Shown: positions 1-64,000 of the stretch, in pieces
How positions within the stretch are numbered: the stretch's first letter is position 1
How the letters are laid out: every line of letters starts with the position of its first letter
Assembly: GCA_030645235.1 (NCBI GenBank)
Contig: JAUSMV010000008.1
Span: 186,001-250,000 of the forward strand
Length of the DNA stretch: 64,000 nt
Direction of reading: 5' to 3'
Source: Parvibaculum sp.
GTDB taxonomy: Bacteria > Pseudomonadota > Alphaproteobacteria > Parvibaculales > Parvibaculaceae
Made by a program: the position numbers and the translations under genes
The notes under the pieces: model-generated
Seen by the model: the letters and a program-made list of their open reading frames with translations, nothing else
What the model was told of the DNA's origin: nothing
Databases searched by the model: none

Positions 1-1
1 C

Positions 2-1081
2 GTGATCTCGCGTGACAAATGGCGTCCGAAAAAACTTATACCGGCGGCATTCAACTCACTCATCAATCTTGATGCGCCCGATCATATGGACATACGCATC
101 CAGCAAAAAGATTTCTTCGTCCCCGCCTATGTCGCAAAAATTCGTGAGCGCGTCGCCGCAAAGATCGATGACCTGCTCGACGAAATGGAACGAAAAGGGC
201 CTGTCGTCGATTTTGTGAAAATGTTTTCCGAACAGGTGCCGCTTTTCACGCTCTGCGAAATGTTGGGCGTGGACGAGGCCGACCGGCCAAAGATCGTTTA
301 CTGGATGCATTATCTGGAGATGGCATCTCAATACTTGGTCAACCCGATTCAGGTCTTCCTCAAAGAGCCCCTGTTTCCGCTCAAATTCTACAAGACCGTG
401 AACGACATGTTCGCCTTTGGCGAGAAGGTTATGGCGGATCGCCGCGCCAATCCGCGTGAAGACCTGCTGACGGCCATCGCACAGTCAAAACTGCACGGCG
501 AAGAACTGTCTCAGGAATATCTCGACGGTTCCTGGTTGCTCATCATTTTTGCCGGCAATGACACGACCCGCAATTCCCTGACAGGTACAATCGACCTGAT
601 GCACCGCTTCCGGGATCAGCGCCAAATGGTGTTGGACGATCCGAGCCTCATCCCGCGCATGTCCGATGAAGCGCTGCGCATGGTCTCACCGGTGAAACAT
701 ATGCGTCGCACGGCACTCAAAGACGTCGAACTCAATGGCCAGCGCATCGCCAAGGATGAGAAGGTCGCCATGTGGTACGGCGCGGCAAACCGCGATCCCG
801 AGGTTTTCCCGAACCCTGATGCCTTTGACATGATGCGCGACAATGTCGATAAGCATCTCGCCTTTGGCCACGGCGTCCACAAGTGCCTCGGCGCGCGCAT
901 CGCGCAAATGCAATTGCGTCTGTCTTATGAGCGGATATTCGAACGCTTCCCGAACATCGCGCCCGTTGGCAAAATTGTTTACGCACCGAATGCGCTCGTG
1001 AATGCCATGTCCAGCCTGAAGGTGAACCTCTACGGCATTGGCGGCAGCAGAGCCACGCAGGTACCGGTCAAGGCAATCTGA
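2..1081 (+). CDS. Cytochrome P450, 5' end cut by the window edge
   Basis: Haem-thiolate monooxygenase, inserting one oxygen atom into an organic substrate using electrons from a redox partner. Seen: oxygen-activation motif AGNDTT (residues 184-189 of the visible part), K-helix ExxR (E223, R226), and haem-binding FGHGVHKCLG with the ligand Cys295. The reading frame is open to the first base, and the visible 359 residues start just before the helix-C-type segment (LDAPDH), so about 60-80 N-terminal residues are missing; the GTG at 2 is not the true start. It is a soluble class I bacterial type (no membrane anchor can be judged). No ferredoxin or ferredoxin reductase follows it. The substrate cannot be told from sequence alone. 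Confidence 0.95.
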   Translation: MISRDKWRPKKLIPAAFNSLINLDAPDHMDIRIQQKDFFVPAYVAKIRERVAAKIDDLLDEMERKGPVVDFVKMFSEQVPLFTLCEMLGVDEADRPKIVYWMHYLEMASQYLVNPIQVFLKEPLFPLKFYKTVNDMFAFGEKVMADRRANPREDLLTAIAQSKLHGEELSQEYLDGSWLLIIFAGNDTTRNSLTGTIDLMHRFRDQRQMVLDDPSLIPRMSDEALRMVSPVKHMRRTALKDVELNGQRIAKDEKVAMWYGAANRDPEVFPNPDAFDMMRDNVDKHLAFGHGVHKCLGARIAQMQLRLSYERIFERFPNIAPVGKIVYAPNALVNAMSSLKVNLYGIGGSRATQVPVKAI

Positions 1082-1146
1082 CGAGGTTCGTGCCAAAAGC
1101 GGCCTTTCCCCCTTGGAGACCGAGGTCTAAACTCGTCCTGAGTGAA

Positions 1147-1431
1147 TGGATGGAAGCTATGAGCGACGCTGTCGGCCCCGGTGATCTTGTTCTTTGCGTC
1201 AATGCCGCCCCGAACCATGTGACGGGGAGGCCCGTGCCTCTGCAGGCCGGAGAGACCTATGTTGTTTTCGCCGTCATGGAATTTGCCTGCCCCTGCGGGC
1301 GCTCTGATGCGCTGCTGGATGTCGGCGTTGATTTCGCGTGGTGCCAGTCGCGCTTCCGTCTCCTGCCCAAGCCCAAAATGGAGGCAAAACCCCGGCGCGT
1401 TGCGGTGCCCAAAGAGACGGAAAAGGTTTGA
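1147..1431 (+). CDS. Small hypothetical protein with CPCG motif
   Basis: Unrecognised protein of about 94 residues. The frame is open from 1090, but the ATG at 1147 (MEAMSDAV) or the next ATG three codons on is the better start. The core (GDLVLCVNAAP, then LQAGETYVV, then a CPCG pair, ending FRLLP) resembles the small hypothetical proteins that often occur in alphaproteobacterial genomes and their prophages; this is from memory of the pattern, not a search. Cysteines at CPCG and near FAWC could bind metal. It lies between the P450 and the deacetylase on the same strand, with no clear link to either. Opposite-strand frames here have poorer composition. Confidence 0.55.
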   Translation, partial: WMEAMSDAVGPGDLVLCVNAAPNHVTGRPVPLQAGETYVVFAVMEFACPCGRSDALLDVGVDFAWCQSRFRLLPKPKMEAKPRRVAVPKETEKV

Positions 1432-1580
1432 TGAAGGGCGTTGATGAACCACCTGTGGTCCGGAGCTGAGCTTGCGGGCGTTGAAATGGCCCCGAAAGGC
1501 CGGAACCCATACCCCTGATTTTGTGCCTAAACGGAACGATGCTAGGCTTGAGGCTCAAGTAGCGGGCTGGGCAAGTAAAC

Positions 1581-2393
1581 GTGTTTCGTCGAGCAATCAT
1601 CGCTTTGGGATTTGTGAGTGCGGCTTTGTGCTTTGCGACAGCGGCGCAAGCCTCCGCATCTGACTGCCCCGCCACGCCCAAAGTCCTGATCGATGCCACG
1701 GGCGGGCCGACCATCGGCACGATGCAATATAAAAATGGCGGCGGCCTCAAACACAAAGAAATCGCGCTTACGTTTGATGACGGCCCCAATCCGGACGTGA
1801 CGCCGCGCATTCTCGACATTCTCGACAAGCATTGCATCAAGGCGACGTTTTTTCTCGTCGGCATCTATGCTGACGCCCGCCCCGACCTTGTGCGCGAAAT
1901 CGCACGCCGCGGCCACACCATCGGCACGCATACCTATACGCATCCCGACAATCTGCGCCACCTGTCACTCAAAGCCGCCAAGTCACAAATCACCCGCGGC
2001 TTTGCCGCCGTGCGCAATGCGCTGGCCGATGCGCCGTATGCGGAGCGTCAGGCGCTCGCCCCTTTCTTTCGCTTTCCCGGTCTCAATGACAGCAAGCCCC
2101 TCATCGCATGGCTCGGCGCGCAGGACATCGCCACCCTGTCCTGCTCCTTCGGGGCGGATGACTGGAAGCCCGTCAGCTCCAATGCGATTTACGCGCGCGG
2201 CCTCAGCGCCATTCAATCAGAAGGGCGCGGCATCCTCATTCTCCATGACACCAAATCCAGAACCGCTGACATGCTGTCGCGCTTTATCGTGACGCTCGAA
2301 AAACGGGGCTATAGTTTCGTGCAACTGGCCCCGAAGTCGCCCAACCCGACACTCGCCGACACCTCGCCCAACATGAGGACCAGCCTGCCGTGA
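1581..2393 (+). CDS. Exported polysaccharide deacetylase (NodB fold)
   Basis: Carbohydrate esterase family 4 enzyme, removing N- or O-acetyl groups from a glycan such as peptidoglycan, in the periplasm. An N-terminal signal peptide (residues 1-25, ending AAQASA) precedes the NodB domain. Motifs seen: TFDDGPN with the base and metal Asp66/Asp67, HTYTH giving His117 and His121, RFPG with Arg164, and LHDT near residue 225. All five family motifs look intact, so it should be active. The start is GTG at 1581. Its stop overlaps the start of the DUF882 gene by four bases (GTGA), so the two are translationally coupled and both probably act on the cell wall. Confidence 0.9.
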   Translation: MFRRAIIALGFVSAALCFATAAQASASDCPATPKVLIDATGGPTIGTMQYKNGGGLKHKEIALTFDDGPNPDVTPRILDILDKHCIKATFFLVGIYADARPDLVREIARRGHTIGTHTYTHPDNLRHLSLKAAKSQITRGFAAVRNALADAPYAERQALAPFFRFPGLNDSKPLIAWLGAQDIATLSCSFGADDWKPVSSNAIYARGLSAIQSEGRGILILHDTKSRTADMLSRFIVTLEKRGYSFVQLAPKSPNPTLADTSPNMRTSLP

Positions 2394-3001
2394 CACAAAA
2401 ACGCATCACCCGCCGCCACGCGCTCGTGCTCACCGCCGCAACGGCGCTTGTCATGCCCGCGATTGTCAAAGCCGACGCGCCTTATAAAAAGCGGCTCAAT
2501 CTGCAATCGCTCAATTCCGGCGAGAAGGTGAATCTGGTCTATTGGGCGGACGGCGACTACATCCCCGGTGCCCGCAAAGAGATCGACCGCTTCATGCGCG
2601 ATCTGCGCACGAACGAACGCACGGAGATGCACACCGACCTGCTCGATCTTTTGCACGAGATTGCGAAAGCCTCAGGCTCCGCCACGCCTATATATGTGAT
2701 GTCGGCCTTCCGTTCGGCCTCGACCAATGCCTATCTGTCAGCCCATTCAGACGGGGTTGACCCGTCAAGCTTTCACATGCGCGGCATGGCGGTCGATATC
2801 ACGCAGGATTTTTCCGACCCCGGCAAAACCTATCGCATTGCCAAGAAGCTCGGCATCGGCGGCTCAGGCTTTTATCCCGTCGCACGGCCTTTCGTGCATG
2901 TCGATGTGGGGCCGGTGGACACATGGGTCCATCCTGAGCATGGCCGGCTGGACCGCGCTGAGGAATATGACCGTATGCAGAAAGAAGCTGAGAAGTCTTA
3001 A
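2390..3001 (+). CDS. Tat-exported DUF882 / YcbK-family peptidase
   Basis: Member of the M15A-like family (DUF882), thought to be zinc peptidases acting on peptidoglycan cross-links. Residues 7-28 form a twin-arginine signal (ITRRHALVLTAATAL) ending in AIVKADA. Zinc ligands are visible as His129 and Asp136 in SFHMRGMAVDI and His170 in FVHVDVG, with the SAFRS motif at 105-109. Start GTG at 2390 overlaps the deacetylase stop by four bases. Its stop codon (2999-3001) overlaps the stop codon of the convergent gene on the other strand. Length (203 aa) is typical of the family. Confidence 0.9.
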   Translation: MTQKRITRRHALVLTAATALVMPAIVKADAPYKKRLNLQSLNSGEKVNLVYWADGDYIPGARKEIDRFMRDLRTNERTEMHTDLLDLLHEIAKASGSATPIYVMSAFRSASTNAYLSAHSDGVDPSSFHMRGMAVDITQDFSDPGKTYRIAKKLGIGGSGFYPVARPFVHVDVGPVDTWVHPEHGRLDRAEEYDRMQKEAEKS

Positions 3002-3648
3002 CCAAATAGCTCAGTAGCAATCTTCGGCGATTCCATGTCGGACTTGCAGCTGTCCATAAAGTCTTTAATCGCGGGGGACACCGCGAACCACTCCCCATGA
3101 AGGCGATCGGAATCAAATTGGCGATGCAGTTCAATTTCCCTCTCACGTTCACCTGGGAAAGTGAGAAGTACCATAAGTTTTCTCGACGATCCGGTTTGCA
3201 AAGAAGACAAGCGAGCACGCAAATCAATCGTGTAACCAATTTTTACTCGCCCATCATCTCCACCAATAAAATAGATATAAGGGTCGCCAGTCACGAATTG
3301 ATCACTTAGACCAACTGCGGCAAGCTCAGCTTTTGCCAACCACCGTTTCTTCTGTGGCTCTGTTAGCACACCGAAGTTGAGCAAGTCAGACGGAAATGCA
3401 TTGCTCAGAACCTCAACAAGCGAATGATCTTCGTTGTCGAAAGCTTCAGCAATCTCATCAATTCGTTCTTGAATTGTGCGTCGTTGTAATTCCGATCTTG
3501 CTCGCTTCAGCATCTTCCGGCGTTCAGACATGCGAAGATCTCGAAGAAGATCAATGTCCAATATCAGAAATCGATCCTCAGCTAACGACGCAGGACTACC
3601 AAGTCCATCGAGAACATCGACAAGCCGATCAAACGGAAAATGATTCAT
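2998..3648 (-). CDS. GIY-YIG / T5orf172-type domain protein
   Basis: 216-residue protein. The N-terminal half is charged and helical with no known domain; the C-terminal part (about 122-200) has YIYFIGG, VKIGYT, RLSSLQTGS and EIELHRQF...GEWF, the pattern of the T5orf172/Mug113 branch of GIY-YIG nucleases. The start ATG at 3648 has a good ribosome site (GGGGAAG, 7 nt away). Its base composition is clearly more AT-rich than its neighbours, which suggests recent acquisition. Relatives turn up in phages and mobile islands, but no integrase or repeat flanks it here. DNA target and role are unknown; it could be a solitary selfish or defence gene. Confidence 0.75.
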   Translation of the reverse strand: MNHFPFDRLVDVLDGLGSPASLAEDRFLILDIDLLRDLRMSERRKMLKRARSELQRRTIQERIDEIAEAFDNEDHSLVEVLSNAFPSDLLNFGVLTEPQKKRWLAKAELAAVGLSDQFVTGDPYIYFIGGDDGRVKIGYTIDLRARLSSLQTGSSRKLMVLLTFPGEREREIELHRQFDSDRLHGEWFAVSPAIKDFMDSCKSDMESPKIATELFG

Positions 3649-3736
3649 AGAAAACTTCCCCGACGTTGCGAGGAAGCATCTTAGCCGATTCTCCGGCTTT
3701 CAATTTCCGGAGGCCGCTACATAATTGACGGAAAAA

Positions 3737-4462
3737 TTATCCGGCGATGTATTGGGCACCGTTGCAGGTGAGCGTCGTGCCGGTGATGAAGGCTGACTTC
3801 TCATCAGCGAGGAACGTCACGCAATGGGCGATTTCATCGGCAGCACCGAGGCGGCCCACAGGGATCGTCGCGATGATGCTTTCCATGACTTTGGGCGGCA
3901 CAGCGGAGAGCATTTCGGTGTCGATATAGCCCGGCGCCACGACATTGACCGTGATGCCCTTGCGCGCGACTTCCTGCGCCAGTGCTTTTGAAAAACCGAT
4001 GAGACCGGCTTTGGCGGCTGAGTAATTCGTCTGGCCCATCTGACCCTTCTGGCCATTGATCGACGAGATATTGATGATGCGGCCAAAGCCACGGTCACGC
4101 ATGCCGGAGATCAACGGCTGCGTCATGTTGAAGACGCTGCTGAGATCGGTGGCAATGACTTCATTCCACATCTGCGGTGTCATTTTGTGGAGCATCGCAT
4201 CGCGCGTGATGCCGGCATTGTTCACGACAATGTCGATGGGGCCGAGATCTTTTTCAACGGCGGCAAGACCCTCGACGCAAGCGTCATAATCACTCACATC
4301 CCATTTATAAACGGCAATGCCGGAAGCTTCAGAGAACTTTTTGGCCGCTGCATCATTACCGGCATAAGTGGCTGCAACAGTGTGACCTGCCGCTTTGAGC
4401 GCCAGTGAAATCGCCGCGCCGATGCCGCGTGTGCCGCCGGTCACGATTGCAACTTTAGCCAT
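3737..4462 (-). CDS. phbB: Acetoacetyl-CoA reductase (NADPH)
   Basis: Short-chain dehydrogenase that reduces acetoacetyl-CoA to (R)-3-hydroxybutyryl-CoA, step two of polyhydroxybutyrate synthesis. Seen: TGGTRGIG cofactor loop near the N-terminus, NNAGITRD, the catalytic SSINGQKGQMGQTNYSAAK stretch (Ser, Tyr, Lys) and the C-terminal FITGTTLTCNGAQYI typical of PhbB. The frame extends to a TTG at 4483, but the ATG at 4462 (MAKVAIVTGG) has a GGAGAG site 8 nt upstream and gives the family's usual length (241 aa). It lies 43 nt after phbA on the same strand, so they form a phbA-phbB operon. PHB synthase (phbC) is not in this window. Confidence 0.95.
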   Translation of the reverse strand: MAKVAIVTGGTRGIGAAISLALKAAGHTVAATYAGNDAAAKKFSEASGIAVYKWDVSDYDACVEGLAAVEKDLGPIDIVVNNAGITRDAMLHKMTPQMWNEVIATDLSSVFNMTQPLISGMRDRGFGRIINISSINGQKGQMGQTNYSAAKAGLIGFSKALAQEVARKGITVNVVAPGYIDTEMLSAVPPKVMESIIATIPVGRLGAADEIAHCVTFLADEKSAFITGTTLTCNGAQYIAG

Positions 4463-4505
4463 ATCCGGTCTCTCCAAAATCAAAAAGGGTCAGTCGTCCG
4501 AGTGT

Positions 4506-5696
4506 TTAGACGCGCTCAACACAGAGGGCAATGCCCATGCCGCCGCCGATGCAAAGTGTCGCAAGGCCTTTCTTGGCGTCGCGCTTTTCCATCTCATGGA
4601 GCAGCGTCACCAACACACGCGCGCCTGACGCGCCGATCGGATGACCGATGGCAATGGCACCGCCATTGACGTTGACTTTGCTGGCGTCCCAGCCGAGGTC
4701 TTTATTGACGGCGAGCGCCTGCGCGGCAAAGGCTTCATTGGCTTCCACAAGATCAAGATCGCCGACCGACCAGCCTGCTTTTTTCAGCGCGGCGCGCGAC
4801 GCCGGGATCGGGCCTGTGCCCATGATCGAGGGATCAACACCGGCCTGCGCCCATGAGACGATGCGGCCAAGCACCTTGCGGCCTTCGGCCCTGGCGCGTT
4901 CAGCACTCATCAGCACGACGGCGGCGGCACCATCATTGATGCCGCTGGCATTCGCCGCTGTCACCGAACCGCCTTCTTTTTGAAAGGCGGGTTTCAACCC
5001 GCTGATACCGTCAAGCGTCACGCCCGCTTTGATATATTCATCATCCGAGATCACGGTGTCGCCCTTGCGACCTTTGATCGTGACGGGGGCGATCTCATCC
5101 TTGAAGCGACCGGATTTCTGCGCGGCTTCCGCTTTGTTCTGTGAGGCCACCGCAAAGGCGTCCTGTTCTTCGCGTGTGATCTGCCAACGGGCGGCAACGT
5201 TCTCGGCGGTCTGGCCCATATGGTAGCCGTGGAACGCGTCCCAGAGGCCGTCCTTGATCATCGTATCGACGAATTTCATGTCGCCCATCTTGGTGCCTGA
5301 ACGCAGGTAAGCCGCGTGAGGCGCCATGCTCATGCTTTCCTGACCACCGGCCACAACCACTTCGCTGTCGCCATTGAGGATCGCCTGATAGCCAAGGGCG
5401 ACGGCGCGAAGGCCTGAGCCGCAAAGCTGATTGATGCCCCATGCGGGCACTTCAACGGGCAATCCGGCATTGATGGAGGCCTGACGCGCCGGGTTCTGTC
5501 CCTCGCCCGCGCTCAGGATCTGGCCCATGATCACTTCGCTGACCTGATCTTTGGCGATCCCTGAACGCTCCAGCGCCGCATTGATTGCAATCGTTCCAAG
5601 CTCATGAGCGGGCAGCGCCGACAAGGCCCCGTTGAACGAACCAACGGGCGTACGCGCCGCGCCGACAATCACGACTTCAATTCCGGATGTGCTCAT
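4506..5696 (-). CDS. phbA: Acetyl-CoA acetyltransferase (beta-ketothiolase)
   Basis: Condenses two acetyl-CoA to acetoacetyl-CoA, the first step of PHB synthesis. The thiolase motifs are complete: nucleophile Cys in [37 protein letters not shown] with the catalytic His, and C-terminal [15 protein letters not shown] with the second Cys. The frame extends upstream to 5864, but [17 protein letters not shown] at 5696 is the right start: an AGGGAC site precedes it and length becomes 396 aa, typical for PhbA. First gene of phbA-phbB and divergent from phaR; the shared intergenic region carries a TGCAATGC dyad, a candidate PhaR operator. Confidence 0.95.
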
Positions 5697-5818
5697 GGCT
5701 TTATGTCCCTGAATTAGAGTGGCGCGAGCCCAAAGCCCGCCGCTCGATTTTCCGCACGTTTGGCCCGTGCTTTTCCGACACAATGCCTCAGAGGCCAAAG
5801 CCGGTAAACGGATTTCTG

Positions 5819-5849
5819 TGCAATGCAAACGCAGGGCTTGCGCATTGCA
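5819..5849. promoter_or_regulatory. Candidate PhaR operator (TGCAATGC dyad)
   Basis: An inverted repeat with arms TGCAATGC (5819-5826) and GCATTGCA (5842-5849), separated by 15 nt that contain a GCAGGGC core. It sits in the divergent region between phbA and phaR. Known: PhaR proteins repress PHA genes and often their own, and bind TGC/GCA-rich inverted sequences. Inferred: this is the site through which PhaR controls both transcription directions. Confidence 0.55.
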
Positions 5850-5959
5850 GCAATACCGCGTCACAATGTCCCGACTAAAAAAGGGGAATCCCGGAAACCA
5901 GAGACCGCGACACGGTCCACATCCGGATCAGATCGTTGCCTAAAGTGGAGAATGAAACC

Positions 5960-6577
5960 GTGGCAAAAAAAACCGCTTCCACGGGGGATGACGTTATCGT
6001 CATCAAGAAATACGCCAACCGTCGACTCTATAACACCGCCACATCAAGTTATGTGACGCTCGACCATCTGTGCGGAATGGTGAAAAAGGGCCAGGAATTC
6101 ACGGTGCATGACGCCAAGACCGGCGAAGACATCACGCGCTCGGTGCTGGCCCAGATCATTTTCGAAGAAGAAGGCAAGAGCGGCCAGAACCTTCTGCCGA
6201 TTAAATTTTTGCGACAGCTCATCCGCTTTTACGGCGACAGTCTGCAAGGCCTGCTGCCCTCTTATCTCGAACTCAGCATGGACAGTTTTTCACGCGAGCA
6301 GGAAAAGATGCGCAGCAAGATCGCCGGTGTTTTCGGCGGCACGGCGCGTCTTGGTCAGTTTGAAGAACAGATCCGGCAGAATTTCGCGGTCTTTGACGGG
6401 GCGATGCGCATGTTCTCGCCCTTCGCCTCGCGCACGCGCGGCGATAAGTCAGAACCGCGTGACGCCGATAATGACAAATCGGCGACAAGCGAACCTGAAG
6501 TCAGCTCAGAGATTGATGAATTGAAGCGTCAGCTCGCCGCCATGCAGGCCCAGCTCGAAAATCTGGCCAAGAAATAA
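5960..6577 (+). CDS. phaR: Polyhydroxyalkanoate synthesis repressor PhaR
   Basis: DNA-binding repressor that senses PHA polymer and controls granule proteins and PHA enzymes. The N-terminal PHB/PHA accumulation regulator domain is clear (VIVIKKYANRRLYNTATSSYVTL), followed by the second conserved block (LPIKFLRQLIRFYGDSLQG) and a C-terminal coiled-coil tail after residue 160 (EIDELKRQLAAMQAQLENL). The frame opens at a TTG (5936), but the GTG at 5960 has GTGGAG 9 nt upstream and is preferred. It is divergent from phbA-phbB, the usual alphaproteobacterial arrangement. Confidence 0.95.
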   Translation: MAKKTASTGDDVIVIKKYANRRLYNTATSSYVTLDHLCGMVKKGQEFTVHDAKTGEDITRSVLAQIIFEEEGKSGQNLLPIKFLRQLIRFYGDSLQGLLPSYLELSMDSFSREQEKMRSKIAGVFGGTARLGQFEEQIRQNFAVFDGAMRMFSPFASRTRGDKSEPRDADNDKSATSEPEVSSEIDELKRQLAAMQAQLENLAKK

Positions 6578-6629
6578 TCAGGCTGAAGAGCCGTCCGGCC
6601 TTTGCTCAGACCAAACACCAAGGCCTAAT

Positions 6630-8444
6630 TCAGGCCTTACGCTGCTGGGCCAGTTTGCTCTTGGAAAAACCAAGGCAACGCGTATCGGGAAGCTGCATCA
6701 CAGGCTCACCAAGGAAGAAGCCCTGCAGATATTCGACGCCGAAATCGCGCAGCATGGCAACCTCTTCGGCATTACCGACCCATTCAGCAACAATCGGCAA
6801 TTTGAAATTATGGGCAAGCTCGACAAGCGTGCGCACAAAAAACTGATTGTCGCTGTTTGTCACAAGATCTTTGACAAATGAGCCGTCGATTTTGACAAGG
6901 TCAACTTCAATGGCCTGCAGGTTGCGGAAGGACGTATAGCCCGCACCGAAATCGTCAATCGCCACCTGACAGCCAAGATCACGTAAGGTCGTGACGAAAG
7001 CAGCCGAACCCGGAATTTCATGCAGCGCCATGGTCTCGGTGATTTCAACCGTGAGACGCCTGGCAAGCGTGCGGTCGGCACGGAGCTGTGCCACCAGCGT
7101 ATCAAGCCACATGTGATCGCTGGCCGTGCGCCCCGACACGTTGAGGGAGAGGTGGACGTCGGGATAGTCGCGCAAGGCATCAAGCGCCAGTTCCATGACA
7201 CGGAAATCAAGCAGGCCGATGAGGCCGAGCTTTTCAGCCACCGGCACAAAATCACCAGCCGCCGCCACAGACCCGTCCTGCTGGACAAGACGGATCAGGC
7301 ATTCATGCATCACCACTTCGCCCGTCACCGACGAGACAACCGGCTGATAGGCCAGACGGATGCGGCGCTCGTTCAAAGCCGCCACAAGCTCATCCGTCAC
7401 ATTCATATTGTTCTGACGCACCTTCTCGCGTTCGCGCGAGGGCGAATAGACAACAAAACTGTCACGGCTCATCTGCTTGGCAACAGTCAGCGCCTCTTCA
7501 GCATTGGAAAGCGCCTGTTCAATGGTCGATGCATGGGCGGGCAGCGAAATGCAACCGGCTGAAATCGTCGCCGCCACAGGGCCGCGCGATGTCTGGATCG
7601 CCGTGTCGCGCACGGAAGCGAGAAGCCGCTCGGTGACGCTGGCCAGACGCGCCTTGTCGCAATTGGCGAGCACGAGGCCGAATTTATTGCCCGAATAGCG
7701 ACCCACCGCATCGACGCGGCGCGCCAACCCACGCAAACGATGGCCGACGCCGACAATCACTTCATCGGCAATATCAAAACCATAAGAGTCGTTGATGAGA
7801 GAGAGATTATCGACGGCAAGCAAAATGAAAGCACTGCCGCTGCGACCGCGTTTGGACGTTTCAAGCGTCGTACCCAAAGCATCCTTCAGACGCGCGCGCG
7901 TCAGAAGGCCCGTGAGATCATCATAAGTTGAAAGACGCACAAGGCGTTCATCGCGGTTGCGGCGCGCATCAATGAGACGCAAAACGCCGATAGCGCTGGC
8001 CGGACGGCCCGTCGCATCGGCAAACCAGCGGCCGCGATCCTCATACCAGTGAAGCTCGCCGCTTTCGTCTTTGATCTGATATTCAAGTTCGTAGAGAACA
8101 CCGACGCCGCTGTCGATTTCCTTTGATTTGGCAATCACATCAACGCGGGTTGCACCTTTTTGACACACCACATTGGCGGCATAAGCAGAGTTCGTGTCGA
8201 TATTGTCGGTATTGGCAAAGCCAAACACCTGCGCAATACCGTCGGCCCAATAAATTTTGTCGGTGGAAATATCCCAGCGATAGGCAACATCGCCCAATGC
8301 ATTAACGGCCGACGAAGACAACTCGGCATCGCGGACAGATCCGCCCGTCACGCCAGCCGTCATCTCTCCCGCAGCACCATGCGCGCGAAGGTTGTCCGCC
8401 AGTCGTCTTGCCGTTTCCGCAGCGTTCTGCGCGTCACCGTTCAC
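6630..8444 (-). CDS. PAS-GGDEF-EAL protein, probable c-di-GMP phosphodiesterase
   Basis: Cytoplasmic signalling protein of about 604 residues. A PAS-like sensor (about 50-160) is followed by a GGDEF domain (about 170-335) and an EAL domain (about 350-595). The GGDEF signature is degenerate: SGNKF stands in its place (near residue 251-255), so cyclase activity is unlikely. The EAL domain keeps its catalytic set: ECLIR, SLNVSG, EITET, DDFGAGY, KIDGSF and YLQGFFLG, so c-di-GMP hydrolysis is expected, perhaps modulated by GTP at the GGDEF part. The frame opens at a TTG (8516); the GTG at 8444 has GAGG 6 nt upstream. No membrane segment is visible, so the PAS probably reads an internal cue. Confidence 0.9.
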   Translation of the reverse strand: MNGDAQNAAETARRLADNLRAHGAAGEMTAGVTGGSVRDAELSSSAVNALGDVAYRWDISTDKIYWADGIAQVFGFANTDNIDTNSAYAANVVCQKGATRVDVIAKSKEIDSGVGVLYELEYQIKDESGELHWYEDRGRWFADATGRPASAIGVLRLIDARRNRDERLVRLSTYDDLTGLLTRARLKDALGTTLETSKRGRSGSAFILLAVDNLSLINDSYGFDIADEVIVGVGHRLRGLARRVDAVGRYSGNKFGLVLANCDKARLASVTERLLASVRDTAIQTSRGPVAATISAGCISLPAHASTIEQALSNAEEALTVAKQMSRDSFVVYSPSREREKVRQNNMNVTDELVAALNERRIRLAYQPVVSSVTGEVVMHECLIRLVQQDGSVAAAGDFVPVAEKLGLIGLLDFRVMELALDALRDYPDVHLSLNVSGRTASDHMWLDTLVAQLRADRTLARRLTVEITETMALHEIPGSAAFVTTLRDLGCQVAIDDFGAGYTSFRNLQAIEVDLVKIDGSFVKDLVTNSDNQFFVRTLVELAHNFKLPIVAEWVGNAEEVAMLRDFGVEYLQGFFLGEPVMQLPDTRCLGFSKSKLAQQRKA

Positions 8445-8687
8445 TTTTGGCCTCACTCGCTCTGTTGACCTGACATTCTGCGCCAATCCGCCCGTCCTGG
8501 GCGGCCTCCTGAGCAAGTGTCAGTTTCCCTGAGAGGTCTTAAGATTCCCCCAAATAACAAGGCTGCTAAAGTTTTAATCTTTATGGTTAACCGCGATTAA
8601 GGAAATGGACCCCTCGTGCAAAGACTGGCAAACTTCTTGCTCTGTCTGACCTGAGTGTTTCAAAAGCGACCCAGTAACAAACAACAG

Positions 8688-9020
8688 ATGACAAATATCA
8701 GGCGCATAGGATCAACCGAGCTCACGCTTTCGACGCAGTCGCGCGAAAGCCGCGCCCGGACGCATGCGCCGCGCGCCGAAATCATCGCGCCCGTTACACA
8801 ACCACGCGCCAATGCCGGGCTTCACATCGAACAGCCGCAATGCCGCCCTGCCGCCGGTTTCCTGACGCAATATATTGATCAGCATTTCCGCTGGCCGCGT
8901 GCACCCCATCGCAAAGACCGCCAGCGCCAGCGCGCGACCAGCGCCTATCTCAATGCCGATATGCTGCCCGACATGCTGGCCGACGTGTTGCGCCTGCATC
9001 CCATCGACAAAAAAATCTGA
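8688..9020 (+). CDS. Small basic hypothetical protein
   Basis: About 110 residues, not assigned to a family with a known role. The C-terminal half (RPAAGFLTQYIDQH, then a basic stretch, then SAYLNAD) resembles small alphaproteobacterial proteins with a PAAFLAHLIA...RRRAEP...AYR pattern that I recall as conserved but uncharacterised. The ATG at 8688 is the most likely start although the ribosome site is weak; the frame is open from 8655. It sits between two leftward genes. A frame on the other strand (8712-8999) overlaps it but has no family resemblance. Confidence 0.5.
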   Translation: MTNIRRIGSTELTLSTQSRESRARTHAPRAEIIAPVTQPRANAGLHIEQPQCRPAAGFLTQYIDQHFRWPRAPHRKDRQRQRATSAYLNADMLPDMLADVLRLHPIDKKI

Positions 9021-9032
9021 ATTCTGAAAATC

Positions 9033-9392
9033 TTAAGTGAGCGGTCGCGTGGCAATCACCATCGACTGCAATTCAGCTATCGCGCGTTCCATCCGCGCCA
9101 TGCGCTGATCGATCTCATCGAGTTTCTTTAAGATCGCCGATGTATCCCCGCCGGAGGGTGCCGAAACCGGCTGAGGCGTCGCAATGCCCGCCCGCGTCAC
9201 AATCTCGTCAGCAGGGATTTTAAGCAGCCGCGCAAGCATCACCACATCATTGGGTGACATCTCGCGCTGATCCTTCCACATCTCATCCACCGCCTCACGC
9301 GTAAGACGTAAACTGGCCGCCACATCATCGCGCGTCAGGGCAAGCGCCCTGAGTTTTGCGTCAAACCAATCCTGATCGAAAAACAACGCCAT
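9033..9392 (-). CDS. Small helix-turn-helix (XRE-like) protein
   Basis: 119 residues. An N-terminal lambda-repressor-like HTH (about 12-65: LALTRDDVAASLRLTREAVDEMW...SPNDVVMLARLLKIPADEIV) is followed by a short Pro-rich linker and a C-terminal coiled coil (ILKKLDEIDQRMARMERAIAELQ) likely to drive oligomerisation. It lies 15 nt downstream of the crotonase gene on the same strand, so they are probably co-transcribed. Target genes are unknown. Confidence 0.75.
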   Translation of the reverse strand: MALFFDQDWFDAKLRALALTRDDVAASLRLTREAVDEMWKDQREMSPNDVVMLARLLKIPADEIVTRAGIATPQPVSAPSGGDTSAILKKLDEIDQRMARMERAIAELQSMVIATRPLT

Positions 9393-9407
9393 TATTTGCC
9401 TGTGAAC

Positions 9408-10223
9408 CTATTTGCCCGTGAATTTGGGTTCGCGTTTTTCCAAAAAGCTTTTCACACCTTCGCGGTGGTCTTCCGTTTGAAACAGACGTCCCAATGTGCC
9501 CGACACCCACGAGCCGATATCACGAAGTTCGCCGTAAGACGTGCGGCGCAAACCCTCTTTCATAAAACGTAAGGCCAGCGGCGGGTTCACCGCAATGCGC
9601 GCGGCCATCGCCCGTGCCCGCACCATCAGCTCACCATGCGGCACCACATCGGTGACGAGACCGATGCGCAGAGCTTCATTGGCATCAATCACATCCCCCG
9701 TGAACAAAAGTTCGGCGGCTTTCGCCGGTCCCACAATCGCGGGCAGACGCCACAGCCCGCCCACATCGGAAATCAATCCGCGCTTGATGAAAATTTCACC
9801 AAAGCGCGCATGTTCGGACGCAATGCGGATGTCGGCAAAGAGCGTGAGTTCCATGCCCCAGCCGACCGCGACGCCATTGACCGCCGCAATCACCGGCTTG
9901 TCGCATTCGAGCGCCGCGACCGCTGCCGGTGTCGGCTCGGGCCGGACTTGCGTGAGGCGCGCCACACTTGCCGCGCCCTGCTCGCCTGTCATCATTTCTT
10001 TGACGTCTTCGCCCGAACAAAAGGCAGGGTCCGTGGCGGTCACGATCACGCAGCGCACGTCAGGATCGGCGGCAGCGGCGCGAAAGCCCCATTCCACTTC
10101 ATCATAAGCGCGCCGGTTGAGCGCATTGCGCCGGTCCGGCCGGTTGATCGTCAGCGTCGCGACATGATCGCTGACCTCATAGAGCAGATGAATAAAATCT
10201 TCCGGCGCAATACGTGCGGTCAT
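9408..10223 (-). CDS. Enoyl-CoA hydratase/isomerase family protein
   Basis: Crotonase-fold acyl-CoA enzyme, 271 aa. Oxyanion-hole segment AFCSGEDVKEM and GVAVGWGMELTLFADIRIA (Glu at the first catalytic-acid position) are present. At the second catalytic position the usual Glu of hydratases is Phe, while an Asp occurs in GLISDVGGLWRLPAIVG, close to the GL..DVG.L.RLP motif of dienoyl-CoA isomerases. So isomerase rather than plain hydratase activity is possible. Co-directional with the SDR upstream (41 nt gap) and the HTH gene downstream, which suggests a small fatty-acid or aromatic acid degradation unit. Confidence 0.85.
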   Translation of the reverse strand: MTARIAPEDFIHLLYEVSDHVATLTINRPDRRNALNRRAYDEVEWGFRAAAADPDVRCVIVTATDPAFCSGEDVKEMMTGEQGAASVARLTQVRPEPTPAAVAALECDKPVIAAVNGVAVGWGMELTLFADIRIASEHARFGEIFIKRGLISDVGGLWRLPAIVGPAKAAELLFTGDVIDANEALRIGLVTDVVPHGELMVRARAMAARIAVNPPLALRFMKEGLRRTSYGELRDIGSWVSGTLGRLFQTEDHREGVKSFLEKREPKFTGK

Positions 10224-10264
10224 TTGGTCCTCCCCAGAACTTAAAACCAGAACTCAAAATCGGT

Positions 10265-11068
10265 TCAACCAAAATTGCCGACAGCATCTGCGCCCGCATC
10301 ACCGAGCTTCGAGCCGCCGTCGCAATCAATGATCGAGCCGGTCACGTATTTGGCATTATCGGTCGAGAGGAAAAGCGCCATGTCAGCAATGTCGGTCTTG
10401 GTGCCATAGTCACGCAGCGCAATGCGGGATTTGATGGATTTTTCCGCTTCGGGCGTTGTCGCCAGACGCAACATGCCTTCCGTGTCGGCAATCGGTCCGG
10501 GCGAAATCGCATTGACGCGCACACCCGCCGGACCCCATTCCATCGCGAGACACTTTGTCAGCATATTGATACCGGCCTTGGCCGCACAGACATGGGCCTG
10601 GAACATCGACGGATTGACGCCTTGCGGGGCCGTGATCGAAATCAGCGATGCGCCCGGACGGTTGAGATATTGGAAACAGGCACGCAGCACATGGAATGTG
10701 CCGACAAGATCAATATCAACGACGGTCTTAAAGCCGTTCGATGAAATGCCAAGCGCAGGCGCAACGAAATTGCCCGCCGCACCCGAAATCACAATATCGA
10801 TCTTGCCATAGGTATCATGCGCCACTTTGAGCGCCGCATCGACCGCCTCAAAACTGCGCACGTCAGCGGCAATACCCAAGGCCGGAAAGCCTTCATCCGT
10901 GATCGTCTTCGCGGCAGCGGCAATCTTCTCGGCGCTACGGCTGATAATCACGACCTTGGCACCCGCACGCGCGAAATGCTGCGCGATACCGAGATTGATG
11001 CCGCTGGATGCGCCTGCCACGAAGGCCACTTTGCCCGCGAGCGGCTTTTCAATGAATACGTTTGCCAT
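10265..11068 (-). CDS. SDR-family oxidoreductase, enoyl/dienoyl-CoA reductase-like
   Basis: NAD(P)-dependent short-chain reductase of 267 aa. Seen: cofactor loop GASSGINLGIA, NFVAP segment in place of the usual NNAG (SGAAGNFVAPA), a region QAHVCAAKAGI where the family Tyr of YxxxK is Cys-Ala-Ala-Lys, and the C-terminal VTGSIIDCDGG. The GAAGNF pattern and the missing Tyr are typical of the peroxisomal 2,4-dienoyl-CoA reductase (DECR2/PECR) branch, which points to unsaturated acyl-CoA metabolism and fits the neighbouring crotonase. The ATG at 11068 has GGGAGAG upstream; the longer frame to 11200 is rejected. Confidence 0.88.
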   Translation of the reverse strand: MANVFIEKPLAGKVAFVAGASSGINLGIAQHFARAGAKVVIISRSAEKIAAAAKTITDEGFPALGIAADVRSFEAVDAALKVAHDTYGKIDIVISGAAGNFVAPALGISSNGFKTVVDIDLVGTFHVLRACFQYLNRPGASLISITAPQGVNPSMFQAHVCAAKAGINMLTKCLAMEWGPAGVRVNAISPGPIADTEGMLRLATTPEAEKSIKSRIALRDYGTKTDIADMALFLSTDNAKYVTGSIIDCDGGSKLGDAGADAVGNFG

Positions 11069-11282
11069 AGGACTCTCCCTTAAATTTTTGTCTTCTGCCT
11101 GAGCAAGAAATCTTGTGTTGCAGGCATCAAGCCCATAAAAATCACGCTTCGCAAGTGCAGAAGCTGACCCCCACGCTTTGAGATTTGGCGTTGCGCACAA
11201 CGCACACTAGACTGCCGCAAGGTCATCCGCGATTTAGAGCCATTTGACCGGAAAATGACACTGCCCGAGAGTTGAGGCTGCA

Positions 11283-12323
11283 ATGGGAGAAATGGAGATC
11301 ATGGCAGTCCTGAAGGCTCTGGGCGCTATCACAACAGCGATTATCCTGATCGGACTGATGAGCTACTGGGCCGCCGGTCGCGCGCGGCCCGCCATCAATG
11401 CCGAAACGCGCGCTGCCCTTGCCAAAGAAAACCTCGCCTACAAATTCATCGACCTCCCCGACGGCACGGTGCATTACCGCCTCGAAGGTCCGGCTGACGC
11501 ACCGCTCATTGTCCTCGTGCACGGCTTCTCGGTGGCCTCCTTCGTCTGGAATGACTATTTCGAGCCGCTGACGCGCGCAGGCTACCGCGTGCTTTCCTAT
11601 GACACCTATGGGCGCGGATTTTCTGACCGCCCGTCGGGGCCTTACGATGCTGATCTCATGGACCGCCAACTCGCAAACCTTTTGAACGAACTCGCGCCCG
11701 ACACGCCGGTCGATCTCGTCGGCTACTCCATGGGCGGGGCGGCTGTCACGATCTTTGCGTCCCGTCACCCGGCTCAGGTCCGCTCGCTTACCCTCATCGC
11801 ACCTGCGGGGCTCGGCGTTGCCTCAAACCGCAATATCGCCATCCTGCGCCGCCCGCTGATCGGCGACTGGATCGTCCGTATGTTCGGCCTCAAAATTTTT
11901 CATGACGTCGCCGCCGAAGAAGCCAAGGCCGCGCCCAATCCCGCGCGCTTCCTCGCCGACTTTGACCGCCAGATGGATTATTCAGGCTTCGGCGAGGCAT
12001 TGCTCTCAACAATGCGCCACTACCCACTCGGCAGCAGTGAAAAGGCTTATGCGCAAGCGGGTCTTTCATCGCGCCCCGTCATGGTGCTCTGGGGCGAAGC
12101 CGACACAACCGTGCCTTTCAGCAACGCCAAAAAGCTGATGGAACTGATGCCCAATGCCAAGCTCTATTCCTATGACAAAATAGGCCATTCCGTCGCTTTT
12201 GGACAAAGCTCTCTGGTCACGCGTCATCTCATCGATTTTCTGGCCTCCCATCCTGACGCAAAGGATGGTGCAATCACACCCGACATCCGCATCAAAACAC
12301 GGCAAACCATACCGGCAAAGTAG
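11283..12323 (+). CDS. Membrane-anchored alpha/beta hydrolase
   Basis: 346-residue serine hydrolase. A hydrophobic helix at residues 9-30 anchors or exports it; the alpha/beta fold follows. Seen: oxyanion HGFSV, nucleophile Ser in GYSMGG, an acidic residue in GEADTTVPF and the catalytic His in KIGHSVAFG. Substrate is unknown (ester, lipid or lactone). Starts at ATG 11283; an internal ATG at 11301 with GGAG just ahead is an alternative. Divergent from the SDR across a 214-bp gap; it ends 33 nt before pabB but its function seems unrelated. Confidence 0.85.
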   Translation: MGEMEIMAVLKALGAITTAIILIGLMSYWAAGRARPAINAETRAALAKENLAYKFIDLPDGTVHYRLEGPADAPLIVLVHGFSVASFVWNDYFEPLTRAGYRVLSYDTYGRGFSDRPSGPYDADLMDRQLANLLNELAPDTPVDLVGYSMGGAAVTIFASRHPAQVRSLTLIAPAGLGVASNRNIAILRRPLIGDWIVRMFGLKIFHDVAAEEAKAAPNPARFLADFDRQMDYSGFGEALLSTMRHYPLGSSEKAYAQAGLSSRPVMVLWGEADTTVPFSNAKKLMELMPNAKLYSYDKIGHSVAFGQSSLVTRHLIDFLASHPDAKDGAITPDIRIKTRQTIPAK

Positions 12324-12356
12324 TGACTGCCTTTCATTTGAGTTAGACTGCGCCCC

Positions 12357-13763
12357 GTGTCCGCCATGCATATTGAACCTCTCAACTGGATCGAACCGCA
12401 TCAGCTGTTTGAAGCTTTTGCGCATGAACCCTTCGCGCTTTTTCTCGACAGCGCCACAGCCGCGCCGGGTGCCGACGCAGCCATACACGGGCGCTGGAGC
12501 TTCATCGCGCTTGATCCGTTTGAGACGCTGACGCTGACATCACAGGCAAATGACAATCCGTTTGTGATCCTTGCTGACAAACTCAAACAATATGCCCTGC
12601 CAGCAAGTGACAGTGACCTGCCGCCCTTTACCGGCGGCGCTGCCGGTTTCTTCGGCTACGACCTCGCGCATCATCTGGAAAAATTACCCCCCGCGCGCGC
12701 ACCCTACGCGCGCGATGATCAGGACCTGCCGCAACTGACGCTGGGCTTTTATGACACGGTTCTCGCCTTCGATATGGTCGCGCGCCGCGCTTTGCTCATA
12801 TCGAACGGTCTGCCCGAGAGTGACCCTGCCGCGCGCGCACACCGCGCGAAAATCCACGCTGTTGCGTTACGAAAGCGCATCACAGAAGCACGACCCGCAA
12901 ACAAAATACCCGCCGCACCCAAGCCCCGCGCCGTCACATCAAACTTCACGCGCCCCGCTTACGAGCAAGCTGTCACCCGCATCATCAACTACATCCGTGC
13001 AGGCGATATTTTTCAGGCAAACCTCACCCAGCGGTTTGAGGCACATCTGCAGGATGACGAAACACCTTATGAGCTTTACCTGCGCCTGCGCGCCGCCAGC
13101 CCGGCGCCCTTTTCAGCCTTCTTCAATTTCGGCACAGGCGCATTACTTTCTTCCTCGCCCGAACGGTTCTTAATGTGCCGCAACGGCGAGGTTGAAACAA
13201 AACCGATCAAAGGCACAAGACCCAGAGGCGCGACGCCGCAGGAAGACAAGCGCCTTGCCTCAGACCTTCTCGCATCGACAAAAGACCGCGCTGAAAATGT
13301 GATGATCGTCGATCTTCTGCGCAATGATCTGAGCCGCTCTTGCGCCAACCACACAGTCAAAGTCGAAAAACTCTGTGCGCTGGAAAGCTTCGCCAATGTT
13401 CATCACCTCGTCTCAACAGTGCATGGCGAACTTAAACCCGCAACAACCCATCTCGATTTGCTGACCCGCGCCTTTCCCGGCGGCTCAATCACCGGCGCAC
13501 CAAAATTGCGCGCGATGGAAATTATTGCCGAGCTTGAACCCACCACACGCGGCCCTTATTGCGGCAGCATTGGTTATCTCGGTTTTGATGGCACGATGGA
13601 TACATCCATTGCCATTCGCACCATGATTGTGAAAGGCAACCGCATCACGTTTCAGGCGGGCGGCGGCATTGTCGCCGATAGCGATCCCGTCGCCGAATAC
13701 GAAGAGAGCCTGACCAAAGCAAAGTCGATGCTGCAGATCCTCGGTGGTGAGGTGCAACCATGA
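12357..13763 (+). CDS. pabB: Aminodeoxychorismate synthase component I
   Basis: Makes 4-amino-4-deoxychorismate from chorismate and ammonia supplied by PabA, for folate synthesis. The chorismate-binding domain occupies the C-terminal half: NLTQRFEA, PERFL, PIKGTRPRGATP, FPGGSITGAPKLRAMEII and YCGSIGYLGFDG. The PIKGTRPRG segment carries Lys in the position that separates PabB-type enzymes from anthranilate synthases. Start is GTG 12357 or the ATG at 12366; neither has a strong ribosome site. Its stop overlaps pabA by four bases. Confidence 0.93.
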   Translation: MSAMHIEPLNWIEPHQLFEAFAHEPFALFLDSATAAPGADAAIHGRWSFIALDPFETLTLTSQANDNPFVILADKLKQYALPASDSDLPPFTGGAAGFFGYDLAHHLEKLPPARAPYARDDQDLPQLTLGFYDTVLAFDMVARRALLISNGLPESDPAARAHRAKIHAVALRKRITEARPANKIPAAPKPRAVTSNFTRPAYEQAVTRIINYIRAGDIFQANLTQRFEAHLQDDETPYELYLRLRAASPAPFSAFFNFGTGALLSSSPERFLMCRNGEVETKPIKGTRPRGATPQEDKRLASDLLASTKDRAENVMIVDLLRNDLSRSCANHTVKVEKLCALESFANVHHLVSTVHGELKPATTHLDLLTRAFPGGSITGAPKLRAMEIIAELEPTTRGPYCGSIGYLGFDGTMDTSIAIRTMIVKGNRITFQAGGGIVADSDPVAEYEESLTKAKSMLQILGGEVQP

Positions 13764-14347
13764 TCCTGCTCATCGATAATTATGACAGCTTCGTTCACAA
13801 CCTCGCCCGCTATGTGGGCGAGATCGGACATGCAAGCGAAGTGATCCGCAATGATGTGCTGAGCCCCGACGACATCATCGCGAAAAAACCCCGCGCCATC
13901 ATTCTCTCACCCGGCCCCTGTGGCCCCGCCGAAGCGGGTATGTCCGTGCCGCTCGTGCGTGCCGCCGCTGCTGCAAACATTCCGCTCCTCGGCGTATGTC
14001 TCGGGCATCAATGCATTGCGGCCGCTTTTAGTGACCACGTTCATCCCATTGAGCCGATGCACGGCAAAGCCTCCGCCATTCATCATCGCGGTCACGCGCT
14101 CTTTGAAGGCATGCCCTCACCCTTCATGGCCGCGCGCTATCATTCGCTGATTGTGTCGCTCGCGCCCGCCTCCCCGCTCGATGCCATTGCCCATCTCGCC
14201 GACGGCACGCTGATGGCGCTCGCGCATCGCGACCTCCCCATAATCGGTGTGCAATTTCACCCTGAATCCGTTTTGACCGAACACGGCCACCTGCTCCTCA
14301 CCAATTTTTTGAAATTGACGGATGTGCCCGCTAAGGTGGCGCCATGA
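13760..14347 (+). CDS. pabA: Aminodeoxychorismate/anthranilate synthase glutamine amidotransferase
   Basis: Class I glutaminase subunit that releases ammonia from glutamine for PabB. The triad is intact: Cys80 in GVCLGHQ, His167 and Glu169 in FHPESV, and the oxyanion loop LSPGPCGP. 195 aa, normal length. ATGA overlaps on both sides (pabB before, pabC after) show an operon with translational coupling. In many bacteria this subunit also serves TrpE; the tight linkage to pabB and pabC argues for folate as the main job. Confidence 0.93.
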   Translation: MILLIDNYDSFVHNLARYVGEIGHASEVIRNDVLSPDDIIAKKPRAIILSPGPCGPAEAGMSVPLVRAAAAANIPLLGVCLGHQCIAAAFSDHVHPIEPMHGKASAIHHRGHALFEGMPSPFMAARYHSLIVSLAPASPLDAIAHLADGTLMALAHRDLPIIGVQFHPESVLTEHGHLLLTNFLKLTDVPAKVAP

Positions 14348-15204
14348 AAGTCTGGCTCAACGGGCACGTCCTCGACGAACACGAAGCACGGATTGATCCG
14401 CGCGACCGTGGTTTTCTGCTCGGCGATGGTCTGTTTGAAACCATGCTCGCCCGCAAGGGCCGCATTGCTTTTCTCGACGCCCATATTGTGCGGCTTGCCG
14501 CAGGCGGCAACATTTTGGGCATACCTATGCCCTTCTCGCCGCAACATTTGTCGGTCGCCTGCACCATGTTGCTCGAAGCCAACAAGCTGAGCAACAGCGC
14601 GCGTGTCGCTTTACGCCTCACACTGACGCGCGGGCCGGGACCGCGCGGATTGCTGCCACCGGAAAACCCGACCCCGACTTTGATGATCTCGGCTGCGATC
14701 AGCCCGACGCCGCCACTGTCCCAAACGGCAATGCTCGCGACGCCAAGGCGAAATGCCCTCTCACCCTCGTCGCGTCTGAAAGCTCTCCCCTATCTCGACA
14801 ATCTTTTAGCGCGCGAAGAAGCCCATGCGCGCGGTGCTGACGATGCGCTGATGCTCGACACATCAGGACATCTCGCCTGTTCAAGCGTCGGCAATATTTT
14901 TTTGTGGGAAGGTGAACGCCTCGTCACACCGGCCGAAGAATGCGGCATCCTGCCCGGCATCACGCGCGGCGCTGTGATAGCGCTGGCCGAACAGCAGGGG
15001 ATCGAGATCACACAGGATTTTATTGATGTGGGCCGCCTTCACGCCTGCGACGGGGCATTCCTCACCAACAGTCTTGTCGGTCTCATGCCACTCACGCGCA
15101 TCGACGGGCGAGAGCTTGGCGCCATGCGCCTCACCGCACGATTGCAAGCGGCCTATGACATGTTGCTGGATGCGGATGAGGGTGAGGCCGAGGACGAGGC
15201 CTGA
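14344..15204 (+). CDS. pabC: Aminodeoxychorismate lyase (class IV PLP enzyme)
   Basis: Cleaves aminodeoxychorismate to p-aminobenzoate and pyruvate, completing the pathway started by PabBA. Class IV aminotransferase fold: DRGFLLGDGLFETM at the start, PLP lysine Lys146 in SSRLKALPYL, and later blocks EEAHARGADDALMLDT, SVGNIFLW and ECGILPGITRGAVI. 286 aa with an acidic C-terminal tail. By sequence alone D-amino-acid or branched-chain aminotransferase activity is hard to exclude, but the operon position makes PabC the natural call. Confidence 0.88.
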   Translation: MKVWLNGHVLDEHEARIDPRDRGFLLGDGLFETMLARKGRIAFLDAHIVRLAAGGNILGIPMPFSPQHLSVACTMLLEANKLSNSARVALRLTLTRGPGPRGLLPPENPTPTLMISAAISPTPPLSQTAMLATPRRNALSPSSRLKALPYLDNLLAREEAHARGADDALMLDTSGHLACSSVGNIFLWEGERLVTPAEECGILPGITRGAVIALAEQQGIEITQDFIDVGRLHACDGAFLTNSLVGLMPLTRIDGRELGAMRLTARLQAAYDMLLDADEGEAEDEA

Positions 15205-15230
15205 GCCTCGCCCCCCGGCTTCGGATTGAA

Positions 15231-15623
15231 TTATTCCGTGACGCTGAAGTCGCGGCGCGCCGACGTGATCGTCACAGTGAAACCGGCAATCACATCAAGC
15301 AGGTTCACAAGCACGATGATGAAAAACACCGACGTACCGAACTGCGGCAGAACGATGAACTGAACAAGCGCCACGAGCAGCACCAGCATCGACAGCGCAT
15401 GATTGATAATGGTGGACGCTCCCGTCTTGGTGGAATTGACCAATTCAAGAAAGAGCAGGATCAGCGCCGTTGCGATGAAGATGTCACCGAGCTTCACGAT
15501 CCATACAGCACCCGACACCAGCGACAGCGAAAACAATTCCGTGTCCATGGTAAAGCCGGTGAGATAGATCACGATATTGTAGACAATGACGACCAGCGCC
15601 AGAAGCGGAAGCGAACCAAGCAT
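15231..15623 (-). CDS. Small inner-membrane protein, unknown function
   Basis: 130 residues with four predicted membrane helices (about 4-24, 34-60, 72-94, 98-118) and short loops. I recognise no family with a known function. It is convergent with pabC and divergent from the DUF2817 gene. The hydrophobic pattern and absence of a credible frame on the other strand support it as a real gene. Confidence 0.75.
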   Translation of the reverse strand: MLGSLPLLALVVIVYNIVIYLTGFTMDTELFSLSLVSGAVWIVKLGDIFIATALILLFLELVNSTKTGASTIINHALSMLVLLVALVQFIVLPQFGTSVFFIIVLVNLLDVIAGFTVTITSARRDFSVTE

Positions 15624-15816
15624 TTTTCAATTCCCCGTATGAGTATCTGATCTGAGGCGGACCTTCGCCAAAGCCCTGTTGCGTTTCATTCTAGCACAAA
15701 ACACCGTTCACGGCTTAATCTTGGCGCAAAGCTCGTGACAGAACTGTGGCAAAACAGTCAAACGGGTTTGAATTTTACATTTCGGGCAAAGAAAACGGCC
15801 TGCTGGGACAAAAAAT

Positions 15817-16896
15817 ATGACGACCACGGCTGATCACTTTGCCCAAACCTATGGGGAAGCCCGCAAGAAGTTCCTGGCCGCCAGTGCGGCGACAGGCGCG
15901 GTTTTGAGCCGTTACGACCACCCGCAAGCAGGGCCGGACGGCAAGGAGATCGGAACCGATGTCGCCCGTATCGGACCTGCTGATGCGCGCAACATATTGG
16001 GCATCGGCGCGGGCACGCATGGCGTTGAGGGCTATTGCGGCTCGGGTGTACAGACGGCTTTGCTCATGTCGGGCTTTGCCGACACGCTGCCTGCCGACAC
16101 GGCGCTCGTCTTCATCCACGGCATCAATCCCTGGGGCTTTGCCCATGGCCGGCGCGTCAATGAAGACAATGTCGATCTCAACCGCAACTTTCTCGACCAC
16201 ACCAAAACCCATCCGGTTAATCCGGGCTATGACGATATTTATGAGGCACTCAATCCGGCCGATCTCAGCGAAGAGGCGCTCGCCGTCGGACGCGCCAAGA
16301 TGAAGGCCTATGCCGAGGCTCATGGCCCCGCCGCACTCCAGCACGCACTGTCCGGCGGGCAATATGCCTATCCCGAAGGCGTGCAGTTTGGCGGCACAAA
16401 GCCGGTCTGGTCGAACACCACTTTGCGTGAGATCATCCGCAATGAAATGGGCAAAGCCCGGCGCGTGACCTATATCGACATTCACTCAGGCCTCGGGCCA
16501 CGCGGCCATGGCGAGGTGATTTCAACGGCACCGGACACCAGCGACACATTCAAACGGATGCAAGGCTGGTGGGGCGATATTGTGCACTCAACGCAAAGCG
16601 CAGGCTCGGTCTCATCGAACGTGCCGGGCTCCATCACCGAAGCGTTTGAACAGGAATTGCGCGGCCTTGAAGTGACGCCCTGCGGGCTTGAATTCGGCAC
16701 GGTGGCAATGAACCTCGTTGCCGCCGCCCTCGTCGCTGACAACTGGCTGCACCGGCATGGCGGACACGCAAACCCCGCCGCGCCCGCGATCAAACGCCAG
16801 ATCCGTGATGCGTTTTATGTGGACGCTGACGACTGGAAAGAAGACGTGACGCGCCAGACACGCGACATGGCGCTGAAGGTGCTCGGTTCATTTTAG
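15817..16896 (+). CDS. DUF2817 / M14-like zinc carboxypeptidase family protein
   Basis: 359-residue protein of the DUF2817 group, related to M14 carboxypeptidases and succinylglutamate desuccinylase-like hydrolases. Zinc-site pattern: GTHGVEG (His and Glu) and a later THIDIHSGLG-type segment (YIDIHSGLGPRG, His ligand); substrate-binding NEDNVDLNRNF is the hallmark of the family. No signal peptide, so cytoplasmic. Substrate unknown; probably a peptide or amide. A strong terminator follows directly. Confidence 0.85.
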   Translation: MTTTADHFAQTYGEARKKFLAASAATGAVLSRYDHPQAGPDGKEIGTDVARIGPADARNILGIGAGTHGVEGYCGSGVQTALLMSGFADTLPADTALVFIHGINPWGFAHGRRVNEDNVDLNRNFLDHTKTHPVNPGYDDIYEALNPADLSEEALAVGRAKMKAYAEAHGPAALQHALSGGQYAYPEGVQFGGTKPVWSNTTLREIIRNEMGKARRVTYIDIHSGLGPRGHGEVISTAPDTSDTFKRMQGWWGDIVHSTQSAGSVSSNVPGSITEAFEQELRGLEVTPCGLEFGTVAMNLVAAALVADNWLHRHGGHANPAAPAIKRQIRDAFYVDADDWKEDVTRQTRDMALKVLGSF

Positions 16897-16902
16897 ACAA
16901 CA

Positions 16903-16934
16903 AAAAAGCCGGTCTCATGCGAGACCGGCTTTTT
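16903..16934 (+). terminator. Rho-independent terminator, probably bidirectional
   Basis: Perfect stem with arms AAAAGCCGGTCTC and GAGACCGGCTTTT around the loop ATGC, with A and T runs on the two outer sides. It lies 6 nt after the DUF2817 stop and just downstream of leftward rpmF, so it can end both transcripts. Confidence 0.9.
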
Positions 16935-16962
16935 CAAATATCGCTGACGCGTCACGCGCGGA

Positions 16963-17148
16963 TCAGATATCGCCCTTGGGCTTCAGGATCTGACGGCCAC
17001 GATACATGCCGCTCTTCAGATCGACATGATGGGGACGATGCAGTTCACCCGAATCCGGGTTCTCGACATAGGTCGGGTTCTTCAGCGCGTCGGCCGAACG
17101 GCGCATCCCGCGCTTGGAGGGGGAGGTCTTCCTTTTAGGAACGGCCAT
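16963..17148 (-). CDS. rpmF: 50S ribosomal protein L32
   Basis: Small structural protein of the large ribosomal subunit, 61 aa. Sequence [17 protein letters not shown] followed by [20 protein letters not shown] is characteristic of alphaproteobacterial L32, which lacks the zinc cysteines. The frame extends to 17232, but the ATG at 17148 has GGAG 9 nt upstream and gives the exact family N-terminus. It follows the SPOR-like gene on the same strand. Confidence 0.97.
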
Positions 17149-17297
17149 AGCTGAAAGCTCCGGTCTGGCAACCCTTGGAAAACCGCCAAAAAGCGGTGCA
17201 TACCAAGGATGAAAATACATATGGGGCCGCAACTTCAGCAGAAGAACGGCGTCTGGCGGGCCTTATACAAGCAAAGCGGATGAAAAGTCCACCGGCT

Positions 17298-17789
17298 TTA
17301 ACGGGCCGCGACCACAAGGCAGAGCGCCGACGAAATACCGGCCTTGGAGCACGCATTTTTGGCGGCTTTTTCGCTCACAAAATTCCCCATTCGGACCTTG
17401 TGGAATGTCGCATCACCTTCCACGGAAACGGTTTCGATCCGCAATTTATTGGTCCGCTCAAGCGACGGATCGACCAAAGCGACGTCGAGGTAACGGCGTG
17501 TGGCCTGATCAATGGAGCCATAGGACCCCAGCGGCACATAGAAGCCGGTATCGGATTTTGACGGACGACGCACCGGAACGGCGGAGGTGGTTTTCACGGA
17601 CCCCGTGACGATCGCATCATTGCGCGCCTGACGTTTTGCAACGGGTTCGCTTTGCGTTTCGCGCACCAGCTCCGTCAGGCCGAGCTGATCATATGAATCT
17701 GCATGGCCATCGCGGCGCGCCACAAAAAGCGCGACACACCCCGCGATCAGAAGGAGCCAGAACAGCTCGCGGCGTTTTGATCTCTGCAT
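17298..17789 (-). CDS. Membrane-anchored SPOR-like protein
   Basis: 163 residues. An N-terminal membrane helix (10-24) anchors a periplasmic part with a linker and a C-terminal SPOR-like domain (about 82-163: GFYVPLGSYGSIDQATRRY ... HKVRMGNFVSEKAAKNAC). SPOR domains bind denuded glycan strands of peptidoglycan, often at division sites. Two cysteines near the C-terminus (KNACSKAG, ALCLV) could form a disulfide. It is upstream of rpmF on the same strand. Assignment rests on the pattern of residues, not on a profile search. Confidence 0.7.
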   Translation of the reverse strand: MQRSKRRELFWLLLIAGCVALFVARRDGHADSYDQLGLTELVRETQSEPVAKRQARNDAIVTGSVKTTSAVPVRRPSKSDTGFYVPLGSYGSIDQATRRYLDVALVDPSLERTNKLRIETVSVEGDATFHKVRMGNFVSEKAAKNACSKAGISSALCLVVAAR

Positions 17790-17895
17790 TGTCTTTCCCC
17801 GAAAACCCCATCCCCCAAATCTCTGGGATGGGCATCAGGATGCATGAATATGGTTAACGCCTTTTTAAAAAGAGACCCAAAACGGAACGTTCTTC

Positions 17896-19014
17896 CTACT
17901 GAGAAATCGCCGCTTCAGCCGGCACATAGGAAACGCCGAGAGCACCGGCTACCGCTTCATAGGTGATCTGACCTTTGCAAACATTGAGACCGGCGCGCAA
18001 ATGCGGATTGTCAGTGAGCGCCTTTTTATATCCCTTGTCGGCGAGCGCAAGCGTGAAGGGCAACGTCGCATTGTTAAGCGCGAAGGTGGATGTGCGCGCG
18101 ACAGCGCCCGGCATATTGGCGACACAGTAATGCACCACGTCATGCTTGATGTAAGTCGGCGCGGCATGGGTCGTGGCATGTGACGTGGCAAAGCAACCGC
18201 CCTGATCGATCGCGATATCAACGAGCACAGAGCCTTTCTTCATGGCCTGCACCATTTTTTCAGACACAAGTTTCGGCGCCGCGGCGCCCGGCACCAGCAC
18301 CGCGCCGATCACAAGATCAGCGCCCAGCACATATTCTTCAATCGCATCAACGGTCGAATAGATCGTGTTGAGCTTGGGTCCGAACTGCAGATCGAGATCG
18401 TAAAGCGTATGCAGATTAATATCGATGACGGTGACATGGGCTTCCAAACCCATCGCCATGCGCGCGGCATTCATGCCTGACACGCCGCCGCCGAGAATGA
18501 CAACCTTGGCGGCAGGCACGCCCGGCACACCGCCGAGCAACATGCCGCGCCCGCCTTGCGCGATTTCCAATGAATGTGCGCCCGCCTGAATGGACATGCG
18601 GCCCGCGACTTCCGACATCGGTGCGAGAAGGGGCAATCCTCCGCGCACGTCAGATACGGTTTCATATGCAATGGCAATGGCACCTGACGCCATCAACCCG
18701 CGCGCCTGTTCGGGATCGGGCGCGAGATGCAAATAGGTGAAGAGCACCTGCCCTTCGCGCAACATCGCCCATTCGGCGGGTTGGGGTTCTTTCACTTTCA
18801 CGATCATGTCGGCGGCGGCAAAAATCTCCGCCGCTGTATCAACGATCACCGCACCGGCATTTGCATATTGCTCATCGAACAGACCAATGCCGAAGCCTGC
18901 GTTTTTCTGCACCATCACCTGATGACCGTGATGCACCGCTTCACGCACGGCGGCCGGCGTCATGCCGACGCGATATTCATGGACCTTGATTTCCTTCGGC
19001 ACACCGATACGCAT
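17896..19014 (-). CDS. ald: Alanine dehydrogenase
   Basis: NAD-dependent enzyme interconverting L-alanine and pyruvate plus ammonia. 372 aa, standard length. Seen: [20 protein letters not shown] at the N-terminus, substrate residues in KVKEPQPAE and YLHLAPD, the Rossmann loop [26 protein letters not shown] and the C-terminal [18 protein letters not shown]. Typically serves alanine catabolism as nitrogen and carbon source. Usually an Lrp-type regulator sits next door; none is visible. Divergent from the Nudix gene over 171 bp. Confidence 0.97.
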
Positions 19015-19185
19015 AAGAGCAATTCCTTGAGTACGAGGGGGAGTGACACTTAAAAATCTAAACCTCGCACGTCACGCTTCCAATCACCGCGCAAATAAAA
19101 TCGGTGAGCGGTGTTTAATATATTCATCGCATAAGCGGTTGATTTTGCTGATATATAAGAACAAAAGGATGATCAAAGGTGAGGC

Positions 19186-19809
19186 ATGTCGCTTATTTTT
19201 AACGCAGAGTTGCGCGATACCATCGCGGCACGGCTCCAAAATTTCACCCATTGGACGCCGCCCGAAGCGATATTGAAGCAAGCCGCCGTCACCATCACGA
19301 TTGTGCCGCATGAAGAGGAAGCAAGTTTTTTGCTGACGCGGCGCGCCCCGCGCCTCAATGCTCATGCCGGACAATGGGCCTTGCCCGGCGGTCGGATCGA
19401 CGACGGTGAAACGATTGTTGAGGCGGCTTTGCGCGAACTCAAAGAAGAAGTAAGCCTTGTGGCACAGGCATCCGATGTGTTGGGCACGCTTGATCCCTAC
19501 CCGACGCGCTCGGGCTATTGCATCACGCCGGTCATTATCTGGCAGGAAAATCTCACCGGCATGGTGCCCAATCCGGGGGAGGTCGCGTCGATCCATACGT
19601 TCCCGCTTTCGGTTTTGGAACGCGAGGGATCACCGATTTTTATGACCATTCCCGAAAGCGAAAAGCCGGTGATCCGCTTGCTCCTGTCGGGTGACGATCA
19701 TATCCATGCGCCCACCGCGGCACTGCTTTATCAGTTTGCGGAACTGGTTTTACAGGGGCGCGAGACACGGGTTTTTGAGCTCGAACAGCCGGTCTGGGCA
19801 TGGAAATAA
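19186..19809 (+). CDS. Nudix hydrolase, CoA pyrophosphatase-like (NudL group)
   Basis: 207-residue pyrophosphohydrolase. The Nudix box is GGRIDDGETIVEAAL then RELKEEVSL: catalytic Glu residues are kept, but the Gly of the canonical EExGU end is Ser. The preceding LLTRRAPRLNAHAGQWALPGG is the UPF0035/NudL signature used by enzymes that split CoA and acyl-CoA to phosphopantetheine. This fits the many acyl-CoA enzymes nearby, though the substrate is not proven. Good family length. No operon partner. Confidence 0.9.
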   Translation: MSLIFNAELRDTIAARLQNFTHWTPPEAILKQAAVTITIVPHEEEASFLLTRRAPRLNAHAGQWALPGGRIDDGETIVEAALRELKEEVSLVAQASDVLGTLDPYPTRSGYCITPVIIWQENLTGMVPNPGEVASIHTFPLSVLEREGSPIFMTIPESEKPVIRLLLSGDDHIHAPTAALLYQFAELVLQGRETRVFELEQPVWAWK

Positions 19810-19853
19810 TCAGGAAAATAAGGCTCGAAAGCAACGTGCGCAGTTCGCAATTC

Positions 19854-19904
19854 TTGCAAGAGATCGAGTGTTTCCATGCAGAGATTGTTGTTCAGTTCGT
19901 TGAG
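19854..19904. repeat. 51-nt intergenic repeat, copy 1
   Basis: This stretch matches 55121-55171 at 43 of 51 positions by eye (starts TTGCAAGAGAT, ends CAGTTCG followed by TGAG). Both copies are intergenic and in the same orientation. Read leftward, both give a similar peptide (core METLxLLQE), so it could be part of a tiny gene or of a mobile element. Confidence 0.7.
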
Positions 19905-19906
19905 CC

Positions 19907-20152
19907 TCAAAAAGCGCCGCCCGAAACTAATCCCCCTCTGTGGATTTCCGGTTTTTCCCGCCCCAATTCGTAACGCGAGTAGAAATAAATTATCCCCGCA
20001 TTGATGACGGGCTCGATCAGGGCGACACCGAGCGCAACCGCCCACTGACCGGTCAGGACATAGGCGAGTGTCATTCCGACAGCGAAATGAATAGCCGAAA
20101 AGCCGATGGCCTTTTTCAGGGCATAAGATTTTTTCGATGCTTCATTGCGCAT
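19907..20152 (-). CDS. DUF2061 small membrane protein
   Basis: 81 aa. Pattern SYALKKAIGFSAIHFAVGMTLAYVLTG and ALIEPVINAGIIYFYSRYE matches DUF2061, a domain of two short membrane helices found alone or fused to sulfate-assimilation proteins. Function unknown. Its start is followed upstream by TTGCGAATGATTATCATTT (20174-20192), which looks like an iron-responsive (Fur-type) box, so the gene may be iron-regulated; that is inference. Confidence 0.8.
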   Translation of the reverse strand: MRNEASKKSYALKKAIGFSAIHFAVGMTLAYVLTGQWAVALGVALIEPVINAGIIYFYSRYELGREKPEIHRGGLVSGGAF

Positions 20153-20173
20153 GGGAGCCTCCTGAGCCGCCTT

Positions 20174-20192
20174 AATTGCGAATGATTATCAT
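20174..20192. promoter_or_regulatory. Possible Fur-type box
   Basis: TTGCGAATGATTATCATTT lies about 22 nt upstream of the DUF2061 start. It contains AATGATTATCATT, close to the central part of the classical Fur consensus (GATAATGATTATCATTATC). In alphaproteobacteria Fur homologues often act as Mur or iron-repressor variants, so the bound protein is uncertain. Confidence 0.5.
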
Positions 20193-20303
20193 TTAAAGGT
20201 GGTGAGGGGGAATGTCAAGGGGCGGGTATTGGAGAATTTTGGGAGCTTATTTCTTCTCCTCCCCCTTGAGGAGGCTTAGATCATTACACGGATTAAATTC
20301 TTG

Positions 20304-20452
20304 AACCCTCCCCTTGAGGGAGGGTCAAACGGCGCCTTCGCCGTTTGGGGCGGGGTCGCGGTCCATCGTCTGGTTTTGAATTTGCGGTGACCTTCGTTCC
20401 CCCGCCCCAAAAATCAAAGATGATTTTTTGACCCTCCCTCAAGGGGAGGGTT
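20304..20452. repeat. 150-bp MITE-like repeat, copy A
   Basis: 149-bp element bounded by a perfect 26-bp terminal inverted repeat beginning AACCCTCCCCTTGAGGGAGG. Inside is a second inverted pair (TTGGGGCGGGG against CCCCGCCCCAA). Copy B lies at 22784-22933 with about nine substitutions and one single-base indel. It has no coding capacity. It is downstream of leftward map, and may fold into a long RNA hairpin. A shorter related stub (CTCCCCCTTGAGGAGG) is at 20249-20264. Confidence 0.9.
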
Positions 20453-20477
20453 AAAAGAAATCACACCATCATCAGTA

Positions 20478-21236
20478 TCACGCCATCGTCAGAATGACCG
20501 GACCACTCTTCGTCACAACGAGGCTGTGTTCATATTGAACCGTCGGGGCGGCGGGGTCAGCGATCAGGGTCCAGCCGTCATCTGTTTCATCGGCATAAGT
20601 TGCGCCCAGCGACAGGAACGGCTCGATAGTGAAGACGAGACCGTCATGCATGCGGCGGCGCTCGGAGCGGTCGCGCCAGGTGGCGATGGAGTCAGGCTCT
20701 TCATGCAATGAACGCCCGACACCGTGGCTCGCGAGATTGCGGATCAGCGTGTAGCCGCCCTTGTCGGCAAAGCGCTCGATGCGTTCGCCGATATCAGCAA
20801 GGCGCGCATCGCTGCGCACGGCGCCGATGCCTTCCCACATGGCGCGTTTGCCATCGCGGCAGAGCCTGGTGATATGCGGCCGCACCGGCGGCACGGCAAA
20901 GCTCGCGCCCGTGTCGCCATAGAAACCACCAAGCTCGGCTGACACATCAATATTGACGAGATCGCCCGCCTTGATGACGCGGGCGCCCGGAACACCATGC
21001 GCCACTTCACAACCCGACGCATTGCCGACGCTGATACAGGTGGCGCCCGGAAAATTGTAATCAAGCTCCGGCGCCGAGCGCGCGCCATGGGCCTCAAGGC
21101 CCTTTCGGCCAATGGCATCAAGCTCAAGCGTTGTCATGCCAGGCTCCAACGCCTTGCCCATATCGCGCAGCACGGTCGCCACGATCCTGCCGATGCGGCG
21201 CAGCGCCTCAAGCTCGTCCTGCGATGTAATGGTCAT
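20478..21236 (-). CDS. map: Methionine aminopeptidase, type I
   Basis: Removes the initiator methionine from nascent proteins; cytoplasmic dinuclear metal enzyme. All ligands are in place: Asp97 and Asp108 in NIDVSAELGGFYGDT, His171 in ASHGVG, Glu205 in FTIEPF, Glu236 in QYEHSLVV; His80 (VAHGVPG) fills the substrate position. 252 aa. ATG at 21236 (MTITSQDELEALRRIG) gives the family N-terminus. The N-terminal SH3-binding cysteine extension of some types is absent. It may be a second, non-essential map paralogue; the rest of the genome is needed to say. Confidence 0.94.
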   Translation of the reverse strand: MTITSQDELEALRRIGRIVATVLRDMGKALEPGMTTLELDAIGRKGLEAHGARSAPELDYNFPGATCISVGNASGCEVAHGVPGARVIKAGDLVNIDVSAELGGFYGDTGASFAVPPVRPHITRLCRDGKRAMWEGIGAVRSDARLADIGERIERFADKGGYTLIRNLASHGVGRSLHEEPDSIATWRDRSERRRMHDGLVFTIEPFLSLGATYADETDDGWTLIADPAAPTVQYEHSLVVTKSGPVILTMA

Positions 21237-21475
21237 GTCCCGGCACCCTTTATCAATCCCGCGCAAACCGGCGCGGCTGCACGAATTTTGCGCATTCTAT
21301 GCAGGAATTGCCTGCCCATGCGACAGACGGCAAATGACAGAATGTCCGGCAGTATAATGATCACTTTGACCGGCGCTGACACCCTTGCCTTCAAACCAAA
21401 AGCAATCAACACTGATCATGCGCATTGCAATATGCGCATTTGGGATGACCCAGTAACACGCCTTTGGAGGCGACG

Positions 21476-22618
21476 GTGAGCATGGCCCTACAGGAACAAA
21501 GCAAGTCCGCCTATTCTGCGCCCATTTCTGATACTGCCGCGCCGATCATCGAAATCAGGAACGTCTCGAAAATCTATCAGGGCGGCGTCAAAGCCGTTGA
21601 TGATGCAAATATCACCGTGAAGCGCGGCGAATTTTTTGCCCTCCTCGGCCCGTCCGGTTGCGGCAAGACAACATTGCTGCGGATGCTGGCGGGCTTTGAG
21701 ACGCCGACAACGGGCGAGGTCATTATCGACGGTCACAATATGGCGACCGTTGAACCCAATAAGCGCCCCGTCAATATGGTGTTCCAGTCCTATGCGGTCT
21801 TCCCGCATATGTCGGTCGAAAAAAACGTCGCTTACGGCTTGCGGATGGACGGGCGACCGTCCGCTGAAATCAAACAGCGCACCGCCGAAGCGCTTGAGCT
21901 TGTGAAGCTCGGCGGGTTTGGCAAACGCATGCCGCATGAAATGTCGGGCGGCCAGCGCCAGCGCGTCGCGCTCGCCCGCGCGCTTGTGAAACGCCCCTCT
22001 GTGTTGCTGCTTGATGAACCGCTGTCAGCGCTTGACGCCAAACTGCGCGAGGCGATGCAATTGGAACTCGTGCGCCTGCAACAATCGGTCGGCATCACCT
22101 TTGTCATCGTGACGCATGACCAGACCGAAGCTTTGTCAATGGCCAACCGCATCGCCGTGATGAATGCGGGGACGGTCCGCCAGATCGCGGCACCGGCGCA
22201 GCTTTATGAAAACCCTTCAAGCCGGTTCGTTGCTGACTTTATCGGCCGCATCAATCTGATGGATGCCAAAGCCGTGCGCGTCGGCGAGCATCGCGTTAAA
22301 GTGACGGTGCCGGGATTTGGTGAAGTCGAACTTGCGGGCGATGCGGTGGGCGATGTGGCGCTTGCGGTGCGGCCTGAAAAGATTTTCGTCGCCGAAAGCA
22401 AGCCGACGGACCCCGATGTGATTGCCGTGCGCGGCAAGGTCGGCGAAGTCGCCTATTACGGGTCTTATTCAAACGTCTATTTCGACATCGGCGCGGGCGC
22501 ACCGATCCTTGCCGACATCGGCAATGTGTCGCGCGACATTGAAGAGTTTACCTTCAAGCGCGGCGAGGACTATTGGATCTACTGGCGCAAGGGCGACACG
22601 CTGGTGCTGGGGGCTTGA
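21476..22618 (+). CDS. ABC transporter ATPase, spermidine/putrescine (PotA) type
   Basis: ATP-binding subunit of an importer of the polyamine/iron/sugar (CUT-like) class. Walker A GPSGCGKTT, Q-loop FQSYAVFPHM, signature [15 protein letters not shown], Walker B LLLDEPLSALD and switch His in VTHDQTEA are all intact; a TOBE domain fills the last 120 residues. GGAGG at 21466-21470 points to the GTG at 21476 (or ATG 21482). No permease or binding protein is next to it: upstream is divergent map, downstream repeats and a convergent regulator. It is an orphan ATPase serving subunits elsewhere, or the remnant of an operon. Confidence 0.9.
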   Translation: MSMALQEQSKSAYSAPISDTAAPIIEIRNVSKIYQGGVKAVDDANITVKRGEFFALLGPSGCGKTTLLRMLAGFETPTTGEVIIDGHNMATVEPNKRPVNMVFQSYAVFPHMSVEKNVAYGLRMDGRPSAEIKQRTAEALELVKLGGFGKRMPHEMSGGQRQRVALARALVKRPSVLLLDEPLSALDAKLREAMQLELVRLQQSVGITFVIVTHDQTEALSMANRIAVMNAGTVRQIAAPAQLYENPSSRFVADFIGRINLMDAKAVRVGEHRVKVTVPGFGEVELAGDAVGDVALAVRPEKIFVAESKPTDPDVIAVRGKVGEVAYYGSYSNVYFDIGAGAPILADIGNVSRDIEEFTFKRGEDYWIYWRKGDTLVLGA

Positions 22619-22645
22619 GGGCTTTCTTTATTCAAAAAAAATGAT

Positions 22646-22749
22646 CGTCATGCGCGGGCTTGACCCGCGTATCCACGTCTTATTTTGTTGGTGCAATAAA
22701 GGCGTGGATGGCCGGCCTCCTTTATTTAAAGGTGGGTCCGGCCATGACG
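22646..22749. repeat. Nested palindromic intergenic repeat (alphaproteobacterial type)
   Basis: Outer arms CGTCATG and CATGACG, next arms ATCCACG and CGTGGAT, plus inner hairpins (GCGGGCTTGACCCGC; GGCCGGCCT...GGTCCGGCC). The order CGTCATGCGCGGGCTTGACC...ATCCAC...GGCCATGACGG is the widespread intergenic repeat seen in many Rhizobiales genomes. It is right after the orphan ATPase and beside copy B of the 150-bp element. Confidence 0.75.
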
Positions 22750-22783
22750 GATGTGGTGATGGGGGTTTGATCTGATTTCCTTC

Positions 22784-22933
22784 AACCCTCCCCTTGAGGG
22801 AGGGTCAAACGGCGTCTTCGCCGTTTGGGGCGGGGTCGCGGTCTCTCATCTAGTTCTGAATTTGCTGTGGCCTTCGTTCCCCCGCCCCAAAAAATCAAAG
22901 ATAATTTTTTGACCCTCCCTCAAGGGGAGGGTT
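22784..22933. repeat. 150-bp MITE-like repeat, copy B
   Basis: 150-bp copy of the element at 20304-20452 in the same orientation, with the same perfect 26-bp terminal inverted repeat and inner G/C-rich inverted pair. Located between the convergent ATPase and MerR-family genes, so the two copies lie outside the two ends of the map-ATPase pair, 2.3 kb apart. Confidence 0.9.
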
Positions 22934-22959
22934 GAAGTAAGGAATGGGAGAGGGCTTTA

Positions 22960-23694
22960 TCACTCCTCACCATCTTCCAGTGTGCCCGTTGCGGTGACGC
23001 GTTCAACCTCGTGGATGATGCGTTCGACGAACATGTGCTGCATCATTTCATTGATGATATTGACGCCCTCCGCCGCCATGTTGGCGGCTTGTTCATAGTC
23101 AACGCGGGTGCCGAGGTTGCGGTAAAACTGCGCGACCGCGTGATGGGCCAGCACCTGCATCATCTCGGCATAGATGCCGTAAATATCAACCGTATAGCTC
23201 GCCTCAGGTGTGTAACCTGCGACACGCGCCTTGCCGATCAGTTCCAGCAGCCGCGCGTTGCGCTGATTGAGGAACTCGCCCCCCTCTTTCCGCTCGATCA
23301 TCAACACGCCGGATGCCTCAAGCACACGGGCCTCCTCAAGGCTGATCGGGACATCGGCAAGAACTTCAGCAAGGGGCCGCGCGCCGAAGGCGCGGCCTTC
23401 TGACAGCAATGGCCCCAGGCGGTTTTCAAGACCGATGAAAGCTTCAAAGCCGGTGACGGGATTTTCCGCTTCGCTCATCACCAATGATTTGATGAGGCTC
23501 AAAGGCAGATGACGCTCGGCCTGCAACCGCTTGATGAGATTGAGCCGTTTGACATGCGCGTCGGTATAGACCGCGACATTGCGCTTGGGCCGCTCGGGCT
23601 CGGGCAGCAGACCTTCGCGGATATAGTAGCGGATCGTTTCGCGACCGAGGCCCGACACGTGTTCCAGTTCTTTCATCTTCATCGCTTTACTCAT
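22960..23694 (-). CDS. MerR-family transcriptional regulator
   Basis: About 244 aa. N-terminal winged HTH of the MerR type (MKELEHVSGLGRETIRYYIREGLLPEPERPKRNVAVYTDAHVKRLNLIKRLQ). The rest is a long helical C-terminal domain of unknown ligand, bigger than in metal-sensing MerR proteins and with no cysteine cluster, so an organic effector is more likely. The start is MSKAMKMKE at 23694 (frame open to 23709). It is upstream of nothing on its own strand except the repeats; the thiolase gene that precedes it ends in a terminator, so the two are separate units. Confidence 0.85.
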   Translation of the reverse strand: MSKAMKMKELEHVSGLGRETIRYYIREGLLPEPERPKRNVAVYTDAHVKRLNLIKRLQAERHLPLSLIKSLVMSEAENPVTGFEAFIGLENRLGPLLSEGRAFGARPLAEVLADVPISLEEARVLEASGVLMIERKEGGEFLNQRNARLLELIGKARVAGYTPEASYTVDIYGIYAEMMQVLAHHAVAQFYRNLGTRVDYEQAANMAAEGVNIINEMMQHMFVERIIHEVERVTATGTLEDGEE

Positions 23695-23744
23695 ATGCCT
23701 ATGAAGCAATTTTGAAACGCGTCCGTCAACGCCGACGCGACAAA

Positions 23745-23776
23745 GAAAAAAGCGGCCCCCTTGCGAGGGCCGCTCT
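23745..23776 (-). terminator. Rho-independent terminator of the thiolase gene
   Basis: Stem AGCGGCCC with GGGCCGCT around CCTTGCGA; reading leftward it is followed by a T-rich run (TTTTTTCTTTG). It is 50 nt after the thiolase stop. Confidence 0.85.
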
Positions 23777-23826
23777 GATTTGATCGTGTGAGGAAGAGCT
23801 TGATGCTCTCTCTTTTTGATTATCTC

Positions 23827-24999
23827 TTAGAGACGCTCGATAATCGTGACGTTGGCCAGACCGCCGCCTTCGCACATGGTCTGGAGACCATAACGCTTGT
23901 TGCGGGTCTTGAGCGCATGGATCAGCGTCGTCATCAGCTTTGTGCCCGAAGCGCCGAGCGGATGGCCGAGCGAGATCGCGCCGCCATTGACGTTGAGACG
24001 GGCCGGATCGGCATTGAGCTTCTGCAACCAGGCCACGGGCACGGAGGCGAAGGCTTCGTTGACTTCATAAAGGTCGATATCTTCGATCTTCATGCCGGCT
24101 TTCTTCAAAGCCTTTTCAGTGCCGGGGATCGGGGCTTCCAGCATGATGACCGGATCGCCGCCCACCACTGTCATGTGATGCACGCGGGCGAGCGGCTCAA
24201 CACCGAGCTGCTTCAGACCCTTTTCATTAACGACCATAACGCCTGAGGCACCGTCGCAGATCTGCGAGGACGACGCGGCGGTGATGGCACCACCTTCGAC
24301 AAGCAGCTTCACGCCTTTGATCGAATCGAGATTGGCATCGAAACGAATGCCTTCGTCGATCGTGTGCAGCTCCTTGGTGCCATCGGCCGTGGTGATTTCA
24401 AGTGCGAGAATTTCGTTCTTGAAAGCGCCGGACTGTGTGGCGGCAATCGCGTTCTGGTGGCTCATATAAGCGAACTGGTCGAGCTGGTCTTTCGTCAGAC
24501 CGTATTTTTTGGCGATCATTTCAGCGCCGGCGAACTGGCTGAACTGAATGTTGGGATAACGCTCTTCAATGTTCGGGCTTTTGTAGATACCGAAGCCGTT
24601 TTTGAACGGCAGCGAGATCGGCATGCCCATGGGCACGCGTGTCATGCTTTCGATACCGGCAGCAACAACGATGTCCATCGCGCCTGACATCACAGCCTGA
24701 GCGGCAAAGTGGAGCGCCTGCTGGGAGGAACCGCACTGACGGTCAACCGATGTAGCGGGCACGCTTTCCGGGAGCTTCGAGGCCAGCACCGCATTGCGCG
24801 CGATGTTCATGCCCTGCTCACCGGCCTGATCGACGCAACCGACGATCACGTCTTCGATCAGCGCGGGGTCGATCTTGGTGCTGTCAACCAGCGCGTTGAT
24901 CACCTTGCCGCCGAGATCTGCGGGGTGCCAGTCTTTCAGACGACCGCCTTTGCGGCCACCGGCGGTGCGGGTTGCGGCGACGATATAAGCTTCGGCCAT
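23827..24999 (-). CDS. Acetyl-CoA C-acyltransferase (thiolase)
   Basis: 390-aa thiolase, reversible cleavage of 3-oxoacyl-CoA. Nucleophile Cys in DRQCGSSQQAL, NEAFASVPVAW, GGAISLGHPLGASGTK with the catalytic His, and CEGGGLANVTIIERL with the second Cys. It differs clearly from phbA (DRQCGSS rather than LCGSG; VPVAW), and belongs to the group used in fatty acid or steroid side-chain degradation rather than PHB synthesis. ATG at 24999 has AGGAGAG upstream. Single-gene unit with its own terminator. Confidence 0.92.
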   Translation of the reverse strand: MAEAYIVAATRTAGGRKGGRLKDWHPADLGGKVINALVDSTKIDPALIEDVIVGCVDQAGEQGMNIARNAVLASKLPESVPATSVDRQCGSSQQALHFAAQAVMSGAMDIVVAAGIESMTRVPMGMPISLPFKNGFGIYKSPNIEERYPNIQFSQFAGAEMIAKKYGLTKDQLDQFAYMSHQNAIAATQSGAFKNEILALEITTADGTKELHTIDEGIRFDANLDSIKGVKLLVEGGAITAASSSQICDGASGVMVVNEKGLKQLGVEPLARVHHMTVVGGDPVIMLEAPIPGTEKALKKAGMKIEDIDLYEVNEAFASVPVAWLQKLNADPARLNVNGGAISLGHPLGASGTKLMTTLIHALKTRNKRYGLQTMCEGGGLANVTIIERL

Positions 25000-25517
25000 G
25001 AGGCTCTCCTGTGATGAACGTGGGCCACGCCAAAGGGCGCGGACCTACGGGATCGGTTCGAAATTCGAATTGGTCGCCATCTTGAGCATGGGGCCGCACT
25101 TGTCCAGTCCCAAAAAGGCCAAAATACGGGGCGTTTTGGACAGGGGGTCTGACTTATATCGGGAGCGGCCCGCGCAAAACCAGATCGCGCAAAACCTCCT
25201 GCAAATTTGACGTAGGGAGAACTTGGGGCGTGGCAGGAAAAATACGGGGACCGGCGGACGGGACCATTTCATTTTTTGAGAGAGGCTTTGCTTAGGTGAA
25301 CAGGCCAAAGAGGGGCTTTCGCGGCCAGGTTCCGGAATATGCGCGCGACGACGCACCCGCACAGCCTCACATCAGGATCATTATCCGTAGTGAACCGTAT
25401 AGACCTGGGCCATTATAGATGAAACCAATGAACACCTAATATGTTCCAATTCAACAGCGTGATAATGTGCCCTCCCGCACCCGAGACGGGAACGGCGATG
25501 AGGGACAGGAGGACCGG
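25000..25517. other. Gene-free region
   Basis: About 518 bp between the thiolase start and the next small gene. I see no credible coding frame, RNA gene or repeat. It must hold the thiolase promoter near its left end. Short low-complexity runs such as TTCGAAATTCGAATT (25058-25072, an inverted repeat) are the only structure noticed. Confidence 0.6.
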
Positions 25518-25874
25518 ATGGCCTGCTGCGCATTTATCATACTTCTGCTCGGACAATTCGCGTTTGCGCTGAAGCGGGTCCGAACCTTTGTCTGTGGCGA
25601 GCGTACCGAGTGCGGGATCGCCCCCCATCCCGCTGTTTCATGGTCGCCCGCCTTGACGGCGGCGGCGTTGCCGATGCCCCCCACTGACCCCCAGTGGCCC
25701 AACCGGCTACGCCGCTTGCTCTCGCCCGACGTCATTGTGCTCGCTGTTTCCGTTGAACTGCTGATGGGCGCAAGCGCGCTCACCTTCTTTGCGGGACAAG
25801 CGGGCTATTCACCGGGAGAATTTGCCAGAGCCCTCGCCGCAATCTGCACCAGCGGGCATTTCACGTCGTTCTGA
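25518..25874 (+). CDS. Small hypothetical protein with hydrophobic ends
   Basis: 118 aa, unrecognised. The ATG at 25518 has a very good ribosome site (AGGAGGA, 4-5 nt away), which is the main support. It begins with a hydrophobic helix (CAFIILLLGQFAFAL), has Cys residues (FVCGERTECG), then a Pro-rich middle and a second hydrophobic segment (VIVLAVSVELLMGASALTFFAG). It could be a small membrane protein. It is convergent with cysA, 37 nt away. Opposite frames of similar length exist, so confidence is moderate. Confidence 0.5.
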   Translation: MACCAFIILLLGQFAFALKRVRTFVCGERTECGIAPHPAVSWSPALTAAALPMPPTDPQWPNRLRRLLSPDVIVLAVSVELLMGASALTFFAGQAGYSPGEFARALAAICTSGHFTSF

Positions 25875-25911
25875 ACACCTAAGTGCGGCGGCATCGTGCG
25901 GCCTGCTGAAT

Positions 25912-27021
25912 TTACCGGCCGGAAAAGACGTAAGCCTTGCGGGCCTTCAAGCGGTAAAGCGCGCCTGCAGTGAAAGCCACGGGCGCGTCTGACATGCGCG
26001 GAATATGAATTTCAACGGGCGCGGCAAAGCCCGCGACATCAAACTCAAGCGCGAGTGACCCGCCGAATGTGCGCGTGCTGAGAAGTTTGGCCGCGGCACC
26101 CTCTGAGCCGTCCGGCAGCACATCCACATCATGATTGCGCACATAGGCGACGGCGGGACCTTTGCTCGCGTCACCGACAGGCGCAAAAGATTTGCCCAGC
26201 GCAGGTGCGAGACCGTCAACAATCGTCGTGTTGACCTTGATGATGTTGCCTAAAAATTCGCAGACAAATGGCGTGGCCGGATGATCGTAAATATCGGCAG
26301 GCTTGCCGATCTGTTCGATCACGCCTTCGCGCATGATGACAACGCGGTCGGCAAGTTCCAGCGCCTCCTCCTGATCATGTGTCACAAAAATCGTGGTGAG
26401 ACCTGTCTCATTGTGCAACCCGCGCAGCCAATGGCGAAGTTCTTTGCGCACCTTGGCATCAAGCGCACCAAAGGGTTCATCAAGCAACAGCACGCGCGGC
26501 TCAATGGCAAGAGCGCGCGCCAACGCCACACGCTGACGCTGGCCACCGGAAAGCTGGCTCGGAAAGCGGCTGCCGAGATCATCCAACTGCACGAGTTTAA
26601 GAAGATGCTGAACACGCGTGGCGATGTCGGATTTTTTGGGCCGCAATTTGCGCGGACGGACGCGCAGGCCAAAGGCAATATTGTCGAACACCGTCATATG
26701 ACGGAACAACGCATATTGCTGAAAGACGAAACCGACGCGGCGCTCACGAAGCGAAAGACGGTTTGCCTCCTCGCCCTGAAACAGAATGCGGCCATCATCC
26801 GGCGTCGCAAGGCCTGCAATGGCGCGCAGCAACGTCGTCTTGCCGGAGCCCGACGGACCGAGCAGAGCGAGAAGTTCGCCGGGTTCAATGGCGAGCGAAA
26901 CGCCGTTCAGCGCCGGAAACTTGCCGAACGACTGACGGAGGCCTTCGACCTCGATGCGGACAGGTGTGAAACCTGTCGGGCTCGTGTCATGAGAGGCTTT
27001 AGTGAGCACTGATTTTTCCAT
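25912..27021 (-). CDS. cysA: Sulfate/thiosulfate ABC transporter ATPase
   Basis: Energises sulfate uptake. ABC motifs: GPSGSGKTT (Walker A), [53 protein letters not shown]; the C-terminal regulatory TOBE-like domain is present (YVRNHDVDV, about 250-365). The [14 protein letters not shown] segment is typical of CysA. The open frame runs to 27243, but that part overlaps cysW; MEKSVLT at 27021 (or MPAM at 27030) is the likely start, overlapping the cysW end by 23 nt. Last gene of sbp-porin-cysT-cysW-cysA. Confidence 0.93.
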
Positions 27022-27844
27022 TGCGGGCATCGCGCCATTCGAGAAGGGATTTGAGGACCAGCGTGACCAACGCGAGGAGCGCAAGGAGCGAGGCGACGGC
27101 GAATGCTGCGACAAAGTTGTATTCATTGTAAAGGATTTCCACGTGAAGGGGCATGGTGTTGGTGTAGCCGCGAATATGGCCGGAAACGACAGAGACAGCG
27201 CCGAACTCACCCATGGCGCGCGCATTACAAAGCAGCACACCATAAAACAGCGCCCATTTGATATTGGGGAGCGTCACACTGAGAAACGTGCGGAAGCCTG
27301 TGGCACCCAGCGACAGCGCCGCCTCTTCCTCGTCATTGCCCTGTGCCTGCATCAGCGGAATGAGCTGACGCGCGACAAAGGGGAAGGTGACAAAGATGGT
27401 GGCAAGCACAATGCCCGGCACCGCAAAGATGATCTGAAGCTTGTGGGTGATAAGGAACTGACCAAAGAGACCATTGGCCCCGTAGAGGAGCACAAAGACA
27501 AGACCCGAAATCACCGGCGAGACAGAAAAGGGAAGATCGATCAGCGTGATCAGCATATTGCGGCCACGAAACTGAAATTTGGCAATGGCCCATGAAGCGG
27601 CCAGACCAAAGATGAGATTGGCGGGAACCGCGATAGCGCTGACAAGCAACGTGAGTTTGATCGCAGTGAGCGCATCAGGTTCGATCAGCGCCGCAAAGAA
27701 CGGCTCAATCCCCTGACGCAGCGCCTCAACAAAAACGACGACAAGCGGCAGGATGAGAAAGAGTACGAGCCAGCCATAGACGAAGGTCACAAGCGCCCTG
27801 CGCACAAAGGATGTTTCGCTGACGGGATTATCTGAGACGGACAT
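26999..27844 (-). CDS. cysW: Sulfate ABC transporter permease CysW
   Basis: 281-aa inner-membrane permease with six predicted helices and the EAA loop ([28 protein letters not shown]) that docks on Cys[18 protein letters not shown] is characteristic of CysW. It starts 11 nt after cysT and overlaps cysA. Confidence 0.94.
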
Positions 27845-27855
27845 GATGCGCCCCC

Positions 27856-28716
27856 TTATGAGCCAAGGCCGGTGCGACGCCGACCCCAGCTTTGCAACAG
27901 GTTGACGGCAAGAAGCACCGCGAAAGACAAAAGCAGCATGATGACGGCGATGGCGGTCGCGCCTTCATAGTTGAACTCTTCGAGCTTGATGATGATGAGA
28001 AGCGGCGCGATTTCTGATTTGAACGGCAGATTGCCCGCAATGAAAATAATCGAACCATATTCGCCGACGGCGCGCGCAAAGGCGAGCGCGAAGCCCGCAA
28101 GCAAGGCAGGCAGGATCATCGGCAGAATGACGCGGAAAATTGTCTGAACACGTGTGGCCCCAAGCGTCGCAGCGGCTTCTTCGAGCGCCTTGTCCACATC
28201 CCCGAGCACCGGCTGTACCTGACGCACGACAAAAGGCAGGCCGATAAACATGCAGGCAATGACGACACCTGTGGGTGTGAAGGCAACCTTGATGCCCAAT
28301 TCAGCAAGCGGCACGCCGAGCCAGCCATTGGGCGCATAAAGCGCGGCAAGTGCCAGACCCGACACGGCGGTGGGGAGCGCAAAGGGCAGATCAATAAGAC
28401 CGTCAACCAAACGACGACCCGGAAACGTGTAGCGCACCAGCACCCATGCGATGATGAGGCCCGCAAAGGCGTTGATCAGTGCACCGGCAAGGGCGGCACC
28501 GAATGAAAGCTTCAGGGCCGACAGAACACGCTGATCACCGAGCATGGCGGCAAAGCCTTCAAAGCCGATGCCCGTTGCGCGCAACACAAGGGCAACAAGC
28601 GGCAGCAAAACGATGAAGGAGAGCCACGAGACAGTGATGCCCATGGTGAGCCCGAACCCCGGAATGATCGACGGGGCGCGGTTTAAAAATTTGCCGGGAA
28701 GCGAAGCGGCGGCCAT
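27856..28716 (-). CDS. cysT: Sulfate ABC transporter permease CysT (CysU)
   Basis: 286-aa permease paired with CysW. Six helices, EAA loop [24 protein letters not shown], and [23 protein letters not shown], the CysT hallmark. It is preceded by the porin gene with a 146-bp gap containing hairpins. Confidence 0.94.
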
Positions 28717-28803
28717 AGAAGTTCCTCAGTACAGAGAGCAGATTTGGCGGAACCTACTTCCCCGAGGGGGAAATTAGAACCGCATTCAGAAAACCAGAAG
28801 AGA

Positions 28804-28857
28804 GGCGATGCAAAATCAATGCACCGTCTCTCTCCTGCCCTTCAAAGGCAGTCTAGC
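28804..28857. other. Hairpins between porin and cysT
   Basis: An imperfect stem (GAGAGGCGATGCA against TGCACCGTCTCTC, 28804-28837) and a short one (CTGCC...GGCAG, about 28838-28854). No T run follows in the leftward direction, so it looks like a processing or mRNA-stabilising site that could lower cysTWA relative to sbp and porin rather than a full terminator. Confidence 0.4.
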
Positions 28858-28862
28858 CGAAA

Positions 28863-30248
28863 TTACCAGCTAACTGAAATCTCAGTAAGAAAAGCATCAC
28901 CCTCGTTGACCGGCGAACCGGCGACAGGCGGGGAAATGAGGCTGTCCTTGGCGTCATAAGTGACATAGTTGGCGAGGAAGCGCAGGTAGTCATTGATGTA
29001 CCAGTTGACACCAAACGCATAATTATCCTGCTGACCGCCCTTGAACGTACCGTCGGTGAGGTCAAGCGTGCTGTAGCGCGCTGTGAGTTCCCATGCGCCC
29101 CAGCCGCCTTTGCTGAGGTCAAAGGCCTTTTTGGGTTTGATGCGGGAGAAGGCACCGGCTTTGTAAGGGTGGCTTTCACCGGTCAGCGCGTAGGCCGTTT
29201 CGATATAGCCGCCGTCAAAGGAAAGATCTGCGGCGGCACCGCTGCGGTTGACCTGTGTGAGCAGATATTCACTCTGCACGAATAAGGGACCCCAGACGCC
29301 TGCCAGTTCAAAACCTTCAAAGGCATAGTCATCAATGCCTGTGATATTGCCCGTATCAACGAGACGGTTGTTGTCAATCGTGACTTCCGGCGTGGTGCGG
29401 AAACGGACCGAATTGCGGCCACCGGCTGTACGCCAATATCCCGACGCACCGAGATGGACGACGGCATCAGGCTTGTTGACCGGCGCGTAGGTGACGCGCG
29501 CGGCAGGGCCATAGCCTTCGTCCTTGGTGACATTGGTGGTGCCGCCCTGTGAAGCAAGGTTTTCACCGAAGAAGCCGGCAGACGCTGTCCAATTGATATC
29601 CGTATAGCCGACCAACGCGCCGATCTTATAGTCGCCGCCTGTTGTCGAACGGTTGGTAAAGGCTTCGACCGCGAGCGGTGTGCCGATGAAAAGCGCATCG
29701 GTTGACGGATTCACACGGGCAAGCGTGTTCGGTGTCTTTTGCTGGCCGGCAATGACCTTCCAGTTTTCACCGAAGCCGCCGTAGCTCACATAAGCATCTT
29801 TGACGTCGAGCTCGGAGGGCGTTGCGGTGTCGTCGCGTGACGCCTTGGAAAAGTCAGCCTCGACACGATAGGCCCAGTCTTTGGCAATCGTCCCGTCAAC
29901 GCCGAGACGAACGCGCGGCAGATCGGTGCCGGAGTTCTGATCAACGAGACCCTTCTTCGTGTTGAAGACGCCCGCATCAACGGCGACCTGACCGCGCAGT
30001 TTGAACGCATAGTCGCCAGAGGATGTTTTGAATGTCGGCGACGGTTTCAGTTCCGGCGTTTTTCGGATTTCGGCGATTTCAGAACGCAGCGCGTCAATGG
30101 TCGCTTCAAGATCGTCAACGCGGCTTTGCAAGCTCTCATCGGCGGCAAAGGCCGGTGTGGCGAAGGCCGCAGCCCCAAGCGTGAGCGCCAGGACGCTGAC
30201 GCTGGTGAAGCGGGAGAGAGAGGTTCGTTTAAACTTTACTTTAGACAT
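28863..30248 (-). CDS. Outer-membrane porin, OprP/OprO-like
   Basis: 461 aa. Signal peptide (residues 1-35, ending TPAFAAD), then a short coiled coil (SLQSRVDDLEATIDALRSEIAEIRK) that forms the trimer stalk, then a 16-strand-type barrel ending in the outer-membrane signature Phe/Trp terminus (LTEISVSW). The pattern (FKLRGQVAVDAGVF, RVRLGVDGTIAKDWAYRVEADF, KTPNTLARV) belongs to the phosphate-selective porin family. Placed between the sulfate-binding protein and cysT on the same strand, it is most simply a sulfate-inducible anion porin. Selectivity is inferred from context only. Confidence 0.9.
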   Translation of the reverse strand: MSKVKFKRTSLSRFTSVSVLALTLGAAAFATPAFAADESLQSRVDDLEATIDALRSEIAEIRKTPELKPSPTFKTSSGDYAFKLRGQVAVDAGVFNTKKGLVDQNSGTDLPRVRLGVDGTIAKDWAYRVEADFSKASRDDTATPSELDVKDAYVSYGGFGENWKVIAGQQKTPNTLARVNPSTDALFIGTPLAVEAFTNRSTTGGDYKIGALVGYTDINWTASAGFFGENLASQGGTTNVTKDEGYGPAARVTYAPVNKPDAVVHLGASGYWRTAGGRNSVRFRTTPEVTIDNNRLVDTGNITGIDDYAFEGFELAGVWGPLFVQSEYLLTQVNRSGAAADLSFDGGYIETAYALTGESHPYKAGAFSRIKPKKAFDLSKGGWGAWELTARYSTLDLTDGTFKGGQQDNYAFGVNWYINDYLRFLANYVTYDAKDSLISPPVAGSPVNEGDAFLTEISVSW

Positions 30249-30382
30249 GGGACAGCCCCCTTCATTGGGTTACGGATTGCGCAACCGAAGTCAGAAATTT
30301 TGGAAAAATGTTGCTTTGAGAGAGTGAGTTGCGGAGACCATGTGGGGAGGAACAATCACACGGTCTCCGCTGCGCTCGACGA

Positions 30383-31432
30383 CTACGGCTTGTAAATCTG
30401 GTCAAACACGCCGTTGTCGGAGAAGTATTTCTTTTGAGCCGCGCGCCAGCCGCCGAACTTGTCGTCAATCGTAACAAGCTTCAGATCGGGAAAGCGGGCG
30501 AGATCTTGCGGATCAGCGGCGGCTTTATCACGGGGGCGGTAGTAGTTCGCCGCGATGATCTTTTGAGCTGCCGGTGTGTAGAGATATTCAAGATAGGCCT
30601 GAGCAACCTTGGTGTTGCCATTGGTGGCCGCATTATCGTCCACCACCGCGACCGGCGGCTCGGTGAGGATTGAGAGTGTCGGATAAACAATCTCGAACTG
30701 ACCGGGGAACTGCTTGAGGATCAGGTAGCTTTCGTTTTCCCACGAAATCAGCACGTCACCCAAGCCACGTTGCGCAAACGTTGTCGTAGAACCACGCGCA
30801 CCTGTGTCGAGCACCGGCACATTTTTGTAGAGCGCCGAGAGAAATTCACGGCTCTTGGCTTCATCATTGCCGTTATGTTCATCAGCATAAGCCCAAGCGG
30901 CGAGAAAGTTCCAGCGTGCACCGCCCGATGTTTTCGGGTTCGGCGTGATGACCTCGATGCCGGGTTTCACAAGATCGGACCAATCTTTGATCGCCTTAGG
31001 ATTACCCTTACGCACAACGAAATTGATTGTCGATGTATAGGGCGATGAATTGTCAGGCAGACGCTTCTGCCAACCGATGGGGAGCTTACCGGTGAGGCCC
31101 GCGATCTGATCAATATCGGCGGCGAGAGCGAGCGTCACAACGTCAGCACTGAGGCCGTCAACAACGGCACGCGCCTGCTTGCCGGAACCGCCATGGCTCT
31201 GACGGATCGTGATCGTCTCGCCGGTCCTGGCTTTGTAGTCAGCGGCGAAGCTTTTGTTGACCGCATCATAAAGCTCACGCGTCGGGTCATAGGAGACATT
31301 CAAGAGCACTGTGTCGGCGCGGACCTCAAAGGCAGAGGACAAAAGCAACACAAGACCGGCAACCAGCAACAGGCTGCGCTTGGTGAGGGAAGAGAGCGAA
31401 GGCCGTAAGGCCTGAGTGAGTTGGCTCGTCAT
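30383..31432 (-). CDS. sbp: Periplasmic sulfate-binding protein
   Basis: 349-aa precursor; signal peptide through FEVRADT. Motifs of the sulfate/thiosulfate-binding family: [103 protein letters not shown]. The open frame begins at 31513, but the ATG at 31432 has AGGAAG 6 nt upstream. First gene of the operon, with two related palindromes upstream. Confidence 0.95.
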
Positions 31433-31451
31433 ATTTGTCTTCCTATACCTA

Positions 31452-31480
31452 CTTAATCTATCGGTTTGATAGATATTAAG
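31452..31480. promoter_or_regulatory. Candidate operator 1 of the sulfate operon
   Basis: Near-palindrome: CTTAATCTATC (31452-31462), GGTTT, GATAGAT followed by ATTAAG (to 31480). It lies 20 nt upstream of the sbp start. A variant of it occurs at 31576-31606. The regulator is not encoded nearby; identity unknown. Confidence 0.55.
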
Positions 31481-31575
31481 ACGTTTCAAGAGCGGACAAA
31501 TCTGCCCGGACATATGGCCTTCAGTTCGGAACTCAGATCACTCAGCCTGATAGCGGGGAGGCCCGGCTTTTTCAT

Positions 31576-31606
31576 CTTAATCCCTATCGAGTTGATATGG
31601 TATGAG
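31576..31606. promoter_or_regulatory. Candidate operator 2 of the sulfate operon
   Basis: CTTAATCCCTATCGAG followed by TTGATATGGTATGAG resembles operator 1 in order and spacing (CTTAAT, CTATCG, TTGATA, TA.TA/GAG). Centre is about 125 bp upstream of the first site, roughly twelve helical turns, which allows cooperative binding. Confidence 0.5.
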
Positions 31607-31721
31607 CAGCACGATCAGGGTGTCAACGGATAATTCACATTGGACCCAGATTAATTAGTTTCAATACATTTTTTTAATGTAATATAAGAACAGCGCAATA
31701 GGGCGGATTTCCGCGCCTCGA

Positions 31722-33206
31722 TCAGGCGGCCCGGCGCGATTGCAGGTAGTCATCCCAATGGGAGAGAAGATCGCGCGTCGCACCCAGACCAAAGATGAAC
31801 CTGTCGGGGCGCACGAGGATGGCTTCATTGTCACCAAGAAGTTTTGACCAATGCTGTGCCGCATCATCAATCTCTGAAAGCGCAATGATGCGCCCCTGAG
31901 CGGCAAAACCGCTGAGCAGACCCTTCTCGCGCGTGATGAGAAAAGGCACATAGCCGATGACATCATCGAGGCGGCGACCATCGCAGAGACGCGGGGCGGG
32001 TGCGACCTGACCGGCACTGGCGTGGCCCGCCATGATGCCGGTGCCGAGACCCGGCAGTGGCGGCAACATAGACACGCGGTCCGCTTCGCACGGCGTGGTC
32101 ATCTGCGCGTCGCGGGCGGCGGCTTCGTCAACATTCTGCACACAGACGATACGTCCGAGAAAAACGGCGATGTCTGTGATGGCGCGCACATGCGGCTCAC
32201 GTTCGGACTGGTATGTGTCGAGAAGAGATGGCGCCGCCTCGCCCTTATGCACGGCAGCGATTTTCCAGGCGAGGTTCGCCGCGTCGCGAATGCCGGAGCA
32301 AAGCCCCTGCCCCATGAATGGCGGCATCTGATGGGCCGCATCACCGCAAAGCAACACACGCGACTTGCGCCAGCTTTGCGCGCTCACTGCATGAAAGCGA
32401 TAGACGGCGCGGCGCTCGATGGTGAGGGATGCGGGGTCAGCATAAGGTGCCACAAGACGGTTGAGCGCCTCATCGCTCATCACATCATCCGCCGTCTCGC
32501 CCGGTAGCATCATAAATTCCCAACGGTGACGCCCGGGTCCCATCGGCATAGAGGTGACGGGACGACGGGGATCGCAATGCTGAAGGCCGATGGCGCTCAG
32601 GGCCTGCACATTGTTTTTCAGAACGGTATCAATGACGAGCCATGGTTCATCAAATCCGAGATCGTCGAGTGCAATCTGACTGAGCTTGCGCACAACAGAT
32701 GCGCCGCCATCACAACCGACGAGAAATTTGGCCCTCACCTCACGCGGTCCTTGCGCATCCGTGATGGTAGCGATGACGCCGTCATCGGTGGCGGTGAAAG
32801 TGGTAAGCGCTGTATTGATATGCGCGTCAATGCGCGGATCATTTGCGATGGCCGCGCGCAGCCCGTGTTCCAATGTCGGTTGATGGAACATGGAGCTTGG
32901 CGGGAAACCGGTGGGCGCATCCTCCACGCCCGGCGAAAAGCCCATAAGCAGCGCGCCTGCGCCGTTGCGAAACTCATAGGCCGGGAGCGGCGAGCTTGCT
33001 TTCAGCACAGGGTCAGCGGCACCGACAAGATGCAGGAGCCGCATGACTTCATGGTCAATATGGGCGGCGCGCGGCAAAGGATAAACCTCGCTGTCGCGTT
33101 CAACGACGGTGACAGTGAGACCGGACCGCGCCAGCAGCAACGCAAGCATTGCACCGACAGGACCAAGTCCTGCAATCAGGACATCTGTTTCAACACGCGC
33201 CGCCAT
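31722..33206 (-). CDS. FAD-dependent aromatic hydroxylase (MhpA-like)
   Basis: 494-aa flavoprotein monooxygenase that adds a hydroxyl to an aromatic ring using NAD(P)H and O2. Seen: FAD loop GLGPVGAMLALLLARSG, PRAAHIDHEVMRLL, DG motif LVGCDGGASVVRK, and GDAAHQMPPFMGQGLCSGIRDAANLAWK, all typical of 3-(3-hydroxyphenyl)propionate hydroxylases. It is the last gene of a four-gene operon with an extradiol dioxygenase and an FAH hydrolase, so it likely makes the catechol that the dioxygenase opens. Exact substrate not determinable. Confidence 0.88.
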   Translation of the reverse strand: MAARVETDVLIAGLGPVGAMLALLLARSGLTVTVVERDSEVYPLPRAAHIDHEVMRLLHLVGAADPVLKASSPLPAYEFRNGAGALLMGFSPGVEDAPTGFPPSSMFHQPTLEHGLRAAIANDPRIDAHINTALTTFTATDDGVIATITDAQGPREVRAKFLVGCDGGASVVRKLSQIALDDLGFDEPWLVIDTVLKNNVQALSAIGLQHCDPRRPVTSMPMGPGRHRWEFMMLPGETADDVMSDEALNRLVAPYADPASLTIERRAVYRFHAVSAQSWRKSRVLLCGDAAHQMPPFMGQGLCSGIRDAANLAWKIAAVHKGEAAPSLLDTYQSEREPHVRAITDIAVFLGRIVCVQNVDEAAARDAQMTTPCEADRVSMLPPLPGLGTGIMAGHASAGQVAPAPRLCDGRRLDDVIGYVPFLITREKGLLSGFAAQGRIIALSEIDDAAQHWSKLLGDNEAILVRPDRFIFGLGATRDLLSHWDDYLQSRRAA

Positions 33207-33215
33207 ATCAATTCC

Positions 33216-34085
33216 TTACTCGATTATCGTGGCGGCATTTTCGGCAATGACCGTATTTTCGATATAGCCGAGCTTGTCGATTTCGATGCGCACTTTATCG
33301 CCGAGCTTGAGGAAGGACGGCGGCTTCTGCGCCATGCCGACGCCGGACGGTGTGCCGGAGAAAATCACATCGCCCACGTCGAGTGTGAAAGCCTGTGAGA
33401 GATGGGCGACCTGATCAAAGCAATTGAAAATCAGATGCTTTGTGTTGGAATTCTGACGCAGCTCGCCATTGACCCAACATTTAATATCGAGCGCGTGCGG
33501 GTCGCCCACTTCGTCGGGCGTCACAATCCACGGGCCGATGGGACCATGCGTGTCAAAAGACTTGCCGATCTGCCATGTGTTGGTGCGGAGCTGCCAGTCA
33601 CGCACAGTTGCATCATTGCCGACGAAATAACCGGCAATCACTTCATGCGCGCGCTCTTTGGGCACATGCTTGCAACGCTTGCCAATGACGAAACACATTT
33701 CGGCTTCGTAATCGAACATGGTGGAGACAGACGGGAGATTGAAGCCGGCATAGGGATCGTTGACGCAATTATGTTGCTTGTTGAACCAGACCTGATGTTC
33801 CGGCAGTGCCATGTTGCTCTCTTCAACATGGTCACGGTAGTTCAATCCGATGGCGAGAATTTTGCCCGGGTTAAGCACAGGTGCGCGCAACGTCACATCA
33901 GCCAACGCAATGCTGGGCGCATCGGGTGCGACATTTTTCAAAGCGCCGAGCGCACGCGCATCTGACAGAAGGCCGATCATATCGCGCGGCAGCGTGGGCG
34001 CGACGACATCAAGTTCGACGAGGCGATCTCCGCGCACGATGCCGAGGCCGGTGCGACCGGCATGTGTATAGGTAGCAAGTTTCAT
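33216..34085 (-). CDS. Fumarylacetoacetate hydrolase family protein
   Basis: 289 aa. Metal-dependent C-C hydrolase or decarboxylase fold: GLNYRDHVEESN, FNKQHNCVNDPY, the acidic ligands in DYEAEMCFVIGKRC, GYFVGNDATVRDWQ, KSFDTHGPIGPW and DVIFSGTPSGVGMAQKPP. In meta-cleavage operons such enzymes act after ring opening. ATG at 34085 (MKLATYTHAG) starts 11 nt after the dioxygenase stop; the longer frame to 34133 overlaps that gene and is less likely. Confidence 0.9.
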   Translation of the reverse strand: MKLATYTHAGRTGLGIVRGDRLVELDVVAPTLPRDMIGLLSDARALGALKNVAPDAPSIALADVTLRAPVLNPGKILAIGLNYRDHVEESNMALPEHQVWFNKQHNCVNDPYAGFNLPSVSTMFDYEAEMCFVIGKRCKHVPKERAHEVIAGYFVGNDATVRDWQLRTNTWQIGKSFDTHGPIGPWIVTPDEVGDPHALDIKCWVNGELRQNSNTKHLIFNCFDQVAHLSQAFTLDVGDVIFSGTPSGVGMAQKPPSFLKLGDKVRIEIDKLGYIENTVIAENAATIIE

Positions 34086-34096
34086 TTTCTTGTTCC

Positions 34097-35017
34097 TTAA
34101 GCGCCCATGGTGGGGGGAGCCGAGGGGCCCCATTGATTGGCGATGAGATCGTCAAGCGGACGAACATTGGGCGGGGTTTCATTATTGAAGAGATCACCAT
34201 CGGTCCAATGTTCAACTGTATGGCCCCAGGGGTCGCGCCAATAGTCAAAAATCTGGCTGCCGAGCAAATGACGACCGACGCCCCATTCATGCTGACGGCC
34301 CTTATCGGTCAAATGCTGGTGACCGGCCATCAGGTCATCCATGTGGGTGACTTCAAAGGCGGCGTGATTGAAGCCTGCCTTGCCTGTGCCGACCAGAAAG
34401 AGCGTGTGATGATCAACATGGATCGCGCCGCGATCACAACGCATGAAGGCGCCGAGCGGCATGTCAGGGGCGAGCGTGATCTCATCCGACGTCACAAAGC
34501 CGAAGTTCTTTTTGTACCAGACCTCGCTCGCGCGGAAATCCACCACATTGAGCACAGCATGACCAAGGCGTTTGACGTGAGACGGGCCAGTGTCAATGCG
34601 CAAGGCATCGCCCTTGCGCGGGGTAGCTCGAGCATCATTGTGAACAAGCGCTGACGCAGCAGGCAGAACCTGAGGCTTGGTCTGGCCCGCCACAATCTCG
34701 ACCAGCGTGCCGTCCGGATCGCGCAAACGCACGACCTTGCCGCCGCCGGGAGCTGCATGGTCTTCGACAGAGACTCCATTGGCGCCTGCCAGCTTTTCGA
34801 GATCCGAAACATTCTCAGCGTAAAAGCCGATACCGGCAAAACCGGGCTCGCCCAGACTTGTGACATGCGCGAAAGGATGCGCATCGCTGCCGCGCGCATA
34901 AAGCTCAGTTGCTGACTTCTGCACAGTTGCAAGACCAAACTCGTGGAGGAAGGTCTCCATCTGATTGAGATCGGGTGCGCTGAAGCGCACATAGGCAATG
35001 TCGGTGACACGGATCAT
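34097..35017 (-). CDS. Extradiol (meta-cleavage) ring dioxygenase, VOC fold
   Basis: 306 aa, two-domain type I extradiol dioxygenase. Domain 1 (about 1-115) is degenerate; domain 2 carries the Fe(II) ligands: His in RLGHAVLNVV, His in GFNHAAFEV and Glu in GHTVEHWTDGD. Opens a catechol-type ring next to the hydroxyls. The ATG at 35017 overlaps the stop of the TetR gene (ATGA), showing co-transcription and coupling. Related to 2,3-dihydroxybiphenyl/3-methylcatechol enzymes; substrate unknown. Confidence 0.9.
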   Translation of the reverse strand: MIRVTDIAYVRFSAPDLNQMETFLHEFGLATVQKSATELYARGSDAHPFAHVTSLGEPGFAGIGFYAENVSDLEKLAGANGVSVEDHAAPGGGKVVRLRDPDGTLVEIVAGQTKPQVLPAASALVHNDARATPRKGDALRIDTGPSHVKRLGHAVLNVVDFRASEVWYKKNFGFVTSDEITLAPDMPLGAFMRCDRGAIHVDHHTLFLVGTGKAGFNHAAFEVTHMDDLMAGHQHLTDKGRQHEWGVGRHLLGSQIFDYWRDPWGHTVEHWTDGDLFNNETPPNVRPLDDLIANQWGPSAPPTMGA

Positions 35018-35679
35018 CTTGACCTCCCATGCCCGATAAGCGTGACCCCATCGAGCGAAAACGGTTTATTGAGAACGGCGACGACATCGTCAGCACCAAG
35101 ACCCAAGGCCTGAAGCAGCGTTTGCGCCACGTCGCGCGCATAACCCTCGCCACGCGCAATTTCGGAACCGGCATGGCCAAGCAGAATATGGCGCATAGCA
35201 ATCGTCGTGATGCCGATAACCGCATGAAGCGCTACATCAAGGCTTGGGACGCGGAAGCGGCCAGACGCGATACCTTCAGTGAGATCGCCTTTGAGATGTT
35301 CGTTGGACGAACCTTCGACCTGACCGCTGCCTTCGTAAAGCCGCGCCAGCATGCGGGCATGCACAGGATCGAAGACCGCAAGCGCCATAAAGAGACGCGT
35401 GCCGCGTGTGACACGCTCGGCGGGATCTTCAATGCCCTCATTGATTTCAGCGACGGCGGCATTGAGCTCGTGGCGGATGCGGGCGGCGACCGCGACGGCA
35501 ATGGCCGAACGGTCGAGGAAGTAATTATAGAACGTGCCTTTGGCGACACCGGCGCGCACCACGATCTCGTCAATCGTCGTCGCATCCACGCCCTTTTCGG
35601 CAAAAAGCTGAGTCGCGGCCTCAACCAAAATGAGGCGCATGCGGCCACGCCGCAGCGAACCCGCATCCTCGGTTTTCAT
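35014..35679 (-). CDS. TetR-family repressor of the meta-cleavage operon
   Basis: About 221 aa. N-terminal HTH (RLILVEAATQLFAEKGVDATTIDEIVVRAGVAKGTFYNYFLDRSAI) and a ligand-binding helical domain. The frame is open to 35778, but that would place the palindromic operator inside the coding region; MKTEDAGSLRRGRM at 35679 is preferred although its ribosome site is weak. It is the first gene of its own target operon, so autorepression relieved by an aromatic acid or CoA thioester is likely. Confidence 0.85.
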   Translation of the reverse strand: MKTEDAGSLRRGRMRLILVEAATQLFAEKGVDATTIDEIVVRAGVAKGTFYNYFLDRSAIAVAVAARIRHELNAAVAEINEGIEDPAERVTRGTRLFMALAVFDPVHARMLARLYEGSGQVEGSSNEHLKGDLTEGIASGRFRVPSLDVALHAVIGITTIAMRHILLGHAGSEIARGEGYARDVAQTLLQALGLGADDVVAVLNKPFSLDGVTLIGHGRSR

Positions 35680-35737
35680 GCCGGAGATTGATTTTACAGC
35701 CAATGGCGCGCTCAAAGCGTCCCTCCCAAAACCCAAT

Positions 35738-35771
35738 ATGACTATATAGTCATTTAATGACCAAATAGTCA
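35738..35771. promoter_or_regulatory. TetR operator with promoter
   Basis: A perfect 16-bp palindrome ATGACTATATAGTCAT (35738-35753) followed 4 bp later by a second, looser one, TGACCAAATAGTCA (35758-35771). Two adjacent TGACTA-type half-site pairs upstream of the TetR gene mark the operator for its operon. Confidence 0.8.
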
Positions 35772-35869
35772 AGTTCAAAAAAACGTGAGTGAGATTTGAT
35801 CACTCAAGCGAGGAGCGCGTTTAAAGCGGGTAAGTCACAAGGGAGCGAGCGCTTTTCAGCCGAAGGTAC

Positions 35870-36583
35870 TTAAGCCTTCTTGCGTATGGATTTTGCAGAT
35901 GCTTTGCGGCCCTCGTGATCGTCAGGCAGCAGGCCCTTGAGCAATATATCAACATGGGTGTCGATCAGCCTCTGCGCATCCCAGACAAATTCAACATGTG
36001 TGATGAGAAGTGACACGATACCGTGGCCCGCGGCCCACATAGCCTCCGCAATCAATTCCGGATCGCCCTTGCGGATATCGCCGCTTTTCATGAGCAGGCG
36101 GACTTTTTCCTGCAAATGCCCGTAAGCAACTTGCCCTTTAGTCGGCTGGATTTCAGAACCGCTTTGCGGTTGCAAATTCGCAGGTCCGTGACGACGCAGG
36201 CCCGGCGCATCGGTCATAAAGACCAGGCGATATTCTTCAGGATGCGCGAGACCCGTTTCGATATAGCCGCGCATAGAGGCACGCAACGCCTCGACCGGCG
36301 CAAGACCGGCGGCCGAACTCGCCTCGGCGCTCTCGATGAGCTTTCCGAAAAAATGTTCCGCCACCGCAAAAACAATGGCTTCCTTATCCTCAAAATGCTG
36401 ATAGATCGCGGCTTGCGTGATGCCGACCCGCGCTGCAATGGAGCGCATGGAAAGCGCCGCCAATCCCCCCTCACCAAAGAGAGCGCGCGCGGCGGCAATG
36501 ATCTGGGCGCGGCGCTCTTCAGGCGCCAATCGCTGACGGCGCGGAGCAGTCTCTACTCCCTTTTTGCCCAAGATCTTGCTCAT
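35870..36583 (-). CDS. TetR-family repressor divergent from RND pump
   Basis: 237 aa. HTH: RRAQIIAAARALFGEGGLAALSMRSIAARVGITQAAIYQHFEDKEAIVFAV. The C-terminal domain matches the TetR_C_33/WHG-like group (EEYRLVFMTDAP; AAGHGIVSLLITH). Basic tail (RKASAKSIRKKA). Divergent from the adaptor-permease pair with a shared 146-bp region, so it most likely represses the pump and itself in the absence of a toxic ligand. Confidence 0.87.
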   Translation of the reverse strand: MSKILGKKGVETAPRRQRLAPEERRAQIIAAARALFGEGGLAALSMRSIAARVGITQAAIYQHFEDKEAIVFAVAEHFFGKLIESAEASSAAGLAPVEALRASMRGYIETGLAHPEEYRLVFMTDAPGLRRHGPANLQPQSGSEIQPTKGQVAYGHLQEKVRLLMKSGDIRKGDPELIAEAMWAAGHGIVSLLITHVEFVWDAQRLIDTHVDILLKGLLPDDHEGRKASAKSIRKKA

Positions 36584-36643
36584 TATTTGTGCAGGTCCGG
36601 CAATTGCGACCGAATTTTCTTTTTTTGGCTCATTTCACTACCT

Positions 36644-36699
36644 AACACCGTTCGGAAGGCCTTGACCATATAGGTAAAGCTCCTAAATAAACACCGTTC
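36644..36699. promoter_or_regulatory. Direct repeats in the RND pump control region
   Basis: AACACCGTTC occurs at 36644-36653 and again at 36690-36699, 46 bp apart, in the divergent promoter region. They may be half-sites for the neighbouring TetR protein, but neither forms a clear palindrome. Confidence 0.4.
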
Positions 36700-36729
36700 A
36701 GTTATCGGGTTTTGTTTGGGGGTTGGCTC

Positions 36730-37830
36730 ATGTTGAAGTCACGGGCGCTTGGTGTGGTCTTTGTTGCGGGTCTCGCCCTTTGGGGCTGCGGAGAGGCAAA
36801 CGAAAAGACCAAGGCGGCGGAAACCACACCCGCAACGCCGGTGCTCGCCGCCACGGTCCGCGAAGCCCCCTCAGCCCGCGATGTCAGCGCCTATGGCGTC
36901 GTGCGCACCGACAAGGAAGGCAAGCTCGCCTTCAAGATCGGCGGCTTCCTGAAAGACCTCAAAGTGGACATGGGCGACCATGTGAAAAAGGGACAGGTGC
37001 TCGCCCGTCTCGATCAACGCGAAATTGATGCACAGGCCGCGCGTGCCTCAGCCGCCGCCGCCAAGGCCAAACGCGACCTTGCCCGTATCGAACCCTTGTT
37101 GAAAAACGGCTATGTCAGCCAGCAAAAAGTGGACGACGCCAAAAGCGCACTCGCGATTGCGAATGCTGACCTTGCGAGCATCACCTTTAACCGCAAGCTC
37201 GCAACCATCGTGGCGCCCTCAGACGGCGTGATCCTCGCCCGTCATGTGGACCAGAACGAAATCGTAGCGGCAGGCACGCCGATCCTTACCGTGAGCCAGG
37301 GTGAGGCAGAGCTCATTCTCAAAGCCTCGTTGTCAGATCGCGATGTGGCGGCACTTGCTGTCGGCGACAAGGCGGAAGTGACGCTTGATGCCTTCCGCAA
37401 CATCAAAATCGACGCCCATGTGCGCCGCATCTCGGCGATGTCTGATGAGCGTACCGGTACGTTTGACGTTGAAGTCGTGCTCGACAATGCGCCCAAGGGC
37501 ACCGAGAGCGGCTTTATCGGCATGGCGCGCATCCGCGCGGGTGCGGATAAGTCAGCCGGTGCTATGGCGCTTGCTATCCCTGCTTCCGCCATTCTCGAAG
37601 GTCATGGCGCAACCGCCACAGTCTACGTCATAGACAAGACATCCATGACCGTGAAGCTCACACGCGTGGGTGTCGCGGGCGTTGAGGGCGACGATGTTCT
37701 GATCTCATCAGGCCTTAAAACAGGCGATGAAGTGGTGAGCGCCGGTGCACCCTATCTGCGCGAAGGCAGCCCCGTGAAGATCGTCACGGATCTGGCCGCT
37801 GAAACAACGGCAGCGGAGCCGCGCACATGA
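36730..37830 (+). CDS. RND efflux adaptor (membrane fusion lipoprotein)
   Basis: 366 aa periplasmic adaptor linking the RND permease to an outer-membrane channel. Lipoprotein signal with lipobox LWGC (Cys near residue 20). Barrel-sandwich/lipoyl halves (FLKDLKVDMGDHVKKGQVLARLD and IVAPSDGVILARHVDQNEIV) flank a helical hairpin; beta-barrel and membrane-proximal domains follow. ATG 36730 has GGGGG 7 nt upstream. The stop overlaps the permease start by four bases. No outer-membrane factor gene follows, so a TolC-type partner must be elsewhere. Confidence 0.93.
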   Translation: MLKSRALGVVFVAGLALWGCGEANEKTKAAETTPATPVLAATVREAPSARDVSAYGVVRTDKEGKLAFKIGGFLKDLKVDMGDHVKKGQVLARLDQREIDAQAARASAAAAKAKRDLARIEPLLKNGYVSQQKVDDAKSALAIANADLASITFNRKLATIVAPSDGVILARHVDQNEIVAAGTPILTVSQGEAELILKASLSDRDVAALAVGDKAEVTLDAFRNIKIDAHVRRISAMSDERTGTFDVEVVLDNAPKGTESGFIGMARIRAGADKSAGAMALAIPASAILEGHGATATVYVIDKTSMTVKLTRVGVAGVEGDDVLISSGLKTGDEVVSAGAPYLREGSPVKIVTDLAAETTAAEPRT

Positions 37831-40800
37831 ACCTCGGCAGCATCAGCGGCTTCTTCGTCCGCCATTGGCAGTTCACGCTCGTCCTTTTCGGCCTTCTCGC
37901 CATGATGGGCTATAACAGCTTCCAGACCATTCCGCGCGCGGAAGACCCTGACTTCCCGATCCCCTTCACGCTTATCACCGTTGTCATGCCGGGTGCCGAT
38001 CCCGCCGACATGGAAAAGCTCGTCATCCGCCCCATTGAGGACGCGGTAAACGGACTTGATGATCTGGAAAACATTTCAAGCCATGCCGAAGACGGCGTCG
38101 CCTCGATCTCGATCCAGTTCTCATGGTCGATCCCTGATCCTGACAAATCCTATGACGATGTGGTGCGCGAAGTGAACGCGCTGCGCTCAAGTCTGCCTGA
38201 AGGTATTCAGGTTTTGCAGGTCTCCAAGTTTCGCTCATCACTGACCAATGCCATTCAGGTGGCGCTGGTGAGCGAGACCATGTCAGCGCGTGAGCTGGAA
38301 GACATGGCGAAAGACCTGCGCGATGATATTGACCGCGCACCCGGCGTGCGCGACACAAAATTCTGGGGTCTGCCACCATCTGAAGTCCGCGTGGCCCTCG
38401 ACTTCGGTCGGCTCGCCGCCATGAAAATTCCCGTGACCGCTATTGCCAACGCCATCGGCGCAGAGAGCAAAGACGTGCCCGGCGGGCCCATTCATTCAGG
38501 CGAGCGCCGCTTCAATATTAAAACGACCGGCGGCTATGAAAGCCTGCGGGAAATCGAAGACACGGTTGTCGGCTCATTTGATAACCGCACCGTGCGCATT
38601 TCTGATGTCGCCACCGTCTCCTGGGCGCAGGAAGAAGCAGCACATCTGGCCTGGTTCAATGGCAAGCGGGCGGTATTCGTGACCGCGAACCTCAAAGAAA
38701 ACCAGAACGTCTTTGATGTGCGCAACGGCGTCTATCACGTGCTTGACGATTTTGAGGCGCGCATGCCCGCTGACGCCAAACTCGAACGCGGCTTTGATCA
38801 ATCGATTGCTGTCGCCTTCCGCCTCAATCACCTCTATCGCGACTTTGCGATTGCACTTGGTCTCGTCATCATCACATTGCTGCCGCTCGGACCACGCGCC
38901 TCACTCGTTGTCATGGTGTCGATCCCTCTATCGCTCGCCATTGGTCTGTCGGCGATGCAGTTCATGGGCTTCACGCTGAACCAGCTTTCCATCACAGGCT
39001 TCGTGATCGCGCTGGGACTGCTGGTGGATGACAGTATCGTGGTCGTCGAGAACATTGAGCGACATATCCGCGAAGGCAAAGGACGTCTTGAAGCGGCGAT
39101 TGCCGCAACCTCGCAAATTTCGGTCGCCGTTGTCGGCTGCACGGCGGCTTTGTTATTTGCCTTCCTACCACTCCTCAATCTGCCGGAAGGGGCGGGCAAG
39201 TTTACCCGCTCGCTACCTGTCGCCGTCACCGTCACCATCGTCGCCTCGCTCTTTGTATCGCTGACGATCATTCCCTTTCTCTCAAGCGTTCTCCTCTCAG
39301 CCAAGACGCATCCCGAAGGCAATATCGTGCTGCGCGTCGTGATGAAGGGCATTCATACGTTCTACCGCCCGCTCCTTCACCGCGCGCTCGCCTTTCCCAA
39401 AACCTTTGTGATTGTGTCGCTGGCCGTTTGCTTTGCCAGCCTGTCACTTATTCCCGTCATCGGCTTCAGCCTGATGCCTCCCGCTGACAGTCGCCAGTTC
39501 CTCGTACAGATTGCAACGCCCGACGGCTCCAGCATGGCCGACACGGAAAAAGCACTGCGCTATGTCGAGAAGGTTTTACGCAAGCATGATGAAATCGGCT
39601 TCATCATGTCCAATCTCGGCCATGCCAATCCACAGATTTACTACAATGTCCGCAATGATGCGACGCGGGCCAATATGGCTGAAGTGTTCACCGAGACGAA
39701 ATCCTACGACGGCGTCGAAACACCAAAGCTCTATGACGCGCTGCGCGAGGACTTTAAGAAATATCCCGGCGCACAAATCATTATCCGCACCTTCCTCAAC
39801 GGCCCGCCCGTTGAAGCACCGATTGCGGTGCGTATTGTCGGACCTGACCTCAATGTGCTGAAAGATATTTCGCGCCGCGTAACGCGCCTCATCGAAGACA
39901 CAGAAGGCGTCATCGACGTGACAAACCCGATGCGGCTTGACCGCGTTGACCTCAATCTCGGCATCAATACGGAAAAGGCAGCGATGATCGGCGTCGCACC
40001 CGGCGTTATCGACCGTATTGTGCGGCTTGCCATCGTGGGTGAGCCCGCAGGTATTTATCGCGAGGATACGGGCGAGCAATTTGACATCACCGTGCGGCTC
40101 CCCATCGACGCGCATCATTCACTCAATGCGCTGAAAGACATTCACGTACCTACATCAACCGGCAGCTCGGTGCCGCTCGGACTTTTCACCGACCCGCATT
40201 TTGAATCCGGCCCGGCCCGCATTGACCGCTATAACCGCGAACGTCAAGTGACGATCACGGCCTATGGCAAGACGGGCTATAATGTCGGTAAGATCACGAA
40301 TGAGATTTTCACCAAGCTGGAAAAACTCGCCGTCCCGCCGGGCTATCATTTCAGCAGAGGCGGTGAAGCCGAAGCCGTACAGAAAAGCTTTGCCGGTCTC
40401 ACAAGCGCGATCCTCGTTGCGATCTTCGGCATCCTTGCCGTATTGATCCTTGAGTTTCGTTCGTTCCGCGCCACACTCGTCGTCGCAGGTGTCATTCCGC
40501 TCGGCCTTTTCGGCGGCGTCACAGCACTCTATATCTCCGGCTATTCATTATCGTTTACCGCCGTCATCGGCTTTGTGGCGCTGATCGGCATCGAGATCAA
40601 AAACTCGATCCTGCTGGTGGACTTCACCAACCAGTTGCGCCGTTCGGGCGTCAACCTGCATGACGCAATTGAGCAGGCGGGTGAAATCCGCTTCCTGCCT
40701 GTGCTGCTGACGTCGGCCACAGCCATCGGCGGGCTGCTGCCACTAGCGATCTCCGGCTCGGGACTTTATTCGCCTCTCTCATGGGTCATCATCGGCGGGC

Positions 40801-40919
40801 TGCTGTCATCGACGTTCCTGTCGCGCCTCGTGACACCGGCCATGTATCTCCTCCTCGCGCCGACCAATCTTGAGGATGACGAAGTGGGGCATGGCATCGT
40901 GGCCGTGCCTGCCGACTAA
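37827..40919 (+). CDS. RND efflux permease (HAE-1/AcrB-like)
   Basis: 1030 aa, inner-membrane proton-driven exporter. Twelve membrane helices in two halves with two large periplasmic loops. The proton relay is intact: GLLVDDSIVVVENIERH in helix 4 (paired Asp) and the Lys in EIKNSILLVDFTNQLR in helix 10. Second-half NxG-type turn PLGLFGGVTALYISGYS also fits. Substrate is unknown; AcrB-type pumps handle amphipathic drugs and solvents. Partner of the upstream adaptor. Confidence 0.95.
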   Translation: MNLGSISGFFVRHWQFTLVLFGLLAMMGYNSFQTIPRAEDPDFPIPFTLITVVMPGADPADMEKLVIRPIEDAVNGLDDLENISSHAEDGVASISIQFSWSIPDPDKSYDDVVREVNALRSSLPEGIQVLQVSKFRSSLTNAIQVALVSETMSARELEDMAKDLRDDIDRAPGVRDTKFWGLPPSEVRVALDFGRLAAMKIPVTAIANAIGAESKDVPGGPIHSGERRFNIKTTGGYESLREIEDTVVGSFDNRTVRISDVATVSWAQEEAAHLAWFNGKRAVFVTANLKENQNVFDVRNGVYHVLDDFEARMPADAKLERGFDQSIAVAFRLNHLYRDFAIALGLVIITLLPLGPRASLVVMVSIPLSLAIGLSAMQFMGFTLNQLSITGFVIALGLLVDDSIVVVENIERHIREGKGRLEAAIAATSQISVAVVGCTAALLFAFLPLLNLPEGAGKFTRSLPVAVTVTIVASLFVSLTIIPFLSSVLLSAKTHPEGNIVLRVVMKGIHTFYRPLLHRALAFPKTFVIVSLAVCFASLSLIPVIGFSLMPPADSRQFLVQIATPDGSSMADTEKALRYVEKVLRKHDEIGFIMSNLGHANPQIYYNVRNDATRANMAEVFTETKSYDGVETPKLYDALREDFKKYPGAQIIIRTFLNGPPVEAPIAVRIVGPDLNVLKDISRRVTRLIEDTEGVIDVTNPMRLDRVDLNLGINTEKAAMIGVAPGVIDRIVRLAIVGEPAGIYREDTGEQFDITVRLPIDAHHSLNALKDIHVPTSTGSSVPLGLFTDPHFESGPARIDRYNRERQVTITAYGKTGYNVGKITNEIFTKLEKLAVPPGYHFSRGGEAEAVQKSFAGLTSAILVAIFGILAVLILEFRSFRATLVVAGVIPLGLFGGVTALYISGYSLSFTAVIGFVALIGIEIKNSILLVDFTNQLRRSGVNLHDAIEQAGEIRFLPVLLTSATAIGGLLPLAISGSGLYSPLSWVIIGGLLSSTFLSRLVTPAMYLLLAPTNLEDDEVGHGIVAVPAD

Positions 40920-40975
40920 GATTAAGAGCTCCTCCGGTCCCGGCACGCTTCCCTCAAGGGTGCGGGACCAATTGA

Positions 40976-41003
40976 GGGCGGTGCAGCAATGCACCGCCCT
41001 TTT
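40976..41003 (+). terminator. Terminator of the RND operon
   Basis: Stem GGGCGGTGCA and TGCACCGCCC around GCAA, followed by TTTTGCTTT. Located 56 nt after the permease stop, between convergent operons. Confidence 0.85.
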
Positions 41004-41014
41004 GCTTTGAAGAG

Positions 41015-42061
41015 CTAAAAGTAACGCCGCCAGCGCAGTGCGACAGAGACAAGCGCAATAAGGACGGGGACTTCGACAAGAGGGCCGATGACGGTGGCGA
41101 AGGCGACGGGCGAGCCTATGCCGAACGCGGCAATGGCAACTGCAATAGCGAGTTCAAAATTGTTGCTCGCCGCTGTGAAGGACAAAGACACCGTGCGCTG
41201 ATAATCCGCACCGATGAACTTACCCATCGCAAAGCTCACGGCAAACATAATGAGGAAATAGAGCGCCAACGGCAGCGCAATGCGGAGCGCATCAAAGGGA
41301 AGCGCGAGCACTGTGTCACCCTTGAGAACAAACATCACAGCGATGGTGAACAAAAGAGCTACAAGCGTCAGCGACGCAATGCGGGGCAAAAATTCATTGT
41401 CATAGCGCGAAGCACCAAGACGCGGACGCAGGAAACGTCGTGTGACATAGCCTGCGGCGAAAGGCAGACCAAGATAGAGTGCAACGGCACCAGCAATGGT
41501 CCAGAAACTCACCGCGATGATCTGACCTTCAAGCCCGACAAGCGGCGGCAGGATGCTGAGAAAGAACCACGCATAGAGGCTGAAAAATAAAAGCTGAAAG
41601 ACACTGTTAAAGGCGACGAGGGCTGCCACATATTCGGCGCTGCCGCGCGCAAGCTGATTCCAGACAATGACCATGGCAATGCAACGCGCCAGACCAATGA
41701 GAATGAGGCCCGTCATATAAGCCGGTTCGTCTCGCAAAAAGATATAGGCGAGCGCAAACATAAGGACGGGGCCGATAAGCCAGTTCTGAATAAGCGAGAG
41801 AGCCAGCACTGTGCGGTCTTCGAAAATGCGCGGCAATTCTTCGTAACGCACACGGGCAAGCGGCGGATACATCATCAGAACGAGACCAAGCGCTATCGGG
41901 ATATTGGTCGTGCCGAACGTCATGGCATCGAGCGCGCCCGCAGCTTGCGGCACGAGAACGCCGATCAATGTGCCAAGCGCCATGGCCGCGAAAATCCAAC
42001 CCGTGAGATAGCGATCGAGAAAACCGAGGCGTTCAGGCTTTACCGGTGTGACATCACCCAT
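41015..42061 (-). CDS. acr3: Arsenite efflux carrier, ACR3 family
   Basis: Ten-helix membrane antiporter that expels arsenite. 348 aa. Seen: [14 protein letters not shown], the functional Cys in [16 protein letters not shown], and [21 protein letters not shown] near the C-terminus, all typical of Acr3 (also called ArsB in annotations). Last gene of the ars operon; its start overlaps the arsC stop by one base. Confidence 0.95.
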
Positions 42062-42549
42062 TATTCGGCACCGGTCAGCGACTGAATACCCGTTTTAAGT
42101 TTGTCGGATGGCAGGTTTGTCAGGAGATCAATGCGGCGGCGGATTTGCATGAAGACTTCAACAAATTTACGCCGTGTCTCTTCCGGCGATCCGACAAAAG
42201 CGGCCGGGTCTTCAAAGGGCCAATGCGCCGATGCGGGATGGCCCGGCCAAATAGGACACACCTCGCCCGCCGCGTTGTCACAAACAGTAATGATAAAATC
42301 CATCCTGGGTGCATCAAGGGCCGCGAACTCATCCCATGATTTCGAGCGCAAACCATCGACCGGAAAACCCGCTAACGACAGAACATCAATGGCATGGGGA
42401 TTAACGCGACCATTGGGATGACTGCCAGCGCTGAAGGCACGAAAGCGACCCTGCCCACTTGCATTCAGATAGGTTTCGGCCAAAACACTGCGGGCGGAGT
42501 TGCCGGTGCAGAGAAAGAGCACATTATAGATTTTCGCAGTATCGCTCAT
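42061..42549 (-). CDS. arsC: Arsenate reductase, thioredoxin-coupled type
   Basis: 162 aa, low-molecular-weight phosphatase fold that reduces arsenate to arsenite. Catalytic loop CTGNSARS with Cys14; resolving cysteines Cys90 and Cys98 in [24 protein letters not shown] carries the general-acid Asp. The cysteine triad marks the thioredoxin-dependent class. Its ATG overlaps the stop of the dioxygenase gene by four bases, so translation is coupled. Confidence 0.96.
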
Positions 42550-43574
42550 GTGAGCTTCTCCATCCGCAAGGTTGCCGCAACAGGATTTTCAACGCGTTCA
42601 ATACCTTTGCGTAATTTCTCATCTCCCGCCGAGAAAGCCGGATCAACAAGCCAGAGGCGCAGCAAATGGCGCTTCATATCCGGCTCATCAAAATCTTCAT
42701 ATTCCGAACGCTTGTGAAAAACGGATGCGTTTTTCAGAAACTGAATATCACCAGGTTCGAAATGCATATCGAGATAGAATCGCGGATCATTAGCGGTCGC
42801 CTCCAAAAAGGAAAGCACATCCTGCTGAGCCGCCGTAAGACGCGGCGCATCGGCGTGCTGCTGACTCTCACGGATATACCACGGAATGTAAAACGTGCGC
42901 AGGCGGTCATCTGTGAACTGACAGATATTCAGAGGGAACCAACCGCGTTCACCCGGTCGTTGCTGGCCTTGGGTATCAAACGGGAAGGCCTCAAACATTG
43001 TCGACAGAAGATCAGGTCGCGCCCGCGCCATTTCATTGAACAGAGAGACCGAGCTTACAATCCGGCTCACACCACCCGACTTCGCCTGGCGCAAACACAA
43101 CAACCCGATAATGTCGGCGCCGTCGGTGTGAAAGTCCTGCTCGGCCCGTGTTTTATAAAGACGCACACCATATTTTTTCGGGTCGGCACCTGTATCACGT
43201 ACATGGCCCAAGAGATCGCCATCCGTATTTTGCGAAATGGCCCGCCCCATATAAAGGCCCATACCCCAATAGACAAAGGCACTGGCCTCCTTACCCAACT
43301 CCATAACAGGAAGCCCACGCACCAACACAAAGCCGCGTCCGCGATCAAGCTCGCGGCTCCATCGGGCGATGCGGGCACTGAGAGCAGGAAGCGGGAAATC
43401 ATCCCGCGTCCAGTCTTTCATGTCTTTGCCTGTTGCCCGCGCGTGGACGACAGCCGCACGCAGTTCAGCAATATCAGAGCTCGTAAGACGCTCTATCCAC
43501 GAAACATCGGATTGAAGCATTTCACCAACCCATGCATCCGGCGTTGTGATGGGTGTCACAGGGATCATCATCAA
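42546..43574 (-). CDS. Fe(II)/2-oxoglutarate dioxygenase (TauD/TfdA family) in ars operon
   Basis: 342 aa. Iron facial triad visible as His149 and Asp151 (DFHTDGAD) and His287 (ASVFHKRSEYEDF), with Arg306 (KRHLLRLW) for the 2-oxoglutarate carboxylate, so it should be an active oxygenase. The family oxidises sulfonates, phenoxyacids, amino acids or quaternary amines. Here it is locked between arsI (3-nt gap) and arsC (4-nt overlap), far tighter than chance. It is not one of the named ars functions I know. Possible roles: oxidative cleavage of a C-As bond in an organoarsenical that ArsI does not accept, or breakdown of an arsenosugar/arsenobetaine-like compound. Substrate unproven. Confidence 0.88.
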   Translation of the reverse strand: MMMIPVTPITTPDAWVGEMLQSDVSWIERLTSSDIAELRAAVVHARATGKDMKDWTRDDFPLPALSARIARWSRELDRGRGFVLVRGLPVMELGKEASAFVYWGMGLYMGRAISQNTDGDLLGHVRDTGADPKKYGVRLYKTRAEQDFHTDGADIIGLLCLRQAKSGGVSRIVSSVSLFNEMARARPDLLSTMFEAFPFDTQGQQRPGERGWFPLNICQFTDDRLRTFYIPWYIRESQQHADAPRLTAAQQDVLSFLEATANDPRFYLDMHFEPGDIQFLKNASVFHKRSEYEDFDEPDMKRHLLRLWLVDPAFSAGDEKLRKGIERVENPVAATLRMEKLT

Positions 43575-43577
43575 CCT

Positions 43578-44069
43578 TTAAGCGCAGCAACCAGAAGCAC
43601 TGGCGATCTCTTCAATTTTCTTAGGCGCAGGTGTCGAACAGCCGCAGGCCGCCGCATCATCACTGCTCATGTCGAGCTTGTGGAGTTCCGGTCCGGTACC
43701 GAACTCATCCATCTGATGAAACGTATAGAAGGCTTCCCACCGCACGCCACTCGGGTCAGCGGTCCAGCTCTTTTCGGACTTCGCATAACAGCATGTGGTG
43801 ACGCCCTCAGGCAGATAGGGCGCTTCGGCTTGCTTCATGCGGTCAAAAATCTCGTGCAACTCGTCCTGCGCATCAACCTGAATACCGGCATGGGAAAAGC
43901 CGATATCACCTGACTGGCTTTCAACAACGAAATTAACGCGCGGATCATCGAGCATCCATTTGGCATAGCCCGGGCGCGTGACTGTGGGAGCCGTGCCGAA
44001 GAGCGTTGAATAGAAGGCGACGGACTTTTCAAGGTCAGCCGTACCGAAGCTCACATGCAATCTTTTCAT
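43578..44069 (-). CDS. arsI: ArsI-type C-As lyase (VOC dioxygenase)
   Basis: 163 aa, Fe(II)-dependent ring-cleavage-fold enzyme that splits the carbon-arsenic bond of trivalent organoarsenicals such as methylarsenite. Metal ligands fit His5 (RLHVSF), His60 (FSHAGI) and Glu112 (RWEAFY). The vicinal cysteine pair Cys93-Cys94 in VTTCCYAKSEKSW that binds the arsenical is present. A Cys-rich tail (ACGCS and SGCCA) extends beyond the core. The frame opens at 44129, but the ATG at 44069 gives the family start; it overlaps the arsR stop by one base. Relatives are also annotated CadI. Confidence 0.9.
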   Translation of the reverse strand: MKRLHVSFGTADLEKSVAFYSTLFGTAPTVTRPGYAKWMLDDPRVNFVVESQSGDIGFSHAGIQVDAQDELHEIFDRMKQAEAPYLPEGVTTCCYAKSEKSWTADPSGVRWEAFYTFHQMDEFGTGPELHKLDMSSDDAAACGCSTPAPKKIEEIASASGCCA

Positions 44070-44407
44070 TACGCACATTCCTTTTTTCTGACAACTTTGC
44101 CGACGGAGCCACAAGCGCCCTGACAGCAATCTTCGAGGAGGAAATCAGTAAGGCCGCGCATAATCGCGAGGTCGGCCTTGTAGATGATGGAACGGCCTTC
44201 GCGGCGCGAAGTCACAAGGCCCGCATGCGACATTTCTTTGAGGTGAAACGAGAGCGTTGCGGGCGGCACATCGAGCGCCTCGCCGATCTCACCGGCGGCA
44301 AGCCCGCCTTCACCCTCTTTGAGCGCATGGGCACGCACAAGAGCGCGAAAGATCGACAGACGCGTATCCTGTGCGAGAGCGGCGAGAGCCGTGATGGCGT
44401 TTTCCAT
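44069..44407 (-). CDS. arsR: ArsR-family arsenic-responsive repressor
   Basis: Winged-HTH repressor (about 112 aa): LAQDTRLSIFRALV, recognition region VPPATLSFHLKEMSHAGLVTSRREGRSIIYKAD. C-terminal metal-binding cysteines in EDCCQGACGS (Cys96, 97 and 101 of the longest frame) plus a last one in KKECA; this arrangement differs from the classical ELCVCDL helix-3 site, so As(III) is bound by the C-terminal type of site. First gene of the operon. Start is ATG 44407 or 44413; the palindrome at 44413-44434 touches it. Confidence 0.95.
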   Translation of the reverse strand: MENAITALAALAQDTRLSIFRALVRAHALKEGEGGLAAGEIGEALDVPPATLSFHLKEMSHAGLVTSRREGRSIIYKADLAIMRGLTDFLLEDCCQGACGSVGKVVRKKECA

Positions 44408-44412
44408 TTTCA

Positions 44413-44434
44413 TATTTCCATATATATGGAAATA
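44413..44434. promoter_or_regulatory. ArsR operator, perfect 22-bp palindrome
   Basis: A perfect palindrome with arms TATTTCCATA and TATGGAAATA joined by TA. It covers the region directly upstream of, and touching, the arsR start codon, so bound repressor would block initiation or early elongation. It also contains the GGAAA ribosome-site-like sequence. Confidence 0.8.
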
Positions 44435-44466
44435 TAGAAAAGAGTCAAGAGGGAGGCGGAAATAAC

Positions 44467-44497
44467 AAAAAGGGCGGCTCGATGAGCCGCCCTTTCG
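44467..44497 (-). terminator. Terminator of the MMPL gene
   Basis: Stem AGGGCGGCTC and GAGCCGCCCT around GAT, followed leftward by TTTTTGTTATTT. It separates the MMPL transcript from the ars promoter. Confidence 0.85.
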
Positions 44498-44530
44498 TAT
44501 AGATGCGCGAAGCTCAGTGCGCCAACGCTC

Positions 44531-46891
44531 TTAGTGAGAACGATGGATCGCGCGGGCCTCATCTTCGGTAAGCGGCTTGCGCTTAAGCGGCCAGATCGTT
44601 TCAAAGATCGCAACAAGCGCAGGCAGGAGTGTCACCGCACCGATCATGTTCACGACAAACATAAAGGTCAGCAGCAGCCCCATGTCAGCCTGGAACTTCA
44701 GCGCCGAGAACGACCATGTCGAAACGCCGATGGCAAGCGTACCGCCGGTGAACATGGTGGCCGAGCCAACGTCGTTCAACGCCTGGAGGTAAGCAGCATG
44801 CGGCGTGACGCCCATACGCATATAACGCTGAATACGGTTGTATTCGTAAATACCGTAGTCAACACCGATACCGACGGCGATGGCGAGCACGGGCAATGTC
44901 GAAATCTTGAGACCGATAGAAGCAGCCGTCAGGAACCAGTTGCCGATGATCGTGGACAGAATAAGCGGGATAACGCAACACAGAGCACCGCGCCATTCAC
45001 GATAGACGAAGATCACAAGCGTCATAACCACCGCATACACATAGAGCAGCATGGGCAGTTCTGAATGCTCAACAACCGTGTTGGTCGCTGAGGTGATCGT
45101 CACGCCGCCCGTACCGATGCGCGGCTTGAGATCATCACGCGGATGATCGGCAATCCACTTTTCGACAGCCGCTGTCACCGTCTTGACGGTTTCAGCTTTG
45201 GTGTCGGCCACATAGATCTGCACACCGAGTGTCAGGCAACGCTGGTCCACGAGAAGCGTCGAGCTGGAGACGCTTGATGTGGCCTGAGCAAGAGCGGTCG
45301 GGTCACGCGGCAGAGCGGCCCATTTCGGGTTGCCTTCCTGCCACATGGAGTTGATGACCTTGGCGACGATGGGCAGGCTCACAACCGTCTGCACACCGGG
45401 GACGTTCTTCATGTCCCAACCGAAGGTGTCGATGTAGTGGAGCTTGTCATAGTCGACGCAGATCACTTCCTGCTTCGGGCTTTCCACGATCACGTTCATC
45501 ACGTTGAGACCAAGGCGGAAATGCTCCGCGATGAACTCTGAGTCTGTGTTGTAACGCGCGGCGGGCCAAAGCTCACCAGCACCGGCATGAACGTCACCGA
45601 TCTGACGGTTGCGGCTTTCCCAGGCAGCAACGCCACCGAGTACGATGCAGAAACCAAGGAAGACGAAAGCAATCTTCGGCTTGGCGATCTGAGCGATGAA
45701 AGGCCAGTATTTCGCACGGCTTTCCATCGCGTGACGGACTTTCTCGCCATACTCGGCGCCCGGTGCCACATAGGACACGATGAGCGGCAGCATGATGAGG
45801 TTCGAGATGATCTTGAGCGCCACACCGATCGAAGCGGTGATGGCGAGTTCCTGGATCATGCCGATCGGAATGATGTAGAGCGTACCGAAACCTGCAAGAC
45901 AGGTGAGCAGCGCCACCGAACCCGGACGCAACAAGAAAGTGAAGGTCGCGCGTGCGGCCTGCTCTTTGTTGAGACCGGCGGCAATTTCGGCACCCGCCAT
46001 GTTGATCTGCTGCACACCATGGCTGACGCCGATGGCAAACACGAGGAAGGGCACGAGAACCGCGAGCGGATCAAGGCCATAACCCATGAGGCTCAGAATA
46101 CCGAACTGCCAGATGAGCGAGCAGAGCGAGCAGCTCACCGTCACCATCGTCAGAAGCCATGAGCGGCAATAGAGCCAAAGCATGAGGCAGGTAAGCACAA
46201 AGGCGAGAGCGAAGAAGAACACCACCGACTGCGCACCATCACGGATATCACCCATGAGCTTGGCGAAGCCGACGATCTTCACGTCCACATTGTCCGACAC
46301 ATATTTCTGGCGGATGTTCTTTTCGAGCAGGTCAGCCACTTTGAAGTAGTCGAGCCGTTCTTGCGTTTCCGGATCATATTCCAGAAGTTCCGTCGCGATC
46401 ATCGCCGACTTGAAGTCGGTGGACACGAGGCGGCCGACGAGATTGGCGCGCAGTGTGTTCTGCATGACCCGCTTGATGCTTTCAGCGTCCGGCCTGAAAT
46501 TGGCGGGAATAACGTCGCCGGCTTCCAGACCCTGTTCTGTCACTGCGATATAGCGTGTGTTCGCAGTCCATAGCGATGTCACGCGATGACGCGCGACGCC
46601 GGGAATGTAGAACACATCGTCAGTCGCTTCTTTGAGTTTCTGGAGAAATTCGGGCTGGAAAATATCGCCCTTCTTATTCTCCAGCACCACAATGATGCGG
46701 TTACCGCCGCCGAAGCCATCGGCATACTGGAAATAGGTCTGAATGAATGGGTTCCCGACCGGGAGCATTTTCAGAAAGCCGGCATCCATATGAAGGCCGG
46801 TGGCAAAATAGCCCAAGATGATGGTCATCAGACCAAGCACCGCCAGAATTGGGGCGCGAAGGCCGAAGACAATATTTTCGATACGCTGCAA
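44531..46891 (-). CDS. MMPL-type RND transporter
   Basis: 786 aa with two halves, each with one large periplasmic loop and about six helices (helices near 17-35, 220-340, 405-425, 610-770). Sequences VFAIGVSHGVQQINMAG and AIAVGIGVDYGIYEYNRIQ are the helix-4/helix-10 proton-relay motifs of the MMPL/SSD family. It belongs to the lone RND exporters for lipids, hopanoids or sterol-like molecules; substrate unknown. No adaptor is adjacent. It has its own terminator. Confidence 0.9.
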   Translation of the reverse strand: MQRIENIVFGLRAPILAVLGLMTIILGYFATGLHMDAGFLKMLPVGNPFIQTYFQYADGFGGGNRIIVVLENKKGDIFQPEFLQKLKEATDDVFYIPGVARHRVTSLWTANTRYIAVTEQGLEAGDVIPANFRPDAESIKRVMQNTLRANLVGRLVSTDFKSAMIATELLEYDPETQERLDYFKVADLLEKNIRQKYVSDNVDVKIVGFAKLMGDIRDGAQSVVFFFALAFVLTCLMLWLYCRSWLLTMVTVSCSLCSLIWQFGILSLMGYGLDPLAVLVPFLVFAIGVSHGVQQINMAGAEIAAGLNKEQAARATFTFLLRPGSVALLTCLAGFGTLYIIPIGMIQELAITASIGVALKIISNLIMLPLIVSYVAPGAEYGEKVRHAMESRAKYWPFIAQIAKPKIAFVFLGFCIVLGGVAAWESRNRQIGDVHAGAGELWPAARYNTDSEFIAEHFRLGLNVMNVIVESPKQEVICVDYDKLHYIDTFGWDMKNVPGVQTVVSLPIVAKVINSMWQEGNPKWAALPRDPTALAQATSSVSSSTLLVDQRCLTLGVQIYVADTKAETVKTVTAAVEKWIADHPRDDLKPRIGTGGVTITSATNTVVEHSELPMLLYVYAVVMTLVIFVYREWRGALCCVIPLILSTIIGNWFLTAASIGLKISTLPVLAIAVGIGVDYGIYEYNRIQRYMRMGVTPHAAYLQALNDVGSATMFTGGTLAIGVSTWSFSALKFQADMGLLLTFMFVVNMIGAVTLLPALVAIFETIWPLKRKPLTEDEARAIHRSH

Positions 46892-47142
46892 AGTAACCTC
46901 CCCTAGGGACGTGCAGTCTTCAAGCGGCTGACTGCATCGGTAATCTCGTAATCATTCAGAACTATGCGGAGCTTTTGCTCTCTTGGTCTTCTTTAGAAAT
47001 TTTCATCAAACCTAAATCACGTGGCCCGAACCATGGGCGCACCTCAGGCGTGATGCAAACAGGCATGTCGCGGCCCCTCTATACAAGTGTCGAGAGGGGG
47101 GCCACAAGATCATCCTATGATGAACGATCTTATCGTCGGCTT
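46892..47142. other. Intergenic region with weak hairpin
   Basis: No gene seen. A GC-rich inverted pair (GGCCCCTCT near 47072 against AGAGGGGGGCC near 47092) without a T run is the only structure. It should include the MMPL promoter. Confidence 0.5.
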
Positions 47143-47562
47143 TTATAGTGTGGCCTGAGGGGGCGCGCGGACAAGGCAACCTGTCTCACATTCCTCTTCA
47201 CGCCCGGCCTCCCCGACCGGATCTCCGGTTATCATGGCAGAAACTGCCGCATTTTCGTCATTTTTGACGATCAGCACGACATGCGTTGCCGTACTCCGCA
47301 TCAAACCGTGCGTCCCGCCCGATAATGACATGCGACGGATTGCCTCGATTTGATGGAAAACCACCAAAACAGCGTTATTTTGCGCCGCGTCATGGGTCGT
47401 TTGAACAATATGGGCGGAGGGCGTGGCATGGGCGGAGGCCTGAGCCGACATAGGGTTCAAAAAGCTGAAAAGAGCGAGCATGAACGAGAGCCCCGCCGCC
47501 ACGCTGAAAAGCGAAGGCGCTGAGGTTGGCCGATCAACTGACCAAGGCCGCTGAGACTGCAC
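47143..47562 (-). CDS. Putative secreted small protein
   Basis: 139 aa, unrecognised. Starts with GTG at 47562; a hydrophobic segment (SLFSVAAGLSFMLALFSFL) ending in MSAQASA looks like a signal peptide. The mature part is short, acidic, and ends with Cys-containing EEECETGCLVRAPP. No recognised domain. Codon pattern is plausible for this genome but there is no family support, so it could be a chance frame. Confidence 0.45.
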   Translation of the reverse strand: MQSQRPWSVDRPTSAPSLFSVAAGLSFMLALFSFLNPMSAQASAHATPSAHIVQTTHDAAQNNAVLVVFHQIEAIRRMSLSGGTHGLMRSTATHVVLIVKNDENAAVSAMITGDPVGEAGREEECETGCLVRAPPQATL

Positions 47563-47859
47563 GCAATATCCCTATTCGCTGAAAAACAAGCCGTTGACGC
47601 GAAATTCCCCCCCTTACGGGTGCCAATTTTCTACCATGATGGCCAAGTTTGGCACAGTGATTATTGAGTTTTTGTCAGTAGGAATTGACTGAAAGTCCGC
47701 AGAAACCCTAGGGCAATATGCAGGCGCACGGCTTTTCCTGCCCTCAAGACGCATATGGGCCACAGGAAAAATCGCAAGAGACGCAAATAATATGACCGAT
47801 GGCGCAAGTCGCTGCGTAATAGAGATAGAGACTATCGAGCATCCTTGGGGAGCCACACC
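47563..47859. other. Intergenic region upstream of msrA
   Basis: About 297 bp. It contains GTGCCAA (47620-47626) inversely repeated as TTGGCAC (47649-47655), a possible regulator site for msrA. No credible gene; the leftward frame over this region runs through msrA antisense and is rejected. Confidence 0.45.
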
Positions 47860-48492
47860 ATGTTGTCCTTGCTGAAACGAAGCCGTCCCCTGCCCTTCAT
47901 CGTCTTTGTCTTCACTCTGATGACGGCAGGCGCAGCAATGGCAGATGAGGCCAAGACCCATGCCGTCGCAACCTTTGCGGGCGGCTGCTTCTGGTCCGTG
48001 CAACACCATTTCGACAAGGTACCGGGCGTTATCGGAACACGCGTCGGCTATACGGGCGGGCCGGAAGTGAGCCCGACTTACGAAGACGTCGCCTCTGAAA
48101 AGACAGGACATGCCGAGGCGGTCGAGGTCACGTTTGATCCCGCCAAAACCTCCTACAAAAAACTGCTGACATCCTTTTGGCATTATATTGATCCGACCAC
48201 GAAGGATGGGCAGTTCTGCGATTTCGGGCACTCATATCGCACGGCGATCTACACACATGATGACGCACAAAAGGCGGACGCCGAAGCAAGCAAAGCCGAG
48301 ATCGAAAAATCCGGTGTGCTGAAAGGCGCTCCCATCGTCACCGAAATTGTGGACGCCGAACCGTTCTGGCCGGCGGAGGAATATCACCAGTCCTTCTATA
48401 AAAAGAATCCGGTGCGCTACACATCTTACCGGCTGGGTTGCGGGCGCGACCCGATGCTGAAACGTATCTGGGGCGATCTCGCAGGCAAATGA
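47860..48492 (+). CDS. msrA: Peptide-methionine (S)-S-oxide reductase, exported
   Basis: 210 aa. Reduces the S-epimer of methionine sulfoxide. Catalytic GGCFW near residue 50, GTRVGYTGG, and TGHAEAVEV, DPTTKDGQFCDFGHSYRTAI, EEYHQ(S)FY follow. N-terminal signal peptide (PFIVFVFTLMTAGAAMADE) sends it to the periplasm, unlike most cytoplasmic MsrA. ATG 47860 has GGGGAG 7 nt upstream. Followed 10 nt later by msrB. Confidence 0.94.
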   Translation: MLSLLKRSRPLPFIVFVFTLMTAGAAMADEAKTHAVATFAGGCFWSVQHHFDKVPGVIGTRVGYTGGPEVSPTYEDVASEKTGHAEAVEVTFDPAKTSYKKLLTSFWHYIDPTTKDGQFCDFGHSYRTAIYTHDDAQKADAEASKAEIEKSGVLKGAPIVTEIVDAEPFWPAEEYHQSFYKKNPVRYTSYRLGCGRDPMLKRIWGDLAGK

Positions 48493-48502
48493 GGACAGCA
48501 AC

Positions 48503-48994
48503 ATGACACGACGGAAATTTTTAGGCTCAACGGCACTTGCAGGTCTTGCCGGATTGTTTGTCGCCTCCCGCTTCGGCCTCGCCGACGCTGCAACGGCTGA
48601 AACATTTGAAGTCACAAAGAGTGACGCCGAATGGAAAGCGGCGCTCTCCCCGGAAGCCTATCAGGTGTTACGCCACGAAAACACAGAGCGGCCTTTCACA
48701 AGTCCGCTCAACGAAGAACACCGCAAAGGGATCTTTGCCTGTGCAGGCTGCGCCTTGCCGCTCTTTTCATCCACGACAAAATTTGACAGCGGCACCGGCT
48801 GGCCAAGCTTCTATCAACCGCTGGAAAATGCGGTTGCGACGCGTGACGATACAACTTTTATGATGACACGCACAGAAGTCCATTGCCGCCGCTGTGGCGG
48901 ACATTTGGGACACGTGTTCAATGACGGCCCGAAGCCCACGGGCTTGCGCTATTGCATGAACGGTGTGTCGCTGAGATTCATCGAGGGCGCTTAA
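48503..48994 (+). CDS. msrB: Peptide-methionine (R)-S-oxide reductase, Tat-exported
   Basis: 163 aa. Twin-arginine start (MTRRKFLGSTALAGLAGLF) then the MsrB domain: zinc pairs CAGC and CRRC, SGTGWPSF, EVHCRRCGGHLGHVF and catalytic RYCMNGVSLRF. Together with exported msrA it repairs both epimers of oxidised methionine in envelope proteins. The stop is 1 nt from the stop of the convergent crotonase gene. Confidence 0.94.
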   Translation: MTRRKFLGSTALAGLAGLFVASRFGLADAATAETFEVTKSDAEWKAALSPEAYQVLRHENTERPFTSPLNEEHRKGIFACAGCALPLFSSTTKFDSGTGWPSFYQPLENAVATRDDTTFMMTRTEVHCRRCGGHLGHVFNDGPKPTGLRYCMNGVSLRFIEGA

Positions 48995-48995
48995 G

Positions 48996-49778
48996 TTATT
49001 TGCCGATGAAATGACCAAGGCGGCGTTCCTGCACGGCTTTGACACCCTCGGCAAAGTCTGACGTCTGCATCAACACGCCTTGCACGGAAAGTTCGTGGTC
49101 GGTTGCCGCTTTAACAGCGGCGGCGAGATTGCCACGCAGCGTTTTGCGCGTCGCCACCACGGCAAGCGGGGCGTTCTCCGCAATCTCAGCAGCAAGCGCA
49201 TGAGCGCGGAGGCGAAGCTCGTTGAGCGGCACAAGCTCATCAGCCAAGCCCCATGCAAGTGCTTCCTCAGCTTTGAGGCGGCGGCCTGTCTGGCACATCA
49301 ATGAGGCGCGCTGCGTACCGATCAAACGCGGCAATGTATGCGTGAGACCAAAGCCCGGATGGAAACCAAGCTTGACGAAGTTCGCAGCAAAGCGTGCTTC
49401 AGGCGCGACGATGCGAAAATCAGCGACAAGTGCGAGACCAAGACCTGCACCAATGGCAGCGCCTTGCACAGCGGCCACAATCGGCGTCGCGGCTGAAAAC
49501 AAGCGCACAGCTTCAACATAAAGCGGGTTGACCGTCGTGGTTTTGCCCGACAGCAACCCATCAGGCCGCACGAGATCAGCACCACCGCAGAAAACTTTAC
49601 CCTCAGAGCAAAGCACAATGGCACGCACCGCATTGTCAGCGTCGCAAGCGTCAAACGCGTCGGCCAGATCGCGCATCAGATCGACACTGACGTGATTGTT
49701 GGGCGCGCGGTGGATTTCGACCTCAGCAACATGGCCTGTCATCTTCACCGTGATGTCGCCGTATTTTTCTTTCAGCAT
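48996..49778 (-). CDS. Crotonase-family protein lacking both catalytic Glu
   Basis: 260 aa. Crotonase fold: VFCGGADLVRP (oxyanion hole), GAAIGAGLGLALVADFRIVAPEARFAANFVKLGFHPGFGLTHTLPRLIG. At the first catalytic-acid position, where hydratases have GGGCELAL, the sequence is GAGLGLAL; at the second (PE in hydratases) it is NF. So hydration of enoyl-CoA is doubtful; isomerase, hydrolase or dehalogenase-like chemistry is possible. It lies 9 nt after the carboxylase gene on the same strand, so they work together. Confidence 0.88.
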   Translation of the reverse strand: MLKEKYGDITVKMTGHVAEVEIHRAPNNHVSVDLMRDLADAFDACDADNAVRAIVLCSEGKVFCGGADLVRPDGLLSGKTTTVNPLYVEAVRLFSAATPIVAAVQGAAIGAGLGLALVADFRIVAPEARFAANFVKLGFHPGFGLTHTLPRLIGTQRASLMCQTGRRLKAEEALAWGLADELVPLNELRLRAHALAAEIAENAPLAVVATRKTLRGNLAAAVKAATDHELSVQGVLMQTSDFAEGVKAVQERRLGHFIGK

Positions 49779-49787
49779 TTTTTGTCC

Positions 49788-52700
49788 TTACCACGTATCA
49801 ACAAAATTACGGCGTTTGCCTTTCGACATATCGGGTGCGGGCACCGACTTGAGCCCGCGCGAAATCCAGCGACGCGTTTCAATGGGATCGATGACCTGAT
49901 CGATTTCAAGAAATGACGCCATGTTGATCGCCTTGCCATGCTCGTAAGACCGCGCGACACGCTCATCGAAATATTTTTTCTGTTCGACGGGATCTTTGAT
50001 CGCTTCCATTTCCTTGCGATAGCCAAGACGCACCGCGCCTTCGAGACCCATGCCGCCGAACTCGCCCGTGGGCCATGAGATAATGAAGAAGGGCGCATGG
50101 AACGACCCGCCCGCCATGCCCTGCGCGCCGAGGCCGTAGCCTTTGCGAAGCACGACCGTGAACATCGGCACTGTCATGCTGCCTGCCGTCACAAACATGC
50201 GGCTGACGCGACGCACCAGCGCTGTCTTTTCAGCATCCGGCCCGACCATGAAACCCGGCGTGTCGCAGAGCGAGAGAATAGGAATGCCGAACGCATCGCA
50301 AAGCTGCATGAAGCGCGAGGCCTTATCGGCGGCATCGCCGTCAATGGCACCGGCAAGATGCGCTGGGTTATTCGCAATGAGACCCATGGGCCGACCTTCG
50401 ATGCGCACGAAGGCCGTCACCATGCCGTGACCGAAATCACGGCGGAGTTCGAGCACCGAGCCTGTATCGCATAAGGCGTCGATGACGGCACGGATGTCAT
50501 AGATGCGCAGACGGTTTTCCGGGATCGCATGACGCAGCACACGCTGGTCGCCCGCTGTCCACTCTTTGAGATCGCCTTGAAAATAAGAAAGATATTTTTT
50601 GGCGGCAGCAACGGCTTCCATTTCATCTTCAACGAGAATGTCGATGACGCCGTTCGGTGCCTGCACGGAGATAGGGCCGACCTCTTCCGGTGTGAAGACA
50701 CCAAGCCCGCCGCCTTCGATCATAGCAGGACCACCCATGCCGATATTAGAATTGCGCGTGGCGATGATGACATCGGATGAACCGAGGAGTGCCGCGTTGC
50801 CCGCAAAGCAACGACCCGAATTGATGCCGATGCGCGGCACGAGACCGGACATGCGCGCATAGGCGAGAAAGCTCGGTGTATCAAGACCTGCAACGCCCAT
50901 ACTGTCTGTGTCGCCCGGACGACCGCCGCCGCCTTCGGTGAAAAACACAATCGGTGTTTTCCACTCTTCGGCAAGCTTAAACATGCGGTCCTTTTTCTTG
51001 TGGTTCATCGCGCCCTGCGTGCCCGCAAAGACGGTGTAGTCATAGGAGAGAACCAGCGCGCGTGATTTTTCCTCATCGAAATGAGCACCGTTAATCGCGC
51101 CGAAACCTGAGACCATGCCATCGGCAGGACTCATTTTCATCAGCTCGTCCATCGGACGACGGCGGCGCTGGGCGGCAAGCATCATGGAGCCATATTCGAT
51201 GAAGCTCCCTTCGTCGCAAAGATCATCAATGTTTTCGCGCGCGGTGCGCTGATTGGTTTTGCGACGACGCGCCACCGCATCGGGGCGGCCTTCATCAAGA
51301 CCCGTAAAAATACGGGCACGGACTTCAGCGAGGTCCGGACGGATGTGATCAAGATCAATTTTTTCTTCAGCAACTTCAGCGCCGGCACCAACATCTTTTT
51401 CTTCAACAAAGATAAGCGGCTGCCCTTCGAAGAGAACTTCGCCGGGCGCTGCCGCGATGAGCCGGACGATGCCGCTGACATTCGCTTTGACGAGATGCTC
51501 CATCTTCATCGCTTCAAGCACCGCGATCTGTTGACCACGATGAACCGTGTCGCCTTCTTGGACTTCAATATTGACGACCTTGCCTTGCATCGGCGCGGGC
51601 ACGGGCGAGCTGTTGGCCGGTCCCTTCACATGCGTTGTTTCAGCGGCGATACCACCTGTAGCGCTGCCTGAAAAATAGCGATGCATTTCCTGCGCAGGCG
51701 CTTTGACGAGATCACCCGCATGGGTTTCGATGAAACGCGTGGTGATCGTGTTTTCAAAAAAGGCCTGATGAGCGACGAGGTTTTGCAGAAAGGACAGATT
51801 GGTCGTTACACCTTCAATACGAAACTCGGTCAAAGCACGCGCGGCGCGACGAACCGCATCGGCATAATTCGGCGATGATGAATGGACAATAAGTTTTGCG
51901 AGCAGTGAATCAAAGCTCGGTGAGGTACGGTAGCCTGCATAGCCAAATGTATCGACGCGGATGCCGGGGCCGGACGGCGGCTCGAAGGCCGAGAGAATGC
52001 CACCCTGAGGCTTTGCGTTGCCGTCAGCTTCCATCACCTCCATGTTGATACGAAGCTGGATCGCGTAGCCGCGCGGGGCAACGATTTTTTCCTGCGTGAG
52101 ACCTTGTGCGGCAAGACTCTCGCCGCCTGCAATGCGGATTTGCGTTTGCACGAGATCAATACCAGTCACTTCTTCCGTCACCGTATGCTCGACCTGCAAA
52201 CGCGGATTGGCTTCGATAAAGGCAAAGGTTTTCATATCGTCGGCATCGACAAGAAATTCAAACGTGCCGAGATTGTTATATTTCGCGGCCTTTGCGAGCT
52301 TTACAGCGTCAGCGATGAGGGCTGCCCGAAGCGCGGGCGTAAGCGAAGGGCTTGGTGCGATTTCAGCAAGTTTCTGATTGCGGCGCTGGGCGGAACATTC
52401 ACGCTCATAGAGATGAAGAACTGCGCCTGTCGCATCACCGACAATCTGCACTTCGATATGGCGGGCATTGTCGATCAGTTTTTCGATATAGACATCGCCC
52501 GACCCAAACGCAGCTTTGGCTTCGGACTGGCAACGCGCGTAAGATTCGTCAATATCGGAGGCCGCGCGCACTGGCCGCATGCCGCGACCACCGCCACCGG
52601 CAACCGCTTTAATCATCATGGAACCATGCGCGTTGAAGAAGGCATGCGCCTCGGCAAGCGTTGTAGGACCTGATGTGCCCGCGAGCAATGCGACGCCAAC

Positions 52701-53075
52701 CTCTTTCGCAAGCGTCTTGGCTTTGATCTTGTCGCCGAAAAGTTCGAGCGCCCCGACATGAGGCCCGACAAAGGTGAGACCCGCAGCAGCGCAGGCGCGC
52801 GCGAAGTCGGCATTTTCCGACAGGAACCCGTAGCCCGGATGCACCGCGTCGCATTTGGCCTCAACGGCGGCGGCAACGATCTGCGCTATGTCGAGATAGG
52901 CGCTCGCCCCCTGCCCCTTCAGCGCATGCGTATCATCGCTGACGCGGGTGTGAAGCGAGAGCGCATCATCCTCGGAATAGACCGATGTGGTGGCGATCCC
53001 GAGATCGGCGGCGGCGCGCGCGATACGAATGGCGATTTCGCCTCTATTGGCGATCAGCAAATGAGTGATAGTCAT
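49788..53075 (-). CDS. Single-chain biotin-dependent acyl-CoA carboxylase
   Basis: 1095 aa with all three parts in one chain: biotin carboxylase (1-455: IANRGEIAIRI, HPGYGFLSENADFA, GGGGRGMR, EANPRLQVEHTVTEEVTG), biotin carrier domain (490-558) with the biotinylated Lys524 in EAMKMEH, and a carboxyltransferase with both halves (585-1095: GGGGRPGDT, GINSGRCFAGNAAL, GPISVQAPNGVID, GYGLGAQGMAGG). The separate alpha and beta subunits of PCC/MCC are replaced. This architecture is known from single-chain long-chain acyl-CoA carboxylases in mycobacteria and Rhodopseudomonas relatives. Substrate preference is not visible. Confidence 0.93.
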   Translation of the reverse strand: MTITHLLIANRGEIAIRIARAAADLGIATTSVYSEDDALSLHTRVSDDTHALKGQGASAYLDIAQIVAAAVEAKCDAVHPGYGFLSENADFARACAAAGLTFVGPHVGALELFGDKIKAKTLAKEVGVALLAGTSGPTTLAEAHAFFNAHGSMMIKAVAGGGGRGMRPVRAASDIDESYARCQSEAKAAFGSGDVYIEKLIDNARHIEVQIVGDATGAVLHLYERECSAQRRNQKLAEIAPSPSLTPALRAALIADAVKLAKAAKYNNLGTFEFLVDADDMKTFAFIEANPRLQVEHTVTEEVTGIDLVQTQIRIAGGESLAAQGLTQEKIVAPRGYAIQLRINMEVMEADGNAKPQGGILSAFEPPSGPGIRVDTFGYAGYRTSPSFDSLLAKLIVHSSSPNYADAVRRAARALTEFRIEGVTTNLSFLQNLVAHQAFFENTITTRFIETHAGDLVKAPAQEMHRYFSGSATGGIAAETTHVKGPANSSPVPAPMQGKVVNIEVQEGDTVHRGQQIAVLEAMKMEHLVKANVSGIVRLIAAAPGEVLFEGQPLIFVEEKDVGAGAEVAEEKIDLDHIRPDLAEVRARIFTGLDEGRPDAVARRRKTNQRTARENIDDLCDEGSFIEYGSMMLAAQRRRRPMDELMKMSPADGMVSGFGAINGAHFDEEKSRALVLSYDYTVFAGTQGAMNHKKKDRMFKLAEEWKTPIVFFTEGGGGRPGDTDSMGVAGLDTPSFLAYARMSGLVPRIGINSGRCFAGNAALLGSSDVIIATRNSNIGMGGPAMIEGGGLGVFTPEEVGPISVQAPNGVIDILVEDEMEAVAAAKKYLSYFQGDLKEWTAGDQRVLRHAIPENRLRIYDIRAVIDALCDTGSVLELRRDFGHGMVTAFVRIEGRPMGLIANNPAHLAGAIDGDAADKASRFMQLCDAFGIPILSLCDTPGFMVGPDAEKTALVRRVSRMFVTAGSMTVPMFTVVLRKGYGLGAQGMAGGSFHAPFFIISWPTGEFGGMGLEGAVRLGYRKEMEAIKDPVEQKKYFDERVARSYEHGKAINMASFLEIDQVIDPIETRRWISRGLKSVPAPDMSKGKRRNFVDTW

Positions 53076-53154
53076 AGCGCTCCCGATGGGTCTTACATTT
53101 TTGAGTTTCTGTTAGAGACAGGTTAGACCGCTATCCGGCATTAGGAGAAGAGTT

Positions 53155-54375
53155 TTGGGTACGTTGAGCAAAGAGATTGCCATTATCGGCGGCGGCCCTG
53201 CGGGGCTGATGGCGGCCGAAGTGCTGATCGCGCGCGGATACAGGCCTCACCTTTTCGACGCCATGCCGTCGCTCGGCCGCAAATTCCTGATGGCGGGCAA
53301 GAGCGGGCTCAATCTCACCCATTCAGAACCTTTTACCGATTTTGCGACGCGTTTTGGTGCGGCAGGTGAGGTTTTGCGACCGGCGCTGGAGGCTTTCACA
53401 CCGGACGACATTGTTGCTTTCGCCAAAGGGCTGGGCGTTGACACATTCACCGGCTCATCGGGGCGGATTTTTCCGACCGACTTTAAGGCGGCTCCATTGC
53501 TCAGAGCATGGCTGAAACGACTGCGCGAGAATGGTCTCACGATCCATGTGCGTCATCGCTGGACGGGCTGGGACGAGAATGGGGCGCTGATGTTTGAGAC
53601 GCGCGAAGGCGCAGCGACATTCAAAGCGGATGCAACGGTGCTGGCGCTTGGCGGGCCGAGCTGGCCGCAACTTGGGTCCGACGGCGCATGGGTCAACGCA
53701 TTGGAAAAACGCGGTGCGACGGTCGCGCCGTTCAGACCGGCCAATTGCGGCTTTGATGTGAACTGGACGCCCTTTGTGCGCGAGCGGTTTCAGGGCGCGC
53801 CGGTGAAGTCGGTTGTTCTTTCATTTGAGGGCGAGAGCCATCGCGGTGAGTTTGTCGTCTCCGCCGATGGTGTTGAAGGCAGCGGCATCTATGCGTTGAG
53901 TGCGGCTTTGCGTGATGCGATTGAACGCGACGGATCCGCAACGCTGATGCTTGATCTTGCACCGGACCGCAGCGTGGAGCGCCTGCAGGGCAATCTCTCG
54001 CGCCCGCGTGACAAATCATCCTTCGCCAATTATTTGCGCAAGGTCACGGGCCTTGACGGCGTGAAGGCGGCGCTGCTGCACGAATGCCTGCCGAAAGAAA
54101 GCTTTGACGACATGAATGCATTGGCGGCAGGCATCAAAGCATTGCCGCTCAGGCTCGAACGACCGCGCCCGATTGATGAAGCCATTTCAGCAGCAGGCGG
54201 CGTTGAGTTTGCAGCACTTGATGAAAACTATATGCTGCGCGAAGCGGCGGGTATTTTCTGTGCGGGGGAAATGCTCGACTGGGAAGCACCGACAGGCGGC
54301 TATTTGCTGAGTGCGTGTTTTGCAAGCGGACATGCGGCGGGTAAAGGCGCGGCGGAATTTTTGGGGGCAATATGA
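53155..54375 (+). CDS. FAD-dependent oxidoreductase, HI0933/TIGR03862-like flavoprotein
   Basis: 406 aa. FAD-binding IAIIGGGPAGLMAAEVL, LGRKFLMAGKSGLNLTHSEP (signature of the HI0933 group), LALGGPSWPQLGSDG and C-terminal GIFCAGEMLDWEAPTGGYLLSACFASG. Biochemical role of the family is unresolved. TTG start at 53155 has AGGAGAAG 4-7 nt upstream. The stop overlaps the lysoplasmalogenase start by four bases. Confidence 0.9.
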   Translation: MGTLSKEIAIIGGGPAGLMAAEVLIARGYRPHLFDAMPSLGRKFLMAGKSGLNLTHSEPFTDFATRFGAAGEVLRPALEAFTPDDIVAFAKGLGVDTFTGSSGRIFPTDFKAAPLLRAWLKRLRENGLTIHVRHRWTGWDENGALMFETREGAATFKADATVLALGGPSWPQLGSDGAWVNALEKRGATVAPFRPANCGFDVNWTPFVRERFQGAPVKSVVLSFEGESHRGEFVVSADGVEGSGIYALSAALRDAIERDGSATLMLDLAPDRSVERLQGNLSRPRDKSSFANYLRKVTGLDGVKAALLHECLPKESFDDMNALAAGIKALPLRLERPRPIDEAISAAGGVEFAALDENYMLREAAGIFCAGEMLDWEAPTGGYLLSACFASGHAAGKGAAEFLGAI

Positions 54376-55049
54376 TCGACACTATACTCACACATGGCGA
54401 TGGTTTCGATGCATGGCGCATGGCGCTCGTTGCCTTGTCACTTGTCGTCTCGTTCCTCTATCTCTCGATTGTTGACAGACCCGCAAGACCATTGCGCACG
54501 GGATTGAAAACCGCGTCCATTGCGGCACTCGTACCGCTACCGCTTTTACTACTGGGAAGCGCTGACAGCATTGCACTTATCGCGCTGGCGCTGGCGCTCG
54601 CCTTCGGGAGTCTCGGCGACTATTTCCTCGCGCTGAAAGGCAGCGAGCGGGATTTCAAGCGCGGGGTTTTTGCGTTTCTCATCGGGCATCTTTTTTATCT
54701 GGTCGTGATGGTGCCGCGCATTAGTGCACCGACATCATTTCAAATCGCAGGCATGGCACTGCTGGCGGTCATGGCGGTCGGCGTGTGCTGGTGGATCGGG
54801 CCGAAGCTTGGCAAATACAAAATGCCGATCTGGTCATATATGGGCGTGATTTCGCTGATGGCACTCGCCGCATTGTCCGTACCCGCACCATTGGCGGGCG
54901 TCGGTGCATTGCTCTTTGTTTTTTCGGACGCGGTGATTGTCGTCAATCAATTCAGGCAGCCCGTGCCCTATCGCGGACCCATTGTCTGGGTCACATATTA
55001 CGTCGGACAGATCCTGCTCGCGGGCAGTTTGCTCACCCTCATTCAGTAA
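54372..55049 (+). CDS. Lysoplasmalogenase/YhhN-family membrane protein
   Basis: 225 aa with about eight helices. GSLGDYFLALKG, FLIGHLFYLV and FVFSDAVIVVNQFR...WVTYYVGQILL match the YhhN/TMEM86 family, whose characterised members hydrolyse the vinyl ether of lysoplasmalogens. The conserved acidic residues in these motifs are present. Bacteria of this type usually lack plasmalogens, so the true substrate is open. Coupled to the flavoprotein by an ATGA overlap. Confidence 0.85.
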   Translation: MIDTILTHGDGFDAWRMALVALSLVVSFLYLSIVDRPARPLRTGLKTASIAALVPLPLLLLGSADSIALIALALALAFGSLGDYFLALKGSERDFKRGVFAFLIGHLFYLVVMVPRISAPTSFQIAGMALLAVMAVGVCWWIGPKLGKYKMPIWSYMGVISLMALAALSVPAPLAGVGALLFVFSDAVIVVNQFRQPVPYRGPIVWVTYYVGQILLAGSLLTLIQ

Positions 55050-55120
55050 AAAAGAGGGCTCTGAAAAACAGGGGATAAGAAAATCCGGGCTCGAAATCAG
55101 CTCGAAGCAATCAGCATTTC

Positions 55121-55171
55121 TTGCAAGAGATTGAGTGTTTCCATGTCAAGATCGTTAGTCAGTTCGTCGAG
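55121..55171. repeat. 51-nt intergenic repeat, copy 2
   Basis: Matches 19854-19904 at 43 of 51 positions. In this copy the leftward reading is a peptide ending at a stop soon after (core DELTNDLDMETLNLLQE). It sits in the 211-bp gap between the lysoplasmalogenase gene and the DUF2855 gene. Confidence 0.7.
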
Positions 55172-55260
55172 TACCCGGATCCGGCCCGAAAAAAGAAATC
55201 CTCGGGCGGGGATAGGGGCAAAATAAATCTATCCCCGTAGCAAATGAGAAACACTCTGCC

Positions 55261-56340
55261 TCAGAGCGAAAGAATATGGCCTTCCGACGGACTGACCTTG
55301 CCATCGAGCATGGCAACATAAGTCCGCGCAATGTCACTCCCGCCTTTGCCATGCACGACTTTCATCCATGTGCCGACCGAACCCAAAAAATTCACCCAAC
55401 TTTTGCCGAGCCGTTCGTCGATGCCGCCCGGACCCCAATCTTTGGTGCGTTTGGCGATCTGCGTCGGCGCAAAGAAAAATTCGGGCTTGGGACCCGGAAG
55501 CGCCTTGCCGACGCCGCGCGCTTCCCAGTGCGTGCCGCCGACAACGCAAGAGTACTTCATCGCATCGCGGAAATGATTGTGCAGGTTTTCAATGACGGAG
55601 GCGTTGCCCGCCATATCAACAAAGACGACTTTCGTATCGGCGGGAATGGACGCAATCGCATCATAAGTCACGACGCGATCATAATAGCCCGTCGCTTCCA
55701 CAAATTTTTTGTTCGATGGTGAGGTGAGGCCGATCACCTCGACATCGCGGTTTTGCGACAGAAGATAAGCGACGCCGAGCGCGGTCTTGCTCGACGCACT
55801 GGAAAGCACCACGGCTGTCGCGCCAAAGAAATCATTGTCGGCAATGAGATCGTCGATGAAGAAGGCCGTCATGAACAAAGGACGCAGCAAGGCCTGTTCA
55901 GATTCCTTCGTCGCATCATAAGAGCGATCAGCGGCGACGCGCGTATATTGATTATAGACAGCGGCCAGATGCGCGCGGTGCGCCGACACATCAACAAAGC
56001 CTGCGGATTTGACGTGACCGGCTTTAAGCACGACATGGCTCGACATCGGCAGATAGCCATAGATGCGCTCGCCGACGGCGATGGCGGGATTGTTGGACGC
56101 CACCACATCGCCAAAACCCCAAACGGGAATGCGGCCATAGCCTTCGGGTGCCGGAAAGAAATCCCAGTACTGCATCATCTCGCCGAAAGCGGCATAGGTG
56201 ACGTTGTTTGATGTAAACGCAAAATCGCCGACACGGAGCAAAACCTCGTCCGGCCCAAGCGCGGGCAGCGCCGTCTCGACGAGCTTGTGCTGGCGCAAAT
56301 CTTTGCGCGCAACGATGAAATCCTTGCTTATCTGCACCAT
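55261..56340 (-). CDS. DUF2855 family protein
   Basis: 359 aa. Quinone-oxidoreductase-like MDR fold of the DUF2855 group: VARKDLRQHKLVETALPALGPDEVLLRV, FTSNNVTYAAFGEMMQYWDFFPAPEGYGRIPVWGFGDVVAS, then VLSSASSKTALGVAYLLSQ (Rossmann part). Uncharacterised family. The frame extends to 56430 over the preceding gene; MVQISKDFIV at 56340 is the likely start. 34 nt after the upstream gene on the same strand, so perhaps co-transcribed. Confidence 0.85.
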   Translation of the reverse strand: MVQISKDFIVARKDLRQHKLVETALPALGPDEVLLRVGDFAFTSNNVTYAAFGEMMQYWDFFPAPEGYGRIPVWGFGDVVASNNPAIAVGERIYGYLPMSSHVVLKAGHVKSAGFVDVSAHRAHLAAVYNQYTRVAADRSYDATKESEQALLRPLFMTAFFIDDLIADNDFFGATAVVLSSASSKTALGVAYLLSQNRDVEVIGLTSPSNKKFVEATGYYDRVVTYDAIASIPADTKVVFVDMAGNASVIENLHNHFRDAMKYSCVVGGTHWEARGVGKALPGPKPEFFFAPTQIAKRTKDWGPGGIDERLGKSWVNFLGSVGTWMKVVHGKGGSDIARTYVAMLDGKVSPSEGHILSL

Positions 56341-56374
56341 CAAAAGCCTCCCAACTTTTGTGAAACGATACGTC

Positions 56375-57154
56375 TCAGAATTTGCCTTTTTCAATTTTGA
56401 AAATATCAGGCTCCACCGGATTGGCGACATAGGACAGGCGCAGACCGGCCACTTTACGCGTCACAGGCGCCACATCGTCTTTGGCCTTACTCTTGTCAGC
56501 CACTTTGTCGGCGGGCTTTTCCGCTTTGACTTCGCCTTCCTGAAACAGGAGCGTCACCATTCTGCCCCCGGCGTCGCGGCCATTGAACACGCGCACCGCA
56601 CCGTTCTGCAATTTCTGATTGACGGTCACTTTCTTCGGATCAAAACCCAACTCAGCAAAATACTGACCGAGGAGGGTCGCCACCGCACCGAATTGTTGCG
56701 GCGTTATCTCGGGCGAAAGATTGGTACCCCAGACGAGATTGACCTGAATGAGCTTCTGGCTCTTGTAACCGAGAATATAGACAACTTCAGCAATGCCACT
56801 GTCCGGCACCACATCCTTGACGCGGACGGCAAGCAGCTTGGTCTTTTCAAGCGTGCTTTCGCCGACCGTGATTTTGTCGCCCGGCACATTGAAATCTTTT
56901 TCAATGGCTTTGCGCACGGCAGCTTCATCATCACCGAAATTGGCGGAGCGGAAGCCCGACAAAATGAATGCGGATGTGTCACTCGCGTCTGTTGTTTCGG
57001 AAACCTCACTCGCGGGCGCACCTGTATCGCCCGCCGCCTGCAGCGCCCGCAAATCGAGCCCCATTTTGACGACGAGACCCGCCACCACAAGAAGGGCCAG
57101 TCCCCCGACGATAAGCGCGTTGCGCGGGATTTCTGACCAACTGAACTTCGACAT
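56375..57154 (-). CDS. Membrane-anchored protein of unknown function
   Basis: 259 aa. One N-terminal membrane helix (residues 12-32), then a periplasmic domain of about 190 residues and a Lys/Ala-rich linker (KAEKPADKVADKSKAKDD). Not recognised. The region ILSGFRSANFGDDEAAVRKAI is a repeat-like pattern (short motor-protein-like helix) also found in other alphaproteobacterial proteins of unknown role. Upstream of DUF2855 gene on the same strand. Confidence 0.75.
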   Translation of the reverse strand: MSKFSWSEIPRNALIVGGLALLVVAGLVVKMGLDLRALQAAGDTGAPASEVSETTDASDTSAFILSGFRSANFGDDEAAVRKAIEKDFNVPGDKITVGESTLEKTKLLAVRVKDVVPDSGIAEVVYILGYKSQKLIQVNLVWGTNLSPEITPQQFGAVATLLGQYFAELGFDPKKVTVNQKLQNGAVRVFNGRDAGGRMVTLLFQEGEVKAEKPADKVADKSKAKDDVAPVTRKVAGLRLSYVANPVEPDIFKIEKGKF

Positions 57155-57213
57155 GGGGTAGCGCCTATTCTCTCAAACTTGATATGCGGGTGGAATGCAG
57201 GCGGAGCCTACAC

Positions 57214-58332
57214 TCATTTAACGTAGGCGTATTTTCCGTCTTTCCATTCGTAAAACACGTAGCCCGGCGCATCCATGTCGCCCTTGGCATCAAAGCCGAC
57301 CGAACCAAGCACCGTCGGGTAATGATCGGATTTCAGAGCCTCTTGGACTTTAGCAGCTTCTGTTGTACCGGCCTTTGTGGCAGCACCGGCCCAGGCCTGA
57401 ATGGCGGCATAGGTGTAGAGCGTATAGGCTTCCGGCTCATAATTGTCGGCACGGAACTCTGTCACAAGTTTTTCATTCGCGGGGTCCAGACGCGGATCGG
57501 GACCGAAGGTCATCAGCGTGCCCTCGCCCGCCGCGCCCGTGATCGACCAGAACTCATCGGTCACCAGCGCGTCGCCACCGATGAGAACCGTCTGGAGACC
57601 CTGTTCGCGCATCTGGCGCACAATGAGACCGCCTTCGGTCTTATAGCCACCGAAATAAATCACATCGGCATTGGCCTGCTTGAGCTTCGAAATCAGCGGG
57701 CTGTAATCCTTGCCGCCGGCTGTAATGGATTCATGCAAAACCTCATCAACGCCCGCACCATTGAGCGCTTTGGAAAATTCATTCGCCAGTCCCTGACCAT
57801 AGGTTGACTTGTCATCGACCACCGCGATGCGCTTGCCCGCAAAATTGGCAACGACATAAGCCGCCGCTGTCGGGCCCTGCGCATCGTCACGACCGCAAAC
57901 GCGGAAGGTATTTGTGAGCCCGCGCTCGGTAAATTCGGGGGCAGTGGATGCCGGTGTGATCTGGATGATGTTTGATTCAGCATAGACACCCGACGCCGGA
58001 ATCGATGATCCGGAGCAATAGTGCCCCGCAACCATGACAACGCCTTTTGACGCCATGTCATTGGCCACACTGACCGCCTGTTTCGGATCGCAGGCATCGT
58101 CACCGATTTCAAGCACGAGCTGCTTGCCGAGCACGCCGCCTGCCGCATTGATATCGGCCACCGCCTTTTTCGCACCATGGACGAATTGCTCGCCAAAGAC
58201 CGCTTCGCTGCCCGAAATGGGTCCGGCAACACCGATTACAATGGTGTTGGCGGCGTCTTCCTTTTTGTCACAGCCGGAAAGGCCGAAGGCGGCAAGGCCG
58301 AGCGACAAGGTGGCAACAAGAATGCGGTTCAT
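57214..58332 (-). CDS. livJ: Branched-chain amino acid binding lipoprotein
   Basis: 372 aa. Periplasmic type I binding protein for the liv transporter. N-terminal lipobox LSGC makes it a lipoprotein, unlike the soluble LivJ of enterics. IVIGVAGPISGSEAVFGEQFVHGAKKAVADINAAGGVLGKQLVLEIGDDACDP and the later GGYKTEGGLIVRQMREQG are typical. ATG 58332 (MNRILVATLS) is the likely start; frame opens to 58377. First gene of the operon in neither direction: it is downstream of the DUF6867 gene. Confidence 0.92.
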   Translation of the reverse strand: MNRILVATLSLGLAAFGLSGCDKKEDAANTIVIGVAGPISGSEAVFGEQFVHGAKKAVADINAAGGVLGKQLVLEIGDDACDPKQAVSVANDMASKGVVMVAGHYCSGSSIPASGVYAESNIIQITPASTAPEFTERGLTNTFRVCGRDDAQGPTAAAYVVANFAGKRIAVVDDKSTYGQGLANEFSKALNGAGVDEVLHESITAGGKDYSPLISKLKQANADVIYFGGYKTEGGLIVRQMREQGLQTVLIGGDALVTDEFWSITGAAGEGTLMTFGPDPRLDPANEKLVTEFRADNYEPEAYTLYTYAAIQAWAGAATKAGTTEAAKVQEALKSDHYPTVLGSVGFDAKGDMDAPGYVFYEWKDGKYAYVK

Positions 58333-58441
58333 GGTGGTCCCCCATTGGATGAACATTTGGCGGCAGCATAGCCGCAAAGATCGTGCCCGCCAAAGTGTCT
58401 ATTGGGCCAATTCATCCGTCATAAGCGGATTATTTTGCCGC

Positions 58442-58801
58442 TCACTCTTTCGGGGCGCGCGCCCGATAGGAGACAAGGAAGCGGCGCTCATAGTCCCAGG
58501 GATACTGGCGGACCATCTGGCGCGCCCGCGTCAGACGGAAGGCGATGGCGGCAATGACGATCAGGATGATTGCATCCGCAAAGTAAGCACCCAATGACAG
58601 GAGCGCGCCGTCGAAAAGCGCAAAAGTCAAAAAGCGTGCTGCTGCCGTGAGCATCAGGGCGTAAATGACATATTGCCATTGTGGCCTCCAACTGAGCGCC
58701 AGCGCCCGCCCCGTCATCCAGGCGCAGCCACCGCCAAGGATGAGCGTGATGCCGATAAAGACGGGAAGGCTGGTGCCCGAGAGCGCGAGATAGGTGTTCA
58801 T
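58442..58801 (-). CDS. DUF6867 membrane protein in liv operon
   Basis: 119 aa with three predicted helices (about 12-32, 44-64, 68-92) and a basic end (RQYPWDYERRFLVSYRARAPKE). It matches the DUF6867 family that accompanies branched-chain amino acid transporters in Rhizobiales. Start overlaps the livF stop by four bases. Role unknown; a stabilising or regulatory subunit is possible. Confidence 0.8.
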   Translation of the reverse strand: MNTYLALSGTSLPVFIGITLILGGGCAWMTGRALALSWRPQWQYVIYALMLTAAARFLTFALFDGALLSLGAYFADAIILIVIAAIAFRLTRARQMVRQYPWDYERRFLVSYRARAPKE

Positions 58802-59529
58802 GGCACAGCCCCCACTTTGGGCGCGGCCCCTTCAAGGTAAGCATCGCGCACAGCGGGGTTGGTGAGCAGTTCCGCGCCTGTGCCGCTCAATTCGATATTG
58901 CCGTTGACGATGATATGAGCCCGCGCGGCGAGCTTGAGCGCCTGAAAGGCGTTTTGCTCGACCAGCAAAATGGTGAGCCCATCGGCGCGGTTGATCTCGG
59001 CGATATTGGCAAAGAGTTGCTTGGCAATGAGCGGTGCGAGGCCCAATGACGGTTCATCAAGCAACAATAGACGCGGGCGGCTCATCAGGGCGCGCGCGAT
59101 GGCAAGCATTTGCTGCTCACCGCCCGACAGTGTACCGCCGCGTTGCGTGAGGCGCTCTTTGAGGCGCGGAAAGAGCGTCAGCACACGTTCGAGATCAGTG
59201 TTGAAATGTTGAGGGTCGGCAACAATCGCGCCCATTTGCAGATTTTCATGGACACTCATGCGGCCAAAAATGCGGCGGCCTTCCGGCGAATGGGCAAGAC
59301 CCGCGCGCGCGATTTCATGGGTTGGCGCTTGCGTGATGTCGCGGCCATCAAAGATAATCTCGCCAGCCGTCGCGCGCGGGTTGCCGCAAATCGTCATCAG
59401 CAGCGTTGTCTTGCCCGCACCGTTGGCGCCGATCAGCGAAACGATCTGACCTTCGGGCACATCAAGGTCGATGCCGTGCAGGGCTTCGATGCGGCCATAG
59501 CCTGAGCGCAATCCGCGGATTCTGAGCAT
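58798..59529 (-). CDS. livF: Branched-chain amino acid ABC ATPase LivF
   Basis: 243 aa. Walker A GANGAGKTT, LTQRGGTLSGGEQQMLAIARALMSRP, LLLDEPSLGLAP, LLVEQNAFQAL: standard LivF. Start overlaps the livG stop by one base. Confidence 0.95.
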   Translation of the reverse strand: MLRIRGLRSGYGRIEALHGIDLDVPEGQIVSLIGANGAGKTTLLMTICGNPRATAGEIIFDGRDITQAPTHEIARAGLAHSPEGRRIFGRMSVHENLQMGAIVADPQHFNTDLERVLTLFPRLKERLTQRGGTLSGGEQQMLAIARALMSRPRLLLLDEPSLGLAPLIAKQLFANIAEINRADGLTILLVEQNAFQALKLAARAHIIVNGNIELSGTGAELLTNPAVRDAYLEGAAPKVGAVP

Positions 59530-60365
59530 CAGACCTGCCCTCCGCTGACCATCGCCAACTCGTCATGATCCTCGACGCCGAGATAGGCGCGGATAACATC
59601 GGGATTGGCGCGGATTTCATCCGGCGTGCCGCTGGCAATCAAGCGGCCCTGCTCAAGCACATGAATGCGATCAGAAATTTGCATCACGACGCTCATGTCA
59701 TGCTCGATGAGCAGGATCGAGATTTTATGCTCGTCGCGAATTTTTTTCAGCAGCGCATTAAGCGCGAGGCTTTCGGACGGATTGAGACCGGCGGCAGGTT
59801 CATCAAGACACAAAAGCGAAGGGTCGGCGCACATAGCGCGCGCGATTTCGAGACGGCGCTGCGAACCATAAGGCAGAGAACCTGCAAGCGTGTCGGCGTC
59901 ATTTTCTAAACCGGTCTGCGCGAGCCAATAGCGCGCCTTGTCATGCGCTTCGCGTTCGGCTTTGAGATAGGACGGCAGGCGCAAAAAGCCCGCGATGGAA
60001 AAGATCGAAGCGCGCTGGAGCGCGACATGCTGCGCGACCATCAGGTTTTCGGCAACGCTCATGGCGGGGAACAAGCGAATGTTTTGAAAGCTGCGCACAA
60101 CGCCCGCCCGCGCGATGCGGAAACCATCCATGCGTTCCAGAAGATGTGTCTCACCCGACGGGTGATGAAACGACATGCGGCCTGTATCGGGTTTATAAAA
60201 GCCCGTGATGCAATTAAAGGCTGTCGTCTTGCCTGCACCATTGGGGCCGATGAGCGCGGTGATGTCGCCGGTACGCGCTTCAAACGACAGGTCATCAATG
60301 GCAAGAAGACCACCAAAGCGGATGGTGAGATGTTCAACAGTGAGAACAGGTTTCGGCGTGGTCAT
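59529..60365 (-). CDS. livG: Branched-chain amino acid ABC ATPase LivG
   Basis: 278 aa. Walker A GPNGAGKTT, LPYGSQRRLEIARAM (LivG-type signature), LLCLDEPAAGLNPSE, LLIEHDMSVVMQISDR. Partner of LivF. Start overlaps the livM stop by four bases. Confidence 0.95.
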   Translation of the reverse strand: MTTPKPVLTVEHLTIRFGGLLAIDDLSFEARTGDITALIGPNGAGKTTAFNCITGFYKPDTGRMSFHHPSGETHLLERMDGFRIARAGVVRSFQNIRLFPAMSVAENLMVAQHVALQRASIFSIAGFLRLPSYLKAEREAHDKARYWLAQTGLENDADTLAGSLPYGSQRRLEIARAMCADPSLLCLDEPAAGLNPSESLALNALLKKIRDEHKISILLIEHDMSVVMQISDRIHVLEQGRLIASGTPDEIRANPDVIRAYLGVEDHDELAMVSGGQV

Positions 60366-61651
60366 GGTGAACCGCCTGACCCGAGCCTGAGCGTCGGTTC
60401 GCGGTGTGAGAGCAAGCCTTGCGGACGCCAGATCATGATGAGGACCATAGCGGCACCGAAAGCGACCATGCGGAACTCGGCCAAGTCACGGAACCATTCG
60501 GGCAGACCGACGAGCAATATGGCGGCGAGCACAATGCCGATCTGACTGCCCATGCCACCAAGCACGACAATCGCGAGAATAATCGCGCTTTCGATGAAGG
60601 TGAAACTTTCGGGGCTGATGAAATTTTGGCGTGCGGCAAAAAACGAACCGGCGAAGCCTGCGAAAGTTGCTCCAATCGCGAAAGCGGAAAGCTTCACCAT
60701 GGTCGGGTTAAGGCCGAGGCTGCGGCAGGCGATTTCATCTTCACGCAGGGCTTCCCATGCGCGCCCGATGGGCAACTGACGGATGCGCAATGTGAAAAAA
60801 TTGGTGGCGAGCGCCAGCATGAGAATGAGGTAGTAGAGAAAAATCACGCGCTGGTCTGGGGAGAACGGGATGTTGAAAAAATCAGAAAATGTCGTGTGGC
60901 CCTCGGTTGCGACGGGAAGCATTTCAAGACCAAAGAATGAAGGCCGCGCGATGCCGCCAATGCCGTTAGGACCGCCGGTGACCACCTGCCAATTGATAAT
61001 AATTTCGCGGATGATTTCGCCAAAGCCGAGTGTGACGATGGCGAGATAGTCGCCGCGCAATCGCAACACGGGAAAGCCGAGCGCGATGCCGAACGCACCG
61101 GCAAGAAGACCCGCAAGCGGCAGACAGATCCAGAAGCTCAACCCGAATGTGGTCGATAAGATCGCATAGGAATAAGCGCCGACCGCATAGAAGGCGACGT
61201 AACCCAAATCCAGAAGACCGGCGAGGCCCACGACAATGTTGAGACCCCAGCCGAGCATGATGTAGATGAGAATGAGGGTCGCCTTATCGACGAGGTTACG
61301 GTCGGCACCGGCCCAAGGGAGCGCGAGCGCCAGCACGATCATAATGACGCCGACACTGTAGCGTGTCGCATGGGGCGAGAGGCGCGCGAAGAGACCACCG
61401 CTTTTGGGTATCAGTGATGCGATCTGCGGCGCGAGATAAAAGAGCGCGAGCGATATGCCCAAGCGGCCCGCAAAGACAATGGCGGCAGCATAGACTATCC
61501 AGAGAAGACGATAATTGAGCGTTATGCCCTGAGCCGATGCATTAAGCTCGAAACCCAAAAGCGGAAAGGCAAGAAGCGCCGCAACAAAACCTGCAAGCCC
61601 CGCATCACGCAACAGGGCCGGAACATCAGGGCGCGTTGTGTGAAGGGCCAT
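60362..61651 (-). CDS. livM: Branched-chain amino acid permease LivM
   Basis: 429 aa with about ten helices. AFYAVGAYSYAI, FPVLRLRGDYLAIVTLGFGEIIREIIINWQVVTGGPNGI and GMGSQIGIVLAAILLVGLPEW are the conserved LivM blocks. Longer than most LivM because of an N-terminal extension of about 90 residues with extra helices. Three nt after livH. Confidence 0.94.
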   Translation of the reverse strand: MALHTTRPDVPALLRDAGLAGFVAALLAFPLLGFELNASAQGITLNYRLLWIVYAAAIVFAGRLGISLALFYLAPQIASLIPKSGGLFARLSPHATRYSVGVIMIVLALALPWAGADRNLVDKATLILIYIMLGWGLNIVVGLAGLLDLGYVAFYAVGAYSYAILSTTFGLSFWICLPLAGLLAGAFGIALGFPVLRLRGDYLAIVTLGFGEIIREIIINWQVVTGGPNGIGGIARPSFFGLEMLPVATEGHTTFSDFFNIPFSPDQRVIFLYYLILMLALATNFFTLRIRQLPIGRAWEALREDEIACRSLGLNPTMVKLSAFAIGATFAGFAGSFFAARQNFISPESFTFIESAIILAIVVLGGMGSQIGIVLAAILLVGLPEWFRDLAEFRMVAFGAAMVLIMIWRPQGLLSHREPTLRLGSGGSP

Positions 61652-61654
61652 AGT

Positions 61655-62569
61655 TCAGACCTTCTCGATTTCAGGGCGTCCGAGAAGGCCGGTCGGGCGG
61701 AAGATCAGCACGAAAACCAAAATGGAAAAAGCAGCAACGTCTTTATATTCGATGCTGAAATAACCAGACCAGAAGGCTTCGATGAGACCGATCAGCATAC
61801 CGCCGAGCATGGCGCCGGGCAGCGAGCCGATGCCGCCAAGGACGGCGGCGGTGAAGGCTTTGATGCCGACAATGAAGCCGATATAGAAATCAATGACGCC
61901 GTAGTAAAGCGTGACCATCAATCCGGCGACGGCGGCGAGCATCGCACCGATGACAAAGGTAATGGAAATGGTGCGGTCCACATTGACGCCGAGAAGCGAC
62001 GCCATGGTCATATCCTGAGCGGCAGCACGCTGGGCGCGGCCCAGACTTGTGTAGCGGATGACAAGCGTGAAGGCGACCATGAGCGCCATGGTGAGCGCGA
62101 TGATCATGATTTGCAGATAAGAGATCGTCACCTGAAAGGCGCCGTCATTGTAAACCTGAAAAGAGCCGTGAACCATGGGCTGCAGAGGTTTGACGCGCGC
62201 ACCCTGAGAGAGCTGCACAAAATTTTGCAGCACGATGGAAACGCCGATGGCCGAGATGAGAGGTGCCAGACGCGGTGCACGGCGCAGCGGGCGATAGGCG
62301 ATGCGCTCGACCGTCCAGCCATAAACGCCGGTGAAAAACATCGCGAAAACGAGAACAAGAAAGAAGGCGAGAGGTACGCTCGTGATGCCGAAAGCCGCAA
62401 GCAACATGAAGCCCACAAGCGAAATAAACGCCCCGATCATGTAGATATCGCCATGGGCGAAATTGATCATGCCGATAATGCCATAGACCATCGTATAGCC
62501 GATGGCGATGAGCCCGTAGGTGGCCCCAAGCGTGATGCCATTGATCAATTGCTGCAGAAAATAGGCCAT
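61655..62569 (-). CDS. livH: Branched-chain amino acid permease LivH
   Basis: 304 aa. Motifs: QLINGITLGATYGLIAIGYTMVYGIIGMINFAHGDIYMIGAF at the start (family hallmark), ALAYRPLRRAPRLAPLISAIGVSI, GRAQRAAAQDMTMASLLGVNVDRTI, and GSLPGAMLGGMLIGLIEAFW. First gene of livHMGF-DUF6867-livJ read leftward. Confidence 0.95.
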   Translation of the reverse strand: MAYFLQQLINGITLGATYGLIAIGYTMVYGIIGMINFAHGDIYMIGAFISLVGFMLLAAFGITSVPLAFFLVLVFAMFFTGVYGWTVERIAYRPLRRAPRLAPLISAIGVSIVLQNFVQLSQGARVKPLQPMVHGSFQVYNDGAFQVTISYLQIMIIALTMALMVAFTLVIRYTSLGRAQRAAAQDMTMASLLGVNVDRTISITFVIGAMLAAVAGLMVTLYYGVIDFYIGFIVGIKAFTAAVLGGIGSLPGAMLGGMLIGLIEAFWSGYFSIEYKDVAAFSILVFVLIFRPTGLLGRPEIEKV

Positions 62570-62665
62570 AGGCCGCGCCGAACCCCCGTTTGCCCGCGAA
62601 CCAACCTGCGGGCCTCAGTGCCCAATAAGTGAAGGGTTTGGCCGCTTCGGGCAAGTCAAAAACGG

Positions 62666-62698
62666 ACCAACCCCGTGCTCAGGAAGCACGGGGTTGGT
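62666..62698 (-). terminator. Terminator of the che operon end
   Basis: Perfect stem of 14 bp (ACCAACCCCGTGCT and AGCACGGGGTTGGT around CAGGA). Reading leftward it is followed by CCGTTTTTGA. It is 28 nt after the cheR stop and separates it from livH. Confidence 0.88.
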
Positions 62699-62725
62699 TT
62701 GTTATGGTTTGCCTTAAGATTTGAC

Positions 62726-63898
62726 TCAGCCCAGACGCGCAACGGCGGCGAGCATGGCCTCAATAGGACGCGGATCAAGCGCGCTGCGGGCAGGCGCAGG
62801 GGCCGCTGCCGGCGTCGCCGGACGCGGCGCAAAGGCCGAACCGGCGCGAGGAGCGACGGGAGCTGCCGCCGTAGCAGGACGAGGCGCCACAGGGGGGGCA
62901 GCAGGACGAGGCACCACGGGGGTGGCAGCAACAGCCGGACGTGAGGCAAAGGCCGTGATGGGCGCGCGTGGTGCAACACCTGCAACAGCCGGAGCCGGTG
63001 CGGTCGGCGCTGTGGCAATAGCGGGACGCGGCGTAAAGACCTGAGCCGGTGCCGCAGCACCTGCCGCGCCGCCCGGCGCATTGACCGCAAAGAGACCGCG
63101 CTCGCCCGGCAGAATACGGAAAGCGTCCGAAATGCCGATCACGGTTTCAGCGCCGCCAAGGCAAAGGAAGCCCGCAGGCTTCATGGCTTTGGCCATGCCG
63201 GAGAAAACCTGCCTGCGCGTGGTTTCATCAAAATAGATGAGCACGTTGCGACAGAAGATGAGATCAAGGCCGGAAAGACCGACGCCTGATGCGCTGGGAT
63301 CGGCAAGCAAATTGAAATTACGGAATTTCACCATGGCGCGCAGCTTGTCACTGATCAGCCAACCATCATTGTCTTTGATGAAATATTTTTTAAGCAGTTC
63401 AGGGGTCATGCCGCGCTGCACTTCAAAGGCCGAATACCAGCCCTTGCGGCAACGATCGAGCATTTCTTCCGAAATATCAGTGCCGATCAGTTCAACCTGC
63501 CAGCCACCGAGAAGATGCCCGGCCTCAGCAAGCAACATAGCAAGCGAATAAGGTTCCTGACCGCTCGAACAAGCGGCACACCAGATGCGGATACGCTTGG
63601 TGGCTTTGTTGGCCTCAAGCAACGCAGGCAAAATCATTTGCGAGAAACGTTCGAACGGCCAGCGATCGCGAAAAAACAATGTTTCATTGGTCGTCATCGC
63701 TTCGACAACTTCAATGGTCAGTGCTTCGTCAGCACGCACCCGCATCTGGTCGATGAGATCAGAGAGCGCCTTATGTTTCAGACGACGCGCGATGGGCGCG
63801 AGGCGGCTTTCCAACAAATAGGACTTGTCGGGTGTGAGAGACAAACCGGAACGGTCGTAAAGAAACTTACGCAGGAACTCAAAATCTTCTGTTTTCAC
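62726..63898 (-). CDS. cheR: Chemotaxis protein methyltransferase CheR
   Basis: 390 aa. Methylates glutamates of chemoreceptors with S-adenosylmethionine. N-terminal all-alpha domain, TTNETLFFRDRWPF, SAM-binding IWCAACSSGQEPYSLAM, GTDISEEMLDRCRKGWYS, LIFCRNVLIYFDETTRRQV, LGGAETVIG. Residues after about 295 form an unusual Pro/Ala-rich tail with repeated APRPA-type units, ending ALDPRPIEAMLAAVARLG. GTG at 63898 has GAGGAG about 5-8 nt upstream and overlaps the cheB stop (GTGA). Confidence 0.93.
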   Translation of the reverse strand: MKTEDFEFLRKFLYDRSGLSLTPDKSYLLESRLAPIARRLKHKALSDLIDQMRVRADEALTIEVVEAMTTNETLFFRDRWPFERFSQMILPALLEANKATKRIRIWCAACSSGQEPYSLAMLLAEAGHLLGGWQVELIGTDISEEMLDRCRKGWYSAFEVQRGMTPELLKKYFIKDNDGWLISDKLRAMVKFRNFNLLADPSASGVGLSGLDLIFCRNVLIYFDETTRRQVFSGMAKAMKPAGFLCLGGAETVIGISDAFRILPGERGLFAVNAPGGAAGAAAPAQVFTPRPAIATAPTAPAPAVAGVAPRAPITAFASRPAVAATPVVPRPAAPPVAPRPATAAAPVAPRAGSAFAPRPATPAAAPAPARSALDPRPIEAMLAAVARLG

Positions 63899-64000
63899 AG
63901 CATCTCTCCTCGTGCAACACGACCAATCGCCTGACCGATTTGTGCAAGCGGCAGAACCGCGTTGCAAAGACCTGCCTGTGCGACGGCGCCAGGCATACCC
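63895..64000 (-). CDS. cheB: CheB methylesterase, C-terminal end only
   Basis: Fragment cut by the window edge: 34 codons before the stop read GMPGAVAQAGLCNAVLP followed by LAQIGQAIGRVARGE. This is the C-terminal end of protein-glutamate methylesterase CheB, including the GMPGAV segment of its active-site region. Its TGA overlaps the GTG of cheR by four bases, giving a cheB-cheR coupling. The rest lies beyond 64000. Confidence 0.85.
   Translation of the reverse strand, partial: GMPGAVAQAGLCNAVLPLAQIGQAIGRVARGEML

Follow-up and report, generated by a model that had tools for sequence, protein, structure and literature searches.

A TauD-family dioxygenase encoded in ars operons with a probable role in the handling of carbon-bound arsenic

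An arsenic-resistance (ars) operon of Parvibaculum sp. encodes a TauD-family Fe(II)/2-oxoglutarate (2OG) dioxygenase, which is probably an enzyme for handling carbon-bound arsenic, of an undescribed type. Computation supports it as a dedicated ars gene, belonging to one clade that is ars-linked or has predicted ArsR-type operator sequence, and its links with ArsI and ArsM, together with a single TauD-ArsM fusion, tie it to methylated arsenic.

Soils, rice paddies and old herbicide sites commonly contain methylated and other organic arsenicals, and ArsI is thought to act mainly on their trivalent forms. If ars operons have a 2OG oxygenase of their own, this could account for the opening of pentavalent or unusual organoarsenicals. 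Among the titles and abstract beginnings listed by searches of open-access literature, none describes a TauD-type enzyme in ars operons. Neither a dioxygenase nor TauD is mentioned in the available portions of PMC9144182 and PMC6205960; the new determinant in that portion of PMC9144182 is folE.

The ars operon of Parvibaculum sp.

In the window (the whole stretch of DNA that was analysed, 64,000 nucleotides), arsR, arsI, the dioxygenase gene, arsC and acr3 form a single tight operon on the minus strand, running from 44413 to 41015. Its features are as follows:

44408 to 44440, minus strand: predicted ArsR-type operator with inverted half-sites GAAATATAGAA (44429, plus strand) and GAAATATGAAA (44408, minus strand), from a half-site scan and the arsR/arsI-promoter motif
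44069 to 44413, minus strand: arsR, ArsR/SmtB-family repressor of 114 amino acids (HTH_20, 2.3e-14; NF033788, 62.3 bits, cut-off 55)
43578 to 44069, minus strand: arsI, VOC-type C-As lyase (ArsI/CadI NF041414, 119.5 bits, cut-off 116)
42546 to 43571, minus strand: TauD/TfdA-family Fe(II)/2-oxoglutarate dioxygenase (PF02668, 6.4e-33, 115.2 bits, cut-off 27)
42061 to 42549, minus strand: arsC, arsenate reductase of the LMW-phosphatase/thioredoxin type (LMWPc PF01451, 1e-15; TIGR02691, 79.5 bits, below the cut-off of 174.3)
41015 to 42061, minus strand: acr3, arsenite efflux permease (TIGR00832, 404.8 bits, cut-off 282.8)

The operator overlaps the start codon of arsR. The start of arsI is the ATG at 44069, which overlaps arsR by 1 nucleotide; an upstream TTG at 44129 appears in the ORF list. 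For the dioxygenase gene, an ATG at 43571 or 43568 is a likelier start than the TTG at 43574; the gene begins at least 3 nucleotides past the end of arsI. arsC overlaps the dioxygenase gene by 4 nucleotides (ATGA) and acr3 overlaps arsC by 1, so that the ORFs and their junctions confirm the original prediction of a one-strand set with junctions of -4 to +3 nucleotides. The profiled neighbours in the window are arsR, arsI, arsC and acr3, along with two RND/MMPL transporters. A search of the window genome for ArsM gave no match at an E value of 1e-20.

The vicinal cysteine pair of ArsI (TTCCY) is intact in an alignment with seven other ArsI proteins from clade loci. The arsR-arsI-tauD-arsC order is repeated in all three of three same-family genomes, where the homologue is 62-66% identical, and thus the placement of the dioxygenase gene is not due to chance. 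The gene after arsC is acr3 in two of these genomes and an aquaporin gene in the third.

An ars-linked clade in the family tree

Homologues were collected as a chosen set of 150 rows, not a census, comprising the window protein, the best 80 of 93 relatives and fetched stretches. The latter cover 32 of the 44 places in one list (the 12 omitted score at most 178 bits) and 24 of the 43 in another (the 19 omitted score at most 353 bits), plus further places; 154 rows became 150 once the identical proteins L069, L207, L221 and L222 were dropped. Of L208, only the final 420 residues, which cover roughly half of the TauD part, entered the 150-row tree.

A core ars gene (arsI, arsC, acr3 or arsM) lies within about 6 kb of 30 of the 150 distinct homologues, every one of which belongs to a single clade of 48 rows (SH-aLRT 93). 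Outside it the count is 0/102, a figure obtained with scan queries drawn from the window and clade loci, so that very divergent outside ars genes could escape; the scan was run without ArsB, ArsH, ArsP, ArsJ and ArsN. The difference (30/48 versus 0/102) gives a Fisher p of 2e-19, on rows that are not independent. The label 'ars' requires 9 changes on the tree against a shuffled mean of 27.9, and none of 500 shuffles was as low. Under a mixture model with 91 rows (L208 omitted) the clade was recovered with a support of 91, not starred.

By family, the neighbours in the 48 clade rows are arsC (19), acr3 (13), arsM (11), arsI (10) and aquaporin (10), each of which is absent (0/102) outside; the 11 arsM rows include L060, whose ArsM-like methyltransferase scores far below the NCBIfam cut-off. 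Gene calls among the neighbours come from a simple codon model, by which some genes are missed or mis-started. Further gene types found there are ABM, sigma-factor and membrane-protein genes. Contigs often stop near the gene (1,077 bases upstream in L047; also in L063, L210 and L211), which makes missing ars genes there weak evidence. Eight of the 48 clade rows have none of the arsenic links examined, namely a core ars gene, an arsR in the tblastn scan, an ArsO-like partner or an operator.

The clade spans Alphaproteobacteria, Gammaproteobacteria, Acidobacteriota, Myxococcota and a Binatia genome. Within the subset of rows that have a core ars gene nearby, the Gammaproteobacteria are represented by Solimonas L068 only (with arsC 4.8 kb away; L069 is its dropped identical copy) and the Binatia by L063 only. 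A search of Acidobacteriota at an E value of 1e-90 found the protein in one of 247 genomes, already in the set, so that this phylum is represented by one genome only. Recurrence of the subfamily beside arsI or arsC in unrelated genomes was the check put forward with the original prediction, and it is borne out by the clade counts. Recurrence over phyla, with the 0/102 control, rules out chance or a local oddity, and the single clade, its signature residues and the operator rule out a common TauD paralogue that happens to lie in the operon. Carriage by viruses was considered and set aside, as a scan of viral contigs contained no relative; homologues occur in 36 plasmid records, every one below 60% identity.

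Operators and genome-level association of unlinked members

The half-site pattern used in the scan was drawn by eye after both promoter kinds had been viewed; the clean version is a matrix trained solely on 11 arsR/arsI promoters. It was applied to orphans, the alphaproteobacterial clade members for which no ars gene lies within reach (n=7). In five of the seven the best match of the locus lies directly upstream of tauD, with scores of 11.6-20.0; the matrix scan found no operator upstream of tauD in the remaining orphans, L055 and L056. Among 34 out-of-clade control loci (33 from the class of the window or the family of Phenylobacterium L044, and L232 from the genome of L053, Proteobacteria), the best site was upstream of tauD in one (L147, 7.0), and the top upstream score was 9.4. 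The window gene sits behind, and five of the seven orphans carry, predicted ArsR-type operator sequence.

An association is also seen at the genome level. Among 199 genomes of the L044 family, ArsI is present in 6 of 10 with a clade TauD versus 35 of 189 without (p 0.006), leaving 4 of the 10 clade-TauD genomes without ArsI. Five genomes of this sample showed no ars gene next to tauD, and all five encode ArsI elsewhere (p 3e-4).

The dioxygenase protein

Residues are numbered here from the TTG start, and their counts omit L208, L087 and five outside rows because of a length limit. His149, Asp151, His287 and Arg306, all named in the original prediction, are present and invariant across 46 clade and 97 outside rows of the alignment; presumably they form the 2-His-1-carboxylate iron site and the 2OG-binding arginine. 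Arg302 is conserved at 98-100% in the same alignment and, judged from conservation, is an equally good candidate for the 2OG-binding residue. Trp232 is a clade signature, found in 46/46 clade rows and 0/97 outside. Glu145 falls within a pattern used to gather relatives; Trp232 and Lys281 lie outside that pattern. A protein thiol site for As(III) was considered, however Cys160 and Cys218 are missing in some clade members and were not used as evidence.

The protein has no NCBIfam match at an E value of 0.001, and it falls outside the definition of ArsI (VOC family, NF041414), which fits only the neighbouring ArsI. The closest folds are FrbJ (PDB 5EQN), a confident match, and TtnM (PDB 7N7V).

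A TauD-ArsM fusion and other partners

One clade member is a single ORF in which TauD is fused to ArsM. The ArsM part scores 298.2 bits (cut-off 263) and retains the cysteine motifs found in related ArsM proteins. An ArsO-like flavoprotein gene lies directly 3' of tauD in L068, L085 and L149 (265-276, below the ArsO cut-off of 425). In Polyangium L060 a phytochelatin synthase gene follows tauD, and the L059 operon holds a methionine-gamma-lyase-like enzyme (below its cut-off). The L063 neighbour is ArsM-like; for the part of the ORF submitted, its best model is the arsinothricin methyltransferase, at 208.5 bits and below the cut-off of 500.

Possible functions

Recurrence beside ars genes, the fusion and the operators before five of seven orphans make membership in organoarsenical handling, the role first proposed from the window, well supported. 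The narrower claim of the original prediction, a second C-As-cleaving route for a compound beyond the reach of ArsI, would be one of several possible chemistries on arsenicals; genomic context fits C-H hydroxylation, oxidation of As(III) and action on another molecule alike. The reading tentatively preferred, at somewhat under an even chance, is that of an undescribed ArsR-controlled TauD-family Fe(II)/2OG subfamily in organoarsenical metabolism, including a proposed hydroxylation of arsenic-bound carbon. FrbJ and TauD work on phosphonates and sulfonates, and alpha-hydroxyalkyl arsonates decay. By analogy, the enzyme would most likely hydroxylate the arsenic-bearing carbon, giving an aldehyde and arsenite. 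The enzyme would bind a pentavalent organoarsenical of the arsonate or arsinate type and use O2 and 2OG to hydroxylate the arsenic-attached carbon, and the alpha-hydroxy product would decay, releasing an aldehyde (formaldehyde where a methyl group is attacked) together with arsenite or an arsenical with fewer methyl groups. For trivalent forms ArsI would play the corresponding part, any arsenate would be recovered by ArsC, and arsenite would leave through Acr3, or through the aquaporin in several relatives. As the window genome has no ArsM match, the substrate there would be of outside origin. Arsenosugars and arsenobetaine, put forward in the original prediction, have no specific support as substrates.

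A bolder form of this proposal is a 2OG-dependent C-As bond-breaker that would attack pentavalent methyl- and other organoarsenicals without prior reduction, a second, fold-unrelated demethylation arm spread over several phyla and once fused to ArsM; this is possible but rather doubtful. It is surprising for a demethylase to be coupled, and even fused, to ArsM, because methylation and demethylation would oppose each other, and an oxygenase fused to the methyl-adding enzyme poses a puzzle. arsM and arsI do, however, coexist in Nostoc (PMC5258700). According to the available text of a review, Nostoc ArsI can demethylate derivatives of As(V) as well as of As(III) (PMC6205960), and a second enzyme would then be less needed.

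The coupling and fusion to ArsM, the maker of MAs(III), would also suit a trivalent-arsenic oxygenase, a 2OG-dependent counterpart of ArsH that would transfer its ferryl oxygen to the lone pair on the arsenic atom in MAs(III) or DMAs(III) and give the far less toxic pentavalent form. The arsM genes within about 6 kb in 11/48 clade rows and the ArsO-like flavoprotein directly after tauD in three loci are consistent with such an activity. It is nevertheless unlikely, since the adjoining ArsI, thought to need a trivalent substrate, would be a competitor, ArsM gave no match in the window genome, the As(III) cysteines are not conserved, and the nearest structural relatives are hydroxylases by title. 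ArsM neighbours and the fusion, along with the arsinothricin methyltransferase model in L063, could also point to synthesis instead of breakdown, with the enzyme catalysing a step on the way to an organoarsenical product. This is very improbable: the arsR, arsI, arsC and acr3 or aquaporin sets are of the resistance type, the clustered neighbours include no other recurrent biosynthetic gene, and ArsM is again without a match in the window genome.

TauD-family enzymes have many substrates, and this breadth leaves room for an accessory enzyme of arsenic stress, merely ArsR-regulated, that would act on a non-arsenic molecule such as a thiol, a sulfonate or a damaged metabolite. Phytochelatin synthase in L060 and the methionine-gamma-lyase-like enzyme in L059 hint at thiol metabolism. 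Each of these thiol genes occurs in one locus, however, whilst ArsI and ArsM recur across phyla; the TauD-ArsM fusion and the persistence of ArsI in the five sampled genomes with an unlinked tauD also argue against this role, which is similarly unlikely. By analogy with FrbJ acting on a phosphonate antibiotic, the enzyme might instead protect against an arsenical antibiotic (arsinothricin or another natural product) by hydroxylating or splitting it. Release of inorganic arsenic is a simpler explanation of the coupling to arsI, arsC and acr3, and antibiotic resistance is distinctly unlikely. The dioxygenase adds a testable gene to surveys of the arsenic cycle; the window protein is without an NCBIfam match.

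Comparison with known systems

The phosphonate hydroxylase FrbJ, whose fold is among the two closest, modifies a phosphonate antibiotic. In the alignment it has Asp where the clade has Lys281, and its type of setting is absent, as the window dioxygenase neighbours are ars genes and not a phosphonate biosynthesis cluster. TtnM, a hydroxylase of the tautomycetin pathway (by title a natural-product pathway), has Asn at this position. TauD, TfdA and TmpA, which act on sulfonate, phenoxyacetate and phosphonate, respectively, share PF02668 with the window protein and are distant from it; TmpA was matched by profile at 0.0015.

Within ars operons, ArsH is an oxidative enzyme. ArsH and ArsO resemble the role proposed here in being oxidative, but they are flavoproteins of other folds. 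In 2018 the function of ArsO was not known, according to the available text of PMC6205960. ArsI, the partner in the window operon, belongs to the VOC/glyoxalase family, a different Pfam family from that of the TauD protein. To our knowledge, it uses no 2OG. As described in the accessible part of PMC12607644, ArsI relies on non-heme Fe(II) and uses O2 to cleave C-As bonds.

The arsenic operon of the window

The gene for the TauD-family Fe(II)/2-oxoglutarate (2OG) dioxygenase, here termed tauD, is part of a five-gene operon assigned by family scans, in which the name of arsC is less firm than the other four.

44413-44069, minus strand, arsR
44069-43578, minus strand, arsI
43571 or 43574 to 42546, minus strand, TauD-family dioxygenase
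42549-42061, minus strand, arsC
42061-41015, minus strand, acr3
44408-44440, imperfect inverted repeat overlapping the arsR start

Neighbouring genes overlap by 1 or 4 nt, except at one short gap of at least 3 nt; coordinates, overlaps and family scans bear out the tight operon described in the original prediction. The dioxygenase, the sole match within its own genome at E 0.001, keeps His149, Asp151, His287, Arg302 and Arg306 (numbered from the TTG start). Genes for RND/AcrB-type and MMPL-type transporters lie on either flank of the operon (37827-40919, plus strand; 44531-46891, minus strand).

An arsenic-linked clade of dioxygenases

Among 98 relatives' genomes, the three best foreign homologues (genomes G020, G028 and G036; 62-66% identity) all lie in the same type of operon; in G036 an aquaporin (MIP) gene stands where acr3 would be. 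Homologues at 47% identity or less have no ars genes in their 1.5-kb flanks. G020 is of the same genus as the window genome, and its locus L002 and the Rhodobiaceae locus L043 are one and the same DNA. Scanning GTDB contigs with an alignment of four sequences yielded 80 loci, with neighbourhoods of about 6 kb per side where contigs allowed. Once identical proteins were dropped, 150 rows remained; at least one of the ArsI, ArsC, Acr3 and ArsM queries matched in 30 of them, and three more had arsR only. In a maximum-likelihood tree all 33 ars-linked rows fall inside one 48-row clade (SH-aLRT 93), which holds the window protein. The 'ars' label changes nine times on this tree, against a shuffled mean of 27.9, and none of 500 shuffles was as low. 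A mixture-model tree, with long or odd rows removed, keeps 46 clade rows apart from the 45 remaining rows, with a support of 91 that is not starred. The original prediction, a 2OG-dependent organoarsenical route beside ArsI, looked to recurrence beside arsI/arsC in unrelated genomes for support, and the query scan supports its central idea: arsI, arsC, acr3 or arsM lies near tauD in 30 of 48 clade rows versus 0 of the 102 outside.

In total, 40 of the 48 clade rows have an arsenic link: core ars genes (arsI, arsC, acr3 or arsM) in 30, arsR only in three, an ArsO-like partner in L085 and L149, and an operator in five. The other eight (L055, L056, L087, L118, L122, L211, L212 and L213) gave no link in these four tests; in L213 a gene for an ArsR-family HTH protein lies two genes before tauD, and the genomes of L055 and L212 carry ArsI at another place. 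Within an open-access library, full-text searching found no description of the family.

Operon organization across relatives

In Rhodobiaceae and kin (the window, L043, L052, L123) the order is arsR-arsI-tauD-arsC, then acr3 or aquaporin. In Phenylobacterium and kin (L046, L048-L051, L054, L091, L227) arsR-arsC is divergent from tauD, with an aquaporin gene in all except the truncated L054; HlyD, OEP and MFS genes come next in L048, and the same gene clusters occur in five more loci. Other arrangements are arsR-arsI-aquaporin-arsC (glutaredoxin type)-DUF2306-like-tauD (L224), arsI-tauD-small membrane protein-methionine-gamma-lyase-like-acr3-arsC (Acidobacteria, L059) and arsR-arsI-acr3-arsC-methyltransferase-tauD-phytochelatin synthase (Polyangium, L060). 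In other Myxococcota and a 'Deltaproteobacteria' MAG, tauD and arsM stand together with an ECF sigma gene, accompanied by acr3-arsC in L062, L064 and L066. Six loci of the Minicystis phylum (L208-L210, L214-L216) have arsR-tauD, followed in four by arsM and/or arsI; acr3 or its start is divergent in four. In Solimonas L068 and Comamonadaceae L085 and L149, the end of tauD overlaps an ArsO-like flavoprotein gene.

L068, 6768-7859, ArsO-like flavin monooxygenase
L085, 7043-8083, ArsO-like flavin monooxygenase
L149, 6984-8015, ArsO-like flavin monooxygenase

The best model for these, NF040505, scores 265-276 bits, below its cut-off of 425, and they are perhaps a sister family of ArsO.

Several further genes were observed nearby. 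An ABM-family monooxygenase gene is divergent from arsR-arsI-tauD in two genomes (L052:4734-5036, PF03992; L003:3392-3694), and the Polyangium phytochelatin synthase gene (L060:6996-7931; PF05023, 2.9e-88) is immediately 3' of tauD. An ECF-type sigma factor, not the usual kind of regulator in arsenic operons, is encoded near tauD in 9/48 clade rows versus 1/102 outside (L062:3904-4482, the sole Pfam-checked case, L064, L066, L067, L071, L086, L087, L097, L118). In 6/48 versus 0/102 rows tauD adjoins the gene for a small membrane protein (160-190 aa; L059:6987-7544, L062:4512-5084, L097:6753-7238, L064, L086, L118), which gave no Pfam match in the three scanned.

Orphan genes and ArsI

Seven alphaproteobacterial-type clade genes (L044, L045, L047, L055, L056, L058, L223) are orphans, with no ars gene found in the neighbourhood covered, which for L047 extends just 1,077 bases upstream. 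Whole loci (16,038-25,890 positions per orphan) were scored with a 16-position matrix that Gibbs sampling had built from the promoters of arsR or arsI, 11 in all, at other loci. The top site of the locus lies just upstream of tauD in five of the seven (scores 11.6-20.0), as in L149 (18.9), versus 1 of 34 out-of-clade control loci (score 7.0; highest upstream score among the 34, 9.4). In L055 and L056 the best site is not upstream of tauD, and an upstream ORF overlaps tauD in both. In two Phenylobacterium genomes (L045, L058) the orphan and its ars-type operator sit, by eye, inside an apparent molybdenum-cofactor gene cluster at about 1-10 kb of the locus.

ArsI occurs in 14 of 17 genomes picked for clade TauD, 13 above cut-off. 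The family to which L044's genome belongs (Phenylobacterium; presumably Caulobacteraceae) was sampled by drawing 199 genomes, 10 of which carry clade TauD (E at most 1e-140; the weaker, out-of-clade G957 and G982 were set aside). ArsI is present in 6 of these 10 versus 35 of 189 others (p 0.006): in all five whose tauD showed no ars neighbour (L044, L047, L055, L058, L223; p 3e-4) and in one of five with ars-linked tauD.

Proposed chemistry

Taken together, these data support clade tauD as a dedicated ars gene with Fe(II)/2OG oxygenase residues, tied to ArsI and ArsM. The enzyme would oxidise an organoarsenical. ArsM was matched in four of nine genomes tested, above cut-off in two; the window genome has no match at E 1e-20, and its substrate is therefore probably taken up rather than made.

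A direct tie to ArsM is seen in L208, where a single 609-residue ORF (6001-7830) joins TauD (50-308) to ArsM (354-608; 298.2 bits, cut-off 263). The ArsM part keeps the cysteine motifs common to eight other ArsM of the set, and the locus is without N. The fusion occurs in one of 48 clade rows, in one draft genome, and may reflect an assembly slip; TauD and ArsM are separate neighbouring genes in L210 and L214. O-transfer to trivalent arsenic would explain such a fusion better than carbon hydroxylation does; overall we consider this reaction unlikely. Action on a non-arsenic molecule ranks next and is also doubtful, followed by action on an arsenical antibiotic, which seems rather improbable, and by a role in biosynthesis, to which we give very little weight.

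The reaction tentatively favoured, at somewhat under even chances, is hydroxylation of a carbon bonded to pentavalent arsenic. It is preferred because ArsI already deals with the trivalent forms, because arsenite export ends the operon, and because there are precedents within the enzyme family: FrbJ and TauD, among other members, hydroxylate carbons in compounds bearing tetrahedral oxyanion groups.
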